From Streptomyces caelestis (GTDB taxonomy: Bacteria; Actinomycetota; Actinomycetes; Streptomycetales; Streptomycetaceae), in NCBI RefSeq assembly GCF_001279005.1, contig NZ_LGCN01000001.1, positions 62,001 to 126,000 of the forward strand: 64,000 bases of DNA. Reading direction: 5' to 3'. A model generated the notes under the pieces. That model worked only from the letters and a program-made list of their open reading frames with translations. It was not told the DNA's origin and made no database searches. Every line of letters begins with the position of its first letter. Position 1 is the first letter of the stretch. Below are positions 1-64,000 of the stretch, piece by piece. A program made the position numbers and the translations under genes.

Positions 1-72
1 CATGCCTGTCACCCCTGAAGCGATGCGGAGCCGCTTCGTTCCTTGCCCTTTCCCTCCACAGGAGTTCACGTC

Positions 73-531
73 ATGAGCGACCGCCCCGGCCCGGCGCACG
101 CCACCAGCTCGGCGCTCGCCACCGAATCGATCATCGATCGCCTCCTCGACGCCTTGGACGAGCAGCAGCTCGACGAGCTGGCCAGGCGCGTCAGCACCCG
201 CCGCTTCGCACGGGTCGAGGCCCGGCTCCTGGCCGCGCTGCGCGCGGACAGTGCCGTGCTGCACCGCGACGGGCTCACCGACCATTCCGAGCCGGTCACC
301 CACGTCACCTTCAGCACGCACGACAACGACTACGACCCCGTGTGCTGGGGCGATAACGCTGTCGCCCGGCACGAGTCGGGGGCGAAGACCCCGGTCGACT
401 ACGGCGGCACCGACGTCGAGCACGCGCTGCGCGACTACTCCAGCTTCACCTGTCCCATAGCGGGATCGCGGCTGGTGGTCGACCTCAACACCGGCCAGTT
501 CACCGTCCGGGGCGCGTGGGAGCCCGCGTGA
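73..531 (+). CDS. hypothetical protein
   Basis: A 152-residue acidic protein that I do not recognise. The ATG at 73 is chosen over an in-frame upstream start because AGGAG lies about 8 bases before it and codon bias begins there. The first half is charged and probably helical (two Arg/Glu/Leu-rich stretches, residues about 20-65). The second half holds a His/Asp/Tyr-rich stretch (THDNDYDPVCWGDN, about residues 83-96). There is no signal peptide or membrane segment. Two further small unknown genes follow on the same strand, each with its own ribosome binding site, so the three may be co-transcribed accessory genes. Confidence 0.7.
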   Translation: MSDRPGPAHATSSALATESIIDRLLDALDEQQLDELARRVSTRRFARVEARLLAALRADSAVLHRDGLTDHSEPVTHVTFSTHDNDYDPVCWGDNAVARHESGAKTPVDYGGTDVEHALRDYSSFTCPIAGSRLVVDLNTGQFTVRGAWEPA

Positions 532-617
532 ACCCGGGGCCTGCCAGCGCAGGGCGCGCCACCGAGCCCCGCCCCGCCCCTCCTCCTCTGTTTCCCCAGA
601 CCCCAAGGACTTTTCTG

Positions 618-1061
618 ATGAGCGAACGACTCGAATGGGCCCACGCCTCCAGCGGGGCTGAACTGCTCTTTCCCGGCGAGGACATCGACGGGGCGGTGGT
701 CGAGCCGGGCGAGATCGCCGTCGCCGTGTGGACCGGCAGCAACGGCATCGCCCTTCACGGCCCGCGAGAGGCAGTACGCGACCGGCTGCTCCAGCTGGCC
801 CTCGCCGTTCACCAGGCTCCCCCGGTCCCCTTCGCCGACGCGTGCATCCCGGAGCGGACCGACCCCCGCCGCTGGCGGCCGGCCCCGCTCCCCCGCCCGC
901 TGGCGCCCGGCCCCGCCGGACCGGCCCTGTGTGGAGGCGCCGACCGCCCGGCCGCCGCCGATCCCCGGCTGGCCACCTGCCCCGACTGCATCGAGAGGTG
1001 GAACAGCGACACCCCCCTCATCCGGCTCAGCCTGACCCACGCCGTCCCCGCACCGTCCTGA
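618..1061 (+). CDS. hypothetical protein with C-terminal CPDC motif
   Basis: A 147-residue soluble protein of unknown function. The ATG at 618 follows AAGGAC with 7 bases between. The N-terminal half has normal globular composition. The middle, about residues 80-110, is rich in Pro and Arg. The end carries two Cys sites, LCGG and ATCPDCIERW, which could form a small metal site. It sits 86 bases after the first gene and 79 before the next, all on one strand. No family could be assigned from sequence alone. Confidence 0.7.
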   Translation: MSERLEWAHASSGAELLFPGEDIDGAVVEPGEIAVAVWTGSNGIALHGPREAVRDRLLQLALAVHQAPPVPFADACIPERTDPRRWRPAPLPRPLAPGPAGPALCGGADRPAAADPRLATCPDCIERWNSDTPLIRLSLTHAVPAPS

Positions 1062-1140
1062 TACCTCCGGCTGTCCTGCCCCGTCCACACGGCCGGACCC
1101 GCCCGACGCGGGTCCGGCTCCACATCCCGGAGGACCACAG

Positions 1141-1800
1141 ATGATCACCCCGAGCGCCCGCACGGCCGCCGCCGAAGCGCTCCTAGACCCACTCACCTCC
1201 GAGGCGTCCCAGTGGGCCAGCGACGACACCGAGGACCAGCAGCTGCTCGACGCAGTCGACGCCGCGGCCCCCGGCGACAAGCTCGCGCTGCTGCAGAACT
1301 CCAGCCTCGTCCCCTCCCACCTGTCCAAGGCGATCGGCGAGGCCCTGACCGTTCTGGACACCGCCACCTACGCACCCCCTGCGGGCACCCGCCGGCAGGC
1401 GGACTTGGCCTTCCTCGCCCTGGCAACCGTGATGGTCCGCGTCACCGGGACGAGCGTGAAGGAGGCCCGTGCCCGGGTGGAAGCCACCACCGGCGAGGAG
1501 ATCGACCCGGACGTGCCCCTCCTGGACGGCGTGCGCGTCAGCGCCCTGACCATCGAGCCGGGCACCGTCCGCCTGGACCAGCTCGGCAACGTTCTCGTCA
1601 CCACCCCTGGCAACCCGCACGCTGGTGCGCCCGCCGCGCTGCTGCCGCCCGCGATCCGCGCCAGCATCACCGACATCGTCGACTACTGCTGTGCCAGCGA
1701 GGAGCGCGATTTCGCCGACCAGGACGACGAAGGCCGCGCCCGGCACATCTTCACCGCACTGCGCCTGCTCCGGTCCTACCTCGACACACCGGCCGCGTAG
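1141..1800 (+). CDS. hypothetical protein
   Basis: A 219-residue protein of unknown function. The ATG at 1141 is preceded by GGAGGACCACAG, a strong ribosome binding site. It is mostly hydrophilic and Ala-rich with a helical appearance. A central stretch (about residues 80-105) is Leu/Val-rich but too short and too interrupted to be a membrane helix. Two adjacent Cys occur near residue 182 (DYCCASEERDF). It is the last gene before the 1.27-kb gene-free stretch leading to parA. Confidence 0.7.
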   Translation: MITPSARTAAAEALLDPLTSEASQWASDDTEDQQLLDAVDAAAPGDKLALLQNSSLVPSHLSKAIGEALTVLDTATYAPPAGTRRQADLAFLALATVMVRVTGTSVKEARARVEATTGEEIDPDVPLLDGVRVSALTIEPGTVRLDQLGNVLVTTPGNPHAGAPAALLPPAIRASITDIVDYCCASEERDFADQDDEGRARHIFTALRLLRSYLDTPAA

Positions 1801-2418
1801 CCGCCGGCCCCCTGAGCGCGTTCCCGCCTTTGTCACCGAAAGGCTCCCCTGGACTGGCCCTGACCGACCACAGCGACGTCGTCTTCGGCTCGCCTGGACC
1901 TTCGCCCTCCTGAACACGCCGGTCCCGGCTGGCCCCGGCATCCTCACGGCCGCCGACTTCAGCCCACGCGAGCACCTCGGACGCACCGTCTATCTGCTCG
2001 CCCTCGGCACTCCGGGCACGCACAGGGCTGTTTATGGCAGGTTTCGCCCAACGACCCTGGCCGATCAACACGTCCTTTTCTTGGTTTTGACCGAAGCCGA
2101 TTGGTCGCCGCGCTGTGTGACTAGCACACTCCATCTACGCGCAAGCGGGATGCTCTTGACAGTTTCATCACGTAGCTTGGCCGGGACGACGCTACGGCGT
2201 CAGGTTACTCGGGTTTCCGGAAACTGCAGATGCCGACATCTCACCACAACAGGAATGTGTCACGTAGAAATACTTTTCCAGTGGAACTCACGCTTCTTGT
2301 CATCACCTCTTTCTTGCAGACTCCCTCGGTCGCCACCCCTCCTTGGTGCTGGGTATCTAGTGGGTACGCCACTGCTTACTCCCTCTCGACCAACACGTCT
2401 TTACGTTGTATTCATTCT

Positions 2419-2506
2419 TGTAGGCATCTCTGTAGGCACGTAGACATCTCTGTAGGTATCTCTGTAGGTATCTCTGTATGGATGCCTGTTCGTCTGTAGG
2501 CATCGA
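2419..2506 (+). repeat. left TGTAGG iteron-like array
   Basis: At least five direct copies of a 12-bp unit close to TGTAGGYATCTC: 2419-2430, 2431-2440 (partial), 2451-2462, 2463-2474 and 2475-2486 (diverged), with another at 2495-2506. A related array lies at 5399-5466, so the two bracket parA and the parB-like gene. Arrays of short direct repeats beside parAB are typical centromere sites for the DNA-binding partner of a ParA ATPase. Confidence 0.65.
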
Positions 2507-2868
2507 CTCACGTAGTCACTTCGGTCGCCCCGCAACCTCTCGCCTTCTTTGCTCTCTTGTCCGACACTGCGCCCCCCTCACGCACTACTCCTCACTCACG
2601 CACGCCGCTGTCCTCGTTCTCGCTCACGCCCTGCCGTTCGACGGTCTTGTCTTTGCCACTTAGCTACCTGGTCTGGCACATCCCCTGACTCGTCCATGAC
2701 CGCCCCCCTCTCCCCGGGCGCTCTACGCCCCCTGACGCCCCCTCGACCGCACCCCGAAGCATCCCGCCCCTGGCGCTGACATCCACTCGCTGAACCCCAA
2801 CACCCACGACACGCCGCGCGCCTTGCCAGAGCACCAGCACCCGTCACAACTTCCTGTTATCGTCACCC

Positions 2869-2885
2869 GTGTCGCGTCGTGACAC
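2869..2885 (+). promoter_or_regulatory. 17-bp near-palindrome, left copy 1
   Basis: GTGTCGCGTCGTGACAC, a near-palindrome with GTGTC/GACAC ends. The identical 17 bases recur at 5602-5618. It lies 185 bases before the parA start, so an operator for autoregulation of the partition genes is plausible. Confidence 0.55.
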
Positions 2886-2998
2886 GGAGTCCAGGCATCC
2901 AGTGCACGGGGCACGCCCCCAATGTCCGGTATACACAGCAGAGCGCACTTGTGATGCAGCAAATGGCAAGAACGAACACTCAGATACACCCCACTCGC

Positions 2999-3015
2999 GT
3001 GACACGACGCGACAG
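2999..3015 (-). promoter_or_regulatory. 17-bp near-palindrome, left copy 2 (inverted)
   Basis: On the minus strand this reads CTGTCGCGTCGTGTCAC, differing from the 2869 copy at two positions. It lies 55 bases before the parA start. Inverted pairing of two copies is repeated upstream of the gene at 5680. Confidence 0.5.
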
Positions 3016-3069
3016 CCGTCCTGGCGTTTCCCGCAGCCACCCTCTCAGCCACCTCCGGAGGCCTTCGCG

Positions 3070-4065
3070 ATGACTACAGCCCTTGCGAGCGCCATCGATG
3101 TCGCCAACGAGACATCGCTCCCTGCGCCGGTCGTGCTTGCCATCGCCACCCAGAAGGGTGGCGTTGGCAAGACCACCACAACGGTGAACTTGGGCGCACG
3201 CCTTGCCATGGCTGGCTACAACGTCCTGATCGTTGATCTTGAGCCCCAGGCGCAAGCTGGCACCGCGCTCGGAATCACCCTCGGCGGCCACGAAGATGAG
3301 GCGGCGAACGAGGCGGAACTGCAGCGGTCCCTCGGCTACATCTTGCAGATGGCCCTCCAGAAGTTCCCACGCCCCCACCTCAAGCAGGCGATGTTCGACC
3401 GCACCGATGACGTCCTGGGGGACTTCGAGGGCCACGGTCAGCTCTGCGTCCTCGCCTCGGAAGAGGCGTCCATGTCAGCGGCGCAGAACGCCTTCGTGAC
3501 GAAGCCTTACAAGGAGATCGTCACGCTCCGGCACCTCTTGCTTCAGGAGGCACGGGGCTTCCACTTCGTCCTCATCGACACGCCGCCGGCCGTTTCCCAC
3601 CTCAACGCGGTGGCCCTGGCAGCAGCCGATTACGTGGTAACTATCTGCATCCCGGAGTACCAGTCCATCAAGGGGGCCCTGGTTCTCAGTGCAGCCACGC
3701 ACGCCATCGCAACGAATACCGGGGGAGTGTGCGAGCCCCAGCTCCTTGGTGCTCTTCTCAACCGCTCCAACCCCGAGTCTGCCTGGACTAATCAGGACGT
3801 CGACATCCGCAACGCGATGATCGGCGACGGGATCAACGCCGAACCAGGACGAGGCCTCTTTCCGTTCGTTACAGATGTGCGCCGGGACGTCCGCATTTCA
3901 GAGTCATACATCCACGGTCGGCCCGCCGTAACGCGGTTCCCAAATCACTCGTGTGGCAAGCAGTACACGGGTGTTGTGGAGGAGATCCTGGACCGCATCC
4001 AGATGCCGCGCCAGAAGTGGACCATCGCCGATCCGATCGTCGTCGAGGAGAACGCCGATGCCTGA
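3070..4065 (+). CDS. parA: ParA-family partition ATPase
   Basis: A 331-residue Walker-type ATPase that drives plasmid segregation together with a DNA-bound partner. The deviant Walker A motif KGGVGKTT is at about residues 34-41, followed by IVDLEPQAQAG (switch/Walker A' region) and the Walker B-like LIDTPPA near residue 178. The ATG at 3070 has TCCGGAGG about 7 bases upstream. Upstream in-frame sequence back to 2869 lacks coding character and covers the operator-like palindromes, which supports this start. It overlaps the parB-like gene by 8 bases, so the two are an operon. The 5' DNA carries the iteron array and palindromes described separately. Typical single-domain ParA size. Confidence 0.93.
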   Translation: MTTALASAIDVANETSLPAPVVLAIATQKGGVGKTTTTVNLGARLAMAGYNVLIVDLEPQAQAGTALGITLGGHEDEAANEAELQRSLGYILQMALQKFPRPHLKQAMFDRTDDVLGDFEGHGQLCVLASEEASMSAAQNAFVTKPYKEIVTLRHLLLQEARGFHFVLIDTPPAVSHLNAVALAAADYVVTICIPEYQSIKGALVLSAATHAIATNTGGVCEPQLLGALLNRSNPESAWTNQDVDIRNAMIGDGINAEPGRGLFPFVTDVRRDVRISESYIHGRPAVTRFPNHSCGKQYTGVVEEILDRIQMPRQKWTIADPIVVEENADA

Positions 4066-5257
4066 GGAAGAAGCCTCCGGAGCGGAGCGGAAGCAGCCGA
4101 GAAAGAAGGCGACGAAGAAAGTGGCCGGTCTCCGGCCTCGTCCCGACCTACTCAGCAACCCCGCTCTCTCGGGTGCGGCAAGCGTGGCGGCTCGCTCAGT
4201 CCTAGGCCAGGGTGCCGGCGTTCAGCCCGTCAGGGCCGCCCAAGTGCCGCCCCCCGCATCACAGGATGCCGTTGCCGTACCAGGACCCAGCGCACCTCCC
4301 GACTCGCAGGGCGTTGTCGAGACACATCCGGCGGACACGACGCTGACGCAGGCCGACGTGGAACCGGCGGACAAGGAAGCCGAGTCCAGCACCATCACGT
4401 CTCTGTCGGTCTCCTCCTCGGAAGAGCAACCCAGGCAACCGGCACCCGTCGCAACGGCAGCACCGCACCCCGCTGAGCGGTCATCTGTTCCCGACGCCCC
4501 TGCACCTCCCGGCAGAACTACACCCGCAGACGGCGGCCAAAATGACTATCCGCCTTCTGCTCCTGAGCATGCTTCCTCTCCCCCTGATGTCTCTGGGGCA
4601 GCGCACCAACAGACCGAGCAGGTACCGCAAGACGATCGCGACGACGACGGAGCCTCTGGGAAGCAACCCGACGCTTCCGACGACGAACAGCCGAGTGATT
4701 CCGGGGAGGGATCGCTCTCCTCCCAGGCCTCTGAGTCGCGAGCAGGGGAGACACCGTCAGCAGGATCGCGTCGAAAGCGCTCGGCTCCTTCCCGCCAAGG
4801 CTCCAAGCTGGGGCCCGCGCACACGGCACTGCTCAACTCATGGCGTAGTAGCAGGGTGGACCTGAAGCTCCGCCGAGATGACTGGCAGACCCATCCCTTT
4901 CGCTTCGCAGCGGACTTGGTGACTCAGCTGAGCAAGCGGGTGGCGCAAGATTGTTCCTCCTCCGGCAAATCGCTGACGGCTGCGCAGTATGTTGACGCTG
5001 CAATGAGCCAGTATCTGCCGTCGACCATAGAGGAGCAGTTGGCACTCGCGGAGGAGTTTCTTCTCTCTCGCGAGACGGACGTCGGCACGGGGAAGCAGGC
5101 CAGCCATCGGGTCAGCCCGGAGGTGTATGCGATCGCAGCACCCCTGGCCAATGATCTTCGGGAAGCAGGGCACGCGCGCATCGCCGTTCACGTCTACTCA
5201 GGCGCTCTTGACCGCTTCCTCCGTGATCTCGAAGCAGAAGGGCCGCTCGGCAAGTAA
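4058..5257 (+). CDS. putative ParB-like centromere-binding partner of ParA
   Basis: A 399-residue protein overlapping the end of parA by 8 bases, the usual place for the DNA-binding partition partner. Residues about 30-265 are low-complexity, rich in Pro, Ser, Ala, Glu and Asp, and probably disordered. The N-terminus is basic (KKATKK). The folded part is the last ~130 residues (from about LLNSWRSSRVDLKLRRDDW), basic then helical. I see no canonical ParB/RepB nuclease-like motifs, so assignment rests on operon position, not homology. The long disordered linker is unusual for a plasmid ParB. A strong hairpin follows the stop. Confidence 0.6.
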   Translation: MPEEEASGAERKQPRKKATKKVAGLRPRPDLLSNPALSGAASVAARSVLGQGAGVQPVRAAQVPPPASQDAVAVPGPSAPPDSQGVVETHPADTTLTQADVEPADKEAESSTITSLSVSSSEEQPRQPAPVATAAPHPAERSSVPDAPAPPGRTTPADGGQNDYPPSAPEHASSPPDVSGAAHQQTEQVPQDDRDDDGASGKQPDASDDEQPSDSGEGSLSSQASESRAGETPSAGSRRKRSAPSRQGSKLGPAHTALLNSWRSSRVDLKLRRDDWQTHPFRFAADLVTQLSKRVAQDCSSSGKSLTAAQYVDAAMSQYLPSTIEEQLALAEEFLLSRETDVGTGKQASHRVSPEVYAIAAPLANDLREAGHARIAVHVYSGALDRFLRDLEAEGPLGK

Positions 5258-5279
5258 GGGCGCGCCTACCTCACAGGTC

Positions 5280-5321
5280 CGCGGAGGCGCCGGCCACAGC
5301 AATGTGGTCGGCGCCTCCGCG
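5280..5321 (+). terminator. hairpin terminator after parAB
   Basis: A 19-bp stem (CGCGGAGGCGCCGGCCACA paired with its near-complement, one G-T pair) with a GCAA loop, followed by TTTG. It starts 23 bases after the parB-like stop codon. Confidence 0.75.
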
Positions 5322-5398
5322 TTTGTACACGCCCTTCGAGCAGCACGGATAGCGACCGGTTGAGCAAAGTCTCTCGTAGGCAACTCGGTAGCTACATC

Positions 5399-5466
5399 TG
5401 TAGGTCCGTAGGGACTGCTGTAGTCATGTCTGTAGGGATGCCTGTAGGGATGTCTGTAGGGATCTT
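5399..5466 (+). repeat. right TGTAGG iteron-like array
   Basis: Direct 12-bp repeats: 5399-5408 (partial), 5419-5430, 5431-5442, 5443-5454 and 5455-5466, consensus TGTAGGGATGYC. They share the TGTAGG core and 12-bp period with the array at 2419 but have GGAT where that one has mostly GYAT. A second centromere-like site on the far side of parAB. Confidence 0.65.
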
Positions 5467-5514
5467 GGCGCGTCCCTATGTTCGCATCGCTCGTCTCTCT
5501 TGAGGGCCTCGACT

Positions 5515-5531
5515 ATGACGCGACGCGACAC
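5515..5531 (-). promoter_or_regulatory. 17-bp near-palindrome, right copy 1 (inverted, diverged)
   Basis: On the minus strand this reads GTGTCGCGTCGCGTCAT, sharing the first 11 bases with the 2869 copy. Forms an inverted pair with the copy at 5602. Confidence 0.4.
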
Positions 5532-5601
5532 GCAAACAGCTCGGTAGTACCGGACAATCCGGGCGAAAGTCCAGGTGGGGCAGCGAAAACCAGGGAAGGT
5601 C

Positions 5602-5618
5602 GTGTCGCGTCGTGACAC
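5602..5618 (+). promoter_or_regulatory. 17-bp near-palindrome, right copy 2
   Basis: Identical in all 17 bases to the copy at 2869-2885. It lies 62 bases before the TTG start of the gene at 5680, so that gene may share control with parAB. Confidence 0.55.
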
Positions 5619-5679
5619 GAGAACAGGCCGCCATGCGCTACGGTGATCCACAGCCTTACGGACACACACTGGAGACGCC

Positions 5680-6453
5680 TTGTCCGCCTACGTGCAGCCA
5701 GCCGTTCTTGCGAGCACGGCCAACGTCAACCGCTCCTGGGTGACCAAGGCCGCCCAACTTGGCCTCGTAAACTCAAGCGCACTCGACGGCGAAGACGTCA
5801 TTGTCGTGCGCGTGTTCGCGTTTGTGGACCAGCTTGTCTGGCCAGGCAAGAAGCGGTCCAGAAGCGAGGCTCGGGCGATGGAGCCCTGGCAGTCGCTTGC
5901 GGTCAACGCGGCGCGCGATGCTGCGCGTGACCCTGCGACCAAGATGGACTCGATCCTGTGGATCACCCCTGAAGGTGTGGAAGTCACCAACGATTTCGGC
6001 GCCCACACGGCCTTCGTCCTCGCCCATCAGCGGACCAACTTCGTCGCAGTCCCGATCGGCGAATGGATCGCTGAACTGCCGCCGAACTTGGAAACGATCT
6101 TCCACTGGCCCCGCAAGATCCTGGACACCACGATCACAGTCCAAGACACTGAGATCTCTCTGCTGGCTTTCAGCACCATTCCCCAACAGGTCACGGTGTT
6201 TGCCACGTCAAGGGCCGCCTTCGATGACACCACGTACCAAAAGGTGCGGCAGCATGCGTCATCGCAGCACCCTGGTTCGGCGCTTCGAATCATCGAGCAC
6301 CAGACGAAGGGGGGCCGATCCCACTGGGCCGAGCTCTACGACCTCCCTGACGGTGGGCTCATTCGACGTCCTTTGGACGACATAAGCCTTCGCAACGAGT
6401 ACGGGCCTCAACTCAAGCACTTCGGCCGGCGTCCTGACCGGGAAACAAAGTGA
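5680..6453 (+). CDS. hypothetical protein in the partition region
   Basis: A 257-residue soluble protein of unknown function. It begins with TTG at 5680, supported by GGAG five bases upstream and by loss of codon bias before it. The N-terminal ~50 residues (ASTANVNRSWVTKAAQLGLV, then an Asp/Glu/Val stretch) have the look of a small HTH, with SWVTKAAQLGLV as candidate recognition region, but this is not certain. The remainder is a mixed alpha/beta fold without recognisable catalytic motif. The upstream region carries a copy of the same 17-bp palindrome found before parA, so it may belong to the plasmid maintenance regulon. A hairpin follows at 6580. Confidence 0.7.
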   Translation: MSAYVQPAVLASTANVNRSWVTKAAQLGLVNSSALDGEDVIVVRVFAFVDQLVWPGKKRSRSEARAMEPWQSLAVNAARDAARDPATKMDSILWITPEGVEVTNDFGAHTAFVLAHQRTNFVAVPIGEWIAELPPNLETIFHWPRKILDTTITVQDTEISLLAFSTIPQQVTVFATSRAAFDDTTYQKVRQHASSQHPGSALRIIEHQTKGGRSHWAELYDLPDGGLIRRPLDDISLRNEYGPQLKHFGRRPDRETK

Positions 6454-6579
6454 CTTGCTGGGCATTCCAACAAGAAGCCAGCGGTCCGAGTCGGAGGAAA
6501 AGCACTGGCCTCCGCGGTGGTTCTCCCCTTGCAGCAGGCCTCTCTGAGAAACGCCCTGCAGGGGCTCATGTAGCAGGGC

Positions 6580-6604
6580 GGCCCGGGATCTGCGGTCCCG
6601 GGCC
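6580..6604 (+). terminator. hairpin terminator
   Basis: A perfect 9-bp stem GGCCCGGGA / TCCCGGGCC with a 7-base loop. Flanking AGCAG and CTGCT could extend it with a bulge. It lies 126 bases past the stop at 6453 and before the large HTH gene. Confidence 0.55.
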
Positions 6605-6701
6605 ACTGCTGTTGTCGAGGAGGTGAGGCACAACCGACATCTCTAGCTGAATCGCGTCGCATGCCCGGCTGTTGTGCTACGGCCTAGCCCGCCGGGTGGC
6701 G

Positions 6702-9422
6702 ATGACGGACGCCCTTGTACCTCCTCGACTGGAGCAGATCATAGCTACCCGTACGAGGGTTGGCTCAGTCATGCCTAAAGCAGGCGGAAGCCTACCCGAG
6801 AAGCCCAGTAACCCGGATCCAGCGCTATTGGTCCCAGGCGTCTTGTCAAGGTCTCTGCAGGTGACCGACCGACCGCGCCCGGCCCTGCAACTGGGTCGCG
6901 GCATGCGGCTCCGGCTGTTGGCAGCTGTCCGCGCCCTGCTGGCAGATGGCCGGCTCGTCGGCCGCAAGGACGTGGTGCGTCTCGGCACCCTCGTGCTGAT
7001 GGCGAAGGCCGCCCATGGCACCTGCCGCGTCGAGACCACGGCCCGGGAGCTGGGTCGTTGGCTCGGGGTGTCGGAGTCGACGGTGGACCACGAGGTGCTG
7101 GGCGTTCTGCGGGAGGTTGATGCCGTCGCTACGCGGGTCCTGCGGGGTGACGACGGCCTGCCGACGGGCGTCGAGTATCGAGTGGAGCCTCTGTGGGAGG
7201 CCCGGAGCGACGTCGGGGCACCCTTGGCGTTGTCGAAGGCCGAGTTGGCGACGCTTCTGCGGTTCGTGGAAGCGCTGTTCGCTCCCGGGTGGGGTGAGCA
7301 GTGCGCCACGCCTCCGGGTCTGCTGGTGGGGCGACGGGGGAGGGGCGCGGCGTCGGATCGCCTGGCTCTGCTTCTGCTCGCTTTGCATGCGCGGCCGGAC
7401 GGGCGGGTGCCTCTGATCGGCGGTCCGTTGGCGAAGACGGTGGCTCGTCATGGGCGGGCGGCGGTGACGCTGGCGCGGTTGCTGGGGTGCCGTGTGCCCG
7501 TCGCCGCAACGGTGCTGGGCCGCCTTGTGGCCGCGGGGGTGGTGTCAGGCGGTTCGGGTCGACTCGTGGTGCCGGCGGTGGCGGCCGCTCACGGGGCGGA
7601 GGCCCGGGTTCAGGACGCTGCTGTCCTCAAGGGTTCGGCATCACCGGATCCGGTGCCTGCCGGTGATGTGGCGGGTTGTGCGCGGTGTGCCTGTCGCGAC
7701 GACGCCGGTGACGAGCTTGTGCTGGAGGGAGATGGCTGGCGGCAGCTGTCCTGGGATGATCTGGATGGGGCCGAGGAGGCTTCCGGAACTGCACCCAGAG
7801 GTCTCGACGACGCCGAGAGCGATCTTTTCGCAGGTCAGACCGTCTTTGAGTCGTTCGAGGCGAGTTGTGCTGCTGCAGACCCTCACGCCGACCACGCTGT
7901 TGTGGCTGATGTACGTGGTGAGGGTGCTGGAGGTTTTGGGTTTTCCGGCGAAGCCGCATCGGGGTACTGCCGTCAGCCGGTACGCGCACGCGAGGGTCGG
8001 AACTCCGGGGCATCGGATGGTGGTCTCCAGGGTGACGTGCCGGTCGTCGACGGCGGGGACGGCCCGCTTCGCGGGGAGAAACCCGATCTGCCGCTCGCGG
8101 AGGGGGAGTCGGAGGTGTCGGCCGCGGCGTCGACTCTCCAAGCGTGGCGGGCTGCGTCGGGTGGGCCGCCGCCGGTGTGGGCTCAGGTGCCCAAGGGGCT
8201 GGAGCGCGTGCTGGAGCCGGTGGCCATGGTGTGGGGCCAGCTGGACCGGCTGACGACGCGCCGGTACGTCACGAAAGTGGTGCGGGCCCAACTCGGCGAG
8301 ATCTCGGGAGCGTGCGGCCCGGAGGTGGATGCCGAGCGGATCCTGCAGGAACGGCTCAAGCGCCGGTTGGCGCAGCAGGGCACGGTGCCCATCACCGACC
8401 CCGTGGGCTGGCTGGTCGGCCGTGCTCTGCCACGCCGGGCGATGTGCCCGGATCTCCGGTGCGACGACGGACGGCGGATGGACACCCGGGCCGACTGCAC
8501 CGCCTGCCAGATGCTGATTCTGGACGGACGAGCGCTGCGGGCCCGCGCCTTCACCAAAGCGACCACGACCTTGGCCGGCGGCCGGGTAGACCGTTTTGCG
8601 TTCGAGGCGGAGCTGAACGCGTGCTGGCAGCAGGAGGCCGCCCTCGCGGCAGTCCGCCGTGAGCAGGCCGCTCGAGAGCGGCACGCCCGTGAACGGGTGT
8701 GGGCCGAGCAGCGGGCCCAGTACGCGGCCCAGGAGGCCGCACGGCAGGCGCTTGCGTGCGAGGCGTGCGGGAAGCCCAACACGGCGGGAATGTGCGGGCA
8801 GTGCCGCGATGAGCGCCGTGTCCAGGAGCTGGTCGCCGAGGCCGTCGACGTAGCGGTGGCCACCTGGGGCCTGGGCAGTGAGCTCGATCGGCTGGACGTC
8901 GTGCGCAGGACCGAGCGGGACATGCGCGGAGCGGTCGACCAGGCGGTGGCGGAGCTGCTCGCCGCGGGCGGAGGCGCCCTTCCCGAGTCGGTGGCACTCG
9001 CGGCTCGGCTGGCCGCGGAACTCCAGCTGGGTGCCCTGCGGCGGCGGGCGCTGAGTAGGTTCGCCTACCAGCCGTCGGCCCAGGCCGAGTACAAGAAGGT
9101 CCTCCGCATTGAGTTGCACCGCCTGCGGCGCAACTTCGACGCCAGCGATGACGAGATTCGCGAGGCTGCGGAAGAGGCTGCGCACACGGCCCGGTTGAAC
9201 ACAGCGCATGCCCTTCTGGAGGACCGGCTGCGTACGCTGCGGTCCGCCCGGCCAGCCGCGGAGGTGGATACCGAGCCGGACTGGTACGCGCAGGCGGCCG
9301 CTCAGGTCCGTGCTCTGATCCGCCCGGCGCCACCGGAACATGCCGTGTCCGTACGGCGGCCCACGACATCCGCGGCCGCGCCGACGGTCGGCAGCGGGGA
9401 GCCGGCGGGGGTGGGGGCATGA
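6702..9422 (+). CDS. large HTH and zinc-ribbon protein, possibly plasmid replication/maintenance
   Basis: About 906 residues. Near residues 90-135 is a winged-helix-like segment (ARELGRWLGVSESTVDHEVL), and near 245-285 a second possible HTH. Cys clusters suggest metal sites: CARCAC near residue 325, a Cys-rich stretch ending DCTACQM near 600, and CEACG...CGQC near 690. The last 200 residues are helical and basic. ATG 6702 and GTG 6696 are both possible and neither has a clear ribosome binding site. The stop overlaps the next start (ATGA), so the two genes are coupled. Proteins with this mix of HTH and zinc-finger segments are common on Streptomyces plasmids and chromosome arms. A replication or copy-control role is only an inference from its place next to parAB. 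Confidence 0.65.
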   Translation: MTDALVPPRLEQIIATRTRVGSVMPKAGGSLPEKPSNPDPALLVPGVLSRSLQVTDRPRPALQLGRGMRLRLLAAVRALLADGRLVGRKDVVRLGTLVLMAKAAHGTCRVETTARELGRWLGVSESTVDHEVLGVLREVDAVATRVLRGDDGLPTGVEYRVEPLWEARSDVGAPLALSKAELATLLRFVEALFAPGWGEQCATPPGLLVGRRGRGAASDRLALLLLALHARPDGRVPLIGGPLAKTVARHGRAAVTLARLLGCRVPVAATVLGRLVAAGVVSGGSGRLVVPAVAAAHGAEARVQDAAVLKGSASPDPVPAGDVAGCARCACRDDAGDELVLEGDGWRQLSWDDLDGAEEASGTAPRGLDDAESDLFAGQTVFESFEASCAAADPHADHAVVADVRGEGAGGFGFSGEAASGYCRQPVRAREGRNSGASDGGLQGDVPVVDGGDGPLRGEKPDLPLAEGESEVSAAASTLQAWRAASGGPPPVWAQVPKGLERVLEPVAMVWGQLDRLTTRRYVTKVVRAQLGEISGACGPEVDAERILQERLKRRLAQQGTVPITDPVGWLVGRALPRRAMCPDLRCDDGRRMDTRADCTACQMLILDGRALRARAFTKATTTLAGGRVDRFAFEAELNACWQQEAALAAVRREQAARERHARERVWAEQRAQYAAQEAARQALACEACGKPNTAGMCGQCRDERRVQELVAEAVDVAVATWGLGSELDRLDVVRRTERDMRGAVDQAVAELLAAGGGALPESVALAARLAAELQLGALRRRALSRFAYQPSAQAEYKKVLRIELHRLRRNFDASDDEIREAAEEAAHTARLNTAHALLEDRLRTLRSARPAAEVDTEPDWYAQAAAQVRALIRPAPPEHAVSVRRPTTSAAAPTVGSGEPAGVGA

Positions 9423-10759
9423 ATCGTCCCGTACGCGTCCTCGCGCAGCGGCCCGCTCGGCGGCCGTCGTTGACCGAGTGGGTGGAAGGGCTGCCGGGCC
9501 TTTCGGGGCGGGCGCGCCGGCTGCTGCTGGAAGGCGACACCGAACGCCGGTACGCGGGCAGGACGTCAGCCGATTCCGGCTACCGGCTGACGATGGCCCT
9601 GGCAGTCGCGGTCTCCCAGCCCGGCCGGGAGTGGACCTTCGCGCAGTGGTGGGAGGCCCTGGTGCTGCGCCCAACCGCCGGCGGCGCCTGGGCGAGATCG
9701 CTGCGTTCACGCAAGGGCGAGCAGTACGCCGAGGGCAAGCTCGCCGGGATGCTCGACAAGGCGCGCGCGTTCGTGGGCACATCGGGCGCGATCGTGTGCC
9801 GGGCCGATGCCATGGTGGCGATCGCCCGCGTGCGGGCCGCCGTGGAAGCTGTCGTGTGGCCGGGGCCCGGCGGCGGCACCGACCTCAAGAACCTCACCGC
9901 GCGGCTGCAGCTGGCCGAACAGGCCGGCGGTCTCGAGCACGAGGTGTCAGTACGGCAGCTGGCCGAGCTGATGGGCTGCGCCCGCTCGACCGTGGAAGCC
10001 AGCAATACCCGCCTTCGCGCCGCCGGGTGGCTGTCCCTGGTCACGGTCGGCACCGGTGAGCGCAGCTCGACCTGGTCCCTGCGGATCCCACAAGAGGCCG
10101 AGGCATCCTGTGCGCGCCCGGGACACCGTCCAGCTCCGGGGGAGAGGGGGGCAGAGGGTGTCCCGGACGCGCACACGGACCGGGAGGTGAGCACCCGCGC
10201 CCTGGGCACCGTGATGGGTACGGACGCCTGCCACCACTACGCCCACGGCACGTCCGGAGCCCGGATCCTCGCCGCCCTCCACCCGCTCGACGGCCTCGAC
10301 ATCGCGCACCTGGCCGCGGTGATTGGCCTGCACCGCACCACGGTCCGCCGCCGCGTGGACAAGCTCGTCGAAGACGGCCTGGCCGAGGAAGCCGACGGCC
10401 TGGTCTACCTGCCCCGCCACCTGGCCGGCGACGAAGGCCTTCGCCCCGACCCCGACCAGCTTCGGCAAGTCGCTCTCGACCGCGGCACCGCGGGCCTGGG
10501 GGAGCGGCGCCGGAAACGGCACAGCGACCAGCGGCGCTACTACCGGGAATGGCTCACCGCACGCGCACAGCGCGCCGCCAAGCGTCGCCAGCCCGGCCGG
10601 GCGCGGCTGCGGCTGGTGCCCGAGGGCGTGGTCGACCAGAACACGGGAGAGCTCCGCGACCCGGCGTGGCAGGGGTGGATCGTCGACGATCCGTACCGGC
10701 CGACCTGGCCCACGCCACCCTGGCCCGGTGACGCATCGCCCGAGGCGGTGTGCGGATGA
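9419..10759 (+). CDS. HTH protein coupled to the upstream large HTH gene
   Basis: A 446-residue basic protein translated from an ATG that overlaps the previous stop codon. It has two helix-turn-helix-like segments: about residues 178-205 (SVRQLAELMGCARSTVEASN) and about 290-325 (DIAHLAAVIGLHRTTVRRRV), each followed by a short wing-like stretch. The last 100 residues are strongly basic (Arg-rich near 360-400), then Pro/Trp-rich. The layout (paired winged-helix modules and a basic tail) is compatible with an initiator or a regulator of the plasmid. I cannot assign it to a named Rep family. No catalytic motif was seen. Confidence 0.65.
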   Translation: MNRPVRVLAQRPARRPSLTEWVEGLPGLSGRARRLLLEGDTERRYAGRTSADSGYRLTMALAVAVSQPGREWTFAQWWEALVLRPTAGGAWARSLRSRKGEQYAEGKLAGMLDKARAFVGTSGAIVCRADAMVAIARVRAAVEAVVWPGPGGGTDLKNLTARLQLAEQAGGLEHEVSVRQLAELMGCARSTVEASNTRLRAAGWLSLVTVGTGERSSTWSLRIPQEAEASCARPGHRPAPGERGAEGVPDAHTDREVSTRALGTVMGTDACHHYAHGTSGARILAALHPLDGLDIAHLAAVIGLHRTTVRRRVDKLVEDGLAEEADGLVYLPRHLAGDEGLRPDPDQLRQVALDRGTAGLGERRRKRHSDQRRYYREWLTARAQRAAKRRQPGRARLRLVPEGVVDQNTGELRDPAWQGWIVDDPYRPTWPTPPWPGDASPEAVCG

Positions 10760-10903
10760 CTCCGCCTCCACGACTCCGCACACGGTCCAGCACCGGCCGC
10801 TCGCCGGCGGGCGGGGGGTTCTTCCCTCTGGGCGATCATCCGGCCCGTGCACGAACTCGGACATCGGCGCCCAGCAGACGCTCGGGGAGATCAAGATGCC
10901 AGG

Positions 10904-11284
10904 TCAGCCGCTCAGGCCCCAGTCGCGGACGGCTTGGGCGAGTCGCGCCTTGGTCATGCCAGTGGCCTTCTGGAGCTCCTGGAGACGTTGCTGCAGCGGG
11001 ATATGGGAGACGGGGCGCGAGGCCGGCGAAGTTCCGTCCCGGTCGGCATCCGCGGGCATGCCCGCCGGCGATGTCGTTGCCGTGGTGTCGGTCTGGGCGA
11101 GGGCGTGAAGAAGGGAGTGGGCACGCTGGGCAGTTGCGGCAGCGAGCCCGACAAGGGTCTGGATGTCGAACCCGCCAAGGACGGGGAGCACCGGTGTGGC
11201 CGGCTGCTCGGGAGGCGGCCACACCGGCGGAAGGACGGGGCGGGCAGCGTGTTCCCATTCCAACGCCCGCAAGCTCCACCCCAC
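10904..11284 (-). CDS. small hypothetical protein
   Basis: A 126-residue protein on the minus strand. Its last ~30 residues (LQQRLQELQKATGMTKARLA) look like the first helices of a small HTH or coiled region. The first ~16 residues are read from antisense of a decayed UDP-glucose dehydrogenase fragment (11262-11491), so the GTG start at 11284 may be an accident of that junction and the true start may lie further in. It is convergent with the plus-strand operon ending at 10759, with 144 bases between. Function unknown. Confidence 0.45.
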   Translation of the reverse strand: MGWSLRALEWEHAARPVLPPVWPPPEQPATPVLPVLGGFDIQTLVGLAAATAQRAHSLLHALAQTDTTATTSPAGMPADADRDGTSPASRPVSHIPLQQRLQELQKATGMTKARLAQAVRDWGLSG

Positions 11285-11491
11285 CCTCGACTACGCCGAC
11301 GACCCGATCGCCGCCGCGCAGGACGCCGACCTGCTGCTGCACCTCACCGAGTGGCCCACTACCGGCACATCGACCCCGCCCGGCTCGCCTCCCGCGTCGC
11401 GAAGGCGAAGGTGATCGACGCCCGCGGCACCCTCAACGCCGACGACTGGCTCGGCGCCGGATGGATCTACCGGACCCCCGGTCGGCCCTGA
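11262..11491 (+). pseudogene. decayed C-terminal fragment of UDP-glucose 6-dehydrogenase
   Basis: Only the C-terminal ~77 residues of a UDP-glucose/GDP-mannose dehydrogenase family protein remain. The first frame reads NARKLHPTLDYADDPIAAAQ then a stretch ending LLLHLTEWP. A one-base deletion near 11351-11357 shifts the reading, and the next frame continues HYRHIDPARLASRVA, VIDARGTLNADDW and a normal end at the TGA 11489. This family normally has NADP-binding and catalytic domains of over 400 residues in total, all missing here. Its end overlaps the convergent nuclease gene by 25 bases. It marks a recombination junction and past sugar-nucleotide genes. Confidence 0.8.
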
Positions 11492-12348
11492 CGGCCCAAG
11501 GCAGACACGGCAGCGGCGGCCCGAGTCTGCCCGGGCCGCCGGCGGCGTTGGCCCGGCAGCCGCCGGGCGGGCTTGCCCCCTTCCAGCACCGTCCACAGCG
11601 GCCGGCCCTCGGCGGCCCACAGCTCCAGCCGGCCCCGGTCGATCAAATGAACGCCGTACGTCTCGCTCCGCTCCACCGCCGACAGGGTGAACCGGCCGTT
11701 GGTGACGATGAGCGCGAACCGGGCCCTGTGGACCGTTCTCGCGGTACCAGCGAGCCGCTGCAGGACCTCCACCCCGATGGCCTTGCCCTCCCAGCCGTCC
11801 CGCTTGTGCTTGCACTGAACGACCCAGATCCGTTCATCTGCATCGACACCGCGGACGTCGCAGACGTCATCGTGCGCTCCGCCGACCCGCTCGGCTTCGA
11901 AGCCGTCGCGGCGCATCAGATCCCGCACCGCGAACTCGAACTCGCGGTGATGCAGAGCGTCGATCACCTCCAGCGGCACCCTCACCCCCCGGGCCCGCCG
12001 CTCCTCCCACCGGCGGCGCTGGTCGCCGGCCAGAGCCCAGACGGCCAGCAGCATGCACACCACCTGCGGCACGACGGCATAAATCCCCCAGTGCTCGTTC
12101 AGCCAGGCTCCCAGCCAGATCCCGAACCCGACCACCGCCGCGAGGGCGACCACTGCCGCGCCGATCAGCACGCCACCACGCAGCTCCGCCCACCGTTCCG
12201 GCCCGGCAGGATCGCGGCCCGGATCCGGGGAGTGCAGCAGGAGGTCAGGGCCCGGCCCTCCGTCCGGGACCGCGGTGCGCTGGGTTAAGCCGGCGGGCGC
12301 ATCGCCGTCTTCCGGACGTTCGCCGCCATGCGTTTCGTGCTCAACCAT
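11467..12348 (-). CDS. membrane-anchored Mrr-like restriction endonuclease
   Basis: A 293-residue protein. Residues ~1-55 are hydrophilic, ~58-80 and ~90-108 are two membrane helices, and ~125-250 form a PD-(D/E)XK-type domain of the Mrr catalytic family: DLMRRDGFEAERVGG, then DDVCDVRG, then WVVQCKHK (the Asp and Gln-x-Lys of the catalytic core). Mrr-type domains cut foreign or modified DNA. AAGGAG precedes the ATG. A second paralogue with the same order (two helices, then Mrr domain) lies at 16596-17363. It overlaps the convergent dehydrogenase fragment. Membrane tethering suggests surveillance of incoming DNA, but this is inference. Confidence 0.8.
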   Translation of the reverse strand: MVEHETHGGERPEDGDAPAGLTQRTAVPDGGPGPDLLLHSPDPGRDPAGPERWAELRGGVLIGAAVVALAAVVGFGIWLGAWLNEHWGIYAVVPQVVCMLLAVWALAGDQRRRWEERRARGVRVPLEVIDALHHREFEFAVRDLMRRDGFEAERVGGAHDDVCDVRGVDADERIWVVQCKHKRDGWEGKAIGVEVLQRLAGTARTVHRARFALIVTNGRFTLSAVERSETYGVHLIDRGRLELWAAEGRPLWTVLEGGKPARRLPGQRRRRPGQTRAAAAVSALGRQGRPGVR

Positions 12349-12533
12349 CGGTGCTCCTTCGCGAGTTCACATCACAGGCAGGCACCAACACCACCACAGG
12401 GCACCGACATCCCGTGTCGGCCTCGGCCCACCGGCCGGGCGACGCCGACCGAGAGCACCCCCCTCTTCCCGGTGGGCCTGGCGACCGTGCACGACCCCTG
12501 CCGTGACCGGAGGAACTCGAGGTGGCGAAACCG

Positions 12534-12748
12534 TCAGGATTCGGGACGGTGCCGGACGCCACCGCGCGAGCGGAACGTGGTCCCGGCGTCTTCGAGCAGG
12601 CGGTGCACGCCGCCGTACGAGCGGCTTGTCTCCTCGGCCTGGGGCCCGGATGCTGGCCCCGGCCTCATACTTCTTCTTCAGTTCGGCGGCGAGCTTCTCC
12701 CGGTCCGCCCCCGGGCGCGGACCGGCGGGCCAGCGTCTTCTTGGACAT
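12534..12748 (-). pseudogene. frameshifted small helix-turn-helix gene
   Basis: Three adjoining frames together give one small protein. The start ATG 12748 with AGGGAGGAATTC upstream reads MSKKTLARRSAPG. One extra base near 12710 moves to a frame reading ADREKLAAELKKKYEAGASI. One extra base near 12645 moves to a frame reading AEETSRSYGGVHRLLEDAGT, then TFRSRGG and a TGA at 12534. The rebuilt ~70-residue product is the small Streptomyces-type HTH protein with the R-A-x-A-E-E-T...S-Y-G-x-V-H recognition segment. Two single-base insertions in G/C runs mean either decay or sequencing errors. No single frame encodes the whole protein. Confidence 0.8.
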
Positions 12749-12954
12749 GAGCGAATTCCTCCCTGAAAGGGCGGGCGATGCCCCCCCGTGATCGCGTGGG
12801 GCGAAGACGTCGGCCACCGGTTCGGCGAAGGCACCCGCCCCTGGCCGTCTCGATCCTGGGCGGCGGAAGGGAGTTCGAAAGGACGGAGGAGCACAAACAG
12901 TGCCATTCCGGCCAAGGGTGGCGACCCGGAGCGGGGTTGCGTCACGATGCTCCG

Positions 12955-13275
12955 ATGAACGAAGAACCGCTGGAGGAGTGGGCACAGCGACGCGAGGAGC
13001 GCCGGGCCGCCGCGACGGGGAAGCGACGAGCGGTGCCGCTCACCGAGGGCCCACATCGAGCGGCGCACGTCGAGCCGGACGTCCCACGGGTCATTCAGGA
13101 GTGGAACGGAACCGAGTGGGAGACGATCGGCGTCGCCGAGGACCTGGACGCCGCGAAGGCCCTGCTGTATCCCCTGCAGCCGGTGAAGGACAAGCCCGCT
13201 GAGTGGGATCGCCCTGCGCTCGGCCCCGGGAAGGGGCGGCACCGCCGTACGGCTCCGACAGAGGAAGGCCGCTGA
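12955..13275 (+). CDS. small conserved Streptomyces protein (DUF6087-like)
   Basis: A 106-residue basic protein. It begins EEPLEEWAQRREERRAA, has a His/Arg middle (GPHRAAHVEPDVPR), then IQEWNGTEWETIGVAEDL and a basic tail. This pattern recalls the small Streptomyces family DUF6087, whose function is unknown. That name is from memory and not checked. The ATG at 12955 is chosen because upstream in-frame sequence lacks coding bias. No obvious Shine-Dalgarno sequence is present. Next gene starts 95 bases later. Confidence 0.65.
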   Translation: MNEEPLEEWAQRREERRAAATGKRRAVPLTEGPHRAAHVEPDVPRVIQEWNGTEWETIGVAEDLDAAKALLYPLQPVKDKPAEWDRPALGPGKGRHRRTAPTEEGR

Positions 13276-13370
13276 GAGCCCGCCCTGAAGCGACGCCTCC
13301 ACGGCGCTCGACGCCCGGGCGCACCCCGCCTCCTCCTCACCCAGCCACCCGCCCCCCATGAAGGAGACGC

Positions 13371-13646
13371 ATGGCCATCGTCCCGCCTCAGATTAAGGTC
13401 GACGCCCGCAGCACCCAGACCGTGTCCATCACCGGCGACGACGTCGCCGCCCTGCTCACGGCCGACGGCCGGCGGATCGCCGAGCACGAAGGGGTGTCCG
13501 TGACGTCGGTCAACCTTGTCCCCTTCTACCTGTGCCCCGACGAATGCGAACCGGCCCCCGACCAGCCCGGTGTCCGCCTCGACCTCACCGTCGACGTCTC
13601 CGGCAGCCACCTCTCACAGCCGCATCCCGGATCACAGGCGTCCTGA
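13371..13646 (+). CDS. small hypothetical protein
   Basis: A 91-residue soluble protein of unknown function. The ATG follows GAAGGAGACGC, a strong ribosome binding site. It has a beta-rich look with a Cys pair in FYLCPDECEP near residue 50. It ends 13 bases before the start of the CoiA-like gene, so the two are likely co-transcribed. Confidence 0.65.
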   Translation: MAIVPPQIKVDARSTQTVSITGDDVAALLTADGRRIAEHEGVSVTSVNLVPFYLCPDECEPAPDQPGVRLDLTVDVSGSHLSQPHPGSQAS

Positions 13647-13659
13647 CCAGGAGGAAACC

Positions 13660-14952
13660 GTGGGCTTCACCGCGCAACACGACGGGCGCGGCCGACTGGA
13701 TGCCACCCAGCCCGACCTCGGCTGCGGCTGGGCATGGGAGGCGATCCACCGCGCCCGCCCCCGCGTTGCGATGGTCTGTCCGGAGTGCGCGTACCCGATG
13801 CACGCGAAGGTTTCCCGGCACGGGCTGCGGTTCTTCGCCCACGACCCTGGCGCGCCCACCTGCGCGCTGGCCAGGGAGTCCATGGAGCACCATCTGCTGA
13901 AGCTGGAGTTGGCCACCGCCGTGCGCGCGGCCGGGTACCACGCCGAGCTTGAGGTCCGCGGGCCCGACGGTGACTGGCGAGCCGACGTTATGGCGTCCTC
14001 GCCGGACGGCAGCCTGCGGATGGCGTGGGAGGCGCAGCTGTCCCCGATCACCGTGGACGAGATCAGCGAGCGTACGGCGCGGTTCGCGAAGGACGGTGTA
14101 CGGGTGTGCTGGGTCACGACGAAGCTGCGGCCCTGGGTCGGCGAAGTGCCCTCCATCCACGTCCGGCCGCCGAGCGACGACGAGCCGAACTGGACGGTCG
14201 CCGGCGGGCTGGCCCGCTTCACCGTCGATAGGTGTGAAGAGCACTTGCTGTGCCGCTCCATCGGCCATGGCGAGTGGCACGAGACGACAGCCGACCTGCG
14301 GGACTTCACCGCCTGGGCGCTGGCCGGCCGCGCCGTCCCTCACCGAATGCCGAGCTGGCTGCACACCGAGCAGCACGCCTGGACCGGCGTCTGGACCGCA
14401 CGGCAGTACATCACCGCCGCCGCGGCCTACCAGCAATCCCACGACCGCGCCGTCGCCGCGTTCGAAGAACAGCAGCGGGTGCGAGAGGACGAGCAGCGCC
14501 GCCGGAAAGCGGAGTACCGAGCAAGGCGGGCCCGCCCGGCCGCCGCCCCGCCCACGCCCCCATCCGGGCCTGCGGACCGACAACCGACCGTGCCGCAGCA
14601 GGCCAGCCCTACCGCTGCGCGCCCCGAGCCGGTGTGGCAGGTCAACCTCCCCAGCCGGGAACGCGAACACCTCCACGCCGCCGCCCTGGCCGAGGCCCGC
14701 CTCCTGCTCGGCGTCAACGCCGAACTGCGCTACCGCGACGGCGGCCGCCGCTGGGCCCTGGGCACACCCCTGTACGCGGGCGACCGCCCCTACGCCGTCC
14801 TGCGACCCCGGCCCCAGTTCGTCGACTGGGACCAGCTCAGAGGACTGCTCATCTTCGTCCGCAACCTCGACGAGCTGCGCATCCTCGGCCGCACCGCACC
14901 CAACGGCACCCGCATCATCATCCTTCCCGAGCAAGAGCCCCGCACCCAGTGA
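13660..14952 (+). CDS. CoiA-like nuclease family protein
   Basis: A 430-residue protein starting at GTG 13660 (AGGAGG seven bases upstream). Residues ~35-70 contain a CPEC zinc-like site and HGLRFFAHDP. Residues ~75-150 carry the CoiA/competence nuclease-like core: ESMEHHLLKLELATAV, then DWRADVMA and MAWEAQLSPIT, giving the Asp and Glu-x-Gln of a PD-(D/E)XK fold. A charged linker (~265-310) and a C-terminal domain of unknown type follow. Related proteins are common in Streptomyces and are not shown to act in competence there. DNA-processing or defence is the likely field. A Pro-rich stretch separates the two halves. Confidence 0.7.
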   Translation: MGFTAQHDGRGRLDATQPDLGCGWAWEAIHRARPRVAMVCPECAYPMHAKVSRHGLRFFAHDPGAPTCALARESMEHHLLKLELATAVRAAGYHAELEVRGPDGDWRADVMASSPDGSLRMAWEAQLSPITVDEISERTARFAKDGVRVCWVTTKLRPWVGEVPSIHVRPPSDDEPNWTVAGGLARFTVDRCEEHLLCRSIGHGEWHETTADLRDFTAWALAGRAVPHRMPSWLHTEQHAWTGVWTARQYITAAAAYQQSHDRAVAAFEEQQRVREDEQRRRKAEYRARRARPAAAPPTPPSGPADRQPTVPQQASPTAARPEPVWQVNLPSREREHLHAAALAEARLLLGVNAELRYRDGGRRWALGTPLYAGDRPYAVLRPRPQFVDWDQLRGLLIFVRNLDELRILGRTAPNGTRIIILPEQEPRTQ

Positions 14953-15178
14953 GGAAGCTGCCGTCAGCTGCCGGCGGACGCTTGTGGGTGGCCCGGTGCT
15001 TTCTCACCTCCGCGCTGCCAGGCCCCCCCCGCTGGCCGGACAGTCCTCCACCACGCCGCGCGTTTCCCGCACACCCGACGGCCCTGGAGTAGCTCCACAC
15101 TGGACCTCCACGCCCGGTACCGTTTGAGAGGCAGGCCCGGGTTCAATCCGAACATGGCGTATATCGACGGGAGTTCAG

Positions 15179-15748
15179 GTGGCCCAGGCACGGCCCAGCA
15201 AGCAGATGCGCGAGCTCGGAGTCGTGCAGCGCGGAGCCTCCGTCCTTGCCGAGCCGGCCCGCCCCTTCGATCTTCCGGCCGAGCGACGGGAGGCCGAGCA
15301 GGCCGTCGAGCAGTTGTTCTCCGCCATGCAGCGGATCGGGCAGACTCACCCGTTCGCCAAGGGAATGGGACTCGCGGCGCCTCAGATCGCGATCGGCCGG
15401 GCCGCCGCCGTGGTCCAGCCCCCCGGCGCCGGCACCCCGCCGATCGTCCTGCTCAACCCCGGCATCACCGACCACTCTGACGAGACGGATGAACAGTTCG
15501 AGGGCTGCCTCAGCTACTTCGACGTCCGTGGCCTCGTTCCCCGTCCGCTGCGGATCACTGTCGAGACCACGACCCTGGAGGGCCAGGCGGCAACCGTCGT
15601 CTACGAGCGTGGGCTCGCACGGTTGATACACCACGAGATCGACCACCTGGACGGCCTGCTCTACACCGCACGGATGCGGACCGGCGTCGCACCCATCCCC
15701 GTCGAGGAGTACCGCCAGACCGGCCGGGCATGGACCTACGAGCAGTAG
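15179..15748 (+). CDS. def: peptide deformylase paralogue
   Basis: A 189-residue cytoplasmic metalloenzyme that removes the N-formyl group from nascent proteins. All three family motifs are intact: GMGLAAPQI (~61-69), EGCLS (~108-112) and HEIDHL (~151-156), giving the Cys and two His metal ligands and catalytic Glu. Start GTG at 15179 with GGGAG upstream. Streptomyces chromosomes already encode deformylases, so this is an extra, accessory copy. Extra copies sometimes give resistance to deformylase inhibitors. No inhibitor-type genes are recognised beside it, so resistance is only a possibility. Confidence 0.92.
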   Translation: MAQARPSKQMRELGVVQRGASVLAEPARPFDLPAERREAEQAVEQLFSAMQRIGQTHPFAKGMGLAAPQIAIGRAAAVVQPPGAGTPPIVLLNPGITDHSDETDEQFEGCLSYFDVRGLVPRPLRITVETTTLEGQAATVVYERGLARLIHHEIDHLDGLLYTARMRTGVAPIPVEEYRQTGRAWTYEQ

Positions 15749-15854
15749 AGGCCGCCGGAAAACCTGAGCGCCAGGCGGTCGGGGGCCACCGTGCCGCACG
15801 TCTCGGCCGACGATCGGAATTATCCACGCCGCTGGCGGGCCGGGGGTAACCGGG

Positions 15855-16298
15855 CTACAGGGCCCGGCAGATCTCGCGCGCCTGGTCCAGATCCTTCTTC
15901 ACCGTGGCGTCGAAGTCGAACACCTGGGCGTGGCGGTCCTGTGATCGGCGAATGGCCTGTGCGAGCTCCTCGTACTTCGCGTCACCTGCTGCCGCCGACG
16001 CAGAAAGTGCTCCGGCTGCCGCATAGCGGTTGACGGCGACCTCGCCAGCAGGGCCGTTGGCCGTGTACTTCTCCGGGTCGAAGCCGTCGAGCGCCTCGCA
16101 GGCCGCACGCGCATCTGCGGCCGGGGTCCCGTCGACAGGAGAGTCGGAGTCGGCGTTCATCGCCCATGCAGCGCCCATCCCCGCGGCGCCGAGCACGAGC
16201 CCGGCGACGAGCGAGAGCATCACGGCTTTCATGCGGGTGCCGGGCTGCTCGTAGGAGGTCGAGCTGGGCGCGAGGGTGGAAGGTCGCTGTGGCTGCAT
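15855..16298 (-). CDS. single-pass membrane or exported protein
   Basis: A 147-residue protein with a Ser/Thr/Pro-rich cytoplasmic start, one membrane helix near residues 23-45 (VMLSLVAGLVLGAAGMGAAW), and an extracellular helical domain of ~95 residues with three Cys (AACEALDGF; EICRAL at the end). The ATG at 16298 is favoured over longer in-frame forms because the upstream part lacks coding bias. No family recognised. It lies downstream of the Mrr-like gene on the same strand with 297 bases between, in which I see no gene. Confidence 0.65.
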   Translation of the reverse strand: MQPQRPSTLAPSSTSYEQPGTRMKAVMLSLVAGLVLGAAGMGAAWAMNADSDSPVDGTPAADARAACEALDGFDPEKYTANGPAGEVAVNRYAAAGALSASAAAGDAKYEELAQAIRRSQDRHAQVFDFDATVKKDLDQAREICRAL

Positions 16299-16595
16299 CC
16301 GGCCAAAGGTAGCGTCACCGCTCACGGACCAGGCAGGCAGCTCCAGCGGCTTCCGGCGGCCAGACGGTTGGGCCGCCATGTCGAGGGCGACGGCCCTGAC
16401 CAGCTGCTTCCCGCTACCTCGCCGCGACGCATCCGATGACAGTGCTGGAGTCGGACCCGGCTGTGGCACTGCGGGACGGCTGCGCCGGTGCGCGAACCCC
16501 GGTGCGGACCTGGCCGTCGTGTGAGGGGATGCGTTGAGGAAGTCACCGTGAGTCTGTCCGTTCGGCCACCTGACGCCACCGCACCTCGGCAGGGT

Positions 16596-17363
16596 TCAGG
16601 ACCCGGAGGCGGGACGGCGGGGGGCGGGAACCGCGCTCAGGAGTTCCCACAGAGGAGTAGAGCCGGCGGCCCACCGGGCGAGCAGGTGGCGGTCGACGAG
16701 GTGGAGTCGCTGGGATCGGGCGAAGGTGACGGCTTTGTCCGTGAAGCGGCCGTTGGTGACCAGCACGACAACGTCACCGTTGTGGACGGGCCGGCCAGTG
16801 CCGTTGAGGACGTGCAGGTCCGGGGTCCCGACCGCGGAGCCGGCCAGTCCGGCCTTACGGTGCTTACATTGGATCACCCACAGGCGGCCAAAGGGGTCCG
16901 TGGCCTTCACATCGGCACCATTGTCGCCGGCCCCACCGACCCGAATCGCCTCGGAGCAGCCGTCACGGCGCATCAGATCCCGTACGGCTTCTTCGAACTG
17001 CCGGTGGTGCAGGGCGTCGATCTGCGGCATCGCGTAGCGCAGGCCCTGCTCACGTACCCGGTTCCAGCGGGCGGTCTCCCGGTGCCGGTGTATCCACACC
17101 CCGCCGGCCGCCGCCGCGACGAGCAGCAGCACGATCGGCACCCAGGGGTGTGCAGCCAGCCACCGCAACGCGCCGATCGCCAGGCTCCACGCCACGGCGA
17201 GCGCCAGGAGCAGCAGACCGGCCTGCTCCCAGACAGGCGTCCGCCTTCGACGGTAGGAAGCCGGGCGACGCCTCGGCGCAGACCGGCGTCGAGGGGCGGG
17301 GGACGTACGGCGCTGGCGTCGGGCGGGGGAGCGGCGAGTGCCCTGCCGGGGTCGTGGGCTCAT
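16596..17363 (-). CDS. membrane-anchored Mrr-like restriction endonuclease, second copy
   Basis: A 255-residue protein with a very basic N-terminus (Arg-rich, ~1-45), two membrane helices (~50-68 and ~73-92) and an Mrr-type nuclease domain (~115-240). Catalytic-core residues are visible: DLMRRDGCSEAIRVGG, GADVKATDP and LWVIQCKHRK. The ATG at 17363 overlaps the stop of the upstream small membrane protein gene (ATGA), so they are coupled. The longer reading frame upstream is only a shadow of that small gene. Same architecture as the protein at 11467-12348 and clearly its paralogue, though the linking sequence has diverged. A defence role against foreign DNA is inferred from the fold. Confidence 0.8.
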   Translation of the reverse strand: MSPRPRQGTRRSPARRQRRTSPAPRRRSAPRRRPASYRRRRTPVWEQAGLLLLALAVAWSLAIGALRWLAAHPWVPIVLLLVAAAAGGVWIHRHRETARWNRVREQGLRYAMPQIDALHHRQFEEAVRDLMRRDGCSEAIRVGGAGDNGADVKATDPFGRLWVIQCKHRKAGLAGSAVGTPDLHVLNGTGRPVHNGDVVVLVTNGRFTDKAVTFARSQRLHLVDRHLLARWAAGSTPLWELLSAVPAPRRPASGS

Positions 17364-17569
17364 GTGCCGGCCTGCGAGATGCCGCTCACCAGCTGCTTGA
17401 TCACGTTGTAGATGCCTTGACCCAGCGGGGTCGGCGCGATCACGATGCCCAGAGCGAGGACGAAGAGCGCGGTGTTGCGTTCCTCGACACGGCTTCTGGC
17501 CTGGGTCCTGCGGCGCAACCGCATCACCACGATGACCGCGAGCAGCACCCCCACGTTGATCGTCACCAT
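17360..17569 (-). CDS. small two-helix membrane protein coupled to the Mrr-like gene
   Basis: A 69-residue protein with a first membrane helix at about residues 2-16 (TINVGVLLAVIVVM), a basic loop (RLRRRTQARSR), and a second helix near 33-46 (ALFVLALGIVIAPTP). Its TGA overlaps the ATG of the membrane nuclease, so the two form a two-gene unit. It could be an anchor, sensor or partner of the nuclease. There is no such small gene beside the first Mrr-like copy. Function unknown. Confidence 0.65.
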   Translation of the reverse strand: MVTINVGVLLAVIVVMRLRRRTQARSRVEERNTALFVLALGIVIAPTPLGQGIYNVIKQLVSGISQAGT

Positions 17570-17927
17570 GCGAAAATCGCTCCCGCCCCGCCCTCGTCTC
17601 CTGCACTGTTCGCGGCCGTCCTGAAAGGGCCGGGAACAGTGCAGCCGATCAGGCGACCGGATCGCAGCGGGTCGGTGAACGTTGGCGGAACGTTGCCGGA
17701 CGTTGTCTGGTTACCGTCCGGACGCACGTTCCCACAGGTGAACGAGGTAGAGAACCGACCGGCCGTTCCGGCCTGGCGGCCGCACTCGCTCGGGAAAAAC
17801 CGGCATCGACACCGCCCACCCTCAGCCGGTCACCTGAGTGCGGCCGTCACCGGAGGGCGGCTCCGAGCGGGCCGGGGCCGGCGGCAGATGGCCATCCGCA
17901 TGGGTGCCCTACGGCCCCTGTCGTGGG
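17570..17927. other. gene-free stretch between murF and the small membrane gene
   Basis: No supported gene. It should hold the promoter for the minus-strand pair at 17569. It contains three tandem copies of an 11-bp unit (17677-17709). No clear hairpin terminator for murF was found. Confidence 0.4.
17677..17709 (+). repeat. three tandem GAACGTTG-type 11-bp repeats
   Basis: GAACGTTGGCG (17677), GAACGTTGCCG (17688) and GACGTTGTCTG (17699). The 11-bp period places each copy on the same DNA face, as expected for cooperative binding of a regulator. They lie ~110-140 bases upstream of the small membrane gene start on the minus strand. Confidence 0.45.
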
Positions 17928-19295
17928 TCAGACGGTGAGGAGTTGGTCGGCGACGGCGTCCAGTCCCAGGGCGTGGGCACCCTTGACGAGCACGACGTCG
18001 CCTGGGAGGAGGATGGCGCGGACGGCGGCGCTGACCGTGTCGGCGGTATGCCGGTCGGGGACGGTGTGGGTGGCGGCGGTGTAGGCGTCGGCTAGGACGT
18101 CGGCGCCCTCTCCGCTGCCGACGACAAGGAGGTGGGCGAGGCCGGCCCGGGCGGCGGCGTCAGCGACGCGCCAGTGCCACTGGACGGAAGCGTCGCCGAG
18201 TTCGGCCATTTCGCCCAGGACCGCGATCCGTCGACGACCGCGTCCCACTTCGGTCAGTGCGTCGAGGGCGGCCAGGACGGACTCGGGGGAGGCGTTGAAG
18301 GCGTCGTTGATGAGGGTGACACCGTCGGTGCGGGTGGTGACGGCCATGCGTCCTCCGGTGGCCATCCGTGCCTCGGACAGGGCCGTGGCGACGGTGTCGA
18401 AGGGTACGTCAGCGGCGAGCGCGGTCGTGGCGGCGGCCAGCGCGTTGGTGACGTTGTGCCGGCCGTAGACGGTGAGTTGGACGGCCGCAGTACGGCCCTG
18501 GTGGTGGAGGGTGAAGGTCGGACGGCCTTCGTCGGTGGTGATGTCGGTGGCGCGCACGTCTGCGCCCTCGTCGGTTCCGAAGGTGAGGATCCGGCCGTCG
18601 TGTTCCCGGCGCATGGCCGCCACGAGCGGGTCGTCGGCGTTGAGGACGGCCTTGCCGGTCGCCGGGAGGGCGCGGACGATCTCGGCCTTGGCATCCGAGA
18701 TGGCCTCCCGGGAGCCGAACTCCCCGACGTGCGCGGAACCGATGTTCAGGACGGTGGAGATACCGGGGCGGGCGATGTCGCACAGGGCCTGGATGTGGCC
18801 CTTGCCGCGCGCGCCCATCTCCAGCACGAGGTACCGGGTATCAGGCCGGACGGAGCTCACGGTGACGGGGAAGCCGATCTCGTTGTTGAACGAGGCACGG
18901 TTGGCGACGGTGGGGGCGTGAGCGGCCAGGACGTGGGCGAGGAGATCCTTGGTGGTGGTCTTGCCCGCCGAGCCGGTGATGCCGATGGTGACGCCGTCGT
19001 AGCGCTGGTGGACGGCGCGGGCGAGGTCGGACATGGCGGTCAGGACGTCAGGGACAAGGACGGCCGGGACGTGCACCGGGCGCTGGGCGAGCGCGGCAAC
19101 GGCTCCCTGCTCGACGGCGAGAGCGGCGAAGTCGTGGCCGTCGACCAGAGCGCCGGTGAGGCAGGCGAACAGGGAGCCGGGCGAGGGACGGCGGGAGTCG
19201 AACGCGAGCGGCGCGTCGACGACAGGGGTGCCGTCGGTGGTGTCGAGTACGCCCCCGGTGGCGGCGGCGACCTCGGCGAGGGTCATGGGGATCAT
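17928..19295 (-). CDS. murF: UDP-N-acetylmuramoyl-tripeptide--D-Ala-D-Ala ligase paralogue
   Basis: A 455-residue Mur ligase that adds D-Ala-D-Ala to the peptidoglycan precursor in the cytoplasm. Visible motifs: ATP loop GITGSAGKTTTKD (~106-118), NNEIGFP (~138-144), a MGARGKGHI segment (~164), NIGSAHVGEFGS (~183), GRHNVTNALAA (~296) and NDAFNASPES (~345). Full-length and intact. The ATG at 19295 overlaps the stop of the upstream peptidase gene. An accessory copy beside the normal dcw cluster copy is unusual. It could give target-based resistance, act on a modified stem peptide, or belong to a secondary pathway using D-Ala-D-Ala-like dipeptides. Which one cannot be told from sequence. Confidence 0.93.
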   Translation of the reverse strand: MIPMTLAEVAAATGGVLDTTDGTPVVDAPLAFDSRRPSPGSLFACLTGALVDGHDFAALAVEQGAVAALAQRPVHVPAVLVPDVLTAMSDLARAVHQRYDGVTIGITGSAGKTTTKDLLAHVLAAHAPTVANRASFNNEIGFPVTVSSVRPDTRYLVLEMGARGKGHIQALCDIARPGISTVLNIGSAHVGEFGSREAISDAKAEIVRALPATGKAVLNADDPLVAAMRREHDGRILTFGTDEGADVRATDITTDEGRPTFTLHHQGRTAAVQLTVYGRHNVTNALAAATTALAADVPFDTVATALSEARMATGGRMAVTTRTDGVTLINDAFNASPESVLAALDALTEVGRGRRRIAVLGEMAELGDASVQWHWRVADAAARAGLAHLLVVGSGEGADVLADAYTAATHTVPDRHTADTVSAAVRAILLPGDVVLVKGAHALGLDAVADQLLTV

Positions 19296-19894
19296 CGGAC
19301 CGGCTCCTCGGTGTGCGACAGGACGATGCCGCGGCGGGCGTAGAAGCGGGGCAGGTCGGCCCAGGGGACGCGGTTGATGCGCAGGGCCGTCTTGTCGGCG
19401 CCGACGGCAAGGACGAGGTGGCCGCCCTTTGAGGCGGGGTGCGGGGCGAGTGTCCGGATCGTCTTGTGGACCGAGATGACGACGAGGGAACCGGCGTGAA
19501 GGGCGTCGGCGATCTGCGTCTCTTCCAGGTCGGTGTGGACGGTAGCGGTGATCGCAGACCATCGGCGGGTGACGTAGGCGGCGAAGGGCCGGTAGATCAG
19601 ACCTGCCACGGTGTCATCGGCACGTACGTAGGCGCCGGCCTCGCACAGGTCAGTCACGAGCGGCATAACAGGCGGGACCTGCTCACCGAAGTAGTCCAGG
19701 GCCATGCGCAGGCAGGCGATGCCGCACGTGCGGTCGGCCCAGAACGCGTACTCGTCGGGGTCGGCAGCGCCGGACTTCTGCCACAGGGGGTCGTCACGGA
19801 CCGATCTCGTCCCGGCGATGAACTCCGGGACGAGATCGGGTGATTCCCACTGCGAGTAGTAGGGGACCTGCTGAAGCGTCGATCGGTCGGACAT
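19292..19894 (-). CDS. C39-like cysteine peptidase family protein
   Basis: A 200-residue protein with a papain-like C39 pattern: VPYYSQWESP near residue 10, CGIACLRMALDYFG (~64-77) with the nucleophile Cys in a C-G-x-x-C context, and GGHLVLAVGAD (~160) with the catalytic His. No signal peptide or ABC-transporter part, so it is a free-standing C39-like domain. It overlaps murF by 4 bases, suggesting a joint role in handling peptides or cell-wall precursors. The ATG at 19894 (SDRSTLQQ) is preferred to one 8 codons upstream. Many such Streptomyces proteins have unknown substrates. Confidence 0.75.
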   Translation of the reverse strand: MSDRSTLQQVPYYSQWESPDLVPEFIAGTRSVRDDPLWQKSGAADPDEYAFWADRTCGIACLRMALDYFGEQVPPVMPLVTDLCEAGAYVRADDTVAGLIYRPFAAYVTRRWSAITATVHTDLEETQIADALHAGSLVVISVHKTIRTLAPHPASKGGHLVLAVGADKTALRINRVPWADLPRFYARRGIVLSHTEEPVR

Positions 19895-20121
19895 ACCCGT
19901 CAGTGTCACCCGCAGCACGTCGGGAGACTGGCTGAACGCGCTGTCGACAGGCCGGTCAACCGGACGGCAACCCGCGCGTGCGCGGTCTTCCCTGCCTCTA
20001 CTTGCGTCTCTGGGCCATGAACCGGCCCGTCTCCCGCTTCGTCCGACCCGGCTTCAGAAGGATCAGCGGATCCCGCCAAAGCCGCTCTGGGCGGCACCCG
20101 TCGCCCGTAACGTGAGGCGGC

Positions 20122-20973
20122 ATGACTGTGCTGATCATCGGCGGCAGCGGCTTCCTGGGCACCGAGCTGGTACGGCAGGCGGTATCCGCTGGCCGTCGCC
20201 CGGCCGCCACGTTCCACTCCCGCCCCGGCAGCAGCGACGGGGCGACCTGGCATCACCTCGACCTTCGTGACCCCGCCCGCCTGGAGGAGGTCCTCGACAC
20301 AGTGGCTCCGACCGCAGTGATCAACGCGACGAGCGGCGGCGCGGACTGGGCGGTCACCGCCGAAGGCGGGATCCGCCTCGCCCAAGCCGCAGCCGAGCGC
20401 GGCATCCGCCTGGTGCACGTCTCCAGCGACGCGATCTTCTCCGGCACGGGCCGCGACTGGTACGACGAGTCCTGCCTTCCGGATCCGCTCACCCCGTACG
20501 GGGCCGCGAAGGCGACCGCCGAGACCGCCGTACGCCTCCTATGCCCCCACGCAGCCGTCGCCCGCACCTCACTGATCATCGGCAACGGCCGCTCCGAACA
20601 CGAGCAGTTGGTGCACGCGCTGGCCGCCGGCACCCGGCAGGGCGCCTTGTACACCGACGACATCCGCTGCCCCGTCCACGTGGAGGACCTCGCCGCCGCC
20701 CTGTGGGAGATCACCGGGTCCGAGGCATCCGAGGCCGCCAGCGTATTCCACCTCGCTGGGCCGGATGCCCTGAGCCGCTACGAGCTGGGCGAGCTCATCG
20801 CACGCCGCGACGGGTTCGACCCCGCCCGGTTGCCCTCGGCGCGCCGCTCGGACACGGGACTGCACGGCGGGCTCGACGTACGACTCGACAACCGCGCCAC
20901 CCAGCAGAAGCTGCGCACCCGGCTCCGCGGCGCCCGCGAGTTCCTGAGCGAGAGCAGCCCGGAGCAGACCTGA
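20122..20973 (+). CDS. NAD(P)-dependent reductase/epimerase, RmlD-like
   Basis: A 283-residue Rossmann-fold protein of the extended short-chain dehydrogenase group, most like dTDP-4-dehydrorhamnose reductases. GGSGFLG (~7-13) binds the cofactor. Ser in HVSSDAIFSGTG (~100) and Tyr/Lys in YGAAK (~130-134) make the catalytic set. C-terminal substrate region is full length. It stands alone in the plus direction, 228 bases after the divergent peptidase gene, without other deoxysugar genes nearby, so the substrate may not be rhamnose. Intact. Confidence 0.8.
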   Translation: MTVLIIGGSGFLGTELVRQAVSAGRRPAATFHSRPGSSDGATWHHLDLRDPARLEEVLDTVAPTAVINATSGGADWAVTAEGGIRLAQAAAERGIRLVHVSSDAIFSGTGRDWYDESCLPDPLTPYGAAKATAETAVRLLCPHAAVARTSLIIGNGRSEHEQLVHALAAGTRQGALYTDDIRCPVHVEDLAAALWEITGSEASEAASVFHLAGPDALSRYELGELIARRDGFDPARLPSARRSDTGLHGGLDVRLDNRATQQKLRTRLRGAREFLSESSPEQT

Positions 20974-21187
20974 CGGGCGTGCCTTCCGGCGCTGCGAAGA
21001 GGGGGCGGGCCCCTACGAGGTGGTCTTTCAGCGGCTGCGCGAGAGGACGAACGCGGGCCAGCCCTCACCATGATCGGCGATCCAGCCCGCCGGTCACGGC
21101 CGGCGAACCGGACAGGAACCACGCGGATCTGGTCGGGTCCACCCGAGCTTCAAGCCATAGGGGCTGGGATGCCGTAGCGTCCGCGCC

Positions 21188-22081
21188 ATGGCGAGGACAT
21201 TGCGGCTGGCTGTCGCGCAGAGCACTGTGCCGGAGGATCCCACCGACCGAGGCGCGCTGCGAGCAGCCGGGCGGGAGATCCGGGCCCTGATGGCTGAGGC
21301 CGCCGACGCAGGCGCGCGCCTGGTGCAGTTCCCCGAGGGAGCGATCACCTACCCCAGCAAGCACGTGATGGCGGCCGGCCCCGACGGCGAGTTGGCCCCG
21401 GCCGACTGGAGCCGTGCCGCCTGGGACGTACTGCGCGAAGAAGCCGAGTCGATCGCCGCGCTGGCGGGAAAACTACGGCTGTGGACGGCGTTCGGGTCGA
21501 TCCACCCGCTCACACCGCCGAACCGGCCCCACAACAGCCTCTTCATCGTCTCCGACCGCGGCGAGCTAGTCGCGCGCTACGACAAGCGCTTCCTGTCGCA
21601 CACCGAGGTCTCCTACCTGTACACCCCGGGGCGCGAGCCTGTGGTCTTCGAGGTGGACGGCATCCGCATCGGCTGCGCGCTATGCGTCGAGGCGAACTTC
21701 CCGCCACTCTTCGCCGAGTACGAACGCCTGGACGTCGACTGCGTCCTGCTCTCCGTGATGGTCGACGACGCGCCGCGGGCCCGGATCGCCCAAGCCTACG
21801 GAACTCTCTACAGCTACTGGCTCGGCTACTCCATCCCAGCCCAGTTCAGCACCACGGTGCCGTCCGGAATCGTGGCCCCCGGCGGCCGGTGGCTAGCGCA
21901 GTGCCCCGCCGACGGGCAACCTGCTGTGGCGGTCGCGGACATCAACCTCGACTCGACCGACCCGGACATCGACGTGGCCCTCCGCTACGCCCGACCCTGG
22001 CGCCGTTCGGCACAGAACGGGCTCTACGACGACCGTCGGGTAACCGGGGATCCGCGAAGCGACACCCACACCGCTTTCTGA
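21188..22081 (+). CDS. carbon-nitrogen hydrolase (nitrilase superfamily)
   Basis: A 297-residue amidase-type enzyme. The catalytic triad is visible: Glu in FPEGAIT (~50), Lys in YDKRFLSHTE (~135) and Cys in GCALCVEANFP (~162). Cytoplasmic, no signal peptide. It would hydrolyse a carbon-nitrogen bond such as an amide or carbamoyl group, or run the reverse. Substrate unknown. It lies between the reductase and an acetyltransferase on the same strand, with gaps of 214 and 170 bases, so each may have its own promoter. Possible role in the neighbouring peptide cluster is open. Confidence 0.85.
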   Translation: MARTLRLAVAQSTVPEDPTDRGALRAAGREIRALMAEAADAGARLVQFPEGAITYPSKHVMAAGPDGELAPADWSRAAWDVLREEAESIAALAGKLRLWTAFGSIHPLTPPNRPHNSLFIVSDRGELVARYDKRFLSHTEVSYLYTPGREPVVFEVDGIRIGCALCVEANFPPLFAEYERLDVDCVLLSVMVDDAPRARIAQAYGTLYSYWLGYSIPAQFSTTVPSGIVAPGGRWLAQCPADGQPAVAVADINLDSTDPDIDVALRYARPWRRSAQNGLYDDRRVTGDPRSDTHTAF

Positions 22082-22251
22082 GACCGCCGCCCTGTCCTCC
22101 AGAGCCTCTCGGCGCCGCGCCGGGCCATGCCGTCCCGCCCCTGCGATTGCCGCAGCCTCCTCACCCGAGTCCGCACCGTGGTCGGTCGGCAACTGCGAGG
22201 CGCCGGACACAGTGATGCGCTGGACGCCCGCGGCACGGCACCATCGACACC

Positions 22252-22788
22252 ATGACCTCGCTGTTCCAGGCCGCCCCGGAATGGACGCTCACCGCCGTCC
22301 CCTACGGCAGCCCTGACGCCCGCGTCCTCGTCCAGGCCCTCCACCAGGAGCAGCTGGCCACCTACGGCACGGCCGACGACCCCGAAGCCACCGAGGACGC
22401 GGAATTCGACGCTCCCGACGGCCTGTTCCTCGTCGCCCGGCTCGGGGACGGGCCGGCACTGGCCTGCGGGGGCTGGCGCACCTTCAACACCTCGGCCGCC
22501 GAGATCAAGCGGATGTATGTGCTGCCGTCCGCTCGCGGACAGGGACTCGGGCGCCGGATCCTCGCCGCTCTGGAACAAGACGTGCTCGGCCGTGGTCCCA
22601 CCGAGATCCTGCTGGAGACCGGTATGCGCAACGTTGCCGCTCTCGGCCTGTACACCGCATGCGGCTACGAGCCGGTCCGCTCGTACGTCCCCGGCCGCGA
22701 CCCCGAGATCAACCGGGCACTCAGGAAGGACATCCGGCAGAAGCCGGCGTCCCACTCCCACACCGGCCTGCTCATGGAGCCCGGCTGA
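22252..22788 (+). CDS. GNAT-family N-acetyltransferase
   Basis: A 178-residue acetyltransferase. The acetyl-CoA motif A is clear: IKRMYVLPSARGQGLGRRIL (~84-103), followed by ETGMRNVAALGLYTACGYEP (~123-142, motif B). It transfers an acetyl group to an amine of an unknown small molecule. It converges on the regulator gene with only 99 bases between, with no clear hairpin. As the last gene before the peptide cluster it might serve as a self-protection enzyme, but nothing in the sequence proves that. Confidence 0.85.
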   Translation: MTSLFQAAPEWTLTAVPYGSPDARVLVQALHQEQLATYGTADDPEATEDAEFDAPDGLFLVARLGDGPALACGGWRTFNTSAAEIKRMYVLPSARGQGLGRRILAALEQDVLGRGPTEILLETGMRNVAALGLYTACGYEPVRSYVPGRDPEINRALRKDIRQKPASHSHTGLLMEPG

Positions 22789-22887
22789 GGCCCAGGCTGC
22801 GGCCGTTCTCGCAAGCTCCTGTGCCTGGCTGCCTGAGTCGGCCACCGCCGGTCTGAGATCACCGATCCGATCGAAGACGAGGCTCGG

Positions 22888-24228
22888 TTACGCGGTAAAT
22901 TCCAGGAAGTTTCTAACTTCCGGGACGCTCCGATGTACCCGCAGCTTCGTTCGGAGATCGGCCAGGGCGCTGCTGCCGCGGGCGGAGTTCACGCCGCCCA
23001 TGTGCTCGACGGCGAGGTGGGCCACGGCTACGGCTTCTTCAATGGCGTCGAGTTCGAGGTGCGCTTCGGCGGCGCGGGCCTCGTAGATCGCCGCCCCTCG
23101 GGGGAAGGAGTCACCGTCGTAACTCTCTTGGAGTTCGGCCAAGCCGACGGTGGCGGCCTGTTGGAAGTGGTCCAGTGCGCGGGCGGGATGACCGAGGTTG
23201 AGCGCGGAGCTGCCCAGGAGCTGGTGGATCTCACCCAGGTTGACCCAGTACAACGACGGTAGATCCTCGGTGAGGGAGATGGCGTTGCTGTAGGCATCCA
23301 TGGCTGCGTTCGCTTCCCTGTCGGAAGCACGCAGGTCGCCCGCCCGCGCGTGGGCTCGACTGGCCCGGGCGTGGAGCATCGCGAGCATCCGGGCGGATCC
23401 GGTTGCACGACCGTGAACCTTCGCGGCTTCCACGAGCGAAACTGCTTCCTGGGGTGCACCGGTTGAGTACAGCTTGATGGCCCAGAAGGAGAGGGTCGTG
23501 GCCAGGACCTCCGGATCCTGGGAAGAGAGCGCGTCTTCGGAGGCGTCCGCGAAGTGGGTCTCGGCGCGGTCGGGGTGCCCGCTGTCGTAAGCGGTCCAGC
23601 CGGCTGCCCGCTGTGCGTCGGCTGCGGCGGCGAGCAGACGCCGACCAGTCTCCTCACTGTAGGACGCGGTACGCAGCGCTCCCGTGATCATGTCGAACTC
23701 GTTGACGGCGGCGTTGTAGACGTGGCCCGAGCCGACCTTGTCGTCGAGGTGCCGTAGGGCAATCAAGCGCTGTTCGTGAAGGGCGGCCAGGCCATCACCG
23801 ACTCTGCGGCCGGCACGGGCCGTGGCTGGGGCGCCGGGTGCAAGCGCGAGAGCCATGCCACCGGCGGCGGCTGTGATCATGAACCGACGACGTTCCACGG
23901 TTTCACCGGCCTTTCGTGGGGCCTTCAGCGCGGTCGGGGTCGCGCGGCGCGGTGCGAGCAGCGCATCGGGGACTGCGCGATGCAGCCAGGCCGGCCAGCC
24001 GAGTTCCACCACGTCGCGCCGGGGGCAACCCAGAAAGTCGGCAAGCGCGAATTGGGTGTTTCTGTCCGGATGGGTACCGGTCTTCCAGCGGTGGAGCTTC
24101 TGCTTGTGGGTTGCCATGCTGCCGAACCCCATGTGCTCATGGCGGGCCGCGATCCGTTTCAAGAACGCTTCGGCCTTTCCCCCGTGATGTGCGACGAGGT
24201 AGTCGAGAAGATCCCCGACCTCGCTCAA
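22888..24228 (-). CDS. TPR-type transcriptional regulator, candidate pathway regulator
   Basis: About 446 residues. The N-terminus (~1-75) is an HTH-like domain: LLDYLVAHHGG, then ATHKQKLHRWKTGTHP and FALADFLG, as in Xre-like Streptomyces regulators. Near 100-130 is RRRFMITAAAGG plus a hydrophobic stretch resembling a twin-arginine segment, a feature often seen in this regulator group. The rest is tetratricopeptide-like helices (AERTHFADAS-type units with Ala/Leu pattern). The start is uncertain. TTG 24228 is favoured since GGAGGGGGAG precedes it. It is divergent from the peptide synthetase operon, the usual place for a cluster-situated regulator. Confidence 0.7.
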   Translation of the reverse strand: MSEVGDLLDYLVAHHGGKAEAFLKRIAARHEHMGFGSMATHKQKLHRWKTGTHPDRNTQFALADFLGCPRRDVVELGWPAWLHRAVPDALLAPRRATPTALKAPRKAGETVERRRFMITAAAGGMALALAPGAPATARAGRRVGDGLAALHEQRLIALRHLDDKVGSGHVYNAAVNEFDMITGALRTASYSEETGRRLLAAAADAQRAAGWTAYDSGHPDRAETHFADASEDALSSQDPEVLATTLSFWAIKLYSTGAPQEAVSLVEAAKVHGRATGSARMLAMLHARASRAHARAGDLRASDREANAAMDAYSNAISLTEDLPSLYWVNLGEIHQLLGSSALNLGHPARALDHFQQAATVGLAELQESYDGDSFPRGAAIYEARAAEAHLELDAIEEAVAVAHLAVEHMGGVNSARGSSALADLRTKLRVHRSVPEVRNFLEFTA

Positions 24229-24494
24229 CAGTGCTCCCCCTCCGCTGCTGGACCGGCCGTCCAAGTGTCCCCGGTCGAAGCCCTTCAGGGGAGACCCCGG
24301 GGGCAGGTGGATGACCGCTGGATGACCGCGAGGCCACTCGAGATGACGACAGCGATCTTCCTGCCGCTGTCTACCGGCGGTCTCCTTGAGGGCGGCCAAC
24401 TGGCGCGTCCGTAGAACCCGGACGGAGCGAGGTCTCGGCCGCATGAAGCCGACTTGTCGTGAGCCTGGGATGTGCACGTCGACGAGGGGGAAGA
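24229..24494 (+). promoter_or_regulatory. divergent intergenic region, regulator / NRPS operon
   Basis: A 266-base region between the putative regulator (minus) and the first synthetase gene (plus). It must hold the promoter of at least the synthetase operon. I cannot point to convincing -35/-10 boxes or an operator. Confidence 0.35.
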
Positions 24495-27400
24495 ATGGCG
24501 TCTGCACCGACTGAACGGGCCGATCTCGGACGGCCGTGCACGCGCCGGGCCGATACAGCCCCCGACCGCGGGTCTCATCGGCTGACGGTGTCATCCCTCA
24601 CCCGCCCGCCCGTCGGCTGGACGGGTGCAGCGGCCGACTTCGACGCCGGCCTGCTCGCACGAACGGCGTTCGCGGTCGTCTTGGCGATCAGCTCCGGCGT
24701 CGAAGACGTGCGGATGGTGTGCAGCACCACCGCGGCTGGGGAGCCATCGCGGGTTGAGGCTCTGCAGGTGCTTCCGCAGACCCCGATCCGCCACCTCTCC
24801 GCACGGTGGGCCGACAGCTCGCCGGCTCGGGCCGAGGTCGGCGGGCTCCCGCGCCTTCAGCAGCTGATCGACTCCAGTGCGCTTCCGACGTTTCACTTGT
24901 TGGCCGCCGGGCAGACCCCACCCCCGGCGCTGTCTCCACTCGCCTGCTCGGTCCGTGTCACTCCGGCGCGCTGGGAGTGGACCCTCAGCGCTCTGCCCAG
25001 TGCCGCCGACGAAGACAGGCTGTGGGCACTCGCCAGACTGGTCGAATCCGTATTGCATTCTCTGGCTGCTGCACCGAACCTGACCGTGGCGCAGGCCGCG
25101 GAGCAGGCCGAGCCGCTGGGCTTCGAGATCCAGGTCCTGGGTGGTGCCGGCCTCGCTGACGTGACCACTGCGCTTCAGGGTTGGGGGTACGCGGTCGGGC
25201 TGCCCGTGAGGGTGCACCGCGTCGAGACCGAGCAGACGCAGGCGTCCGGGCCAGCTGGGGGATGGGTCCGGCCGACGGCGTGCAGAGCCAACCTCGTCGT
25301 CCTTGAGCAGGGCCTCGGTAGCCTCCCGCAGCCGAGGTCCGAGGACGCCCCGGGAGGTGAGGACGCGCTGGGGGCCGACCTGGGAGTGCTGCCGGACGGC
25401 CGCGCGATCGCGCAGACGAACGCGAACGAGACGCGTGAGCTCTACGACGAGATCGTCGTCCGCAACCAGTACCTACGACACGGCGTACAGCTCTGCGACG
25501 GCGACACCGTCGTCGATGTTGGGGCCAACATCGGGATGTTCGCACTGTTCGCCGCCGCGCAGGCGAGCAAGGTCACGATCCACGCTTTCGAGCCGGTCCC
25601 CGTCGTGGCCCGCGCCCTGCAGACGAACATGAGCCTGTACGGGATCAGCGGCACGGTGAGCTGCGCTGCCGCCGGAGCGAGCGCAGGCGTCCGCGCGCTC
25701 ACCTTCTACCCGCAGTCGTCGCTGCAATCCGGCTTCTACGCCGACGCCGAGGGCGACCAGCACATCGTGGGGGAGTACGCGCGCCACCAAGCCGACGCAC
25801 TTCCCGGACTCCCCGCCGAGCTGCGAGCGGCCGCCGCCGATGCTCTCGCGCCGACAGCCCGCGCACGTACGGCCGAGCGGCAGGAGCTCCAGGTTCCGGT
25901 GATCCGCCTGTCGGACTGGATCCGCGACAACGCTGTGCGCCGCATTGACCTCCTGAAGGTCGACGCCGAGCGCGCAGAGGAGGACGTCCTCGCCGGGCTC
26001 GACGACGAACATTGGCCCCTGATCGGTCAGGTCGTCGCCGAGGTCCACGACCGGGACGGACGGATGGACAGGCTCCGGACCCTCCTTCAACGCTGGGGCT
26101 TCGAGACGGTCGTCGAGCAGGACGCGCTGTTCGCCGGATCGGAGATCTACATGCTGTACGGTCTGCGGCCCGGTGCCTCGCGCCCCGAAGCGCCGTGGAT
26201 GGAGCGCCAGATCGCGGCCGCCGAACGCTGGGCCCAGACCTCAGCCCTGCCGCTGTACGTGACCGCTCGTCCCGGCGCGATGCCCGCCGAGACGCGGATC
26301 GCCCGTCAGGCCGTCGCAGCCCGCGCCCTGACCTGGGTCGAGCCGCCACCCCTCCCGCCAGCCGACGTCGCTGCCGAGAGGCCGCGTGTGGTGCTGGCGT
26401 GGGCAGAGAGGGTGCTGCGACGGATGACCTCCGTGCATCGGCCGGTGGTCAAGGCCGTGGTCGTGGACGGTGACAACACACTGTGGGGCGGAGTGTGCGG
26501 CGAAATAGGACCCGAGAACGTGGAAACGGGCGGCCCCTACCGGCTGGTGCAGGAGGCGCTGCGCGCGCAGCTGGAGGCAGGGCGGGTGCTGTGCCTGTGC
26601 TCGCGCAACAACCCGGCCGACGTGGAAGCGGTGTTCGCCACTCACCCGGACATGCCGCTCAGCCTGCAGGACTTCACGGTGGTGCGAGCGGGCTGGTGCC
26701 CGAAGTCCGTCGCCGTCGGTGAGATCGCCGAGGAGCTCGGCTTTGCGGTGGAGTCGCTGGTCTTCGTCGACGACAGCGCGGCCGAGCGGGCCGAGGTGGC
26801 CATCGCGCACCCGGGAGTCACAGTCGTCGACCTGCCCGCCGAGGCTGAGGAGTTCACCGCCGCCCTGCGCGGTACGTGGCAGCTGGCGTTGGAGGGCACC
26901 GGGACCGCGGAGGACCGTGCGCGGACGGCCCTGATCGCAGGGGAGGCCCGGCGCCGGAGGACTGCGGCGCAGGCGGCGACGACGGCCGAGTACCTGGAGC
27001 AGCTGGACCTCCGTGTGGAGGTGTCCGAGGCGACGGACGACGAGGTGGAGCGGATCGCGCAGCTCGCGGCCCGCACCACCCAGTTCAACCTGGCGCTGCG
27101 CGTCCACACGCCGGGTACGGTCCGTCAGGTGCTCGCGTCCGCCGGGGTGGCGTTGTCGGTCCGGGTGCGCGACCGCTTCGGTGACTACGGGCTGGTCGGC
27201 TTCGCCTCGGCCGATGCCGACGGCCGGGTGCTGCGGGTGAGGGACTTCTTCGTCAGCTGCCGCGCCCTGGGTCGCAACGTCGAGTGGTGCGTCCTGCGGG
27301 AGCTGGCCGGGCGGGCCGGGCCTCTCGGCCTGGACGGCATCGCTCTCACCAGCACGCCGGGCCCGCGCAACCGGCCCGCCCTGGAGTTCGCGGACGCTGC

Positions 27401-29243
27401 CCGGACCCGGTTCAACCTCTCGGATGCGCTCGATCTGGTGGATGCTTCGGCGGCCGCGAGCTTGGACTGGCGGCTCCTCACTTCGCCGCAGACCGCCGCC
27501 GCGGCCCCGATCGCCAGTCAGTGCCCGCCCACCAGGGTTCCGTCGCGGGTGCGCTGGCCCGTCTCGCAGCAGGCCGCCGCGCGGGCCGCTGAGGCCTACC
27601 GGCGCCCCGGCGAGACGACGTCCACCACCCCCTACGTCGCGCCGCAGACCGAGACGGAGCGCCGGATCGCTGCGGTGTGGGAGGAGGCGCTCGAGGTCGC
27701 GCCGATCGGCGTCCACGACGACCTTTTCATGTTGGGTTGCGACTCGCTGACCGCCGCGGTGATCTGCGCGCGCCTTCGCCAACACGGAGTGGAGCTGGCG
27801 GTCCACGAGCTTCTGGCGCATCCGACCGTCCGCGGGGCGGCCCGGCAGGCGGGCGCGGAGCTGCGGCCGGCCATCGAGCTGCCGGCGGACGCGGAGGCCG
27901 GGCCGGCGTCGCTCGGGCAGCAGCGCGTCTGGGCGGCGGAGGCGATCGGCGGGCGCGGAAACGCTCAGGTCATCCCCCTGGCGTACCGGATCGCCGGCCC
28001 GCTCGATCTCGGCCGGCTCCGCTCGGCGCTGGAGGGGTTCGTCGCCCGGCACCCGGCCCTGCGCACTGTGCTGGTCGACGGCGGCGGGGCGCTGGTGCAG
28101 CGCCGGCTGACCGCCGGTGAGGGGGTCGGCATCGAGGTTCACGAGGTGTCGAGCCTGCCGGAGACCGAGCGTCCCGGCCGGGCGGATCTGCTGGCGCGCC
28201 GGTTCTTCTCGGCGAGGTTCGACATCGGCCGGGACGTGATGCTGCGCGCGGCCGTGCTGCGGTTGGGCCCGGACGACCATGTGCTGCTGCTGATGCTGCA
28301 CCACAGCGCGGGCGACGGTTGGTCCGTCGACATCCTCCAGCGCGACCTGGGCGCCCTGTACGCGGACCCCAAGGCCCTGGCCGGCGTGCCGGTCGGTGCG
28401 ACGTTTGCCCAGTACAGCGCCGCGGCCGTTCGGCGGCGTGAGAGCGGCGCGTTCGACCAGGGCGCGGCCGCCGTCCGCGCCGCGCTCGACCGGGCGTCCG
28501 CCCGCCCCTGGAGCACGCCCTCCGGTCTGCCCTTCGAGCCCCGCCACCTTCGCTTCGCACTGGACTCCGATCTTCTGGCTTCGTTGCGGGCGGCGGCGCG
28601 AAGCCGGTCTGTCACCCCGGTCGCGGTCCACCTCGCTGCCTGGCAGCTTCTGCTCGCGGTCGCGGCCGACACGGATGCGGTGGTGACAGGCTGCGCGGTC
28701 GCGGGCCGTAACGAGGAGGTGTTCGCCGACACGGTCGGCTTCTTCGCCAACCTCGTGCCCGTCCCTGTCCACTTCGACTGGTCCGCCACCGCAGGCGGGT
28801 TCCTCAGTACGGCAGTTGCCGCCGTGGCTGAGGCGCTGACCTACGCCGAGGTGCCCTACGGGCTGGTCGCCGACGGTGCCGGGGCGGTCTTCGACACGCT
28901 CTTCACCCTGCAGCCACCCGCCACGCACCCGCTGCGCTTCGACGGCTGCGCCATCACGGGCAGCGAACCGGCCCTGTGGCCGGTGCCGTACCCGCTGATG
29001 CTCGACGTCCAGGAACACGCCGACGGCGCCAGCGCGCTGCTGCGGTTCGACGCCCGCGCCCGTCACCCCGTGGATCCGCCGTGGCTGGCCGAGGCGTACC
29101 CGCTCGTCCTGGCCGCGCTCTGCACCCTGCCCGAACTGCCCCTGCAGCGACTGCGGGATCTCCTGCGGCCCGGTACCGCCACTGTGCACGACCTGGTCCG
29201 TGACCGATTGGCCAACCTGCGAGAGGACGGCGAACCCCGGTGA
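24495..29243 (+). CDS. hybrid loading NRPS: FkbM methyltransferase-FkbH-PCP-C
   Basis: A 1582-residue assembly-line protein. Residues ~1-260 are unrecognised. ~290-560 is an FkbM-type SAM methyltransferase (VVDVGANIGMFALFAA, HAFEPVP, IDLLKVDAE). ~650-1020 is an FkbH-like HAD domain (VVVDGDNTLWGGVCGE near 655; QFNLALRVH and DRFGDYGLVGF near 870-910), the type that loads glyceryl from 1,3-bisphosphoglycerate onto a carrier. ~1050-1125 is a peptidyl carrier (MLGCDSLTA, Ser site). ~1140-1560 is a condensation domain with intact HHSAGDG (~1270). No adenylation domain, so the starter is probably glycerate-derived and perhaps O-methylated. ATG 24495 has GAGGGGG upstream. GTG 24459 is an alternative. 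Couples to the next gene by GTGA overlap. Confidence 0.88.
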   Translation: MASAPTERADLGRPCTRRADTAPDRGSHRLTVSSLTRPPVGWTGAAADFDAGLLARTAFAVVLAISSGVEDVRMVCSTTAAGEPSRVEALQVLPQTPIRHLSARWADSSPARAEVGGLPRLQQLIDSSALPTFHLLAAGQTPPPALSPLACSVRVTPARWEWTLSALPSAADEDRLWALARLVESVLHSLAAAPNLTVAQAAEQAEPLGFEIQVLGGAGLADVTTALQGWGYAVGLPVRVHRVETEQTQASGPAGGWVRPTACRANLVVLEQGLGSLPQPRSEDAPGGEDALGADLGVLPDGRAIAQTNANETRELYDEIVVRNQYLRHGVQLCDGDTVVDVGANIGMFALFAAAQASKVTIHAFEPVPVVARALQTNMSLYGISGTVSCAAAGASAGVRALTFYPQSSLQSGFYADAEGDQHIVGEYARHQADALPGLPAELRAAAADALAPTARARTAERQELQVPVIRLSDWIRDNAVRRIDLLKVDAERAEEDVLAGLDDEHWPLIGQVVAEVHDRDGRMDRLRTLLQRWGFETVVEQDALFAGSEIYMLYGLRPGASRPEAPWMERQIAAAERWAQTSALPLYVTARPGAMPAETRIARQAVAARALTWVEPPPLPPADVAAERPRVVLAWAERVLRRMTSVHRPVVKAVVVDGDNTLWGGVCGEIGPENVETGGPYRLVQEALRAQLEAGRVLCLCSRNNPADVEAVFATHPDMPLSLQDFTVVRAGWCPKSVAVGEIAEELGFAVESLVFVDDSAAERAEVAIAHPGVTVVDLPAEAEEFTAALRGTWQLALEGTGTAEDRARTALIAGEARRRRTAAQAATTAEYLEQLDLRVEVSEATDDEVERIAQLAARTTQFNLALRVHTPGTVRQVLASAGVALSVRVRDRFGDYGLVGFASADADGRVLRVRDFFVSCRALGRNVEWCVLRELAGRAGPLGLDGIALTSTPGPRNRPALEFADAARTRFNLSDALDLVDASAAASLDWRLLTSPQTAAAAPIASQCPPTRVPSRVRWPVSQQAAARAAEAYRRPGETTSTTPYVAPQTETERRIAAVWEEALEVAPIGVHDDLFMLGCDSLTAAVICARLRQHGVELAVHELLAHPTVRGAARQAGAELRPAIELPADAEAGPASLGQQRVWAAEAIGGRGNAQVIPLAYRIAGPLDLGRLRSALEGFVARHPALRTVLVDGGGALVQRRLTAGEGVGIEVHEVSSLPETERPGRADLLARRFFSARFDIGRDVMLRAAVLRLGPDDHVLLLMLHHSAGDGWSVDILQRDLGALYADPKALAGVPVGATFAQYSAAAVRRRESGAFDQGAAAVRAALDRASARPWSTPSGLPFEPRHLRFALDSDLLASLRAAARSRSVTPVAVHLAAWQLLLAVAADTDAVVTGCAVAGRNEEVFADTVGFFANLVPVPVHFDWSATAGGFLSTAVAAVAEALTYAEVPYGLVADGAGAVFDTLFTLQPPATHPLRFDGCAITGSEPALWPVPYPLMLDVQEHADGASALLRFDARARHPVDPPWLAEAYPLVLAALCTLPELPLQRLRDLLRPGTATVHDLVRDRLANLREDGEPR

Positions 29244-32200
29244 CCACCACGAGCCCCCGACCCGCCACCGCCACCACCGTGTGGCAGATCGACGCCACCG
29301 ACGGCCCGACCGTCGCACCGGCCGCACCGCAGCACCTCCACCTGGCCTCCCACCCCGAGGCCGCCTTCACGGCCCCGATACTCGAACTGCGGCTGACCGG
29401 ACCGCTGGACGCCGACCGGCTCCGCGCGGCCGCCGAGCACACCGTGCGCGAGCACCCCGCGCTGCGCCGTCGCCTCGACGCGACCGCCGCCGACGGGGCG
29501 CAGCCGCTGGTCCGGCTCGTCCGCCTCGCCTCCGGCAGCCACACCCTCTGCCTGAGCCCGGCGCTCGGCTCGATGGACACCACCGGCCTCCTGCGCGCCG
29601 CCTCGGCCGTCGCCGCCGGCTACCGGACCAAGGCCGCGGCCGGGGCGAGCGGTCCGGACCCGCAGACCGTCGACGCCTTCCTCACCGGCCTGCTCACCGA
29701 CCCAGGAGCCGCCGCCGGCCGCGAGCACTGGCAGACCCGCCGGCTGGACACGACGGCCGAGGACCTGGCCCGCGCCCTGGTAATGCGCACCGCCACGCCC
29801 GGCCCGCGCCTGCACCTTCCCGTGCCGCTGGACGATGCTGCCGGAGACCGGCTCGTCCGCCTCGCCCGGGACCTCGATGTCGACGTGGACGACGTCGTGG
29901 TGACGGCGTGGCGGCTGCTGCTGAACCGGATCGCGCCCGGCGAGGACGGGGCCCTGGGCCTGTTCACCCCCGGACCGGTGGAGCAGCTGCCGGACACGAT
30001 CGGTCTGCTGGGCCGCTGCGTCCCCGTGCCGATACGCCCGCAGACCGCCGACACGCTCGCAGATACCGTCCGCGGCTGCCACCGCGAGAACGTGCTCGCC
30101 GCCCAGTTCGGCGACTTCTTCACCCACACGCAGCCGGGCGGCGAGTTCACCGTCGGATTCCGGCACGTGGATGCATCCCCGCTGGACTTCGGACCGGGCC
30201 TGGACGTCGCCGTCGAAGCGCTGCGGGCCGCGACCGACAGCATCCGCCTCGACCTGCACTCCCTGCACGTCGGCAGCCGGCTCCGCCTCACCGTGGACGC
30301 GGATCGCGCCGCCGTCACCGAGGAAAGCGCCCGCCGCCTGGCCGACTGGCTGGGCGCCCTGTGCACCGGCCTGCCGGAGCACATCGACGCCCCGGCCGAG
30401 GCCGCGGTCGCACGGATCCTGGACCCGCTCACCTCTGAGAGCCGCCTGCACGGCGCCGACCAGGCCGATTCCGGCACCGCGGCGCCCACCACGCTAGTGG
30501 AAGCGTTCGACGCCCAGGCGGCGCGCACCCCGGCCGCCTGCGCCGCCCGCGACGACGATCACGAGGTCACCTACCGAGAACTGCACGCCGCCAGCGCCGC
30601 GTTCGCCCGAACGCTGGCCGACCGGGGCGTGGCCGCCGGGGACCGGGTGGCCGTGTGCATGAGCCGCCGGGTGCCACTGCTGGCCGTGCTGCTGGCCGTC
30701 GCCCGCCGCGGCGCCGCGTTCGTGCCGATCGACCCAGCCCTCCCGGCCGGCCGGGTGACCGACCTGCTCGCCGACGCCGACCCGCGACTGCTCGTCACGG
30801 ACCAGCACCGCCCCGACCTCCCGCCGGGCGGCCGCACGCCCGTCCTGCGCATCGACGCGCTACCACCCGGCACCCCGGCGGCCGGACCGGAGCCGGTCGA
30901 GGCAGGGCCGGAGACGGACGTGTACGTGATCTACACCTCCGGCTCGACCGGCCGCCCCAAGGGCGTCCCCATCACCCATGCGGCGCTGATGAACTACCTC
31001 CGCTGGGCCTCACGCCACTACGGCACCTCGGACGGCAGCGGCACCCTGGCCCACTCGTCGATCAGCGTCGACATGACCATCACCAGCCTGTTCCTGCCGC
31101 TACTGACAGGCCAGGCCGTCACCCTGCTGCCCTCCGACGAGCCCACGGACCTGGCCACAGCCCTCACCCGGACCCGCGACCTGAGCCCGCTGAAGATCAC
31201 CCCCGGCGGCCTGCGCCTGCTCACCACCTTCCTGACCGGCGCCCAGATCACCGCAGCCACCCGGCACCTGGTCGTCGGCGGCGAACAGCTGACGGCCGCC
31301 ACCCTGAACCTCCTGGACGCACCCGGCCTGCTCGTCACCAACGAGTACGGACCCACCGAGGCCACCGTCGGCTGCTGCGCCCACACCCTGCGCCTGGGCG
31401 AGCACCCGGCGGCCGGCCCGGTGCCCATCGGCACACCGATCCACAACACGACGATCGAACTGCGCACGCCGGACGGCCGGCTCGCCCTCCCCGGCACCGC
31501 CGGGGAACTCGTCGTCACCGGGCCCGGTATCGCGGCCGGCTACCTGGACCGGCCCGTCGAGACCGACGCCCGCTTCACCACCGACCCGCACACCGGCACC
31601 CGCTCCTACCGGACCGGCGACCTCGCCCTCCTCGGTCCCGACGGGCAGCTGGTGATGCTCGGCCGCAGAGACGACCAGCTCAAGATCCACGGCTACCGCA
31701 TCGAACCCGGCGAGATCGAAGCCGTCCTGACCGGCCACCCCGACATCACAGCGGCCGCCGTCACCACCACCGGCGGCACACCGGTGCTCGCCGCGTTCCT
31801 CGTCCCCGCCCCCGGCGCCGACCCGGCCGCCCTTCCCGAGGCTGCAGCTGCGCTCGCGGCCGACCGACTGCCGTTCTACGCCCGCCCCGACCGGTACGAG
31901 GTCCTCGACCGGCTGCCGCTGCGCGGCAACGGCAAGATCGACCGCCGGGAGCTGGCCGAACACCCCGCGCCCGCCACCGGGGAGGAGGCGCTGGACGCGG
32001 CCGACCCGCAGCTCGCCGTGGTCGCCGCGCTGTGGAGCGAGGTCCTCTCCACGCCGCCGACCAGCCCGGACGCCAACTTCTTCGCCGAAGGCGGCGACTC
32101 CATTAAGGCGGTCCTGCTGGCCGGCCGGGCGCAGCGGGCGGGCCTGGAGCTGACCGTGCACGACATCCTTCAGCGCCGGACCCTGCGCCGGATCGCGGCC

Positions 32201-33432
32201 GCCGCGCGCCCGGCCGGCGTGCGGGACGCGGTAGAGCCCGGGCCTGTGCCGCTGACGCCCCACCAGGCCGGGTTCCTCGCGCACGCCGCCCCCCGACCCG
32301 AGCGGTGGACTGTGCGGTGGAGCGCTAACGCTCCCGCCCCGGTCGACACCGGGCGCCTGGAGCGGGCACTCGCCGCGACCGTCGCCGGGCATGAGGCGCT
32401 GTGGACGTCGTTCACGCACACGGGCGGCCGGTGGACGGGCCGGTTGGGCGAACCCGGCCCGGTGCCCGTGCACGTCCTCGACCTGGACGGCGTCCCGGCC
32501 GCCGAGCGGGAGCAGGCCGTGGCCACAGCCCTGGAGCGCGTGGAGGACGGGTTCGACCTCGCCGGCCGGCTGGTGGGCCTGTGCCTGATCCGTGCCGCCG
32601 GACAGGGGGAGAGCGTCGTGTGGATCGTCCACCACCTGGTCGCCGACGTCGTCTCCCTGCAGAGCCTGAACCAGGAGCTCTGGCACGCCTACGCGCACCC
32701 GGCCCAGCTGGTACAGCGGCGCGGGGACGGGTACGGGGTGTGGCTGCGGGACCAGGACGGACGGCCCGCGACGCTCTTCCCCACCTGGCTAGGGTCCGGC
32801 GGGCCGACCGCGTGCCGTACCGCCGTCTCGCGGCTGGGCGCGGGCGCCCGCCGGGCCCTGGCCGATGCGCAGCAGGACGCACCGCGATGGGTTCTCGCCG
32901 TGCTGGGGGCCGGGTTGCTGGGTGCGCTCGCCGAGGTGCGCCCGGACCTGCCGCCCGCGCTGTGCGCCGAGCTCCATGGCCGTGACCGTCCCGGGCTCGA
33001 CCTGGCGGCCGCGGTGGGCTGGCTCACCGACCTCCGGCCGCTGCGAGCCGAGCAGCATGTGCTGGGCGACCCGTCGGCGCTGGCCGCCGCCCTGCACCGC
33101 CGGATCGAGGAGCCCCAGGATTGGACGGGGGCGCTGCCGCCGGTGGCGCTGAACTACCTGGGCGACCTTCCGGCCGGCTGCGGCCCCGACCTTCCGGACG
33201 CCGCCGCGAACCCGCTGTTCGGCCTGGAGGCCGTGGTGTGGACCGGACCGGAGGCAGTCGAGGTCAGGTGGCGCTTCGACGAGGCGTTCATCCCGGCCCC
33301 CACCGTCCAACGCCTCGCTGACGCCTTCGCCCGCCGCGCGGCCGCCACGCTCACCATCCGCCCGCAGACCGCCACCGGGCCCGCCGGACTCTCGGCCGCC
33401 GACCTGAGCCGGATCACCGCCACGTTCGAGGG

Positions 33433-33436
<4 letters not shown>
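29240..33436 (+). CDS. NRPS: degenerate C-A(Asn-like)-PCP-epimerase
   Basis: A 1398-residue synthetase. Residues ~1-400 are condensation-like but lack HHxxxDG (SPALGSMDTTG is in its place), so are probably inactive. ~415-905 is an adenylation domain (YTSGSTGRPKG near 565, NEYGPTE, YRTGDL). Its specificity residues read D-M-T-K-V-G-E-V-G-K, close to Asn codes. ~920-985 is a carrier with GGDSIKA, the form that precedes epimerases. ~990-1390 is an epimerization domain: HHLVAD, LHGRD, GWLTDL and NYLG. Its HHxxxDG has Val for the final Gly. Expected output is a D-Asn-like residue. Specificity is a prediction from family codes. Coupled to both neighbours by 4-base overlaps. Confidence 0.9.
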
Positions 33437-38930
<5,494 letters not shown>

Positions 38931-38934
<4 letters not shown>

Positions 38935-40352
38935 CCGCGACCACCGCCGCCGGCGAGCCCTCGGCCGTCACCGACATCGCGCCGCTCTCGCCCGGCCAGG
39001 AGCGCCTGTTCGACGCCGAGTTCGTCCTGCCCGACGGCTCCTGGCCCACTCCGGGCACGCCGACCCGGCTGCGCCCGATCGACAGCGGCGCCATCCGCAT
39101 CGACGGTCCCCTGGACGTCGCCGCACTCCGGCGCGCCGTCACCGCGCTCGTGGCCCGGCAGTCCGCGCTGCGCACCACCTTCCGCCGGCGGCCCGATGGC
39201 GCGCCCGTCCAGCTCGTTACCAACCGCGCCCCGGACCCGATGAGCCTCGGGGCGCTCGACCTCGCGGCCGGGCAGCAGTTCCCCACGGCCGAGGAACTGC
39301 TGCGCCACGCTCCGGCCCGGCTGGTCGACCCCCGCCACGACCTGCTCTTCCGCGTCCACCTGCTGCGCCTGGACCAGGAGCGGCACGTCCTCCTGCTGCA
39401 GGTCCACCACGCCGTCAGCGACGGCTGGTCCATCGGCGTCCTCTACCGCGACCTGTCCGAGCTCTACAACGCCGCCCGGGCCGGGCGGGACGCGGACCTG
39501 CCCGCCATCCCCCGCAGCTTCGCCGCCCACAGCCGGCAGATGTGCGCCGAGCGCGGCGGCCCCGAGGAGCAGCGCCAGCTCGCCTACTGGCGCCGCCGAC
39601 TCGCCCCGCCGCTGCCTGGCCACCGGGCCGAGCCGCAGGCCGACGGCCTGAGCCCGGTGGACGTCGAACCGGTCCTCGTGCCGGCCGACCTCGTCCGGAG
39701 CCTGCGCGAGACCGCGGCCACCAGCGCGCAGCGCGGGGGCGTGGCCGGACCGTTCCTCGCCGCCCTCGCCTTGGTCCTGCACCGCGTCGACGGCGAGCGG
39801 GACGTGCGGATCGGCATGATGATCTCCAATCGGGCCCGGCCCGGAGCCGAGCACCTGATCGGCTACTTCGTGAACACCGCCGTGATCCGACTGCACGTCG
39901 ACCCGACGATGACCGCCGGGGATCTGGTGGCGCAGGCGAACACCGCCGTCACCGAGGCCATCGAGCACCAGGCCCTGCCCATCCAGGACCTCTACCAGAA
40001 CCTCTGCGACACCGGCGCCCTCGGGCCGGGCCCGCTGTACCGGGTGACGCTCGCGCTCAACACGATGCGCACCACCTCGCTCACCCTGGACGGCCTGCAC
40101 TGCCAGGACATCGACTTGGAGCGGGTCGGCCCACGCCGCGCGCCGACCAGCATCGAGCAGCGCTGGGTCCTGGACGAGCACGCCGGCCATCTTGCCGGAA
40201 CGCTGACCTGGCGCACCGACACCGCCACCCGGCCCGCCATCGCGGCCACGCTCACCGGCCTCGACCAGGCGCTGCGCGCCGTCACCCACCCCCGCACCAC
40301 CCTTGCTGACATCACCGCCACCCTGCCTACGCCCCGGCCGGAGGCCCGGTGA
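38931..40352 (+). CDS. free-standing NRPS condensation domain
   Basis: A 473-residue protein made only of a condensation domain. The active-site motif HHAVSDGW (~162-169) is intact, as are the YWRRRL and GYFVNT (latch/solvent-channel) regions. Free C domains can join a carrier-bound acid to a soluble amine, as VibH does. Since the line ends in a thiazolyl carrier and has no thioesterase, this protein is the best candidate for chain release by amide formation. That is inference. Overlaps the previous stop by ATGA and the next start by GTGA, so it is made in step with both. Confidence 0.88.
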
Positions 40353-41278
40353 GCACCGCCGCGGCAGGGGAGCCGCTCTCCGAGCTGGACGCCGCCGAGC
40401 TGCTCGACGCGTATGGCCTGACGTTGCGCCGGGCACGACCGCTGCCGGGCGGTATGGAGAACGCCCACATCAAGGCGCAGACGGCCACCGGCACGGTCGT
40501 GGTGACCGTGCTGAACAAGAAGTCGCCAGCGCAGGCCGAGGAGTACGCCCGCTTCCTGCGTCATCTGGAGCTCACCGGCGCCCCGGCACCGCGGCTGCGG
40601 CCGCTGCGCGCCGGCGGCTGGGTCACCCGGCACGGCGGTCGGCCGGTCATCGTGTGCGACTTCGTCGACGGGCGCAGCCCCGCCCGGCTACCGGTCCGCC
40701 TGGTCCACGAGGCCGGGCTCCTCCTCGGGCGGGTGCACCGCACTGCGGCGGCCGGCTTCGACAGTGCGCTGCCCCCGCATCTGCGGCTGCACGACGCCGA
40801 CGCCGACACCCTGGCCACGCTGCCCGATGGGGCGTTCGCCCAGTGGGCGCGCTCCACTTGGCACGCCGTCGGCCACGTCACCGAGCACGATGCCCCTCGC
40901 GTCCCGGTCCACGGCGACCTGTTCCCGGACAACATCGTCGTCCGCGGCGGCCGGGGCCTGATCTTCCTCGACTGGGAGGACGGCTCGCTGGACCTGCCCC
41001 ACTTGGACGTGGGGATGGCGTTGCTCGGCCTGTGCGGCCGACGCGGATTCTCCCCGAGACGCGCCCGCCACCTGCTGAGCGGCTATCAGCAGGGCAGCGC
41101 AGCCGAGCTGAACGGCGCTCTGGTGCGCGATGCGGCCCTGTACTCGGCCGTGCTCGTCGCGCTGCGCCGCCACCGCTGGCAGCGGGAGCACCGCCGCCTG
41201 CCCGCCGGACGCTCAGCCGCCGCCATGCACCACCTCGCGAACTCCCTGTCCGACCGCTGGCCGCACCCTCAGCCGTAG
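40349..41278 (+). CDS. APH/homoserine kinase II-like phosphotransferase
   Basis: A 309-residue kinase-like protein. The catalytic loop VPVHGDLFPDNIVV (~189-202) and metal-binding LIFLDWEDG (~208-216) are intact. The N-lobe has VVVTVLNKK with a Lys for ATP. It is closest in layout to the homoserine kinase type II/choline kinase group. In this operon it could phosphorylate a hydroxyl of the starter or of a building block, or inactivate the product for self-protection. GTG start overlaps the previous stop. A 65-base gap follows, the largest so far within the operon. Confidence 0.82.
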   Translation: MSTAAAGEPLSELDAAELLDAYGLTLRRARPLPGGMENAHIKAQTATGTVVVTVLNKKSPAQAEEYARFLRHLELTGAPAPRLRPLRAGGWVTRHGGRPVIVCDFVDGRSPARLPVRLVHEAGLLLGRVHRTAAAGFDSALPPHLRLHDADADTLATLPDGAFAQWARSTWHAVGHVTEHDAPRVPVHGDLFPDNIVVRGGRGLIFLDWEDGSLDLPHLDVGMALLGLCGRRGFSPRRARHLLSGYQQGSAAELNGALVRDAALYSAVLVALRRHRWQREHRRLPAGRSAAAMHHLANSLSDRWPHPQP

Positions 41279-41343
41279 GCCAGCCACCTGTGAGCCGCGC
41301 GCCCCGGCCGGGTGTGCCCCGATCCTGCAGAGAGCAGACCGCC

Positions 41344-42930
41344 ATGCCCCGTGATCTTGTCCTGGTCGTCGTCCCGCCGAACTCCAACACCGTCATCACC
41401 GGCCGGCTGCTGACCGTCACCCGCCCCGAGGAGCACTCCGACTGGTCGGACTTCCTGTGCCTGGGCGCACTGTCCCTCGTCTCCTCGCTGGCGACGAACC
41501 CCGCCCTGGAGCCGGTCTACATCGACGGCACGATCACGCCGCTGGACGACATCCTGGAGTGCATCACCGCCCACGCCGACCGGATCCTGGCGGTCTGCCT
41601 GGGCATGCTGACCGCGAACTACGAGGCCGGCGTCCTGATCGCCCGGCACGCCAAGGACACCGACGCCCGAATCACCACCGTGGCGGGCAACGACCACTTC
41701 AGCTCCCTGCCCACGGTGTGCATGAACGCGTCCCCCAGCCTGGACTACGGCTTCGTCGGCAACGAGGTCGTGGGGCCCTTCACCGACCTGATCGGCGCCC
41801 TGCGGGCTGAGGCGCCGATCGACCCGCCGGCGTTCCCGGGTCTGGTGTACCGCGCCGACGGCCTCGTCCACACCACCCCTACGCGGGCCGAGCCGGTGTT
41901 CTCCGGCTACGACTACACCCTGGTGGACCGGGTCTTCCCCCAGACGCCGCTGTACACCAGGCAGTTCGGCCACCGGATCGCCCCGCGCATCCACGAACTG
42001 CTCGGACGAACCGTCACGGCCGGCATGCCGGTCGACATCGGCCGCGGCTGCGTGAAGTTCGCCGCCGACGACGCCTGCTCCTTCTGCTCGATCCACCCCG
42101 GGCAGCTGTGGCGCAACCAGCTCACCCCTGCCCAGGCGTGGGCCGCCATCGAGGCCGCCTGGAACGCCGGCTACGACTACCACTACCTGACCGCCGACGA
42201 ACTGCCCCTGACGTTCGCCCAACTGCTGACCGGCATGGCCGCGGACACCCCCGCCTGGTGGTCCGCCCTCAGCGAGAACGAGCGGCCCCTCCTGGTCGGG
42301 TACGGCCGCGCCGACGGAATCGCCGACCCCCGCAAGACCGCGCTGCTCACCTCCCTCGGAGTGCGCCAGATCATGATCGGAATGGACGCCGGCGCCGCGA
42401 CATCCCTCGCCGCGATGAACAAGCCGGTCGGCGGCCGCCGCCGCAACGTCCTCGCGGAGGCCGAGAAGCTGTACGAACTCAACTCGCAGGCGATCACGGT
42501 CGCCCGCGACCACGGCATGCTGATCCGCGCCGGCTTCGTCGTCGGCCACATCGGCATGACCCGGGCCCTGCTGACCGAGAACCTCGAGCGGATCCTGGCC
42601 CTGATCACCGAAGGCGGCAAGCACGGCGTGTTCTCGGCGATCGACGCGGAGGTGCTCTCCCCGCAGCCCGGCGCCCGCGACTACACCTACCTCACCACCC
42701 CCGACGCCGCCCGGCAGGCTGCCGCGAAGCTCGGCCTCACGGTCGCCGACGACGCCACCCTCGCTGCGGTCTCGGCCCGCTGGGCACACCAAGACGTGGT
42801 GATGCCGGAGGACGCGATGCGGGACTACACCCTCGCGCTGATGCCCGAGATCACCTTCGACGACCTCGCCCAGGCCCGTGCCACGATCCGCTCCCACGCC
42901 AAGGCGTGCGGCGTGGTCATCGGCGAATGA
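41344..42930 (+). CDS. cobalamin-binding radical SAM enzyme
   Basis: A 528-residue enzyme. Residues ~1-150 form a B12-binding-like Rossmann domain (VPPNSNT; a Val/Leu-rich beta pattern, and GNDHFSSLP near 120). Residues ~210-420 form a radical SAM barrel. The cluster ligands appear as GCVKFAADDACSFCS (~238-252), that is C-x8-C-x2-C, wider than the classical C-x3-C-x2-C. Later motifs include TADELPL, MIGMDAG (~345) and FVVGHIGM (~400). Members usually do methylations or rearrangements at unactivated carbon. ATG at 41344 follows AGAGAGCAGACC. It is probably a backbone-tailoring step of the peptide. Exact reaction unknown. Confidence 0.85.
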   Translation: MPRDLVLVVVPPNSNTVITGRLLTVTRPEEHSDWSDFLCLGALSLVSSLATNPALEPVYIDGTITPLDDILECITAHADRILAVCLGMLTANYEAGVLIARHAKDTDARITTVAGNDHFSSLPTVCMNASPSLDYGFVGNEVVGPFTDLIGALRAEAPIDPPAFPGLVYRADGLVHTTPTRAEPVFSGYDYTLVDRVFPQTPLYTRQFGHRIAPRIHELLGRTVTAGMPVDIGRGCVKFAADDACSFCSIHPGQLWRNQLTPAQAWAAIEAAWNAGYDYHYLTADELPLTFAQLLTGMAADTPAWWSALSENERPLLVGYGRADGIADPRKTALLTSLGVRQIMIGMDAGAATSLAAMNKPVGGRRRNVLAEAEKLYELNSQAITVARDHGMLIRAGFVVGHIGMTRALLTENLERILALITEGGKHGVFSAIDAEVLSPQPGARDYTYLTTPDAARQAAAKLGLTVADDATLAAVSARWAHQDVVMPEDAMRDYTLALMPEITFDDLAQARATIRSHAKACGVVIGE

Positions 42931-42961
42931 ACCCGACCGCCCCCGCCGGGAAGGAGACGTC

Positions 42962-43672
42962 GTGCACCTGACCCCCGCCGAGCAGGGCCGGCTGCTGCTG
43001 TACACGGCCACCCTGCTGGCCCGCGAGCGCCACCAGCGTGGCGTGAAGCTCAACGTGCCCGAGGCGACCGCGCTCATCGCCCACGCCGCGTGCGAGGCCG
43101 CCCGGGACGGCGGCCGGCTCGAGGACGCGGTCGCCGCCGGGCGCGCGGCCCTCACCGCCGCGGACGTGCTGCCCGAGGTGCCGGGCATCCTCACCGAGAT
43201 CCAGGTCGAGGCCGTCTTCCCCGACGGCTCCAAGCTCATCGTCATCACCCACCCCCTCGGGCCGCCCGCCAACCCGGCCCATGCCCCCGGCGCCGTCCTT
43301 CCCGCCGACCATCCGCCGCCCGAGCTGGCCGACATCATGCGGATCGAGGTCACCAACACCGCAGGGGTGCCGGTCACCGTCACCTCGCACTTCCACTTCT
43401 TCGAGGCCAACCGCGCCCTGGCCTTCGACCGCCGCGCCGCCTACGGCCGCCACCTCGCCCTGCCCGTCGGCACCAGCACCCGCTTCGAACCCGGCACCAC
43501 CCAGCAGGTCGCGCTGACCCCGATCGGCGGCGCCCGAATCGTCATCGGCTTCGCCGGTCTGGTGGACGGCCCGCTGGACGCCCCCGGCGCCCGCGAGACC
43601 GCGCTCACCCGCGCCCACGTCGCCGGCTACCTCGACACCGGCCCCACCACCGACCAGGAAGGCGACCTGTGA
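42962..43672 (+). CDS. ureAB-like: urease-like gamma-beta fusion subunit
   Basis: A 236-residue fusion of urease gamma (~1-100: LTPAEQGRLLLYTATLLARE, LNVPEATALI) and beta (~125-225: VTVTSHFHFFEANRALAFD, STRFEPGTTQQVAL). GTG start with GAAGGAGACGTC upstream. Such fusions occur in actinobacteria. It overlaps the alpha subunit gene by 4 bases, so subunits would be made together. Genes for nickel insertion (ureD/E/F/G) are absent from the window. Presence in an NRPS operon suggests an amidohydrolase or decarbamoylase role on a pathway intermediate rather than urea use. That is inference. Confidence 0.9.
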   Translation: MHLTPAEQGRLLLYTATLLARERHQRGVKLNVPEATALIAHAACEAARDGGRLEDAVAAGRAALTAADVLPEVPGILTEIQVEAVFPDGSKLIVITHPLGPPANPAHAPGAVLPADHPPPELADIMRIEVTNTAGVPVTVTSHFHFFEANRALAFDRRAAYGRHLALPVGTSTRFEPGTTQQVALTPIGGARIVIGFAGLVDGPLDAPGARETALTRAHVAGYLDTGPTTDQEGDL

Positions 43673-45342
43673 GCAGCCACCTCACCTACGCGCAGCAGCA
43701 CGGCCCCACCACCGGCGACCGCGTCCACCTGGCCGACACCGGCCTGACCCTGCGCGTCGAAGCCGACGCCCAACGCTCGGGCGACGAGTTCCTGACCGGC
43801 TACGCCAAGACCGGCCGCGACGGCATCCACTACCAGGCCCGCCTCACCGACCGGACCTGCGATCTGATCGTCAGCAACGTCCTGCTCGTCGACCCCGTCC
43901 TCGGCATCCGCAAGGCCTCGATCGGCATCAAGGACGGACGCATCGCCGCCGTCGGCCGCGCCGGCAACCCCGACACCCTGGAGGGCGTCGACGTCCTCGC
44001 GGGCACCGGCACCACCGTCATCCCCGGCGAAGGCCTCATCGCCACCCCCGGCATCGTCGACACCCACGTCCACCTCTGCTCCCCAGGCATCATGCGCGCC
44101 GCCCTCGCCTCCGGGGTCACCACAATCGTCTCCCAGAACTTCGGCCCGACCTGGGGCTGCGGCATCACCAGCCCCGCCGAACTGCGCCACGCCCTGCGCG
44201 CCTTCGACGCCTTCCCCGTCAACATCGCCCTGCTGGCCCGCGGCTCCTCCTCCCACCCGGACCCGCTGCTACGCGCCCTGGAGCAGGGCGGCGCCTCCGG
44301 GTTCAAAGTCCACGAGGACATGGGCGCCCACGCCCGCGCCCTGGACACCGCCCTGACCGTCGCCGACGACCACGACGTCCAGGTCGCGCTGCACAGCGAC
44401 ACCCTCAACGAGGCCATGTTCGTCCAGGACACCCTCGCGGTCATCGGCGGCCGCACCCTGCACGCCTTCCACGTCGAGGGCTGCGGCGGCGGCCACGCCC
44501 CGAACGTCCTGCATCTGGCCGGCCTGGCGAACATCATCGGGTCCTCCACCAACCCGAGCCTGCCCTACACCCGCGACACCGCCGCCGAGCACCTGAACAT
44601 GATCGCCACCGTCCACCGGCTCGACCCGGACGACCCCGACTGCCGGCGGATGGCCCACGACCGGATCCGCACCAGCACGCTCGGCGCCGAGGACGTCCTC
44701 CATGACCTCGGGGTCATCCCCATCACCTCCTCCGACTCCCAGGCCATGGGCCGCATCGGAGAGACCGTCCGCCGCACCTTCGCCATCGCCGCCAAGATGC
44801 GCGCCCTAGACCCCGAACCGCGCGGCGACGACAACGAACGCGTCCTGCGCTACATCGCCAAGCTCACCATCAACCCGGCCATCGCCCACGGCATGGCCCA
44901 CGAGGTCGGCGCGCTCACCCCCGGCCGCCTCGCGGACATCGTGCTGTGGAACCCCGCCTACTTCGGTGCCAAGCCGCAACTCGTCCTCAAGGCCGGCTAC
45001 CCCGCCTGGGGCGCCACCGGCGACCCCAACGCCTCCACCGAGACGAGCCAGCCCCTCGTCCTCGGGCCGCAGGTCGGCGCGTACGGCGCGACCGCAGCCG
45101 ACCTGTCTGTCGCCTTCGTCAGCCGGTCCGCGCACGACAGCGGCACCGACACCCTGCCGACCCAGCGCCGCCGGGTCGCCGTCCGCGACACCCGCACGAT
45201 CGGCCTGGCCGACATGAACCGCAACGACCGACTCAGTGACGTCCGCGTCCACCCGGACACCGGACGGGTCACCCTCGACGGCAATCCCATCAACTCCCCG
45301 CCCGCCCAGGCCACCGCCCTCAGCCAGCTCTACTTCCTGTAA
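43669..45342 (+). CDS. ureC-like: urease-like alpha subunit with altered flap
   Basis: A 557-residue amidohydrolase. All nickel-site residues are present: THVH (~132), GFKVHED (carbamylated Lys and next His, ~212), VALHSD, HAFHVEG (~265) and SSDSQAMGR (Asp, ~358). The mobile flap, normally VCHHL, reads TVHRL (~314): Cys is replaced by Val and the second His by Arg, while the catalytic His stays. So metal binding and acid catalysis can survive but substrate preference has probably changed. Some Streptomyces carry a second, accessory-gene-free urease pair of this kind, with unknown role. Coupled to the gamma-beta gene by a GTGA overlap. Confidence 0.9.
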   Translation: MSSHLTYAQQHGPTTGDRVHLADTGLTLRVEADAQRSGDEFLTGYAKTGRDGIHYQARLTDRTCDLIVSNVLLVDPVLGIRKASIGIKDGRIAAVGRAGNPDTLEGVDVLAGTGTTVIPGEGLIATPGIVDTHVHLCSPGIMRAALASGVTTIVSQNFGPTWGCGITSPAELRHALRAFDAFPVNIALLARGSSSHPDPLLRALEQGGASGFKVHEDMGAHARALDTALTVADDHDVQVALHSDTLNEAMFVQDTLAVIGGRTLHAFHVEGCGGGHAPNVLHLAGLANIIGSSTNPSLPYTRDTAAEHLNMIATVHRLDPDDPDCRRMAHDRIRTSTLGAEDVLHDLGVIPITSSDSQAMGRIGETVRRTFAIAAKMRALDPEPRGDDNERVLRYIAKLTINPAIAHGMAHEVGALTPGRLADIVLWNPAYFGAKPQLVLKAGYPAWGATGDPNASTETSQPLVLGPQVGAYGATAADLSVAFVSRSAHDSGTDTLPTQRRRVAVRDTRTIGLADMNRNDRLSDVRVHPDTGRVTLDGNPINSPPAQATALSQLYFL

Positions 45343-45373
45343 CCCAGGCCCGAGACATCCCAGGAGCGCCCGC

Positions 45374-46198
45374 ATGTCCCTCACCAGCCCAGCCCGCGAC
45401 CTCCTCGACCGCAGCCACGCGACGATCCCCCTGCCCGCCGAAGACGCCGAGGTCCTCGCGGACCTGCGCACCCACGCAGCGCGGTTCTTCACCCAGGACG
45501 AGGAGACCAAGCTCCGGCACGGCAGCAGCGACTTCAACTTCGGCTACCGGCCCTACGGGCGCCAGTACTCCGTCAGCCCCGAACGGCCCGACATGAACAG
45601 CTCGTTCACCTACTGGGCGAACGACCCGGCCAAGGTCCCCGGGCACGAGGCCGACACCGTCGCACCGTTCCTCAAGGCCATGGCCAGGTACTGGCGGGTC
45701 GCCGCCCACGCTGCCGACCAGGTGCTGGCCGGCCTGGCGGCCCACTACGGCTACCACGACGACCTGCAATTCCGCACCTCGTCCTACCTGGAGATCAACT
45801 GGTACCTCCGCGAACCCGAGCGAGACCTCCTTCAGGACCGCCACGAGGACGGCCACCTGTTCACCCTCGCCACCTCCGACGGCCCCGGACTGGAGATCGA
45901 GACCGACGGAGAGATGAAGCAGGCGACCGTCGGAGACGGCCGCCTGCTCGTCATGCCCGGCAGCGTGCTCACCGCGATGACCGCCGGCCACATCCCGCCG
46001 CTCTACCACCAGGTCCGCAACCACCAGCTGCAGCGGCGCATCACCACACTCTTCCTGGTCAACCCCAGGCTGGACCGGAACATCGCCCCCTACGCCACGG
46101 CAGGGGGCGAAGCCGTGGACGTCGCGGCACTGGCACGGACCAGCGGCTCGATGTTCGGGCTGCCCCCGGCACCGGTCCTGGCCCCGCCCACCGTCTGA
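45374..46198 (+). CDS. 2-oxoglutarate/Fe(II)-type oxygenase
   Basis: A 274-residue enzyme with the isopenicillin N synthase-like double-stranded helix. YLEINWYLRE is followed by RHEDGHLFTL (~154-164, His-x-Asp iron ligands) and LYHQVRNHQLQRRITTLFLV (~212-232, distal His and the Arg for 2-oxoglutarate). Last gene of the synthetase operon, 31 bases after the alpha subunit. Likely hydroxylates or desaturates the peptide or an amino acid building block such as Asn. It converges with the minus-strand kinase-like gene with only 17 bases between, and I see no terminator. Confidence 0.82.
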   Translation: MSLTSPARDLLDRSHATIPLPAEDAEVLADLRTHAARFFTQDEETKLRHGSSDFNFGYRPYGRQYSVSPERPDMNSSFTYWANDPAKVPGHEADTVAPFLKAMARYWRVAAHAADQVLAGLAAHYGYHDDLQFRTSSYLEINWYLREPERDLLQDRHEDGHLFTLATSDGPGLEIETDGEMKQATVGDGRLLVMPGSVLTAMTAGHIPPLYHQVRNHQLQRRITTLFLVNPRLDRNIAPYATAGGEAVDVAALARTSGSMFGLPPAPVLAPPTV

Positions 46199-46215
46199 AG
46201 CGCGACAGGGCCGGC

Positions 46216-46953
46216 TCAGGCCAGGGCGTCCTCGAACACCGACCGGTTCGATGCGGTGAAAGCGAACTCGCGGCGGCTCCACTCGATCCGGGAGGCCAGC
46301 ACTTCGGGCTCGGCGGGCGCGGTGTCGGGAGAGGCCATCAGCTCCGCCCAGAACCGGGCGTTGCGCGCCTGCCGCTCGAGGATGGCGTCGACCACCGCAC
46401 CGCGTTCCGGGCCCTGGAGGCCGTAGGCGTCGGCGAGGATCTTCACCTGCTCCGCCTGCCGCTCCACCGGGACGGTGCACTTGGACGCGATGCACCACGT
46501 CCACGCGGCATAGCCGAGGTCTTCCAGGGGTGAGCCGGGCGCCGCGGTGTCGAAATCGATCCACGCGGTGGGCAGCCCATCGACGAAAACGGCATTGTTC
46601 GGGGCGGCATCGTGATGACACACCACGGGCGAGCGGCCGGCCAGCTCGCTACCACGAGTGGCGTCGTGCATGGCCCTCAGCAGCGCTCCGGCCGCCGCCA
46701 CCTGACCGTCCTCCCACACCTGGAAACGCGCCGGAACCTCACCGGGGAGAAAACTCAGAATGTCCATCCCGTCGGCCTGTCCGAGATATTTCGGAGCGCC
46801 GTCGAATCCTTGCTGTTCGAAAACCTTCAGAAGGGTGGCGACGAATTCCGAGGAATCCGATACCGGCCTGCGCACGGAATCATCGACCTTAACGACGCCG
46901 TCGGTCATCCTTCCGCCGGAAAGCGGGACCGCACCACCAGGCGCATCAGTCAT
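46216..46953 (-). CDS. aminoglycoside-phosphotransferase-like protein
   Basis: A 245-residue kinase-fold protein. The catalytic loop SPVVCHHDAAPNNAVFVDG (~110-128) and AWIDFDTAAPGSPLEDLG (~133-150) are present. The N-lobe is short and the ATP-binding part (residues 1-55) is poorly conserved, so activity is not assured. The 5' end has visibly lower GC than the rest. ATG 46953 has GGGAG upstream. A second in-frame ATG 15 codons on is possible. Related small APH-like proteins are common in Streptomyces and have diverse or unknown substrates. Could protect against an aminoglycoside- or peptide-type compound. Confidence 0.75.
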   Translation of the reverse strand: MTDAPGGAVPLSGGRMTDGVVKVDDSVRRPVSDSSEFVATLLKVFEQQGFDGAPKYLGQADGMDILSFLPGEVPARFQVWEDGQVAAAGALLRAMHDATRGSELAGRSPVVCHHDAAPNNAVFVDGLPTAWIDFDTAAPGSPLEDLGYAAWTWCIASKCTVPVERQAEQVKILADAYGLQGPERGAVVDAILERQARNARFWAELMASPDTAPAEPEVLASRIEWSRREFAFTASNRSVFEDALA

Positions 46954-47328
46954 TTAAGCCGCTCCCATACCTAGATCCCGAATCGGCCCATGGGTCTACA
47001 AGCAGCACATATCTACGCTAGGACACCAGGGCTCGCCTTGCGACCCAAGCGATGTTATACGAGCCACGCTGCGCAACGGTCCCGGGGTGCCCAACTCGCC
47101 TTGTCGCGTGTAGAGTCCGGCATTCTCAAGATCGAATTCAATGCATCCGGCGTCGCAATTGATCAAAGCGCACCAGTGTGGCCTGCGGCGATGCTCAGAG
47201 CGGATGTGGGCGAGACGGCGTTCACGCCGTGGGCCGCGTAGCGAACGTCACCCGAACGGATGACGAGGCGTCGACGCGCGGCTGCGCCCGCGATCCGGTG
47301 GATCGCGGGCGCAGCCGCGCGGGCCTGG
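46954..47328. other. gene-free stretch with promoter and terminator functions
   Basis: No supported gene in this 375-base stretch. It is AT-richer than its surroundings (46960-47200), as expected for the promoter of the kinase-like gene on the minus strand. Its right end is the strong hairpin of the phosphatase transcript. Confidence 0.5.
47275..47321 (-). terminator. perfect 22-bp hairpin terminator
   Basis: Arms 47275-47296 and 47300-47321 are exact reverse complements, with a 3-base loop GGT. It lies 7 bases past the phosphatase stop codon on the minus strand. Such U-poor but very stable hairpins are typical Streptomyces terminators. Confidence 0.85.
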
Positions 47329-48102
47329 TTAGGCGAGCAGGTTGGAGCGGAGGGCGTCCAGGTCGGCCTCCGTGATCCCGTGGGGTGCCAGGTAGGCGGG
47401 GATGGAGCCGAACCCGGTCAGAATCGTGTCCATCGCCGAGGCCAGCAGGGCCTCGCTGACCGGGTGCGAGTAGCGGGTGACCCCCGCCTCGTCCAGGAAG
47501 GACGTCGGTCCAGCCGTCAGCTCCAGCTCGACGTTGGACCGCACATAGTCCCCGACGACCTGGTCCCACGGGGCCCCCAGTAGCGACTGGACCACGGCCA
47601 CCGCGAAACCTGTGCGGTCCTTGCCCACGGCGCACTGCACGACCGCCGGCAGCGCGGTCGGCTCGGCCAGCCGCTTGACCAGCGCCGCGATCGCCGCAGC
47701 CCCGTAGGTGGCCATGAAGGGGTACAGGGCGGCCGGGTCCACGGGCCACGGCTTGCCGTCGAAGCCCGTGAAGTCGGTGAAGCCCATCGCCTTCAGGGCA
47801 TCCAAATCAGGCAACGCCGGAATCGGAACCCATTCGATGTCGAGCCCGTGCGTCTGCCCGGGCCAGACGTCGCTTTCGACACCGCTGCGCAAGTCGATCA
47901 CCGTGCGAACGCCCAGTTCTCTTAGGCGCCCGGCCCCAACGTCGGTCAGCCGGTTCAGAGAACCGGATCGGTAGAGAATTCCAGAACGCATAGGGGAAAT
48001 GCATGCATCCCGGAAGTTGCGCACGTTCGGTACGTCCGGCAGGTGGTTCCGTGCCGTACGGAGGTGACTGGCCGACCTTGTTCCACTGTCAGGCTTTGCC
48101 AT
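47329..48102 (-). CDS. tyrosine/lipid phosphatase family protein
   Basis: A 257-residue phosphatase of the Y_phosphatase3 type. VPNVRNFRDA (~25-34) is the family's N-terminal signature, TVIDLRSGVE (~70) the general-acid region, and QCAVGKDRTGF (~155-165) the C-x5-R active loop. The ATG at 48102 is chosen because the in-frame extension to 48396 looks like the remnant of another gene. The Shine-Dalgarno sequence is weak. Followed by a perfect hairpin, so it ends its own transcript. Substrate (phosphotyrosine, phosphoinositide or small molecule) cannot be told. Confidence 0.85.
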   Translation of the reverse strand: MAKPDSGTRSASHLRTARNHLPDVPNVRNFRDACISPMRSGILYRSGSLNRLTDVGAGRLRELGVRTVIDLRSGVESDVWPGQTHGLDIEWVPIPALPDLDALKAMGFTDFTGFDGKPWPVDPAALYPFMATYGAAAIAALVKRLAEPTALPAVVQCAVGKDRTGFAVAVVQSLLGAPWDQVVGDYVRSNVELELTAGPTSFLDEAGVTRYSHPVSEALLASAMDTILTGFGSIPAYLAPHGITEADLDALRSNLLA

Positions 48103-48285
48103 GGGAAAAGAGTAGGGCCCACGCGGCCTTTTCGTTCCTCTATTGCAGGAAAATAACTCAATTACTTGCTGTGGCTGAAAGACGTCGTCCGCGTCCCGGA
48201 TGAGGGTTGGATGCGGTCGGCTGATCGGCACAGTCAGCGCCTGGTGTACGTGATCTCTGATGATTGGCCGGGCGGCTCGCTTCGG

Positions 48286-48366
48286 CGTGTAGTCGGCCAG
48301 CGGTTTGCCGCAGCCGGCGACGGGAACAGCCGCCACTCGCGACTCGGCCATCAGGACAATCCGACC
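48286..48366 (-). pseudogene. possible N-terminal remnant of a D-Ala-D-Ala dipeptidase
   Basis: In frame with and upstream of the phosphatase lies GRIVLMAESRVAAVPVAGCG followed by KPLADY. It resembles, from memory, the conserved N-terminus of actinobacterial M15 D-Ala-D-Ala dipeptidases (IVLMSDPRVAA-type, then CGEPLVD). No Zn-binding part follows. The surrounding stretch 48103-48446 holds no intact gene. Short match, so tentative. Confidence 0.35.
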
Positions 48367-48446
48367 GATGGTGTTCGAGAGGTTCGCTCTCGACACGGCT
48401 CTTCAAGACTGTCAGCTGGCTCAGTTCCAGGTGCCGCAACCCCGTC

Positions 48447-48923
48447 TCAGTCGGGTGCCGGGGCAGGGGCGAGGGTGATGTGCATCCACGGCACGGCGTG
48501 CTCACGGAAGGAGTGGCCCAGTGGTTCGATGCCGTTCTGGTCGGCAAGGCTGAACCCGGTGACCATGACCATGTCGGAGTCATCGGCGATGGACACGAGC
48601 TGCGATCCACAGTCGGGGCAGAAGCCTCGTCGTAGGGTCGGGTAGGTCGCATACCACTTAGGCTCACCCCCGGGGCCGGTCCAGATCAGAGAGTCCAGAG
48701 GGAAGCCCACCCACAGCACCGCGGGCCCGCCGGAGATCCGCGTCTCATGGACACATGAACACAAATGCGGATCATCTGGGACGCCGGTGACCTGGTAGGA
48801 GATCCGGCCGCACTGGCAGTGTCCCGTTCGAACCGGCGGTGGAGCATCCATTGCGGCTCTCGTGACCGGCAGGGATCGAGCGGCCACAGGGGGCGTGCCC
48901 AAGGCAGGTGATGTGTTGTTCAT
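48447..48923 (-). CDS. GFA-family (CENP-V/GFA domain) protein
   Basis: A 158-residue zinc-binding protein of the glutathione-dependent formaldehyde-activating (GFA) family. GHCQCGRISYQV (~34), HLCSCVHETR (~53) and RGFCPDCGSQLV (~98) provide the Cys ligands. Members bind zinc and thiol adducts. For most the substrate is unknown. The ATG at 48923 skips an upstream in-frame stretch that overlaps the neighbouring Nudix gene. It is the last gene of the long minus-strand operon, 31 bases after the Nudix gene. Confidence 0.85.
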   Translation of the reverse strand: MNNTSPALGTPPVAARSLPVTRAAMDAPPPVRTGHCQCGRISYQVTGVPDDPHLCSCVHETRISGGPAVLWVGFPLDSLIWTGPGGEPKWYATYPTLRRGFCPDCGSQLVSIADDSDMVMVTGFSLADQNGIEPLGHSFREHAVPWMHITLAPAPAPD

Positions 48924-48954
48924 ACGAGTCCTTGCTTCGAGATGGGCCGGGGGT

Positions 48955-50058
48955 CTACGAGGTGGTGAGGTCGGTGGCGTCCGGCAGTTCGGTGAGGGGC
49001 TGCCGCGCGGCACGGGGGATCCCGAGCCGCGCTCGGGCCTGGTGGACGGCGGCGAGCTGGTCGGCTGCCGGGAGTCCCCAGTCGAAGAGCTCCGAGGCTT
49101 GCTCGGGTGTGGCTAGGACCCGGATGTGGGTGCGTCCGGTGGCCGGGTCGACGGAGGGCGGGCCGAGGCGGGTGAGGGGCGCGGCGTAGCGGAGGCGGGC
49201 GTACGGCTTGTCGGGGTCGCAGAGGTGGCCGAGGAGTAGGGAGGCGCCGAACTCGGCTGCGGCTTCCTCGCGTACCTCCCGGCGCAGTGTGGCGAGAGGT
49301 TCGCCGCGGTCCGGGAGTTCGGGGGCGCCGCCCGGCAGAAGGGCCGCGCCGGTGTCCGGTTCCAGAAGCACCAGGACGCGGCCGTCGGGTCCGAGGAGCC
49401 AGCCCCAGACCTGGACCACCGAGAGCTGCTCCGGGGCGGGGCCGATGTAGAAGGGCAGGTGGTGCCGGGCGCGGGCGGTGCGAAGGGCGCCGGCCCGGTC
49501 CAGGACGGTGGGGGCGATCGGGAGGCCGTTCTCCAGCAGGGAGGGCCCGGCGGCGTTGATGCGGGCGCGCAGGGCGGACAGGGCCCGGCGGGCGTCGCCG
49601 GGGGCCATCAGGTCCGGTAGCCGGGCGGGTTCGACGAACTCGATGGACGTGATCTCTCGGTCGGGCAGCCGGATGGCGGCGATCTGCTCATTGTCCCAGG
49701 TCCCGCCGTCGTAGACGTGCAGGATCTCGCCGGGAAAGCGCATGCTGGCAGGCGCGTCGAGGCTGTCGGCGCTGACCCAGTCCACCGCGAGCCCTCGGTC
49801 GACGGTCGTAGTGACGCCGAGTTCCTCGCGCACTTCCCGCCCGGCGCCCTGCGCGGGGGGCTCGTTCTCGTCGACGCCGCCGCCCGGCAGGAGGCAGGTC
49901 GTGCGGTAGTCGACGTGCTGCACCAGGATGCGGCCGCGTTCGTCTGTGATCAGCACGGACGTTCCCACCCATAGGGCGGCCGCGGCGCGTAAGGCGCCGT
50001 ACTCCTCGTCGGTCATCGTCGTGCTGGGCGGCGTGTCAGGGGAGGGCGTGACGGTCAT
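48955..50058 (-). CDS. double Nudix hydrolase
   Basis: A 367-residue protein of two Nudix domains in tandem. First: GGGVDENEPPAQGAGREVRE then ELG (~60-82), full G-x5-E-x7-R-E-x2-E-E box. Second: PGGAPELPDRGEP with RREVREEAAAE (~245-275), similar but spaced differently. Nudix enzymes hydrolyse nucleoside diphosphates linked to other groups. Between the domains is a helical linker. ATG 50058 lies 43 bases after the deacetylase stop. One of four Nudix genes in this operon. Confidence 0.85.
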   Translation of the reverse strand: MTVTPSPDTPPSTTMTDEEYGALRAAAALWVGTSVLITDERGRILVQHVDYRTTCLLPGGGVDENEPPAQGAGREVREELGVTTTVDRGLAVDWVSADSLDAPASMRFPGEILHVYDGGTWDNEQIAAIRLPDREITSIEFVEPARLPDLMAPGDARRALSALRARINAAGPSLLENGLPIAPTVLDRAGALRTARARHHLPFYIGPAPEQLSVVQVWGWLLGPDGRVLVLLEPDTGAALLPGGAPELPDRGEPLATLRREVREEAAAEFGASLLLGHLCDPDKPYARLRYAAPLTRLGPPSVDPATGRTHIRVLATPEQASELFDWGLPAADQLAAVHQARARLGIPRAARQPLTELPDATDLTTS

Positions 50059-50101
50059 CTCGTCTCCGATCGTGCGGGGGGACCGCGTGGACGGCGGTCG
50101 G

Positions 50102-50878
50102 TCAGGCGATGAGCCGGTGAGGGTCACCCGGCGCGGGGCCGGGGGTGAGCCGGGTGAAGGACTCGGTGCGGATGATCTCGTCGCGTTCTGCTTCGGGCAG
50201 GCGCGCGAGCAGGCCGGGCAGGGGCCGCTCGCGGGCGGCTTCGCTGCGGTGCGCGAGGATCGCCTCCATCTTCGCCGCGGCCCACGGGGAGACGTCGACG
50301 GTCGTGGTCACGTACGCCTCCGGCACCGCGAGGAGCGTCTTCCCGACGCTCTGCAGGAGCGGGCCGAGCCGGCCGACGCCGGATTGCGGGTGCGTGGCCG
50401 CGTACAGGGCTGCCGGCTGCCAGGGCTCGCCGGCGTGGGGATACAGGTGCGGCAGGCCGGCGGCCTCGACGGCGAGGAGGGTGATCTGGTGGGCGCGCCG
50501 GTGGTCCGGGTGCCCGGTGAGTTGGCCCAGGGCGTCGTGGCCGACGATGATGTCGGGCCGGACCTCGCGGATGTGTGTAACCAAGCGGCCGACGGCTTCG
50601 TCGAGGGGTGCGTCGACGAGGCGTACGGCGCCTTCGGGTGCCGAGGCGGGGGTGCGGGCGTCGGCGTAGCCGAGCAGGCGCGGGGCTTCGGTGCCCAAGA
50701 CGTTCAGGGCGTGGGCGAGTTCGGGGGCTCGGTGGCTTGTTGGGGCCCAGGTGGCGGTGACGACGCAGGTGCGGGCGCCGGCGGCCTGGTGCTGTGCGAG
50801 CACACCGCCGGCCAGCAGACTCTCGTCGTCGGGGTGCGCGAATACCCCCATCAGCGACGGCAACGGCGGCTTGTTCAT
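50102..50878 (-). CDS. PIG-L family deacetylase
   Basis: A 258-residue zinc deacetylase. FAHPDDESLLAGG (~13-25) and GHPDHRRAH (~122-130) give the metal and catalytic residues. The family removes acetyl groups from N-acetylglucosamine-type sugars in mycothiol, teicoplanin-like or aminoglycoside pathways. Adjacent to a GT2 glycosyltransferase gene, 43 bases away. The pair suggests transfer of an N-acetylamino sugar and its later deacetylation, a pattern known from several antibiotic pathways. Acceptor unknown. Confidence 0.88.
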   Translation of the reverse strand: MNKPPLPSLMGVFAHPDDESLLAGGVLAQHQAAGARTCVVTATWAPTSHRAPELAHALNVLGTEAPRLLGYADARTPASAPEGAVRLVDAPLDEAVGRLVTHIREVRPDIIVGHDALGQLTGHPDHRRAHQITLLAVEAAGLPHLYPHAGEPWQPAALYAATHPQSGVGRLGPLLQSVGKTLLAVPEAYVTTTVDVSPWAAAKMEAILAHRSEAARERPLPGLLARLPEAERDEIIRTESFTRLTPGPAPGDPHRLIA

Positions 50879-50921
50879 GGCGAAGAGGACTCCTCGAAGT
50901 GGGCTGACGGGGGCAGAGGGG

Positions 50922-51806
50922 TCAGATGATCGGCGGCCGTCCGGCGGCGGTGAGCCGGTAGACGGTGCGCCAGCTCATCGGATGCCGCCGCTGCGTACGC
51001 CGGGTAGTCCATCCTTCGCGCATGCCGCGCAGCGTCTGGTCCAGTCCGCCGCCGCGCACGGCCCGGGCCAGGGTGATCGCAGTCCAGGCACTCAGGTAGA
51101 GGGGGAGGAGCGGGGCGGGGAGGTTGCGGTGGGCGGTCCAGATCCGGTTGCGGGCGGCGAGCCGGTGGTACAGCGCGTGGCGGGCGGGTTCGGTGAGGGG
51201 GTGGTGCATGCGGATCGACGCCGCGTACCAGCCGCACCAGCCCGCCTCGTACAGCCGCCAGGCCAGGTCGAACCCCTCGTGATACAGGAAGAGTTGTGAT
51301 TCCCACCCGCCTGCTGCGTCGAAGGCGGCGCGCCGGATCAGGACGACACCTTCGGTCATCGAGGCGACCTTCCCCGGCCGTCCCGGATTCGAGGCGCGCA
51401 GCCGGGGGACCCAGCGGCGCGGTGTGGTCGAATCGTCCGGGCCGGTCAGCCGGGGCTGCACCCAGGCGGCTTCTGGATGCCGCTCGGCCTCGGCGACGAG
51501 CCGGGCAAGGACATCGGGGCGGGGGAAGGTTGCGTCGTTGTCGAGGAAGTACAGCCAGTCGGCCGGATCGCCCGCGTCGCGCAGCGCGGCGGCGCCTGCG
51601 TTGCGACCGCCGGGGATGCCGATGTTCTCGGGCAGGCACACGGTGAGCGCACCGGCTGGTACGACCTCGGGCTTGCAGCCGTTGCCGACGACCACCACCC
51701 GCACGTCGACGCCGCTCTGGGCAAGGAGGGTTGCTTGCGCGGCTGCTTCCTCGGCAGGGCGATCGTTCATGGTCAGAACGACGACGTCGACGCGTGGGCG
51801 GGGCAT
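50922..51806 (-). CDS. family 2 glycosyltransferase
   Basis: A 294-residue GT-A enzyme. VDVVVLTMNDRP at the start, PENIGIPGGRNAGA (~60-73), YFLDNDATFPRPD (~86-98, DxD-like), MTEGVVLIRRAAFDAAGGW (~150-168) and FLYHEGFDLAWRLYEAGW (~172-190, ED-like region) are typical. Most like rhamnosyl/N-acetylglucosaminyl transferases that act on polar acceptors. No membrane domain, apart from one weakly hydrophobic stretch near 235. ATG 51806 is 24 bases after the kinase-like gene. Works presumably with the adjacent deacetylase. Confidence 0.87.
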   Translation of the reverse strand: MPRPRVDVVVLTMNDRPAEEAAAQATLLAQSGVDVRVVVVGNGCKPEVVPAGALTVCLPENIGIPGGRNAGAAALRDAGDPADWLYFLDNDATFPRPDVLARLVAEAERHPEAAWVQPRLTGPDDSTTPRRWVPRLRASNPGRPGKVASMTEGVVLIRRAAFDAAGGWESQLFLYHEGFDLAWRLYEAGWCGWYAASIRMHHPLTEPARHALYHRLAARNRIWTAHRNLPAPLLPLYLSAWTAITLARAVRGGGLDQTLRGMREGWTTRRTQRRHPMSWRTVYRLTAAGRPPII

Positions 51807-51830
51807 GGGTTTCTCCGGCCGTCGGGCTGG

Positions 51831-52697
51831 TCAGGGCGTGGGGACGGGGATGTTGGTGAGGTGCTCGGCCTGGCGGGCGACGAGCGGGGTGAGGTGAGGG
51901 TGGACGCCCCGGGAGCACGCCTGGAGGAGCTGCCCGAGGGCGATAAGCTCCCCGGTCCGGCCTGCGTCCGTGTCCAAGACGTGGCCGAACTCGCGCCGGA
52001 TCCGGGCGGCGGTCGCCGGCGCGGCCAGCGAATACGCGTGCAGCAGCCCCAGGTCGTAGCCCACGGGCAGCCGGCCCCAGTTCTCCCAGTCCAGCAGGAT
52101 CAGGGGCGCGCCAGTGAGGTTCGCCCAGTGCAGATCGGCGTGCCCGGTCGTCGTCTCCCGGATCCGGATGGGGGCAATGCCGAGGAAGCGGCGAAAGTTC
52201 CGGTCGACCCAGTTCTGCCGTACCGATTCCCGGTTGGTGGGCACCGTCGCGAGCGTCCCGAGTGCGGACTTCAGCTCCGCCCACCACGAGTCGGGCAGAG
52301 CGATGTCCTGGTCGAGGACGGGAGTGCCGCTGGTGACCGGCGGGGTGGAGATGTACTCGGTGAGCTCCGCCCGGTAGGCGACGTCCTGGGAAGTCCAGTC
52401 GAGAACGCCGCGAAGCCGTGGCCGCGGCACCGACCGGGGTACGTGCGTGTCCGCGGTCGCCGTCCCCTCCCACAGCCGCCCGCCCGCCTTGCCGGCCTCG
52501 GCGGAGACGATGCGCAGCCAGCAATCCCCGGCCCTCCGCCCCAGGGTGCGGCCCTGCCACCCCCACACCTCCGGCCCCGATGCGGACACCCGGAACTGCT
52601 CCGCGGCGGCCGCGTGCGCACGACGCATCCGCTCGAGCTCGTCGCGCTCCGCCGGGGCGACGAACACTGCCTGCTGCACGGCCTGTTTCACCGTCAC
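51831..52697 (-). CDS. kinase-like phosphotransferase
   Basis: A 288-residue protein with an APH-type C-lobe: TTGHADLHWANLTG (~180-193) and LILLDWENWGRLPVGYDLG (~197-215). The N-lobe differs from standard APHs, with WGWQGRTLGRRAG where the glycine-rich loop would be. GTG start overlaps the stop of the methyltransferase-Nudix fusion by 4 bases. It is one of two kinase-like modules in this operon (the other fused to Nudix). The substrate is unknown. A sugar or nucleoside hydroxyl is a reasonable guess. Confidence 0.75.
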   Translation of the reverse strand: MTVKQAVQQAVFVAPAERDELERMRRAHAAAAEQFRVSASGPEVWGWQGRTLGRRAGDCWLRIVSAEAGKAGGRLWEGTATADTHVPRSVPRPRLRGVLDWTSQDVAYRAELTEYISTPPVTSGTPVLDQDIALPDSWWAELKSALGTLATVPTNRESVRQNWVDRNFRRFLGIAPIRIRETTTGHADLHWANLTGAPLILLDWENWGRLPVGYDLGLLHAYSLAAPATAARIRREFGHVLDTDAGRTGELIALGQLLQACSRGVHPHLTPLVARQAEHLTNIPVPTP

Positions 52698-55069
52698 ACC
52701 CCCTCCGCCACGGCGTCGGCCACCGGACGCTCAACGGGCCCGGGCAGCACCACGTCACGCCCCGGCCACCGGAACACCATCCGGCAGTTCACCTTGTCCA
52801 GGACGTCACCGGCAGGCAGCGCATCGTCGGACGTGCCGGCCGGGTAAACCGACAGGACAGGATCGACGTGCTCGTCGTTGGCCTCGGCGCGGATGTGCCG
52901 GTCCCAGGCATGAACCGTGGCCACCAGCCGCTCGGCGAGCTCGGGCCCCTGCTCCCCGAAGGCGTACGCAAACCACTCCCACTCCTTGTCTTCCCTGCGA
53001 TCGCTGTCCTTGGTCTGGACGTGAATCAGGTAGGCCAGCGAGGCCTCGCCCAGGATGGCGGGGGCGTCACGGTCCTTTGCGATGCCGGTCACCGCCTCGG
53101 CGGACTCCTGGTGGACGGCCAGCCGGCAGAAGCCCGACAAGGTGGTGGCCGCCAACAGCTGAAGGGAGCCGAAGTAGGAGTTCGCAGCCCTCATGGTCAC
53201 GCCGGTCGCGACCTCGTGCCGCCGCCCGCGCAGCGCCTCCTCCAGGCCATGAGTGCCGACGGCGGGGCCGTCGTCGAAGCGCAGGGCCAGCGCTCCATCG
53301 AGCAGGGGGACGACTGGGACCGGGCGGGCCTGCTGACCCTGGTCGCGGACAAAGCTGCAGTAGGTGAAGCGGCGGGCGTGCAGCACCTTGCCGCGCCGCT
53401 CGAACTCGATCGCCCGGGTGTAGCCGCCCATCTCCAGAGGCATGACCAGGCGCCCGCCCTCGGCCAGTTGATCGCGCCACGGCGGACTGATGTCCCAGCA
53501 GTTGTAAGTGATCACGCTGCCGTCGAAGCCGCCGCGCGGTACGAGGTGGGCGGGCGCGCCGAGTGCGGCGTCGGCTTCGACGGCGGTGACGCGTCCGCTG
53601 CCGGCCTCTGTGAGGAAGGCGCGGGTGCGGCGTACGACCCACGGGTCGATGTCGACGCTCACTACGCGACCGTCGGGCCCGGCGGCGTGGGCGATCAGCT
53701 CGGCGTTGTAGCCACCGGATCCCGCCTCGAACACGATCGCACCCGCCCGAAGACGCAGGCTCTCGAGCATGTCGGCCTGGAGCCAGGCCGCGGACACCGA
53801 GCTGATGGCCGTCCCGGTCTTGTCGCGGCGGGTGGTGACGGCCCGGTCGCCGCCGTAGTACGCGGCCGCCAGGTTCACTTCCGGGGCGAAACGATGGCGC
53901 GGCACGGTCCGCAGCGCGTCGCGGACGGGCTCGGTCGGGACCCAGCCGCCGTTGATCACCGTCTGGGCCATCGCCTGCCGCAGCCGGGCGGCCTCAGCCG
54001 GCTCGCCCGGCACGGGCGGCCGATCGGCGGCGAGCGGGTAGGACACCACGGGAGGCAGGTCTGGGATGACGCCGGGCCATACGCTGTCGATCGCGAGTGC
54101 GGCCGGGACGAAGACGTCGCCGACACAGGCGAGAGAGTGCAGGTCGAAGAACTCCCAGCGGTCGAACTTGTCCGCCTCCGTGTTGGTGAGGGTTCCCGTC
54201 CACGCGGTGATGCGGACGACGGCTGTGAGCCGCGGGATGCCGTGGCTGTCGTCGACCAGCATCGTTACCACGTACGCATCCGCCGGGTCGGCGGCCAGGC
54301 CCGTCTCCTCGGCGAGCTCGCGGACCGCCGCGGCCGCGAAGCCCTCCGGGCCACAGGTCTTGCCACCAGGCAGTTCGAGCATGCCGCGGCGGGATCGGCC
54401 GAGCAGGACCCGGCCGGCGTCGTCGGTGACGACCGCGAGCGCGCCGGTCAGGGCATGGGCGGTGGTCGGCCGCTTCTCGACGGCCCTGGTGTCGGCATGG
54501 CTAGGGCCGCGCAGGACCAGGAAGGCCAGGCCGTCCGCGTCCAGCCGCTCCACCGTCTCCCAGCCGGCGGCAAGCACGGCGATCTCGTCCTCGTCCAAGG
54601 CGATGCCGCGCCGCTCCTCGGGCGTGGTCGCCGCCACCGGGGTGACGACGACGAGAGCGCCGCCGTCCCTCAGCCGCTCACCCAGCCCGTGAAGGACGCG
54701 CCCCCTGTCCTGCACGAACGGGTACATCAGGCGGAGCGTGATCAGGTCGTACCCCTCTTCATGCAGCGGGGCGGGGTCGTCGCGCTCGATGTCCAGGTGC
54801 AGCCACCGCACGCCCTCGACGTCGGCGTGCTCCTCGCGGGCCCGGGCGAGGGCGCTGTCGGTGAAGTCGCACGCGTCCACGGTGTAGCCGAGGGAGGCGA
54901 GGTAGGCGGCCAGTTCGCCGGTGCCGCAGCCCACGTCGAGCGCCCGGCCGCCGCCGTCCGGGGCGGAGGTGTGCTCGGCGAGGAGCTCCCGCTCACGCTC
55001 ACCGACCTGCCGGAAGTTCTTGCCGTCGCTGAAGTGCTTCTCCCACTTGTCGCGGGTGGTGTACGTCAA
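52694..55069 (-). CDS. methyltransferase-Nudix-isoaspartyl methyltransferase fusion (FxLD-type)
   Basis: A 791-residue three-domain protein. Residues ~1-190: class I SAM methyltransferase (GRALDVGCGTGELAAYL, ~42). ~205-345: Nudix (GGKTCGPEGFAAAAVRELAE then ETG). ~365-780: protein-L-isoaspartate-methyltransferase-like domain (FEAGSGGYNAELIAHAAGP near 470; SVDIDPW) with a long C-terminal part, as in the methyltransferases named after FxLD lanthipeptide systems. That class can turn Asp into isoAsp in peptides. Start is TTG 55069, backed by GAGGAG. No FxLD-type precursor or lanthionine synthetase was found here, and the fused Nudix is unusual. Overlaps the next gene. Confidence 0.82.
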   Translation of the reverse strand: MTYTTRDKWEKHFSDGKNFRQVGERERELLAEHTSAPDGGGRALDVGCGTGELAAYLASLGYTVDACDFTDSALARAREEHADVEGVRWLHLDIERDDPAPLHEEGYDLITLRLMYPFVQDRGRVLHGLGERLRDGGALVVVTPVAATTPEERRGIALDEDEIAVLAAGWETVERLDADGLAFLVLRGPSHADTRAVEKRPTTAHALTGALAVVTDDAGRVLLGRSRRGMLELPGGKTCGPEGFAAAAVRELAEETGLAADPADAYVVTMLVDDSHGIPRLTAVVRITAWTGTLTNTEADKFDRWEFFDLHSLACVGDVFVPAALAIDSVWPGVIPDLPPVVSYPLAADRPPVPGEPAEAARLRQAMAQTVINGGWVPTEPVRDALRTVPRHRFAPEVNLAAAYYGGDRAVTTRRDKTGTAISSVSAAWLQADMLESLRLRAGAIVFEAGSGGYNAELIAHAAGPDGRVVSVDIDPWVVRRTRAFLTEAGSGRVTAVEADAALGAPAHLVPRGGFDGSVITYNCWDISPPWRDQLAEGGRLVMPLEMGGYTRAIEFERRGKVLHARRFTYCSFVRDQGQQARPVPVVPLLDGALALRFDDGPAVGTHGLEEALRGRRHEVATGVTMRAANSYFGSLQLLAATTLSGFCRLAVHQESAEAVTGIAKDRDAPAILGEASLAYLIHVQTKDSDRREDKEWEWFAYAFGEQGPELAERLVATVHAWDRHIRAEANDEHVDPVLSVYPAGTSDDALPAGDVLDKVNCRMVFRWPGRDVVLPGPVERPVADAVAEGV

Positions 55070-55102
55070 CGTGCTGCTCCTCGTACGTAGGCGTGGCGGT
55101 GT

Positions 55103-56482
55103 TCAGGGGCGTTGGGCGGCGCGGAGCCGGGCCAGCGTGCGCCGGCCGCGCTCGACGAGCTCGGGATCGTCGTGAGCTGTGCCGTAGGAGATGCCAGAGA
55201 CGGAATCCAGGACGGACAGGATCGTGAGGTGAGCCTCTTCGGCCGGGGTGAAGCTGCGGCCGTAGCCGTCCATCACGGCCTGGAAGAGGTCGGGCCGGCC
55301 GTGCCAGGCGTCGCAGAGCCGTACGAAGTCCCGCACGGCCGGGCCATCTTCCGACCGCTCGAAGTCGATCACGTAGAGAGCACCGGTGGTCTCGTCCCAG
55401 CGCAGGTTGCGGAGCTGGAAGTCACCATGCGTGGGCACCGCCTCCAAGGGGGCCAGGCCGACGGCCTTCTCGGCGGTGGCGCGGACGAACTTCTCGTCCC
55501 CGGGAGCGAGGTGGGGCAGGGCGCCCGCGAGGTGGCGCTCCAGCTTCCCCAGCGGCAGACCATCGGCGGCCGACCGGGGCGGGGCGCTGTGGTGGATGGC
55601 CGCCGCGAGTTGCCCGATGCGGTGGAAGATCAGGCGCTGCTGCTCCGGCGGGTGGAGGACACCGTGCAGGGTTTGGCCACCCACCGCGGTGAGCACGACA
55701 GCCCGCAGTGTGAGGTCGGCGGCCACCAGCCGGGGTGCGGCCGCCCCGAGGCCGGCAACCCAGCTGCGAAGGGCATCCACTTCACGACGGTGGAACCGGT
55801 CGTTCTGGTGGAGCTTGACGTACCACTCGCCGCCCTCGGCGCCGCGCGCCCGCCATACGCGGCTCTCCTCCCGCGCCCAGGACACGTCCGTCCACGCGGT
55901 GATCCGGCCGACCGCCTGCGCGGCGAACGCGCGCACCGCCCGGTCCGGGACCGCGCCGCGCGCGGCGGGTCCAGGGAGGAGGACCAGCCGGTCGACGGAC
56001 CGGTCGTAGGCGATCGGGTCGCCGGGCTCCTGGAAGTGCACGGCCATCCGCGCGCCGGCCCGATAGGCGTCCAACCCGGCGCGGCAGTACGCCACCATCG
56101 GCTCCGGCAGGGCGTCGAAGGAGAACCACCCCATGGCGTCACACACATGAGGCTCCATGACCTCCGGGGTGCCCTCCCACCGATCCACCACGAAGAACAC
56201 CCCGATCCGGGCGCCGCCGGCAGGGGCCCGGTGGTGCACAGTGACAGCCGCCCGGACATCGGCCCGGTCGATGATGACACCGGCCTCCTCCCGGGCCTCA
56301 CGCACCAGGGCGGCGGCCATGTCCTCCCACGGTCCGTCCAAATGCCCGGATACGAGATGCCAGCAGCCAGCCGCGTACACGTTGCCGGCCCGCCGGGACA
56401 GCAGCACTTGCGGGCCCTGATCTCCGTCACGGACGGCGAGTAGATGCACGTCCACCGGCACGGTGTGCCGCCCGCCGCTCAC
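55103..56482 (-). CDS. Nudix-phosphotransferase fusion protein
   Basis: A 459-residue fusion. Residues ~1-150: Nudix domain (SGHLDGPWEDMAAALVREAR then EEAG, ~40-62). ~175-450: APH-type kinase (WYVKLHQNDRFHRRE with the ATP-site Lys; THGDFQLRNLRW near 355; YVIDFERSEDG near 372). GTG start at 56482 overlaps the stop of the upstream methyltransferase gene. A kinase joined to a Nudix hydrolase suggests coupled phosphorylation and removal of diphosphate-linked groups, for instance in nucleoside or sugar-nucleotide conversion. No named family with this order is known to me. Confidence 0.82.
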   Translation of the reverse strand: MSGGRHTVPVDVHLLAVRDGDQGPQVLLSRRAGNVYAAGCWHLVSGHLDGPWEDMAAALVREAREEAGVIIDRADVRAAVTVHHRAPAGGARIGVFFVVDRWEGTPEVMEPHVCDAMGWFSFDALPEPMVAYCRAGLDAYRAGARMAVHFQEPGDPIAYDRSVDRLVLLPGPAARGAVPDRAVRAFAAQAVGRITAWTDVSWAREESRVWRARGAEGGEWYVKLHQNDRFHRREVDALRSWVAGLGAAAPRLVAADLTLRAVVLTAVGGQTLHGVLHPPEQQRLIFHRIGQLAAAIHHSAPPRSAADGLPLGKLERHLAGALPHLAPGDEKFVRATAEKAVGLAPLEAVPTHGDFQLRNLRWDETTGALYVIDFERSEDGPAVRDFVRLCDAWHGRPDLFQAVMDGYGRSFTPAEEAHLTILSVLDSVSGISYGTAHDDPELVERGRRTLARLRAAQRP

Positions 56483-57315
56483 GCCTTGCCTTCCGGACGT
56501 CGGGCCAGCAGCACGGTGAACACCGCGTCCTCGACGAGGCCGCCGCGCTCGCTGTGCCGCTCCAGCAGCTCCAGGGCTTCGTCTTCGAAACGGTCGTGGC
56601 GGTCGCCGAAGAGGTCCGGGCGGGCGAAGCTTGTGCTGCGCAGGTAGCCGAGGATCTGAGCCGGCGTCCAGACACGGCGGACAGGGAATCGGCGCTCGGT
56701 GACCTGGCTGAACGTCGACGCGGCGAGGTTGTCCTCGTACCGGCGGCCCGGTCCGCCATACACGCCGGCGGTGCCCGCGCGGCGCTCCTCGCCCAGGTAA
56801 GACTGGATGAGCTGCTTGAGCGCGGCCGTCCAGTCCGCCCGGTAGGTCCACAGGCTGCCGTCCCCCATGATCGCCACCGTGGCTGCGGGAGCGGTGACAC
56901 GGTCGGCCATCTTCAGGACGGCGGACCGGTCCATCCAGTGGAAGGACCGTGCGCAGGTGACCAGGTCCGCCCGGTAGTCGTCGAACGGGGGCGTGAAGGC
57001 CTCGGCCGCCACCGGGTGGAAGCCGGCTGGACGGCCTCTCAGCAGGGGTTCGAGAGCAGCGGCGGCCTGGCGGAGCATGTCCTGGTCCGGGTCGACCAGG
57101 TCCACGCGGTCGATCCGGGGAACGGCCGGGAGCAGGGCGGCAGGTACCTGACCTGTGCCGGAGCCCAGGTCGAGGAGGGCCGGCCGGTCGGCGTCCCGCA
57201 TCGTGTCGGCGAGGAGCGAGACGACCTCCGGCGGGATGCCGGGACGGTGGCGGGCGTAGTCCGCCGCCGCCGATGTGAACAGCCCCTTGGGCTCGTTGGG
57301 CGGTGGGGTGGTCAT
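56479..57315 (-). CDS. class I SAM-dependent methyltransferase
   Basis: A 278-residue methyltransferase of the type-11 group. ALLDLGSGTGQVPAALLP (~46-63) is the SAM loop, VDLVDPDQDML (~70) the acidic second strand, and ADLVTCARSFHWMD (~115-128) motif III. It is like many Streptomyces small-molecule methyltransferases of unknown substrate. Overlaps both neighbours (ATGA with the HIT gene before, GTGA with the Nudix-kinase gene after), so is tightly coupled in translation. Confidence 0.87.
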   Translation of the reverse strand: MTTPPPNEPKGLFTSAAADYARHRPGIPPEVVSLLADTMRDADRPALLDLGSGTGQVPAALLPAVPRIDRVDLVDPDQDMLRQAAAALEPLLRGRPAGFHPVAAEAFTPPFDDYRADLVTCARSFHWMDRSAVLKMADRVTAPAATVAIMGDGSLWTYRADWTAALKQLIQSYLGEERRAGTAGVYGGPGRRYEDNLAASTFSQVTERRFPVRRVWTPAQILGYLRSTSFARPDLFGDRHDRFEDEALELLERHSERGGLVEDAVFTVLLARRPEGKA

Positions 57316-57845
57316 GCGTGCTCCATCAGGGTCCGCAGCGCAGCGGCGTCGGCCTGCAGCTGTGCCTCGTCCTGGCGCCCGTTGTCGAGGACGTCCCAGG
57401 GCAGCGGCCCGCCCGGCGCCGGGTCGGTGTCACCGGCGTACCGAGGGCAGATGTGGCTGTGCAGATGGGGTACGACGTTCCCGAGGGTGGAGAAGTTCAG
57501 CTTCACGGGCTCGTAGAAGGCCGTCAGTGCTCTGCCGAGTGCGAGGGTGTCGCGCCAGTAGGCGGCGGCGTCGGCTTCGGACAGGTCGGTGGGCTCGGCC
57601 ACGTGCGGGGCACCGCGGTGGATGAGCACGCAGTAGCCGCGCAGGCGTCCGCTTCGCCACAGGTAGGCGTTGGCCGCTTCACCGCGGCGGAGCAGGAGGC
57701 CCCAGCCGATGTCGTCCGCGGCGTAGTCGTTCGCGCACATGGGACATCCGTCCCCGGCGCGGTGGCGGAGGAAGGTCTCGGGCCAGCTGGCCGGCACGGC
57801 GGGGCTGACGGCTTGGGGATGTAGAGGGCTTGGTGGCTGGAACAC
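57312..57845 (-). CDS. HIT family protein
   Basis: A 177-residue histidine-triad protein. NVVPHLHSHICPRY (~122-135) is the H-x-H-x-H active site. GDGCPMCANDYAADD (~29-43) is a Cys pair that may bind zinc, as in related HIT proteins. The family cleaves nucleoside phosphoramidates and dinucleoside polyphosphates. GTG start at 57845 has AAGGAG upstream. An ATG-initiated frame at 57973, overlapping the stop of the gene before, runs in another frame into this gene and might be a short leader peptide. Fits the nucleotide-handling theme of the Nudix genes around it. Confidence 0.83.
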   Translation of the reverse strand: MFQPPSPLHPQAVSPAVPASWPETFLRHRAGDGCPMCANDYAADDIGWGLLLRRGEAANAYLWRSGRLRGYCVLIHRGAPHVAEPTDLSEADAAAYWRDTLALGRALTAFYEPVKLNFSTLGNVVPHLHSHICPRYAGDTDPAPGGPLPWDVLDNGRQDEAQLQADAAALRTLMEHA

Positions 57846-57969
57846 CCGTAACTCCTTGTCGTGTGCGGCTGGTGTGCCGGTGGGGGGTAGGGCCTGAGCA
57901 GGTTGGCCACCCCCGCCTGGTCCGTGGGGTCCGGGGCATACAGTTCGACGGCGATCCCAGGAGGTGTGG

Positions 57970-59181
57970 TCATGACGCCTGCCGGGGCACGGCGGCGAGA
58001 GGAGGAAGCGTCCAGGCCAGGGCCTTCGGGCCCACGCCGGAGGTGACGTGCTGGGCCCCGGCGCTGTCGCGTAGATCGACCCGGTACTGCTCGGGCCGTC
58101 CGGCCTGCTCCCAGCGCGCGTGGAGGTTCTCAAGTTCAGCCCAGACGTCACGCGGCCCATGGACTCGGACGGTGCCGTCGCCAGGGCCGGCCACGGCCCA
58201 GGAGTCGTTCTCGGGCGCGACGATGGTCATCGTCTCGGCCTGGAAGTCCCGGACCAGACCGGGGGCGAGGTAGGCGGCGGCGAGCCAGTATCCGTACGCC
58301 TCGTCCGGTGGCGGCGTGAGCCGCGTGGACCGTGCCGTGCCGGGGGCGGCCTTGATGCGTGCGCGGTGGTCCAGGGCCTTGAGCCACCGGTAGCCGAGCA
58401 AGGGTCGATACCCGCGCGGCCGGCCCCGCAGGACCGCCTCGACCGTTCCAGCCGCGGTGCGGGTGACGAGGAGCTGTCCCGGCCAGCTCGGCGTACGGGT
58501 CACGAGCGTCGTGAGCAGCCGGCCTCCCGGCGCGAGCTGCTCCACCCACGGCACCGGGACACACGGCACGCCGATGCCGGAGTGGATCCGGTCGTATGGC
58601 GCCCGGGCCTCGTGCCCATCGAGCGCGTCACCCTCGATCACCTCCGCACCGATACCGAGACGGTCCAGGTTTTGCTGGGCGAAGGCCGCCATGTGCCCGT
58701 CCCGCTCCACGCCGGTGGCGAGTCCGGGGCCGGTGATGGCGGCGGCGAGTGCGAGGGAGACGCCGGGACCCGGCCCGAGCTCCAGATACCGCTGCCCGGA
58801 GTCGAGTTCCATGGCTTGGAGGGCTTCGATGGTGGCGGGGGTGTAGGTGGACATGGACGTCATGTGTCCGCCGGTGACCGGCCCGCGGGGGAGGGCGTTG
58901 AGGGGTTCGCCGTCGCGCTGGAGCAGGATCGACTCGTCGCCATGGATCAGGTCGAGCCATTCCAGGCGGTCGTCGGGGTGGGAGCCGTCGAGGAGGCGCC
59001 AGTCGATCGGGTCCGCGCCCGGGCCGCTGACTCGGACGTACGCATGCGGGAGCAGAACCTCGCGCGGCAGGCGAAGCAGCGCGTCACGCAGCAGCGAGTC
59101 GGTCAGGACACCCTCGGCCGCGAGCCGGTCGACCATGCCGGCCCGCCGACGGCTTGTCGCTTCGTGGAGGTCAAGAGGCAT
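57970..59181 (-). CDS. isoaspartate-methyltransferase-like protein
   Basis: A 403-residue protein with a PIMT-type methyltransferase fold: LPREVLLPHAYVRV (~38), MTSMSTYTPATIEALQAM (~105-122), GQRYLELGPGPGVSLALAAA (~128-147, SAM loop) and RIHSGIGVPCVPVPW (~195). The C-terminal ~170 residues are extra relative to housekeeping PIMT (~220 residues). Enlarged PIMTs are found in peptide-modification systems (graspetide and lanthipeptide types) where they act on Asp. The second such enzyme in this operon. The gene before it is a decayed MFS fragment that overlaps its first codons. ATG 59181 has AAGGG upstream. Confidence 0.8.
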   Translation of the reverse strand: MPLDLHEATSRRRAGMVDRLAAEGVLTDSLLRDALLRLPREVLLPHAYVRVSGPGADPIDWRLLDGSHPDDRLEWLDLIHGDESILLQRDGEPLNALPRGPVTGGHMTSMSTYTPATIEALQAMELDSGQRYLELGPGPGVSLALAAAITGPGLATGVERDGHMAAFAQQNLDRLGIGAEVIEGDALDGHEARAPYDRIHSGIGVPCVPVPWVEQLAPGGRLLTTLVTRTPSWPGQLLVTRTAAGTVEAVLRGRPRGYRPLLGYRWLKALDHRARIKAAPGTARSTRLTPPPDEAYGYWLAAAYLAPGLVRDFQAETMTIVAPENDSWAVAGPGDGTVRVHGPRDVWAELENLHARWEQAGRPEQYRVDLRDSAGAQHVTSGVGPKALAWTLPPLAAVPRQAS

Positions 59182-59515
59182 GAACGGGGCCCTTCGCGGG
59201 AGTGGAAGTAGCAGAGGGCATGTTGGTCAGGCGGCGGACCGGAGAAGGCCACGGCGGCCCAGCCGGCACGAGGCAGAAGACCGTCCCGGTGATCAGCGCG
59301 GCCTGCACGGAGGAGACGACGACGCTGGCGCCGACCACCAGCCCGGCGGCCTGCCGCAGGTTGGTCTCCAGCCAGACAGCGGTCTGCGGCGCGCAGGTTC
59401 GCCGGTCGGGAGGGAACAACTGTTAGCGGAGGGACCGCTGTGTCGTACCCGCCGCGGCCGCCGGCCCCAGCGCGACGGTGGACGGCATCCCCGCCGTCTT
59501 CGGCTCCGTGTTCAC
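59171..59515 (-). pseudogene. decayed C-terminal fragment of an MFS transporter
   Basis: In one frame, interrupted by a TAA at 59423-59425, the sequence reads AAAAGTTQRSLR, stop, QLFPPDRRT, then TAVWLETNLRQAAGLVVGAS, a second hydrophobic stretch and PSPVRRLTNMP. It matches in order the end of the intact MFS gene just upstream (AAGTTQRSIRQ..., TWLTSG..., CSPLRALLHMP) and other MFS proteins. So it is a leftover of a second, related transporter after deletion. The GTG at 59515 overlaps the stop of the intact MFS gene. A 30-residue peptide before the TAA is translatable but probably not functional. It overlaps the methyltransferase start by 11 bases. Confidence 0.7.
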
Positions 59516-60906
59516 ATGGCATCTCCTCCGGGCGAGCGGTCGTAACGGGCGCCTTCCGTACACGCGGGCGTGGGCACGGCCGCAGGGGCCGCCCGCAGTA
59601 CGGGCGACGGCGGTGCGGGCTCGCCGCCTGTCCCCGGCGCGGAAGGCGGCTGGTCCGGCATGTGCAGCAGGGCGCGCAGCGGAGAGCAGGCGAGGACTAC
59701 GAGCGGGACGACCAGCAGGAAGGTCCCGACGGTCAAGGCGGGCCGCACACCGATCCACGTCCCCAGCCCGCCGGCGAGGAGCGCGGCCGCCGGGCGGGCG
59801 CCGGACGTCAGCCAGGTGCTCACGGCCTGCATCCGCGCCTGCATCCCGGCCGTGGTGACGATCTGCCGAATGGATCTTTGGGTGGTGCCAGCGGCGCCGG
59901 CGCATGCGAGCTGCAGGAAGAGCGCCGCCCCGATCGTGATCTGCCAGGCAAGGCCGGGGGAGGCGAGCAGCAGCGGGAGCTGGGTGAGCGGGGTGATCGC
60001 GAGCGCGGTCAGCATCATCGGCCCCGGCCCGTACCGGCGGGCCAACGCCGGTGCCGTGAGCGCTCCGGCGGCCGCGCCCAGCGCGCCGAGGCCCAACACC
60101 ACTCCGAAGACGGTCGCGCTCATCGCCAGTGACCTCAGGAGGTAGAGGGCCCAGAGGGTGTTGAGCAGCCCGAGGGCGAACGACGTCGTGGCGTTGACCA
60201 GGGTCAGGGTCCACAGCCGGTCATCGCCGCGCACGTACCGCAGGCCCTCGCCGATCTCGCCGCGCAGCCGGCGGATCTCCGGGCGGGTGTGGGCGGGTTC
60301 GGCGGTCTGGATGCGGGCGGTGCACACGGCGCTGATCAGGTAGGAGGCGACGTCGCCGAGCAGGGCCCGGGCTGGTCCGAGGAGCGCGGTCAGCGCGGCG
60401 CCGAGGTGGCTCCCGGCCGTCGCGGCGACCGCGAACAGCGCGCCGACCCGGCTGTTGCTCCGCTGGATCAACGACCGGTCGACGAGACTGGGCAGCAGGC
60501 TGATGGCCGCCGCGTCGTGGAGCACGCTCGCCGCCCCCTGCACCACGGCGACGATCATGAGCTGCGCGAGGGTGAGGGTGCCCAGCGCGGCCGCCACCGG
60601 CACGGTGGCGAGCACCGTCGCGCTTACCAGGTCACCGGTGATCATCTGCCGGCGCTTGGAGTGCCGGTCGGCGAGCGCGCCGGCGTGCAGGGCGAGCAGC
60701 GCAGGCGGGAGCTGTCCGAGGAACGCCAGCCACGCGACCTGGGCGGTGCTCGCGTCCAGGTGGAGCACGGCCAGCACCGGCAGCGCCATCTGCGTGATCG
60801 AGCTGCCGGTCACGCTCGCTGCCTGGCCGGTCAGGTACCGGCGGAAGTCCCGGTGCCGCCACAGCGACGTGCCGGCGGCGGAGAGGGGCTCAGTGCAGGA
60901 CGGCAC
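59512..60906 (-). CDS. MFS transporter, probable exporter
   Basis: A 464-residue membrane protein with about 12 hydrophobic helices. LWRHRDFRRYLTGQAASVTG at the start and ALADRHSKRRQMI (~78-90, motif A between helices 2 and 3) are typical of the drug-efflux-like MFS group. A Pro-rich, hydrophilic C-terminal tail of ~45 residues follows the last helix. GTG start at 60906 with GAGGGAGG upstream. The only transporter in the minus-strand operon, so it may export its product or supply a precursor. Its end overlaps the decayed MFS fragment. Confidence 0.88.
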   Translation of the reverse strand: MPSCTEPLSAAGTSLWRHRDFRRYLTGQAASVTGSSITQMALPVLAVLHLDASTAQVAWLAFLGQLPPALLALHAGALADRHSKRRQMITGDLVSATVLATVPVAAALGTLTLAQLMIVAVVQGAASVLHDAAAISLLPSLVDRSLIQRSNSRVGALFAVAATAGSHLGAALTALLGPARALLGDVASYLISAVCTARIQTAEPAHTRPEIRRLRGEIGEGLRYVRGDDRLWTLTLVNATTSFALGLLNTLWALYLLRSLAMSATVFGVVLGLGALGAAAGALTAPALARRYGPGPMMLTALAITPLTQLPLLLASPGLAWQITIGAALFLQLACAGAAGTTQRSIRQIVTTAGMQARMQAVSTWLTSGARPAAALLAGGLGTWIGVRPALTVGTFLLVVPLVVLACSPLRALLHMPDQPPSAPGTGGEPAPPSPVLRAAPAAVPTPACTEGARYDRSPGGDAM

Positions 60907-61008
60907 GAGGCACCTCCCTCGGCTCCGCCAGAAGCCCCCGCAACACGTACCTGGGCTCAGCCTGGGCCCGCCGGCCGAATCCGCTACCGGTGAGTGTGCT
61001 CACCCTGC

Positions 61009-62478
61009 TCACCAGCCCAGCTGCGAGTAGGAGCGGCCTTCGGCGATGGCGGTGATGGCCGTGCGGGTGTAGGAGACGATCGGGTCCGGCAGCTCGTCCT
61101 GTGGCCACCACTGCCAGGTCAGGCACTTGTCGGACTCGCGCACCTTGGGAATGCCCTCCCAGCGGCGAGCCCGGAAGACGAGCTGCATCAGGGGCAGACT
61201 GCCCGGGGCGTCGACGACGTGGACGACGTGGACGAGTTCTACGTCGGCGGGGTCGATGACCAGCCCTGCTTCCTCCCACGCCTCGCGCACCAAGCACGCG
61301 AGCGCGGGCTCCTGCTCGCACCGACCGGCCAGGTAGTGCCAGGTGTCGCCCGCGTATTTCGAGTCGGGATGCCGCAGACCGAGAAGCACTCGGCCATCGG
61401 CGTCTTCGAGGTGGAGATGGACTCCGATGCCGTTCAGTACGGTCCGGCTGCCCCCGTCCCAGACGGGCGGGGCCGCGGTGGGCTGGTTGTCCGGGGGGTT
61501 CTCGGCCGCGTGCCGGCGAATCAGGTCCCGGGTGGCGGGGCTCAGGCGCAGCCGGTCCAGTTCGTCGGGCGTGAACCAGCGCAGCAGCACGCCCTCGTGC
61601 AGCGCGAGTCGGTCGGGGTTGCCGCGCCACCGGCCGGCGAAGACCTGGACCGGGACACTGAGGCCGTCGATGCTGGTGGCGGCTTCCATGGCGTAGGGCT
61701 TCACGTCCTCGAGGCGGAGGTCGGGCACCTCTTCGGACAGCTCGCGCAGCAGGGTGCCTTGCAGGCTTTGGTCGTCGTGCGTGCGGCCGCCGCCGAGAAG
61801 GGCGAACGCTCCCGGCTCCCAGATGATGCCGGGCTTGTGGTCACGCAGATGAAGCAGGTACCGGCCGTTCCCGTCGTGGATCAGGGCGGAAGCGTTCACC
61901 GGCTCCGGCAGGCCGTCCAGGCCCGCCGCGAGGAGCTTGGCGCGCAGTGTCGGCGAGGTGACCTCAGGCTGCGGGAGCCACCGGGCGCCGGAGACCTCCT
62001 CGTCCTGCAGCGCGATCGTCGGCGGCTCCTCCCCGACGAGGTAGAAGACGTAGCGGACGTCGTAGTGGCGGTGGGCCGGTTCCCCTTTGGAGGGGCTGGC
62101 GTCGATGTCGTGGATGTCGATGTCGATCGGAGAACCGAGCAGCTGCCGGGTCAGGCACAGGGCGCCCGGTGGGATCCCGGCTTCTTCTGCCACCTCGCGC
62201 AGCGCCGCGGCGAGCAGTGTGCGGTCCTGGGGCTCGATGTGGCCGCCGGGGGCGAGCATGAGACCGCCGGTGGCCCGGTGCTGGATGTGCAGGACCCGGC
62301 CCTGCCGGTCGATGACGACGGCGCTGCACGTGACGTGCCCGGGCAGCGTCGTCCGGGCGGTTGCGTCGACGGGTCGGCCCAGCGTGGCGAGGAGCTCGGC
62401 CAGGGCGTCACGCTCGCCGGGGTGCCGGCCGAGGTATGCCTCGACGATCTTGCGGATCGCGGTGGAGCTGGGTGGCAT
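61009..62478 (-). CDS. triple Nudix hydrolase
   Basis: A 489-residue protein with three Nudix domains in a row. First box GGHIEPQDRTLLAAALREVA then EEAG (~80-104), second GGGRTHDDQSLQGTLLRELS then EEV (~230-255), third AGRCEQEPALACLVREAWEE (~390-412). The N-terminal ~45 residues are a helical extension. Box one is complete. Box two has EEVPD instead of EEhGh. Box three has AGRCEQ instead of the usual GG start. So domains may differ in activity. Three in one chain is rare. Substrates unknown. ATG 62478 has a weak ribosome binding site and follows a 60-base gap after the small ORF. Confidence 0.85.
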   Translation of the reverse strand: MPPSSTAIRKIVEAYLGRHPGERDALAELLATLGRPVDATARTTLPGHVTCSAVVIDRQGRVLHIQHRATGGLMLAPGGHIEPQDRTLLAAALREVAEEAGIPPGALCLTRQLLGSPIDIDIHDIDASPSKGEPAHRHYDVRYVFYLVGEEPPTIALQDEEVSGARWLPQPEVTSPTLRAKLLAAGLDGLPEPVNASALIHDGNGRYLLHLRDHKPGIIWEPGAFALLGGGRTHDDQSLQGTLLRELSEEVPDLRLEDVKPYAMEAATSIDGLSVPVQVFAGRWRGNPDRLALHEGVLLRWFTPDELDRLRLSPATRDLIRRHAAENPPDNQPTAAPPVWDGGSRTVLNGIGVHLHLEDADGRVLLGLRHPDSKYAGDTWHYLAGRCEQEPALACLVREAWEEAGLVIDPADVELVHVVHVVDAPGSLPLMQLVFRARRWEGIPKVRESDKCLTWQWWPQDELPDPIVSYTRTAITAIAEGRSYSQLGW

Positions 62479-62538
62479 GGACGTCGTCTCGCCTTCGATG
62501 TCGGGGGAGGGCAGGCGGGGGAAGGAAGCTCCAGTGGT

Positions 62539-62760
62539 TCAGCTCGCCGTTCCGTTGCCGGACGGCTTGGCGCCTCGGGGGCCGGGTGCGCCGCCAGTCG
62601 ACGGCGCGATCTCGTACTGGGGGGCCTCGGCGGTGCACACGCCCCGGTACAAGCCGCACTTACGGGAGATCAGGTCCTCGTGGGCCTTGTCGCCGCCTGG
62701 TTCGACTGGCGTCCATGCGTTCCCCTCTCGTGGACGTGGCGGTGGCGTCGCCGTGCTCAA
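62539..62760 (-). CDS. small Cys-containing ORF, possible precursor peptide or small protein
   Basis: A 73-codon frame with clear high-GC3 codon bias from about codon 15 on. It reads AWTPVEPGGDKAHEDLISRK, then CGLYRGVCTAEAPQYEIAPS and a Gly/Pro/Ser tail. Two Cys lie six residues apart. The only in-frame start is TTG 62760, with no good ribosome binding site. A strong AGAGGGG-ATG at 62716 opens another frame of only 18 codons, so a frameshift or unusual start may be involved. It is the only small ORF of this bias in the operon, and two peptide-type methyltransferases are nearby. A ribosomal-peptide precursor is a possibility, not a conclusion. Confidence 0.4.
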   Translation of the reverse strand: MSTATPPPRPREGNAWTPVEPGGDKAHEDLISRKCGLYRGVCTAEAPQYEIAPSTGGAPGPRGAKPSGNGTAS

Positions 62761-62927
62761 CGACGCCGCACGATTTCGAGCACCTGTTCCTTTCGGACGC
62801 GTTGCGCACCCTGTAATTCAGCGGTTCTCCGAGGGTGCGCAGTGCATCGACCCTTGCCACGCAAGAGCCTGCGGCTCGGGGGAGGTTGGCCGAAACGCCG
62901 ACGTTCGATCGCTGCGGCGGCCAGCTG

Positions 62928-63797
62928 TTAGCCCGCCCCCGTCCCTGGGGCTTCACCCTGTTCGCCCGTGGTGGACGGCAGGCCCAGGCGCAGCGTCATG
63001 ACCGCGTGGTCGGTCAGTCCCACTTCACGGGCTTCCTGGTGGTAGTCGCAGGCCAGGATGCGCTCGGCGTGGGGTGTGGAGACGAAGAGGTGGTCGAAGC
63101 GGAAGCCGTTGCCGCTGCGTCCGAACCAGGAGTGGGTGACCTCGTCGGGGTGGAGGTGGCGGAAGGCGTCGGTGAGGCCAGCGGCCTGGAAGGAGTCGTA
63201 GAAGTCGTACTCCCAGTCGCCGAACACCTTGTGCGGGGGCTGGTGGCCGCGCTCGATGACGTTGAGGTCCCCGGCCACGATGACGGGCATGTCCGGGAAG
63301 GCGGCGAGCAGCCGTGGCAGGCTCTCGGTGACCGCCTCCTGGAAGGCGCGCTTGGCGACGTTGCGCTGGTCCTTCGGGCCGCGGGAGGGCACGTACAGGC
63401 CCAGCACTCCGATGTCGTAGCCGCCGACGGTAACGCGGGCCGCCGGGGCGCGATGGGGGGTGACGGTGACCGGGCTGGGGACGGTCCGGACGGCACTGGT
63501 GCGGCAGGCGATGACCGTGCGGTAGTCGGGCGTGGACGGCTGGGGGGCGATCACGGCGGCGTACCCGCGCTCGGTGAGAGCGGTGACGAGGGCGTCGCCC
63601 CCCTGGGTGGAGGACACCTCGGTGAAGACGGCGATATCGGCGCCCTCCCGGCCGGCGATCCAAGCGGCCTGGCGGCGGGAGCGGTCCGGGGAGGCGTGCT
63701 GGGCGTTGAACAGCAGCAGCCGCACGGCGTCGGTGGCCGGCTGGTGGGCGGGCTCGTCGATGGCGAGCAGGGACAGCTGCTCGGAGGCGGGGTTCAT
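62928..63797 (-). CDS. endonuclease/exonuclease/phosphatase family protein
   Basis: A 289-residue hydrolase of the exonuclease III fold. LLFNAQHAS (~29-37, first metal Asn), VFTEVS (~58, Glu), PVIVAGDLNVIERGH (~168-182, Asp/Asn), WFGRSGNGFRFDHLFVS (~232-248) and LTDHAVM (~268-274, catalytic Asp-His) are all present. The substrate may be DNA, a nucleotide or a phosphoester. ATG 63797 overlaps the stop of the aldo/keto reductase gene. It is 130-450 bases upstream of the small ORF and triple-Nudix gene on the same strand. Confidence 0.85.
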   Translation of the reverse strand: MNPASEQLSLLAIDEPAHQPATDAVRLLLFNAQHASPDRSRRQAAWIAGREGADIAVFTEVSSTQGGDALVTALTERGYAAVIAPQPSTPDYRTVIACRTSAVRTVPSPVTVTPHRAPAARVTVGGYDIGVLGLYVPSRGPKDQRNVAKRAFQEAVTESLPRLLAAFPDMPVIVAGDLNVIERGHQPPHKVFGDWEYDFYDSFQAAGLTDAFRHLHPDEVTHSWFGRSGNGFRFDHLFVSTPHAERILACDYHQEAREVGLTDHAVMTLRLGLPSTTGEQGEAPGTGAG

Positions 63798-64000
63798 CGG
63801 CCGGCTTCCTTCTCGTCCAGGAAGACCTCGCTGTTGGCGTCCAGGTTCTGCTGGAGGCGGCCGAGGGTGGCGCGGACGAAGGCGAGCTCGTCGTCGGTCA
63901 GCGGGGTGCCGACGGCGGTCAGGTTCGCTTCGACCTGCTCGGGGCGGGTGAAGCCGACGAGGACGGCGGCATTCTCGGCTCGCTGCAGGCACACCTGGAG
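63794..64000 (-). CDS. aldo/keto reductase, C-terminal part (cut by window edge)
   Basis: The last ~68 residues of an aldo/keto reductase. NAAVLVGFTRPEQVEANLTA is the NADPH-binding C-terminal signature of the family, followed by TPLTDDELAFVRATL and an acidic/basic tail. The start lies beyond the window. Its TGA overlaps the ATG of the exonuclease-like gene, so it belongs to the same operon. Confidence 0.75.
   Translation of the reverse strand, partial: LQVCLQRAENAAVLVGFTRPEQVEANLTAVGTPLTDDELAFVRATLGRLQQNLDANSEVFLDEKEAGR

What the first reader, a model, noticed from the sequence alone, without database searches (positions are those of the whole stretch)
24495..46198. Unassigned NRPS cluster predicted to make a glycerate-started, thiazole-containing peptide
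Nine plus-strand genes, mostly with 4-base overlaps. Module order reads FkbM-FkbH-PCP-C / (inactive C)-A(Asn-like)-PCP-E / C-PCP-Cy-A(Cys-like)-PCP-Ox / free C, with B12 radical SAM, urease-like and 2OG-oxygenase tailoring. I know of no described pathway with this set.
Basis: partly seen in the sequence, partly recalled or inferred. Interest (0 to 1): 0.9.

Follow-up and report, generated by a model that had tools for sequence, protein, structure and literature searches.

The report
Peptide gene cluster with borrowed urease
This is a complete, conserved but apparently undescribed actinobacterial gene cluster that probably builds a small glycerate-asparagine-thiazole peptide, and it has taken in a urease-like enzyme that may do something other than split urea.

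Summary
Nine plus-strand genes lie at 24495-46198 with the stated domain order; five of eight junctions are 4-base overlaps. The conserved unit is larger: a regulator, the nine genes, an APH-type kinase and, in four of five loci, a tyrosine-phosphatase gene. The same order occurs on four actinobacterial plasmids. A search with the first protein lists 30 full-length-type relatives (47-89% identity), then a sharp drop; none carries a product name. Predicted backbone: (O-methyl)glyceryl, D-Asn, an unassigned residue, Cys-derived thiazole, possibly released onto an amine by the stand-alone C domain.

The surprising part is the urease pair. It belongs to a branch apart from canonical urease: metal ligands kept, flap Cys lost, a Trp in the pocket loop. 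An agmatine-deiminase-family gene lies alongside in 14 of 14 sampled loci of the sister branch and 0 of 15 canonical loci. In the window's genome no other UreC, no UreD and no UreG over cut-off were found. I infer a hydrolase for a substituted urea, matured without the usual nickel chaperones. No product or activity is shown, MIBiG could not be searched, and ten capped full-text searches listed no paper on such a cluster.

The parts
22888..24594 (-). NsdA-family TPR-like regulator (ORF limits; the true start is probably inside)
   Evidence: NF053720 234 bits, cut-off 75; 90% and 80% identical at the same place in L013 and L014, 28% and 26% in L015 and L016
24495..29243 (+). G1: unassigned N-terminal stretch, FkbM, FkbH, PCP, C (HHxxxDG kept)
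   Evidence: PF05050, PF00550, PF00668, TIGR01686 and TIGR01444; motifs aligned in five clusters
29240..33436 (+). G2: C without HHxxxDG, A (Asn-like), PCP, E
   Evidence: Pfam; motifs in five clusters
33433..38934 (+). G3: C, PCP without own A domain, Cy (DxxxxD), A (Cys-like), PCP, Ox (nitroreductase family)
   Evidence: Pfam; motifs in five clusters
38931..40352 (+). G4: stand-alone condensation domain, HHxxxDG kept; candidate chain-release enzyme
   Evidence: PF00668; best PDB relatives Txo2 and 'Special condensation domain in NRPS'
40349..41278 (+). G5: APH-fold kinase, homoserine-kinase-like
   Evidence: PF01636, PRK05231 79 bits, under its cut-off 271, PDB 2ppq; aligned
41344..42930 (+). 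G6: cobalamin-type radical SAM protein
   Evidence: Model of its 99% relative P0001, pLDDT 93.2; Foldseek best TsrM 6wte E 5e-20; VIA Z AprD4 25.1, OxsB 23.5, MgmA 22.8, TsrM 22.5; C236, C245, C248 (P0001 numbering) invariant in 36 homologues
42962..43672 (+). G7: fused urease gamma-beta subunit (UreAB)
   Evidence: PRK13192 276 bits, cut-off 243; SHFHFFE kept in five clusters
43669..45342 (+). G8: urease alpha-like subunit (UreC), non-canonical branch
   Evidence: PRK13207 707 bits over 354, but TIGR01792 606 under 680; tree; residues
45374..46198 (+). G9: 2-oxoglutarate/Fe(II) oxygenase, isopenicillin-N-synthase-like superfamily
   Evidence: Weak PF14226/PF03171, under their cut-offs; 2OG oxygenases, mostly of plants, in PDB; RHED and a later H kept in five clusters
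46216..46953 (-). APH-type phosphotransferase, at the same place in all five loci (61-96% identity)
   Evidence: PF01636
47329..48396 (-). Y_phosphatase3 tyrosine-phosphatase-family protein, next to the APH gene in four of five loci (not found in Embleya L015)
   Evidence: PF13350; 59-86% in L013, L014, L016

Best explanation
A conserved NRPS gene cluster for a small modified peptide. Shown by sequence: the enzymes and their order. Inferred, in steps: (1) FkbH loads glycerate from a glycolytic phosphoglycerate onto the first PCP and FkbM may O-methylate it. (2) The C domain at the end of G1 joins it to Asn on G2, whose own C is inert; E turns Asn to D. (3) G3 passes the chain to a PCP without its own A domain, which may be loaded by the Cys A domain (as in yersiniabactin, recalled) or by a building block from the tailoring genes; Cy and Ox make the thiazole. 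(4) With no thioesterase, the stand-alone C (G4) releases the thiazolyl thioester onto a free amine, as the terminal C of bacillamide synthetase does with tryptamine. (5) G6, a B12-type radical SAM protein, and G9 modify a building block, probably a free amino acid or amine. (6) The UreAB-UreC pair hydrolyses a substituted urea (carbamoyl) group on that amine or on the peptide rather than urea, with metal loading that does not need the usual chaperones. (7) Two kinases and a phosphatase hold the product in a phosphorylated form as self-protection or as a biosynthetic handle. Steps 5-7 are the least certain.
For: Domains and motifs. Whole order conserved in five loci, with G6-G8 more conserved (69-80%) than G1-G4 (49-60%) in the two distant loci. 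Discrete family: besides the window's own entry, one search lists 30 full-length-type relatives of G1 at 47-89%, one partial protein, then a drop from 1334 to 575 bits (E limit 1e-150; only the 7992 candidates sharing most words were scored). Glycerate loading and methylation by OMT/MT-FkbH-PCP modules is described for aeruginosins (PMC10143770, passages). Bacillamide: Cy-A-PCP-C with tryptamine as the free amine (PMC8795117, passages). Urease branch: the five cluster rows form one clade (100/99), sister to the 13 second-branch rows (97/95), together split 100/100 from 15 canonical UreC. Agmatine-deiminase-family gene in the about 1.5 kb held on either side in 14 of 14 second-branch loci (one, L032, gave the query) and 0 of 15 canonical loci (PF04371 confirmed on one). 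Loop Trp and loss of the flap Cys in 18 of 18 cluster/second-branch rows, 0 of 15 canonical rows; checked ligands kept in all 33. Own genome: one UreC, no UreD hit, UreG only 23.7 bits against a cut-off of 204. Of 150 same-genus genomes, UreG in 0 of 4 whose only UreC match is of this kind, 33 of 37 whose only match is of canonical score, 0 of 9 without UreC (Fisher for the first two p 7e-4). In 3 of 5 contexts looked at, G6 relatives (36-49%) sit beside a LysE or EamA exporter, once also beside a tRNA-editing gene.
Against: No product, expression or activity is shown. All 12 second-branch genomes in the sample of 26 also have UreD and UreG hits, and 96 of the 100 genomes with two or more UreC matches have UreG, so chaperone sharing is possible there. 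The '0 of 4' includes the window's own genome, and the genomes are related. UreE and UreF were not searched. The link to agmatine deiminase is neighbourhood only, is a property of the sister branch, and no such gene was seen in the cluster. G6 neighbours come from distant relatives in other contexts; 2 of 5 show no such exporter. AprD4, the best VIA match of G6, does not use cobalamin (recalled). The A-less PCP and G4's partner are unassigned. No exporter or thioesterase was found in the conserved block.
Confidence: 0.5

Rival explanations
1. G7/G8 is an ordinary urease carried along: it supplies ammonia/CO2 or buffers pH, and does not touch the peptide.
For: Checked metal ligands and the H320 and R336 equivalents are kept; PRK13207 over its cut-off.
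Against: Distinct branch; flap Cys lost and Trp in the pocket loop; TIGR01792 equivalog cut-off not reached; no UreD and no UreG over cut-off in the host; kept inside the cluster in five loci.
Confidence: 0.2
2. G6 makes a non-protein amino acid that is loaded on the A-less PCP of G3 and so becomes part of the backbone; the urease pair trims that residue.
For: An A-less C-PCP module exists in all five clusters; G6's best Foldseek match is TsrM, an enzyme for free tryptophan; G6 relatives beside LysE/EamA exporters and a YbaK/ProX-type tRNA deacylase suggest free amino-acid analogues.
Against: No stand-alone A domain was found in the conserved block; the Cys A domain could load both PCPs.
Confidence: 0.25
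3. The cluster makes an already known compound whose genes are described in literature or databases I could not search.
For: MIBiG and subscription journals were not searchable; paper listings were capped.
Against: No product name among the rows listed for relatives; nothing in the ten listings.
Confidence: 0.2
4. Glyceryl-D-Asn is a removable cap, as acyl-D-Asn is in colibactin/zwittermicin-type prodrugs (recalled), and the active part is downstream of it.
For: A(Asn)-PCP-E right after the starter.
Against: No peptidase or exporter is annotated within the conserved block.
Confidence: 0.08

Closest known systems
Aeruginosin-type glycerate loading modules (suomilide, varlaxin)
   Same: A methyltransferase-FkbH-PCP starter that loads and methylates glycerate; in varlaxin followed by an amino acid and E (PMC10143770 passages)
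   Different: Those also sulfate the glycerate and go on to other residues; here Asn and thiazole follow and no sulfotransferase was found by Pfam in G1
Bacillamide synthetase (BmdA/B/C)
   Same: PCP-Cy-A-PCP plus oxidase making a Cys thiazole, chain condensed with a free amine by a C domain (PMC8795117 passages)
   Different: Here the releasing C would be a separate protein, Ox is fused, an acylated D-Asn lies upstream, and no amino-acid decarboxylase was found in the block
Bleomycin synthetase (recalled)
   Same: Asn A code, Cys Cy/Ox thiazole, terminal amine added by a free C
   Different: Polyketide, His, Thr and sugar genes of bleomycin were not found in the block; glycerate starter; urease-type genes
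Klebsiella-type nickel urease UreABC with UreDEFG
   Same: gamma, beta and alpha subunit homology and metal ligands
   Different: separate branch, loop Trp, no flap Cys, no UreD and no UreG over cut-off in the genome
Helicobacter mustelae iron urease
   Same: a urease-fold enzyme with a metal other than nickel (PMC3816311 passage); chaperone independence is recalled
   Different: hydrolyses urea (recalled); 'Urease subunit beta 2' entries are not the closest by sequence
TsrM, OxsB, TokK, CysS, MgmA (cobalamin radical SAM) and AprD4
   Same: overall fold of G6
   Different: 11-18% identity; Cx8CxxC spacing instead of Cx3Cx2C; substrate unknown

Membership tests
Modular NRPS gene cluster | A, PCP with Ser, catalytic C domains in a co-directional operon | tested here: met
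FkbH glyceryl-loading enzyme | TIGR01686 over its cut-off, HAD motif and Cys of GG(V/I)CGE | tested here: met
   244.7 bits over 146.65; Cys kept in five clusters, HAD Thr is Met in L016
FkbM O-methyltransferase acting on glycerate | SAM-binding motif and methylation of glyceryl-PCP | tested here: inconclusive
   Motif D(V/I)GANIG kept; the reaction is not testable here
Thiazole-forming module | Cy DxxxxD, Cys-like A code, oxidase | tested here: met
   code read by eye
Urease alpha (TIGR01792 equivalog) | Score over the curated cut-off | tested here: not met
   606 against 680
Urease alpha | Metal ligands incl. the Lys that is carbamylated | tested here: met
Urease | Flap Cys319 and canonical urea loop | tested here: not met
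   Val/Ala at the Cys column and Trp in the loop in 18 of 18 rows; loop four residues shorter in the 6 such rows shown
Nickel urease | Maturation genes in the genome | tested here: not met
   UreD none, UreG none over cut-off; UreE and UreF not searched
Urease | Hydrolysis of urea | not testable with these tools
   needs an enzyme assay
Cobalamin-dependent radical SAM enzyme | Overall fold of the class | tested here: met
   (model of P0001)
Cobalamin-dependent radical SAM enzyme | Binding of cobalamin | not testable with these tools
   AprD4, which shares the fold, does without it (recalled)
Cobalamin-dependent radical SAM enzyme | Canonical Cx3Cx2C motif | tested here: not met
   Three invariant Cys spaced Cx8CxxC in 36 rows
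Known described cluster (MIBiG) | Same domain order and tailoring set | not testable with these tools
   MIBiG not held

The most novel reading that the evidence does not exclude
The cluster contains a urease-fold complex that is not a urease: it hydrolyses a carbamoyl-amine or similar group during nonribosomal peptide biosynthesis, is matured without UreDEFG, and is sister to a widespread, apparently uncharacterised branch whose partner is agmatine deiminase (that is, a urease-fold carbamoylputrescine-type hydrolase).
Probability: 0.35. Interest if true: 0.82.

Novelty: new variant of a known kind. Interest (0 to 1): 0.66.

Why it matters
Ureases are treated as dedicated urea hydrolases needing nickel chaperones. 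A urease pair inside a peptide pathway, in a genome where no UreD, no UreG over cut-off and no other UreC were found, and sister to a branch next to an agmatine-deiminase gene in all 14 sampled loci, would give the fold a second job and a testable substrate class. It also marks a family with at least 30 related first genes (the whole cluster was checked in five loci only) and an unknown, probably thiazole-containing product.

Tried and rejected
MIBiG-like look-up: not possible; replaced by names of relatives and papers. G6 in genomes: 4 of 295 (genus), 2 of 394 (family), 1 of 396 (phylum) genomes, the window's own included each time; the three others are G074 (49%), G177 (48%) and G166 (27%). 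In the stretches of these three that I fetched, and in Nocardia L007, no other cluster gene was found at E 1e-8, so I rejected that these mark the same pathway. The genome-contig scan gave that one Nocardia hit. The sequence search of G6 in PDB gave only weak hits to SH3-type adaptors, so a fold was predicted. PMC9397018 (passages) mentions agmatine deiminase and urease but does not link them. The iron-urease search listed two papers; only PMC3816311 was opened (passages). PMC11546977 (passages) gave no case of a stand-alone C adding an amine. PMC8949500 (passages) supports FkbH in NRPS generally. Paper listings were capped: one search counted 593 papers and showed 15, none of which held 'urease-like'; one search showed 10 of 12, 12 of 17. 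In one search a wrong motif filter lost all canonical and four of 13 second-branch rows; redone. In one search the L014 ORF starts were too long; L014 G3, G4 and G6 were re-cut by coordinates. L039 was left out of the tree by hand, because its UreC comes in two pieces. labels as H272 the neighbouring conserved His (277); the true H272 equivalent is His in the 10 rows shown.
Full report
OBSERVATION. The nine genes are real. Starts and junctions were read from the sequence: GTG/ATG starts with 4-base overlaps at five of eight junctions. G6 is the B12-type radical SAM protein, G7 a fused urease gamma-beta subunit, G8 urease alpha and G9 a 2OG oxygenase. G6 gave no Pfam family at E 1e-3 and only a weak BzaD hit; its class rests on the fold.

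MOTIFS. Across five clusters the C at the end of G1, the first C of G3 and G4 keep HHxxxDG; the first C of G2 has lost it in all five; the E domain keeps HHLVADxVS; Cy keeps DxxxxD; the PCPs keep their Ser. A-domain codes read by eye with recalled GrsA numbering are Asn-like and Cys-like; the Embleya versions match codes that I recall for Asn and Cys. L016 has Met where the HAD motif of FkbH usually has Thr.

CONSERVED UNIT. tblastn of G6 against plasmids gave six records. Four have the full order: S. anulatus NBC_01523, Kitasatospora NBC_01519, Embleya NBC_00888 and Streptomyces NBC_00637. The other two, Paraburkholderia sabiae and S. chartreusis, carry 44% and 36% relatives of G6 in other surroundings. 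A regulator on the minus strand upstream (NsdA family in the window) and an APH gene on the minus strand downstream accompany the nine genes in all five loci; in L015 and L016 the regulator is only 28% and 26% similar. A tyrosine-phosphatase-family gene follows in four of five. In the two distant loci G6-G8 are 69-80% identical to the window, G1-G4 49-60%. A protein search with G1 lists 33 entries: the window's own (P0210), 30 full-length-type relatives at 47-89%, one partial protein (P0238, 73% over 57%) and one at 35% over 56% (E limit 1e-150, only the 7992 candidates sharing most words scored). None has a product name. Hosts named there are Streptomyces, Kitasatospora, Embleya and Streptosporangium. 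The family is rare in species-level sampling: G6 was found in 4 of 295, 2 of 394 and 1 of 396 genomes, own genome included, and the other hits are 27-49% identical.

THE UREASE PAIR. G8 passes the PRK13207 subfamily model but not the TIGR01792 urease equivalog. In a tree of 33 UreC proteins the five cluster rows form one clade (100/99), sister to 13 'second-branch' proteins from the window's genus and other genera of its order (97/95); 15 canonical UreC lie apart (100/100). The eight positions checked are kept in all 33 rows, as is the H320 equivalent (one of the eight is the His next to H272). The flap Cys is Val or Ala in 18 of 18 cluster/second-branch rows and Cys in 15 of 15 canonical rows; a Trp sits in the active-site loop in 18 of 18 against Glu or Asp in 15 of 15. 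That loop is four residues shorter in the six cluster/second-branch rows shown than in the four canonical rows shown. Of the 29 loci of relatives delivered (42 match rows besides the window's own), all 14 of the second branch have an agmatine-deiminase-family gene in the about 1.5 kb held on either side and none of the 15 canonical ones does; 7 of the 14 also have a permease-like gene fragment. The deiminase and permease queries came from one of the 14 (L032). Pfam PF04371 was confirmed on L052; the permease was named by eye.

MATURATION. The window's genome (99.98% complete) has a single UreC, the cluster's. It has no UreD match, while 22 of 26 genomes do. Its best UreG score is 23.7 bits against a cut-off of 204, while 22 of 26 genomes are over it. 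In 150 same-genus genomes I classed each by the number and best E-value of its UreC matches and by UreG at E 1e-20 (129 of 150 have it). UreG is present in 0 of 4 genomes whose only UreC match is of cluster/second type (G000, G094, G112, G148), in 33 of 37 whose only match is of canonical score (missing in G028, G043, G069, G145; G010's is partial), in 0 of 9 without UreC, and in 96 of 100 with two or more UreC matches (missing in G017, G046, G088, G102). Fisher for the first two classes gives p = 7e-4. Caveats: the genomes are related; one of the four is the window's own; the canonical class rests on E-values, since not all match rows were listed; G148's lack of UreG follows from the tally, as it is the one unlisted row. 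Against the reading: all 12 second-branch genomes in the sample of 26 also have UreD and UreG hits, so there the chaperones could serve both types. UreE and UreF were not searched.

G6. The model, of the 99% relative P0001 (pLDDT 93.2; 36 of 89 homologues used), matches radical SAM enzymes of the cobalamin type: TsrM first by Foldseek, and AprD4, OxsB, MgmA, TsrM and CysS within about three Z units by VIA-align. AprD4 does not use cobalamin (recalled), so cobalamin binding is inferred. The three invariant Cys are spaced Cx8CxxC, which is unusual. Five contexts of 36-49% relatives were looked at: two sit beside LysE-type exporters (L009; Paraburkholderia L017), one between a YbaK-like tRNA-editing gene and an EamA exporter (S. 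chartreusis L018), and two show neither (Nocardia L007, with a P450; L011, with another radical SAM gene). This hints that the family acts on free amino acids; it is an inference from neighbours of distant relatives.

MECHANISM. Glycerate loading with methylation has precedent in aeruginosins (PMC10143770, passages). Release of a Cys-thiazole chain by a C domain onto a free amine has precedent in bacillamide (PMC8795117, passages). From this I propose (O-methyl)glyceryl-D-Asn-X-thiazole-amide, with G4 as the release enzyme. X is the residue on the A-less PCP: Cys, a G6-derived amino acid, or nothing if the PCP only relays. The urease pair then removes a carbamoyl group from the amine or peptide. 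Two kinases and a phosphatase point to a phosphorylated, protected form. These last steps are inference.

NOVELTY. Ten full-text searches listed no paper on such a cluster or on a deiminase-linked urease branch. Only listings were seen, some of them capped, except for the papers named above and under Tried and rejected, of which passages were seen. Subscription literature and MIBiG were not available. As an NRPS cluster it is a new variant of a known kind; the urease-fold enzyme could be more than that.

Noticed in passing
window 50102-62478, minus strand: Genes of an FxLD-type peptide maturation system (52694-55069: TIGR04364 339 bits over 320) with PIG-L, glycosyltransferase, NUDIX, methyltransferases and MFS; relatives of several (43-63%) lie downstream of the same cluster on the S. 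anulatus plasmid L013.
   Followed up: partly
L028-L039, L052, L053: A second UreAB-UreC branch in the window's genus and order lies next to an agmatine-deiminase-family gene (14 of 14 loci; canonical 0 of 15); no description found.
   Followed up: yes
NZ_CP109408.1 at about 184 kb, 994 kb and 1532 kb (L014, L057): The Kitasatospora NBC_01519 linear plasmid carries three copies of G6; two lie inverted and at equal distance from the ends, as in terminal inverted repeats. L014 and L057 are 99.985% identical over 40.5 kb.
   Followed up: partly
L014 7909-12101: The G2 gene of this copy reads in two frames while the L057 copy reads in one; assembly error or real change not decided.
   Followed up: no
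L018 11487-14534: A 36% G6 relative sits between a YbaK/ProX-type tRNA deacylase and an EamA exporter on an S. chartreusis plasmid, a possible amino-acid-analogue unit.
   Followed up: partly
L017 11989-14189: A 44% G6 relative with a LysE translocator among transposases on a plasmid of Paraburkholderia sabiae from a root nodule.
   Followed up: no
window 21188-22081, plus strand: Carbon-nitrogen hydrolase gene (PF00795) upstream; no match in the stretches held of the other four loci.
   Followed up: partly
window 2001-6000: G+C falls to 0.61-0.64 against about 0.72 in most of the window, a possible inserted stretch.
   Followed up: no
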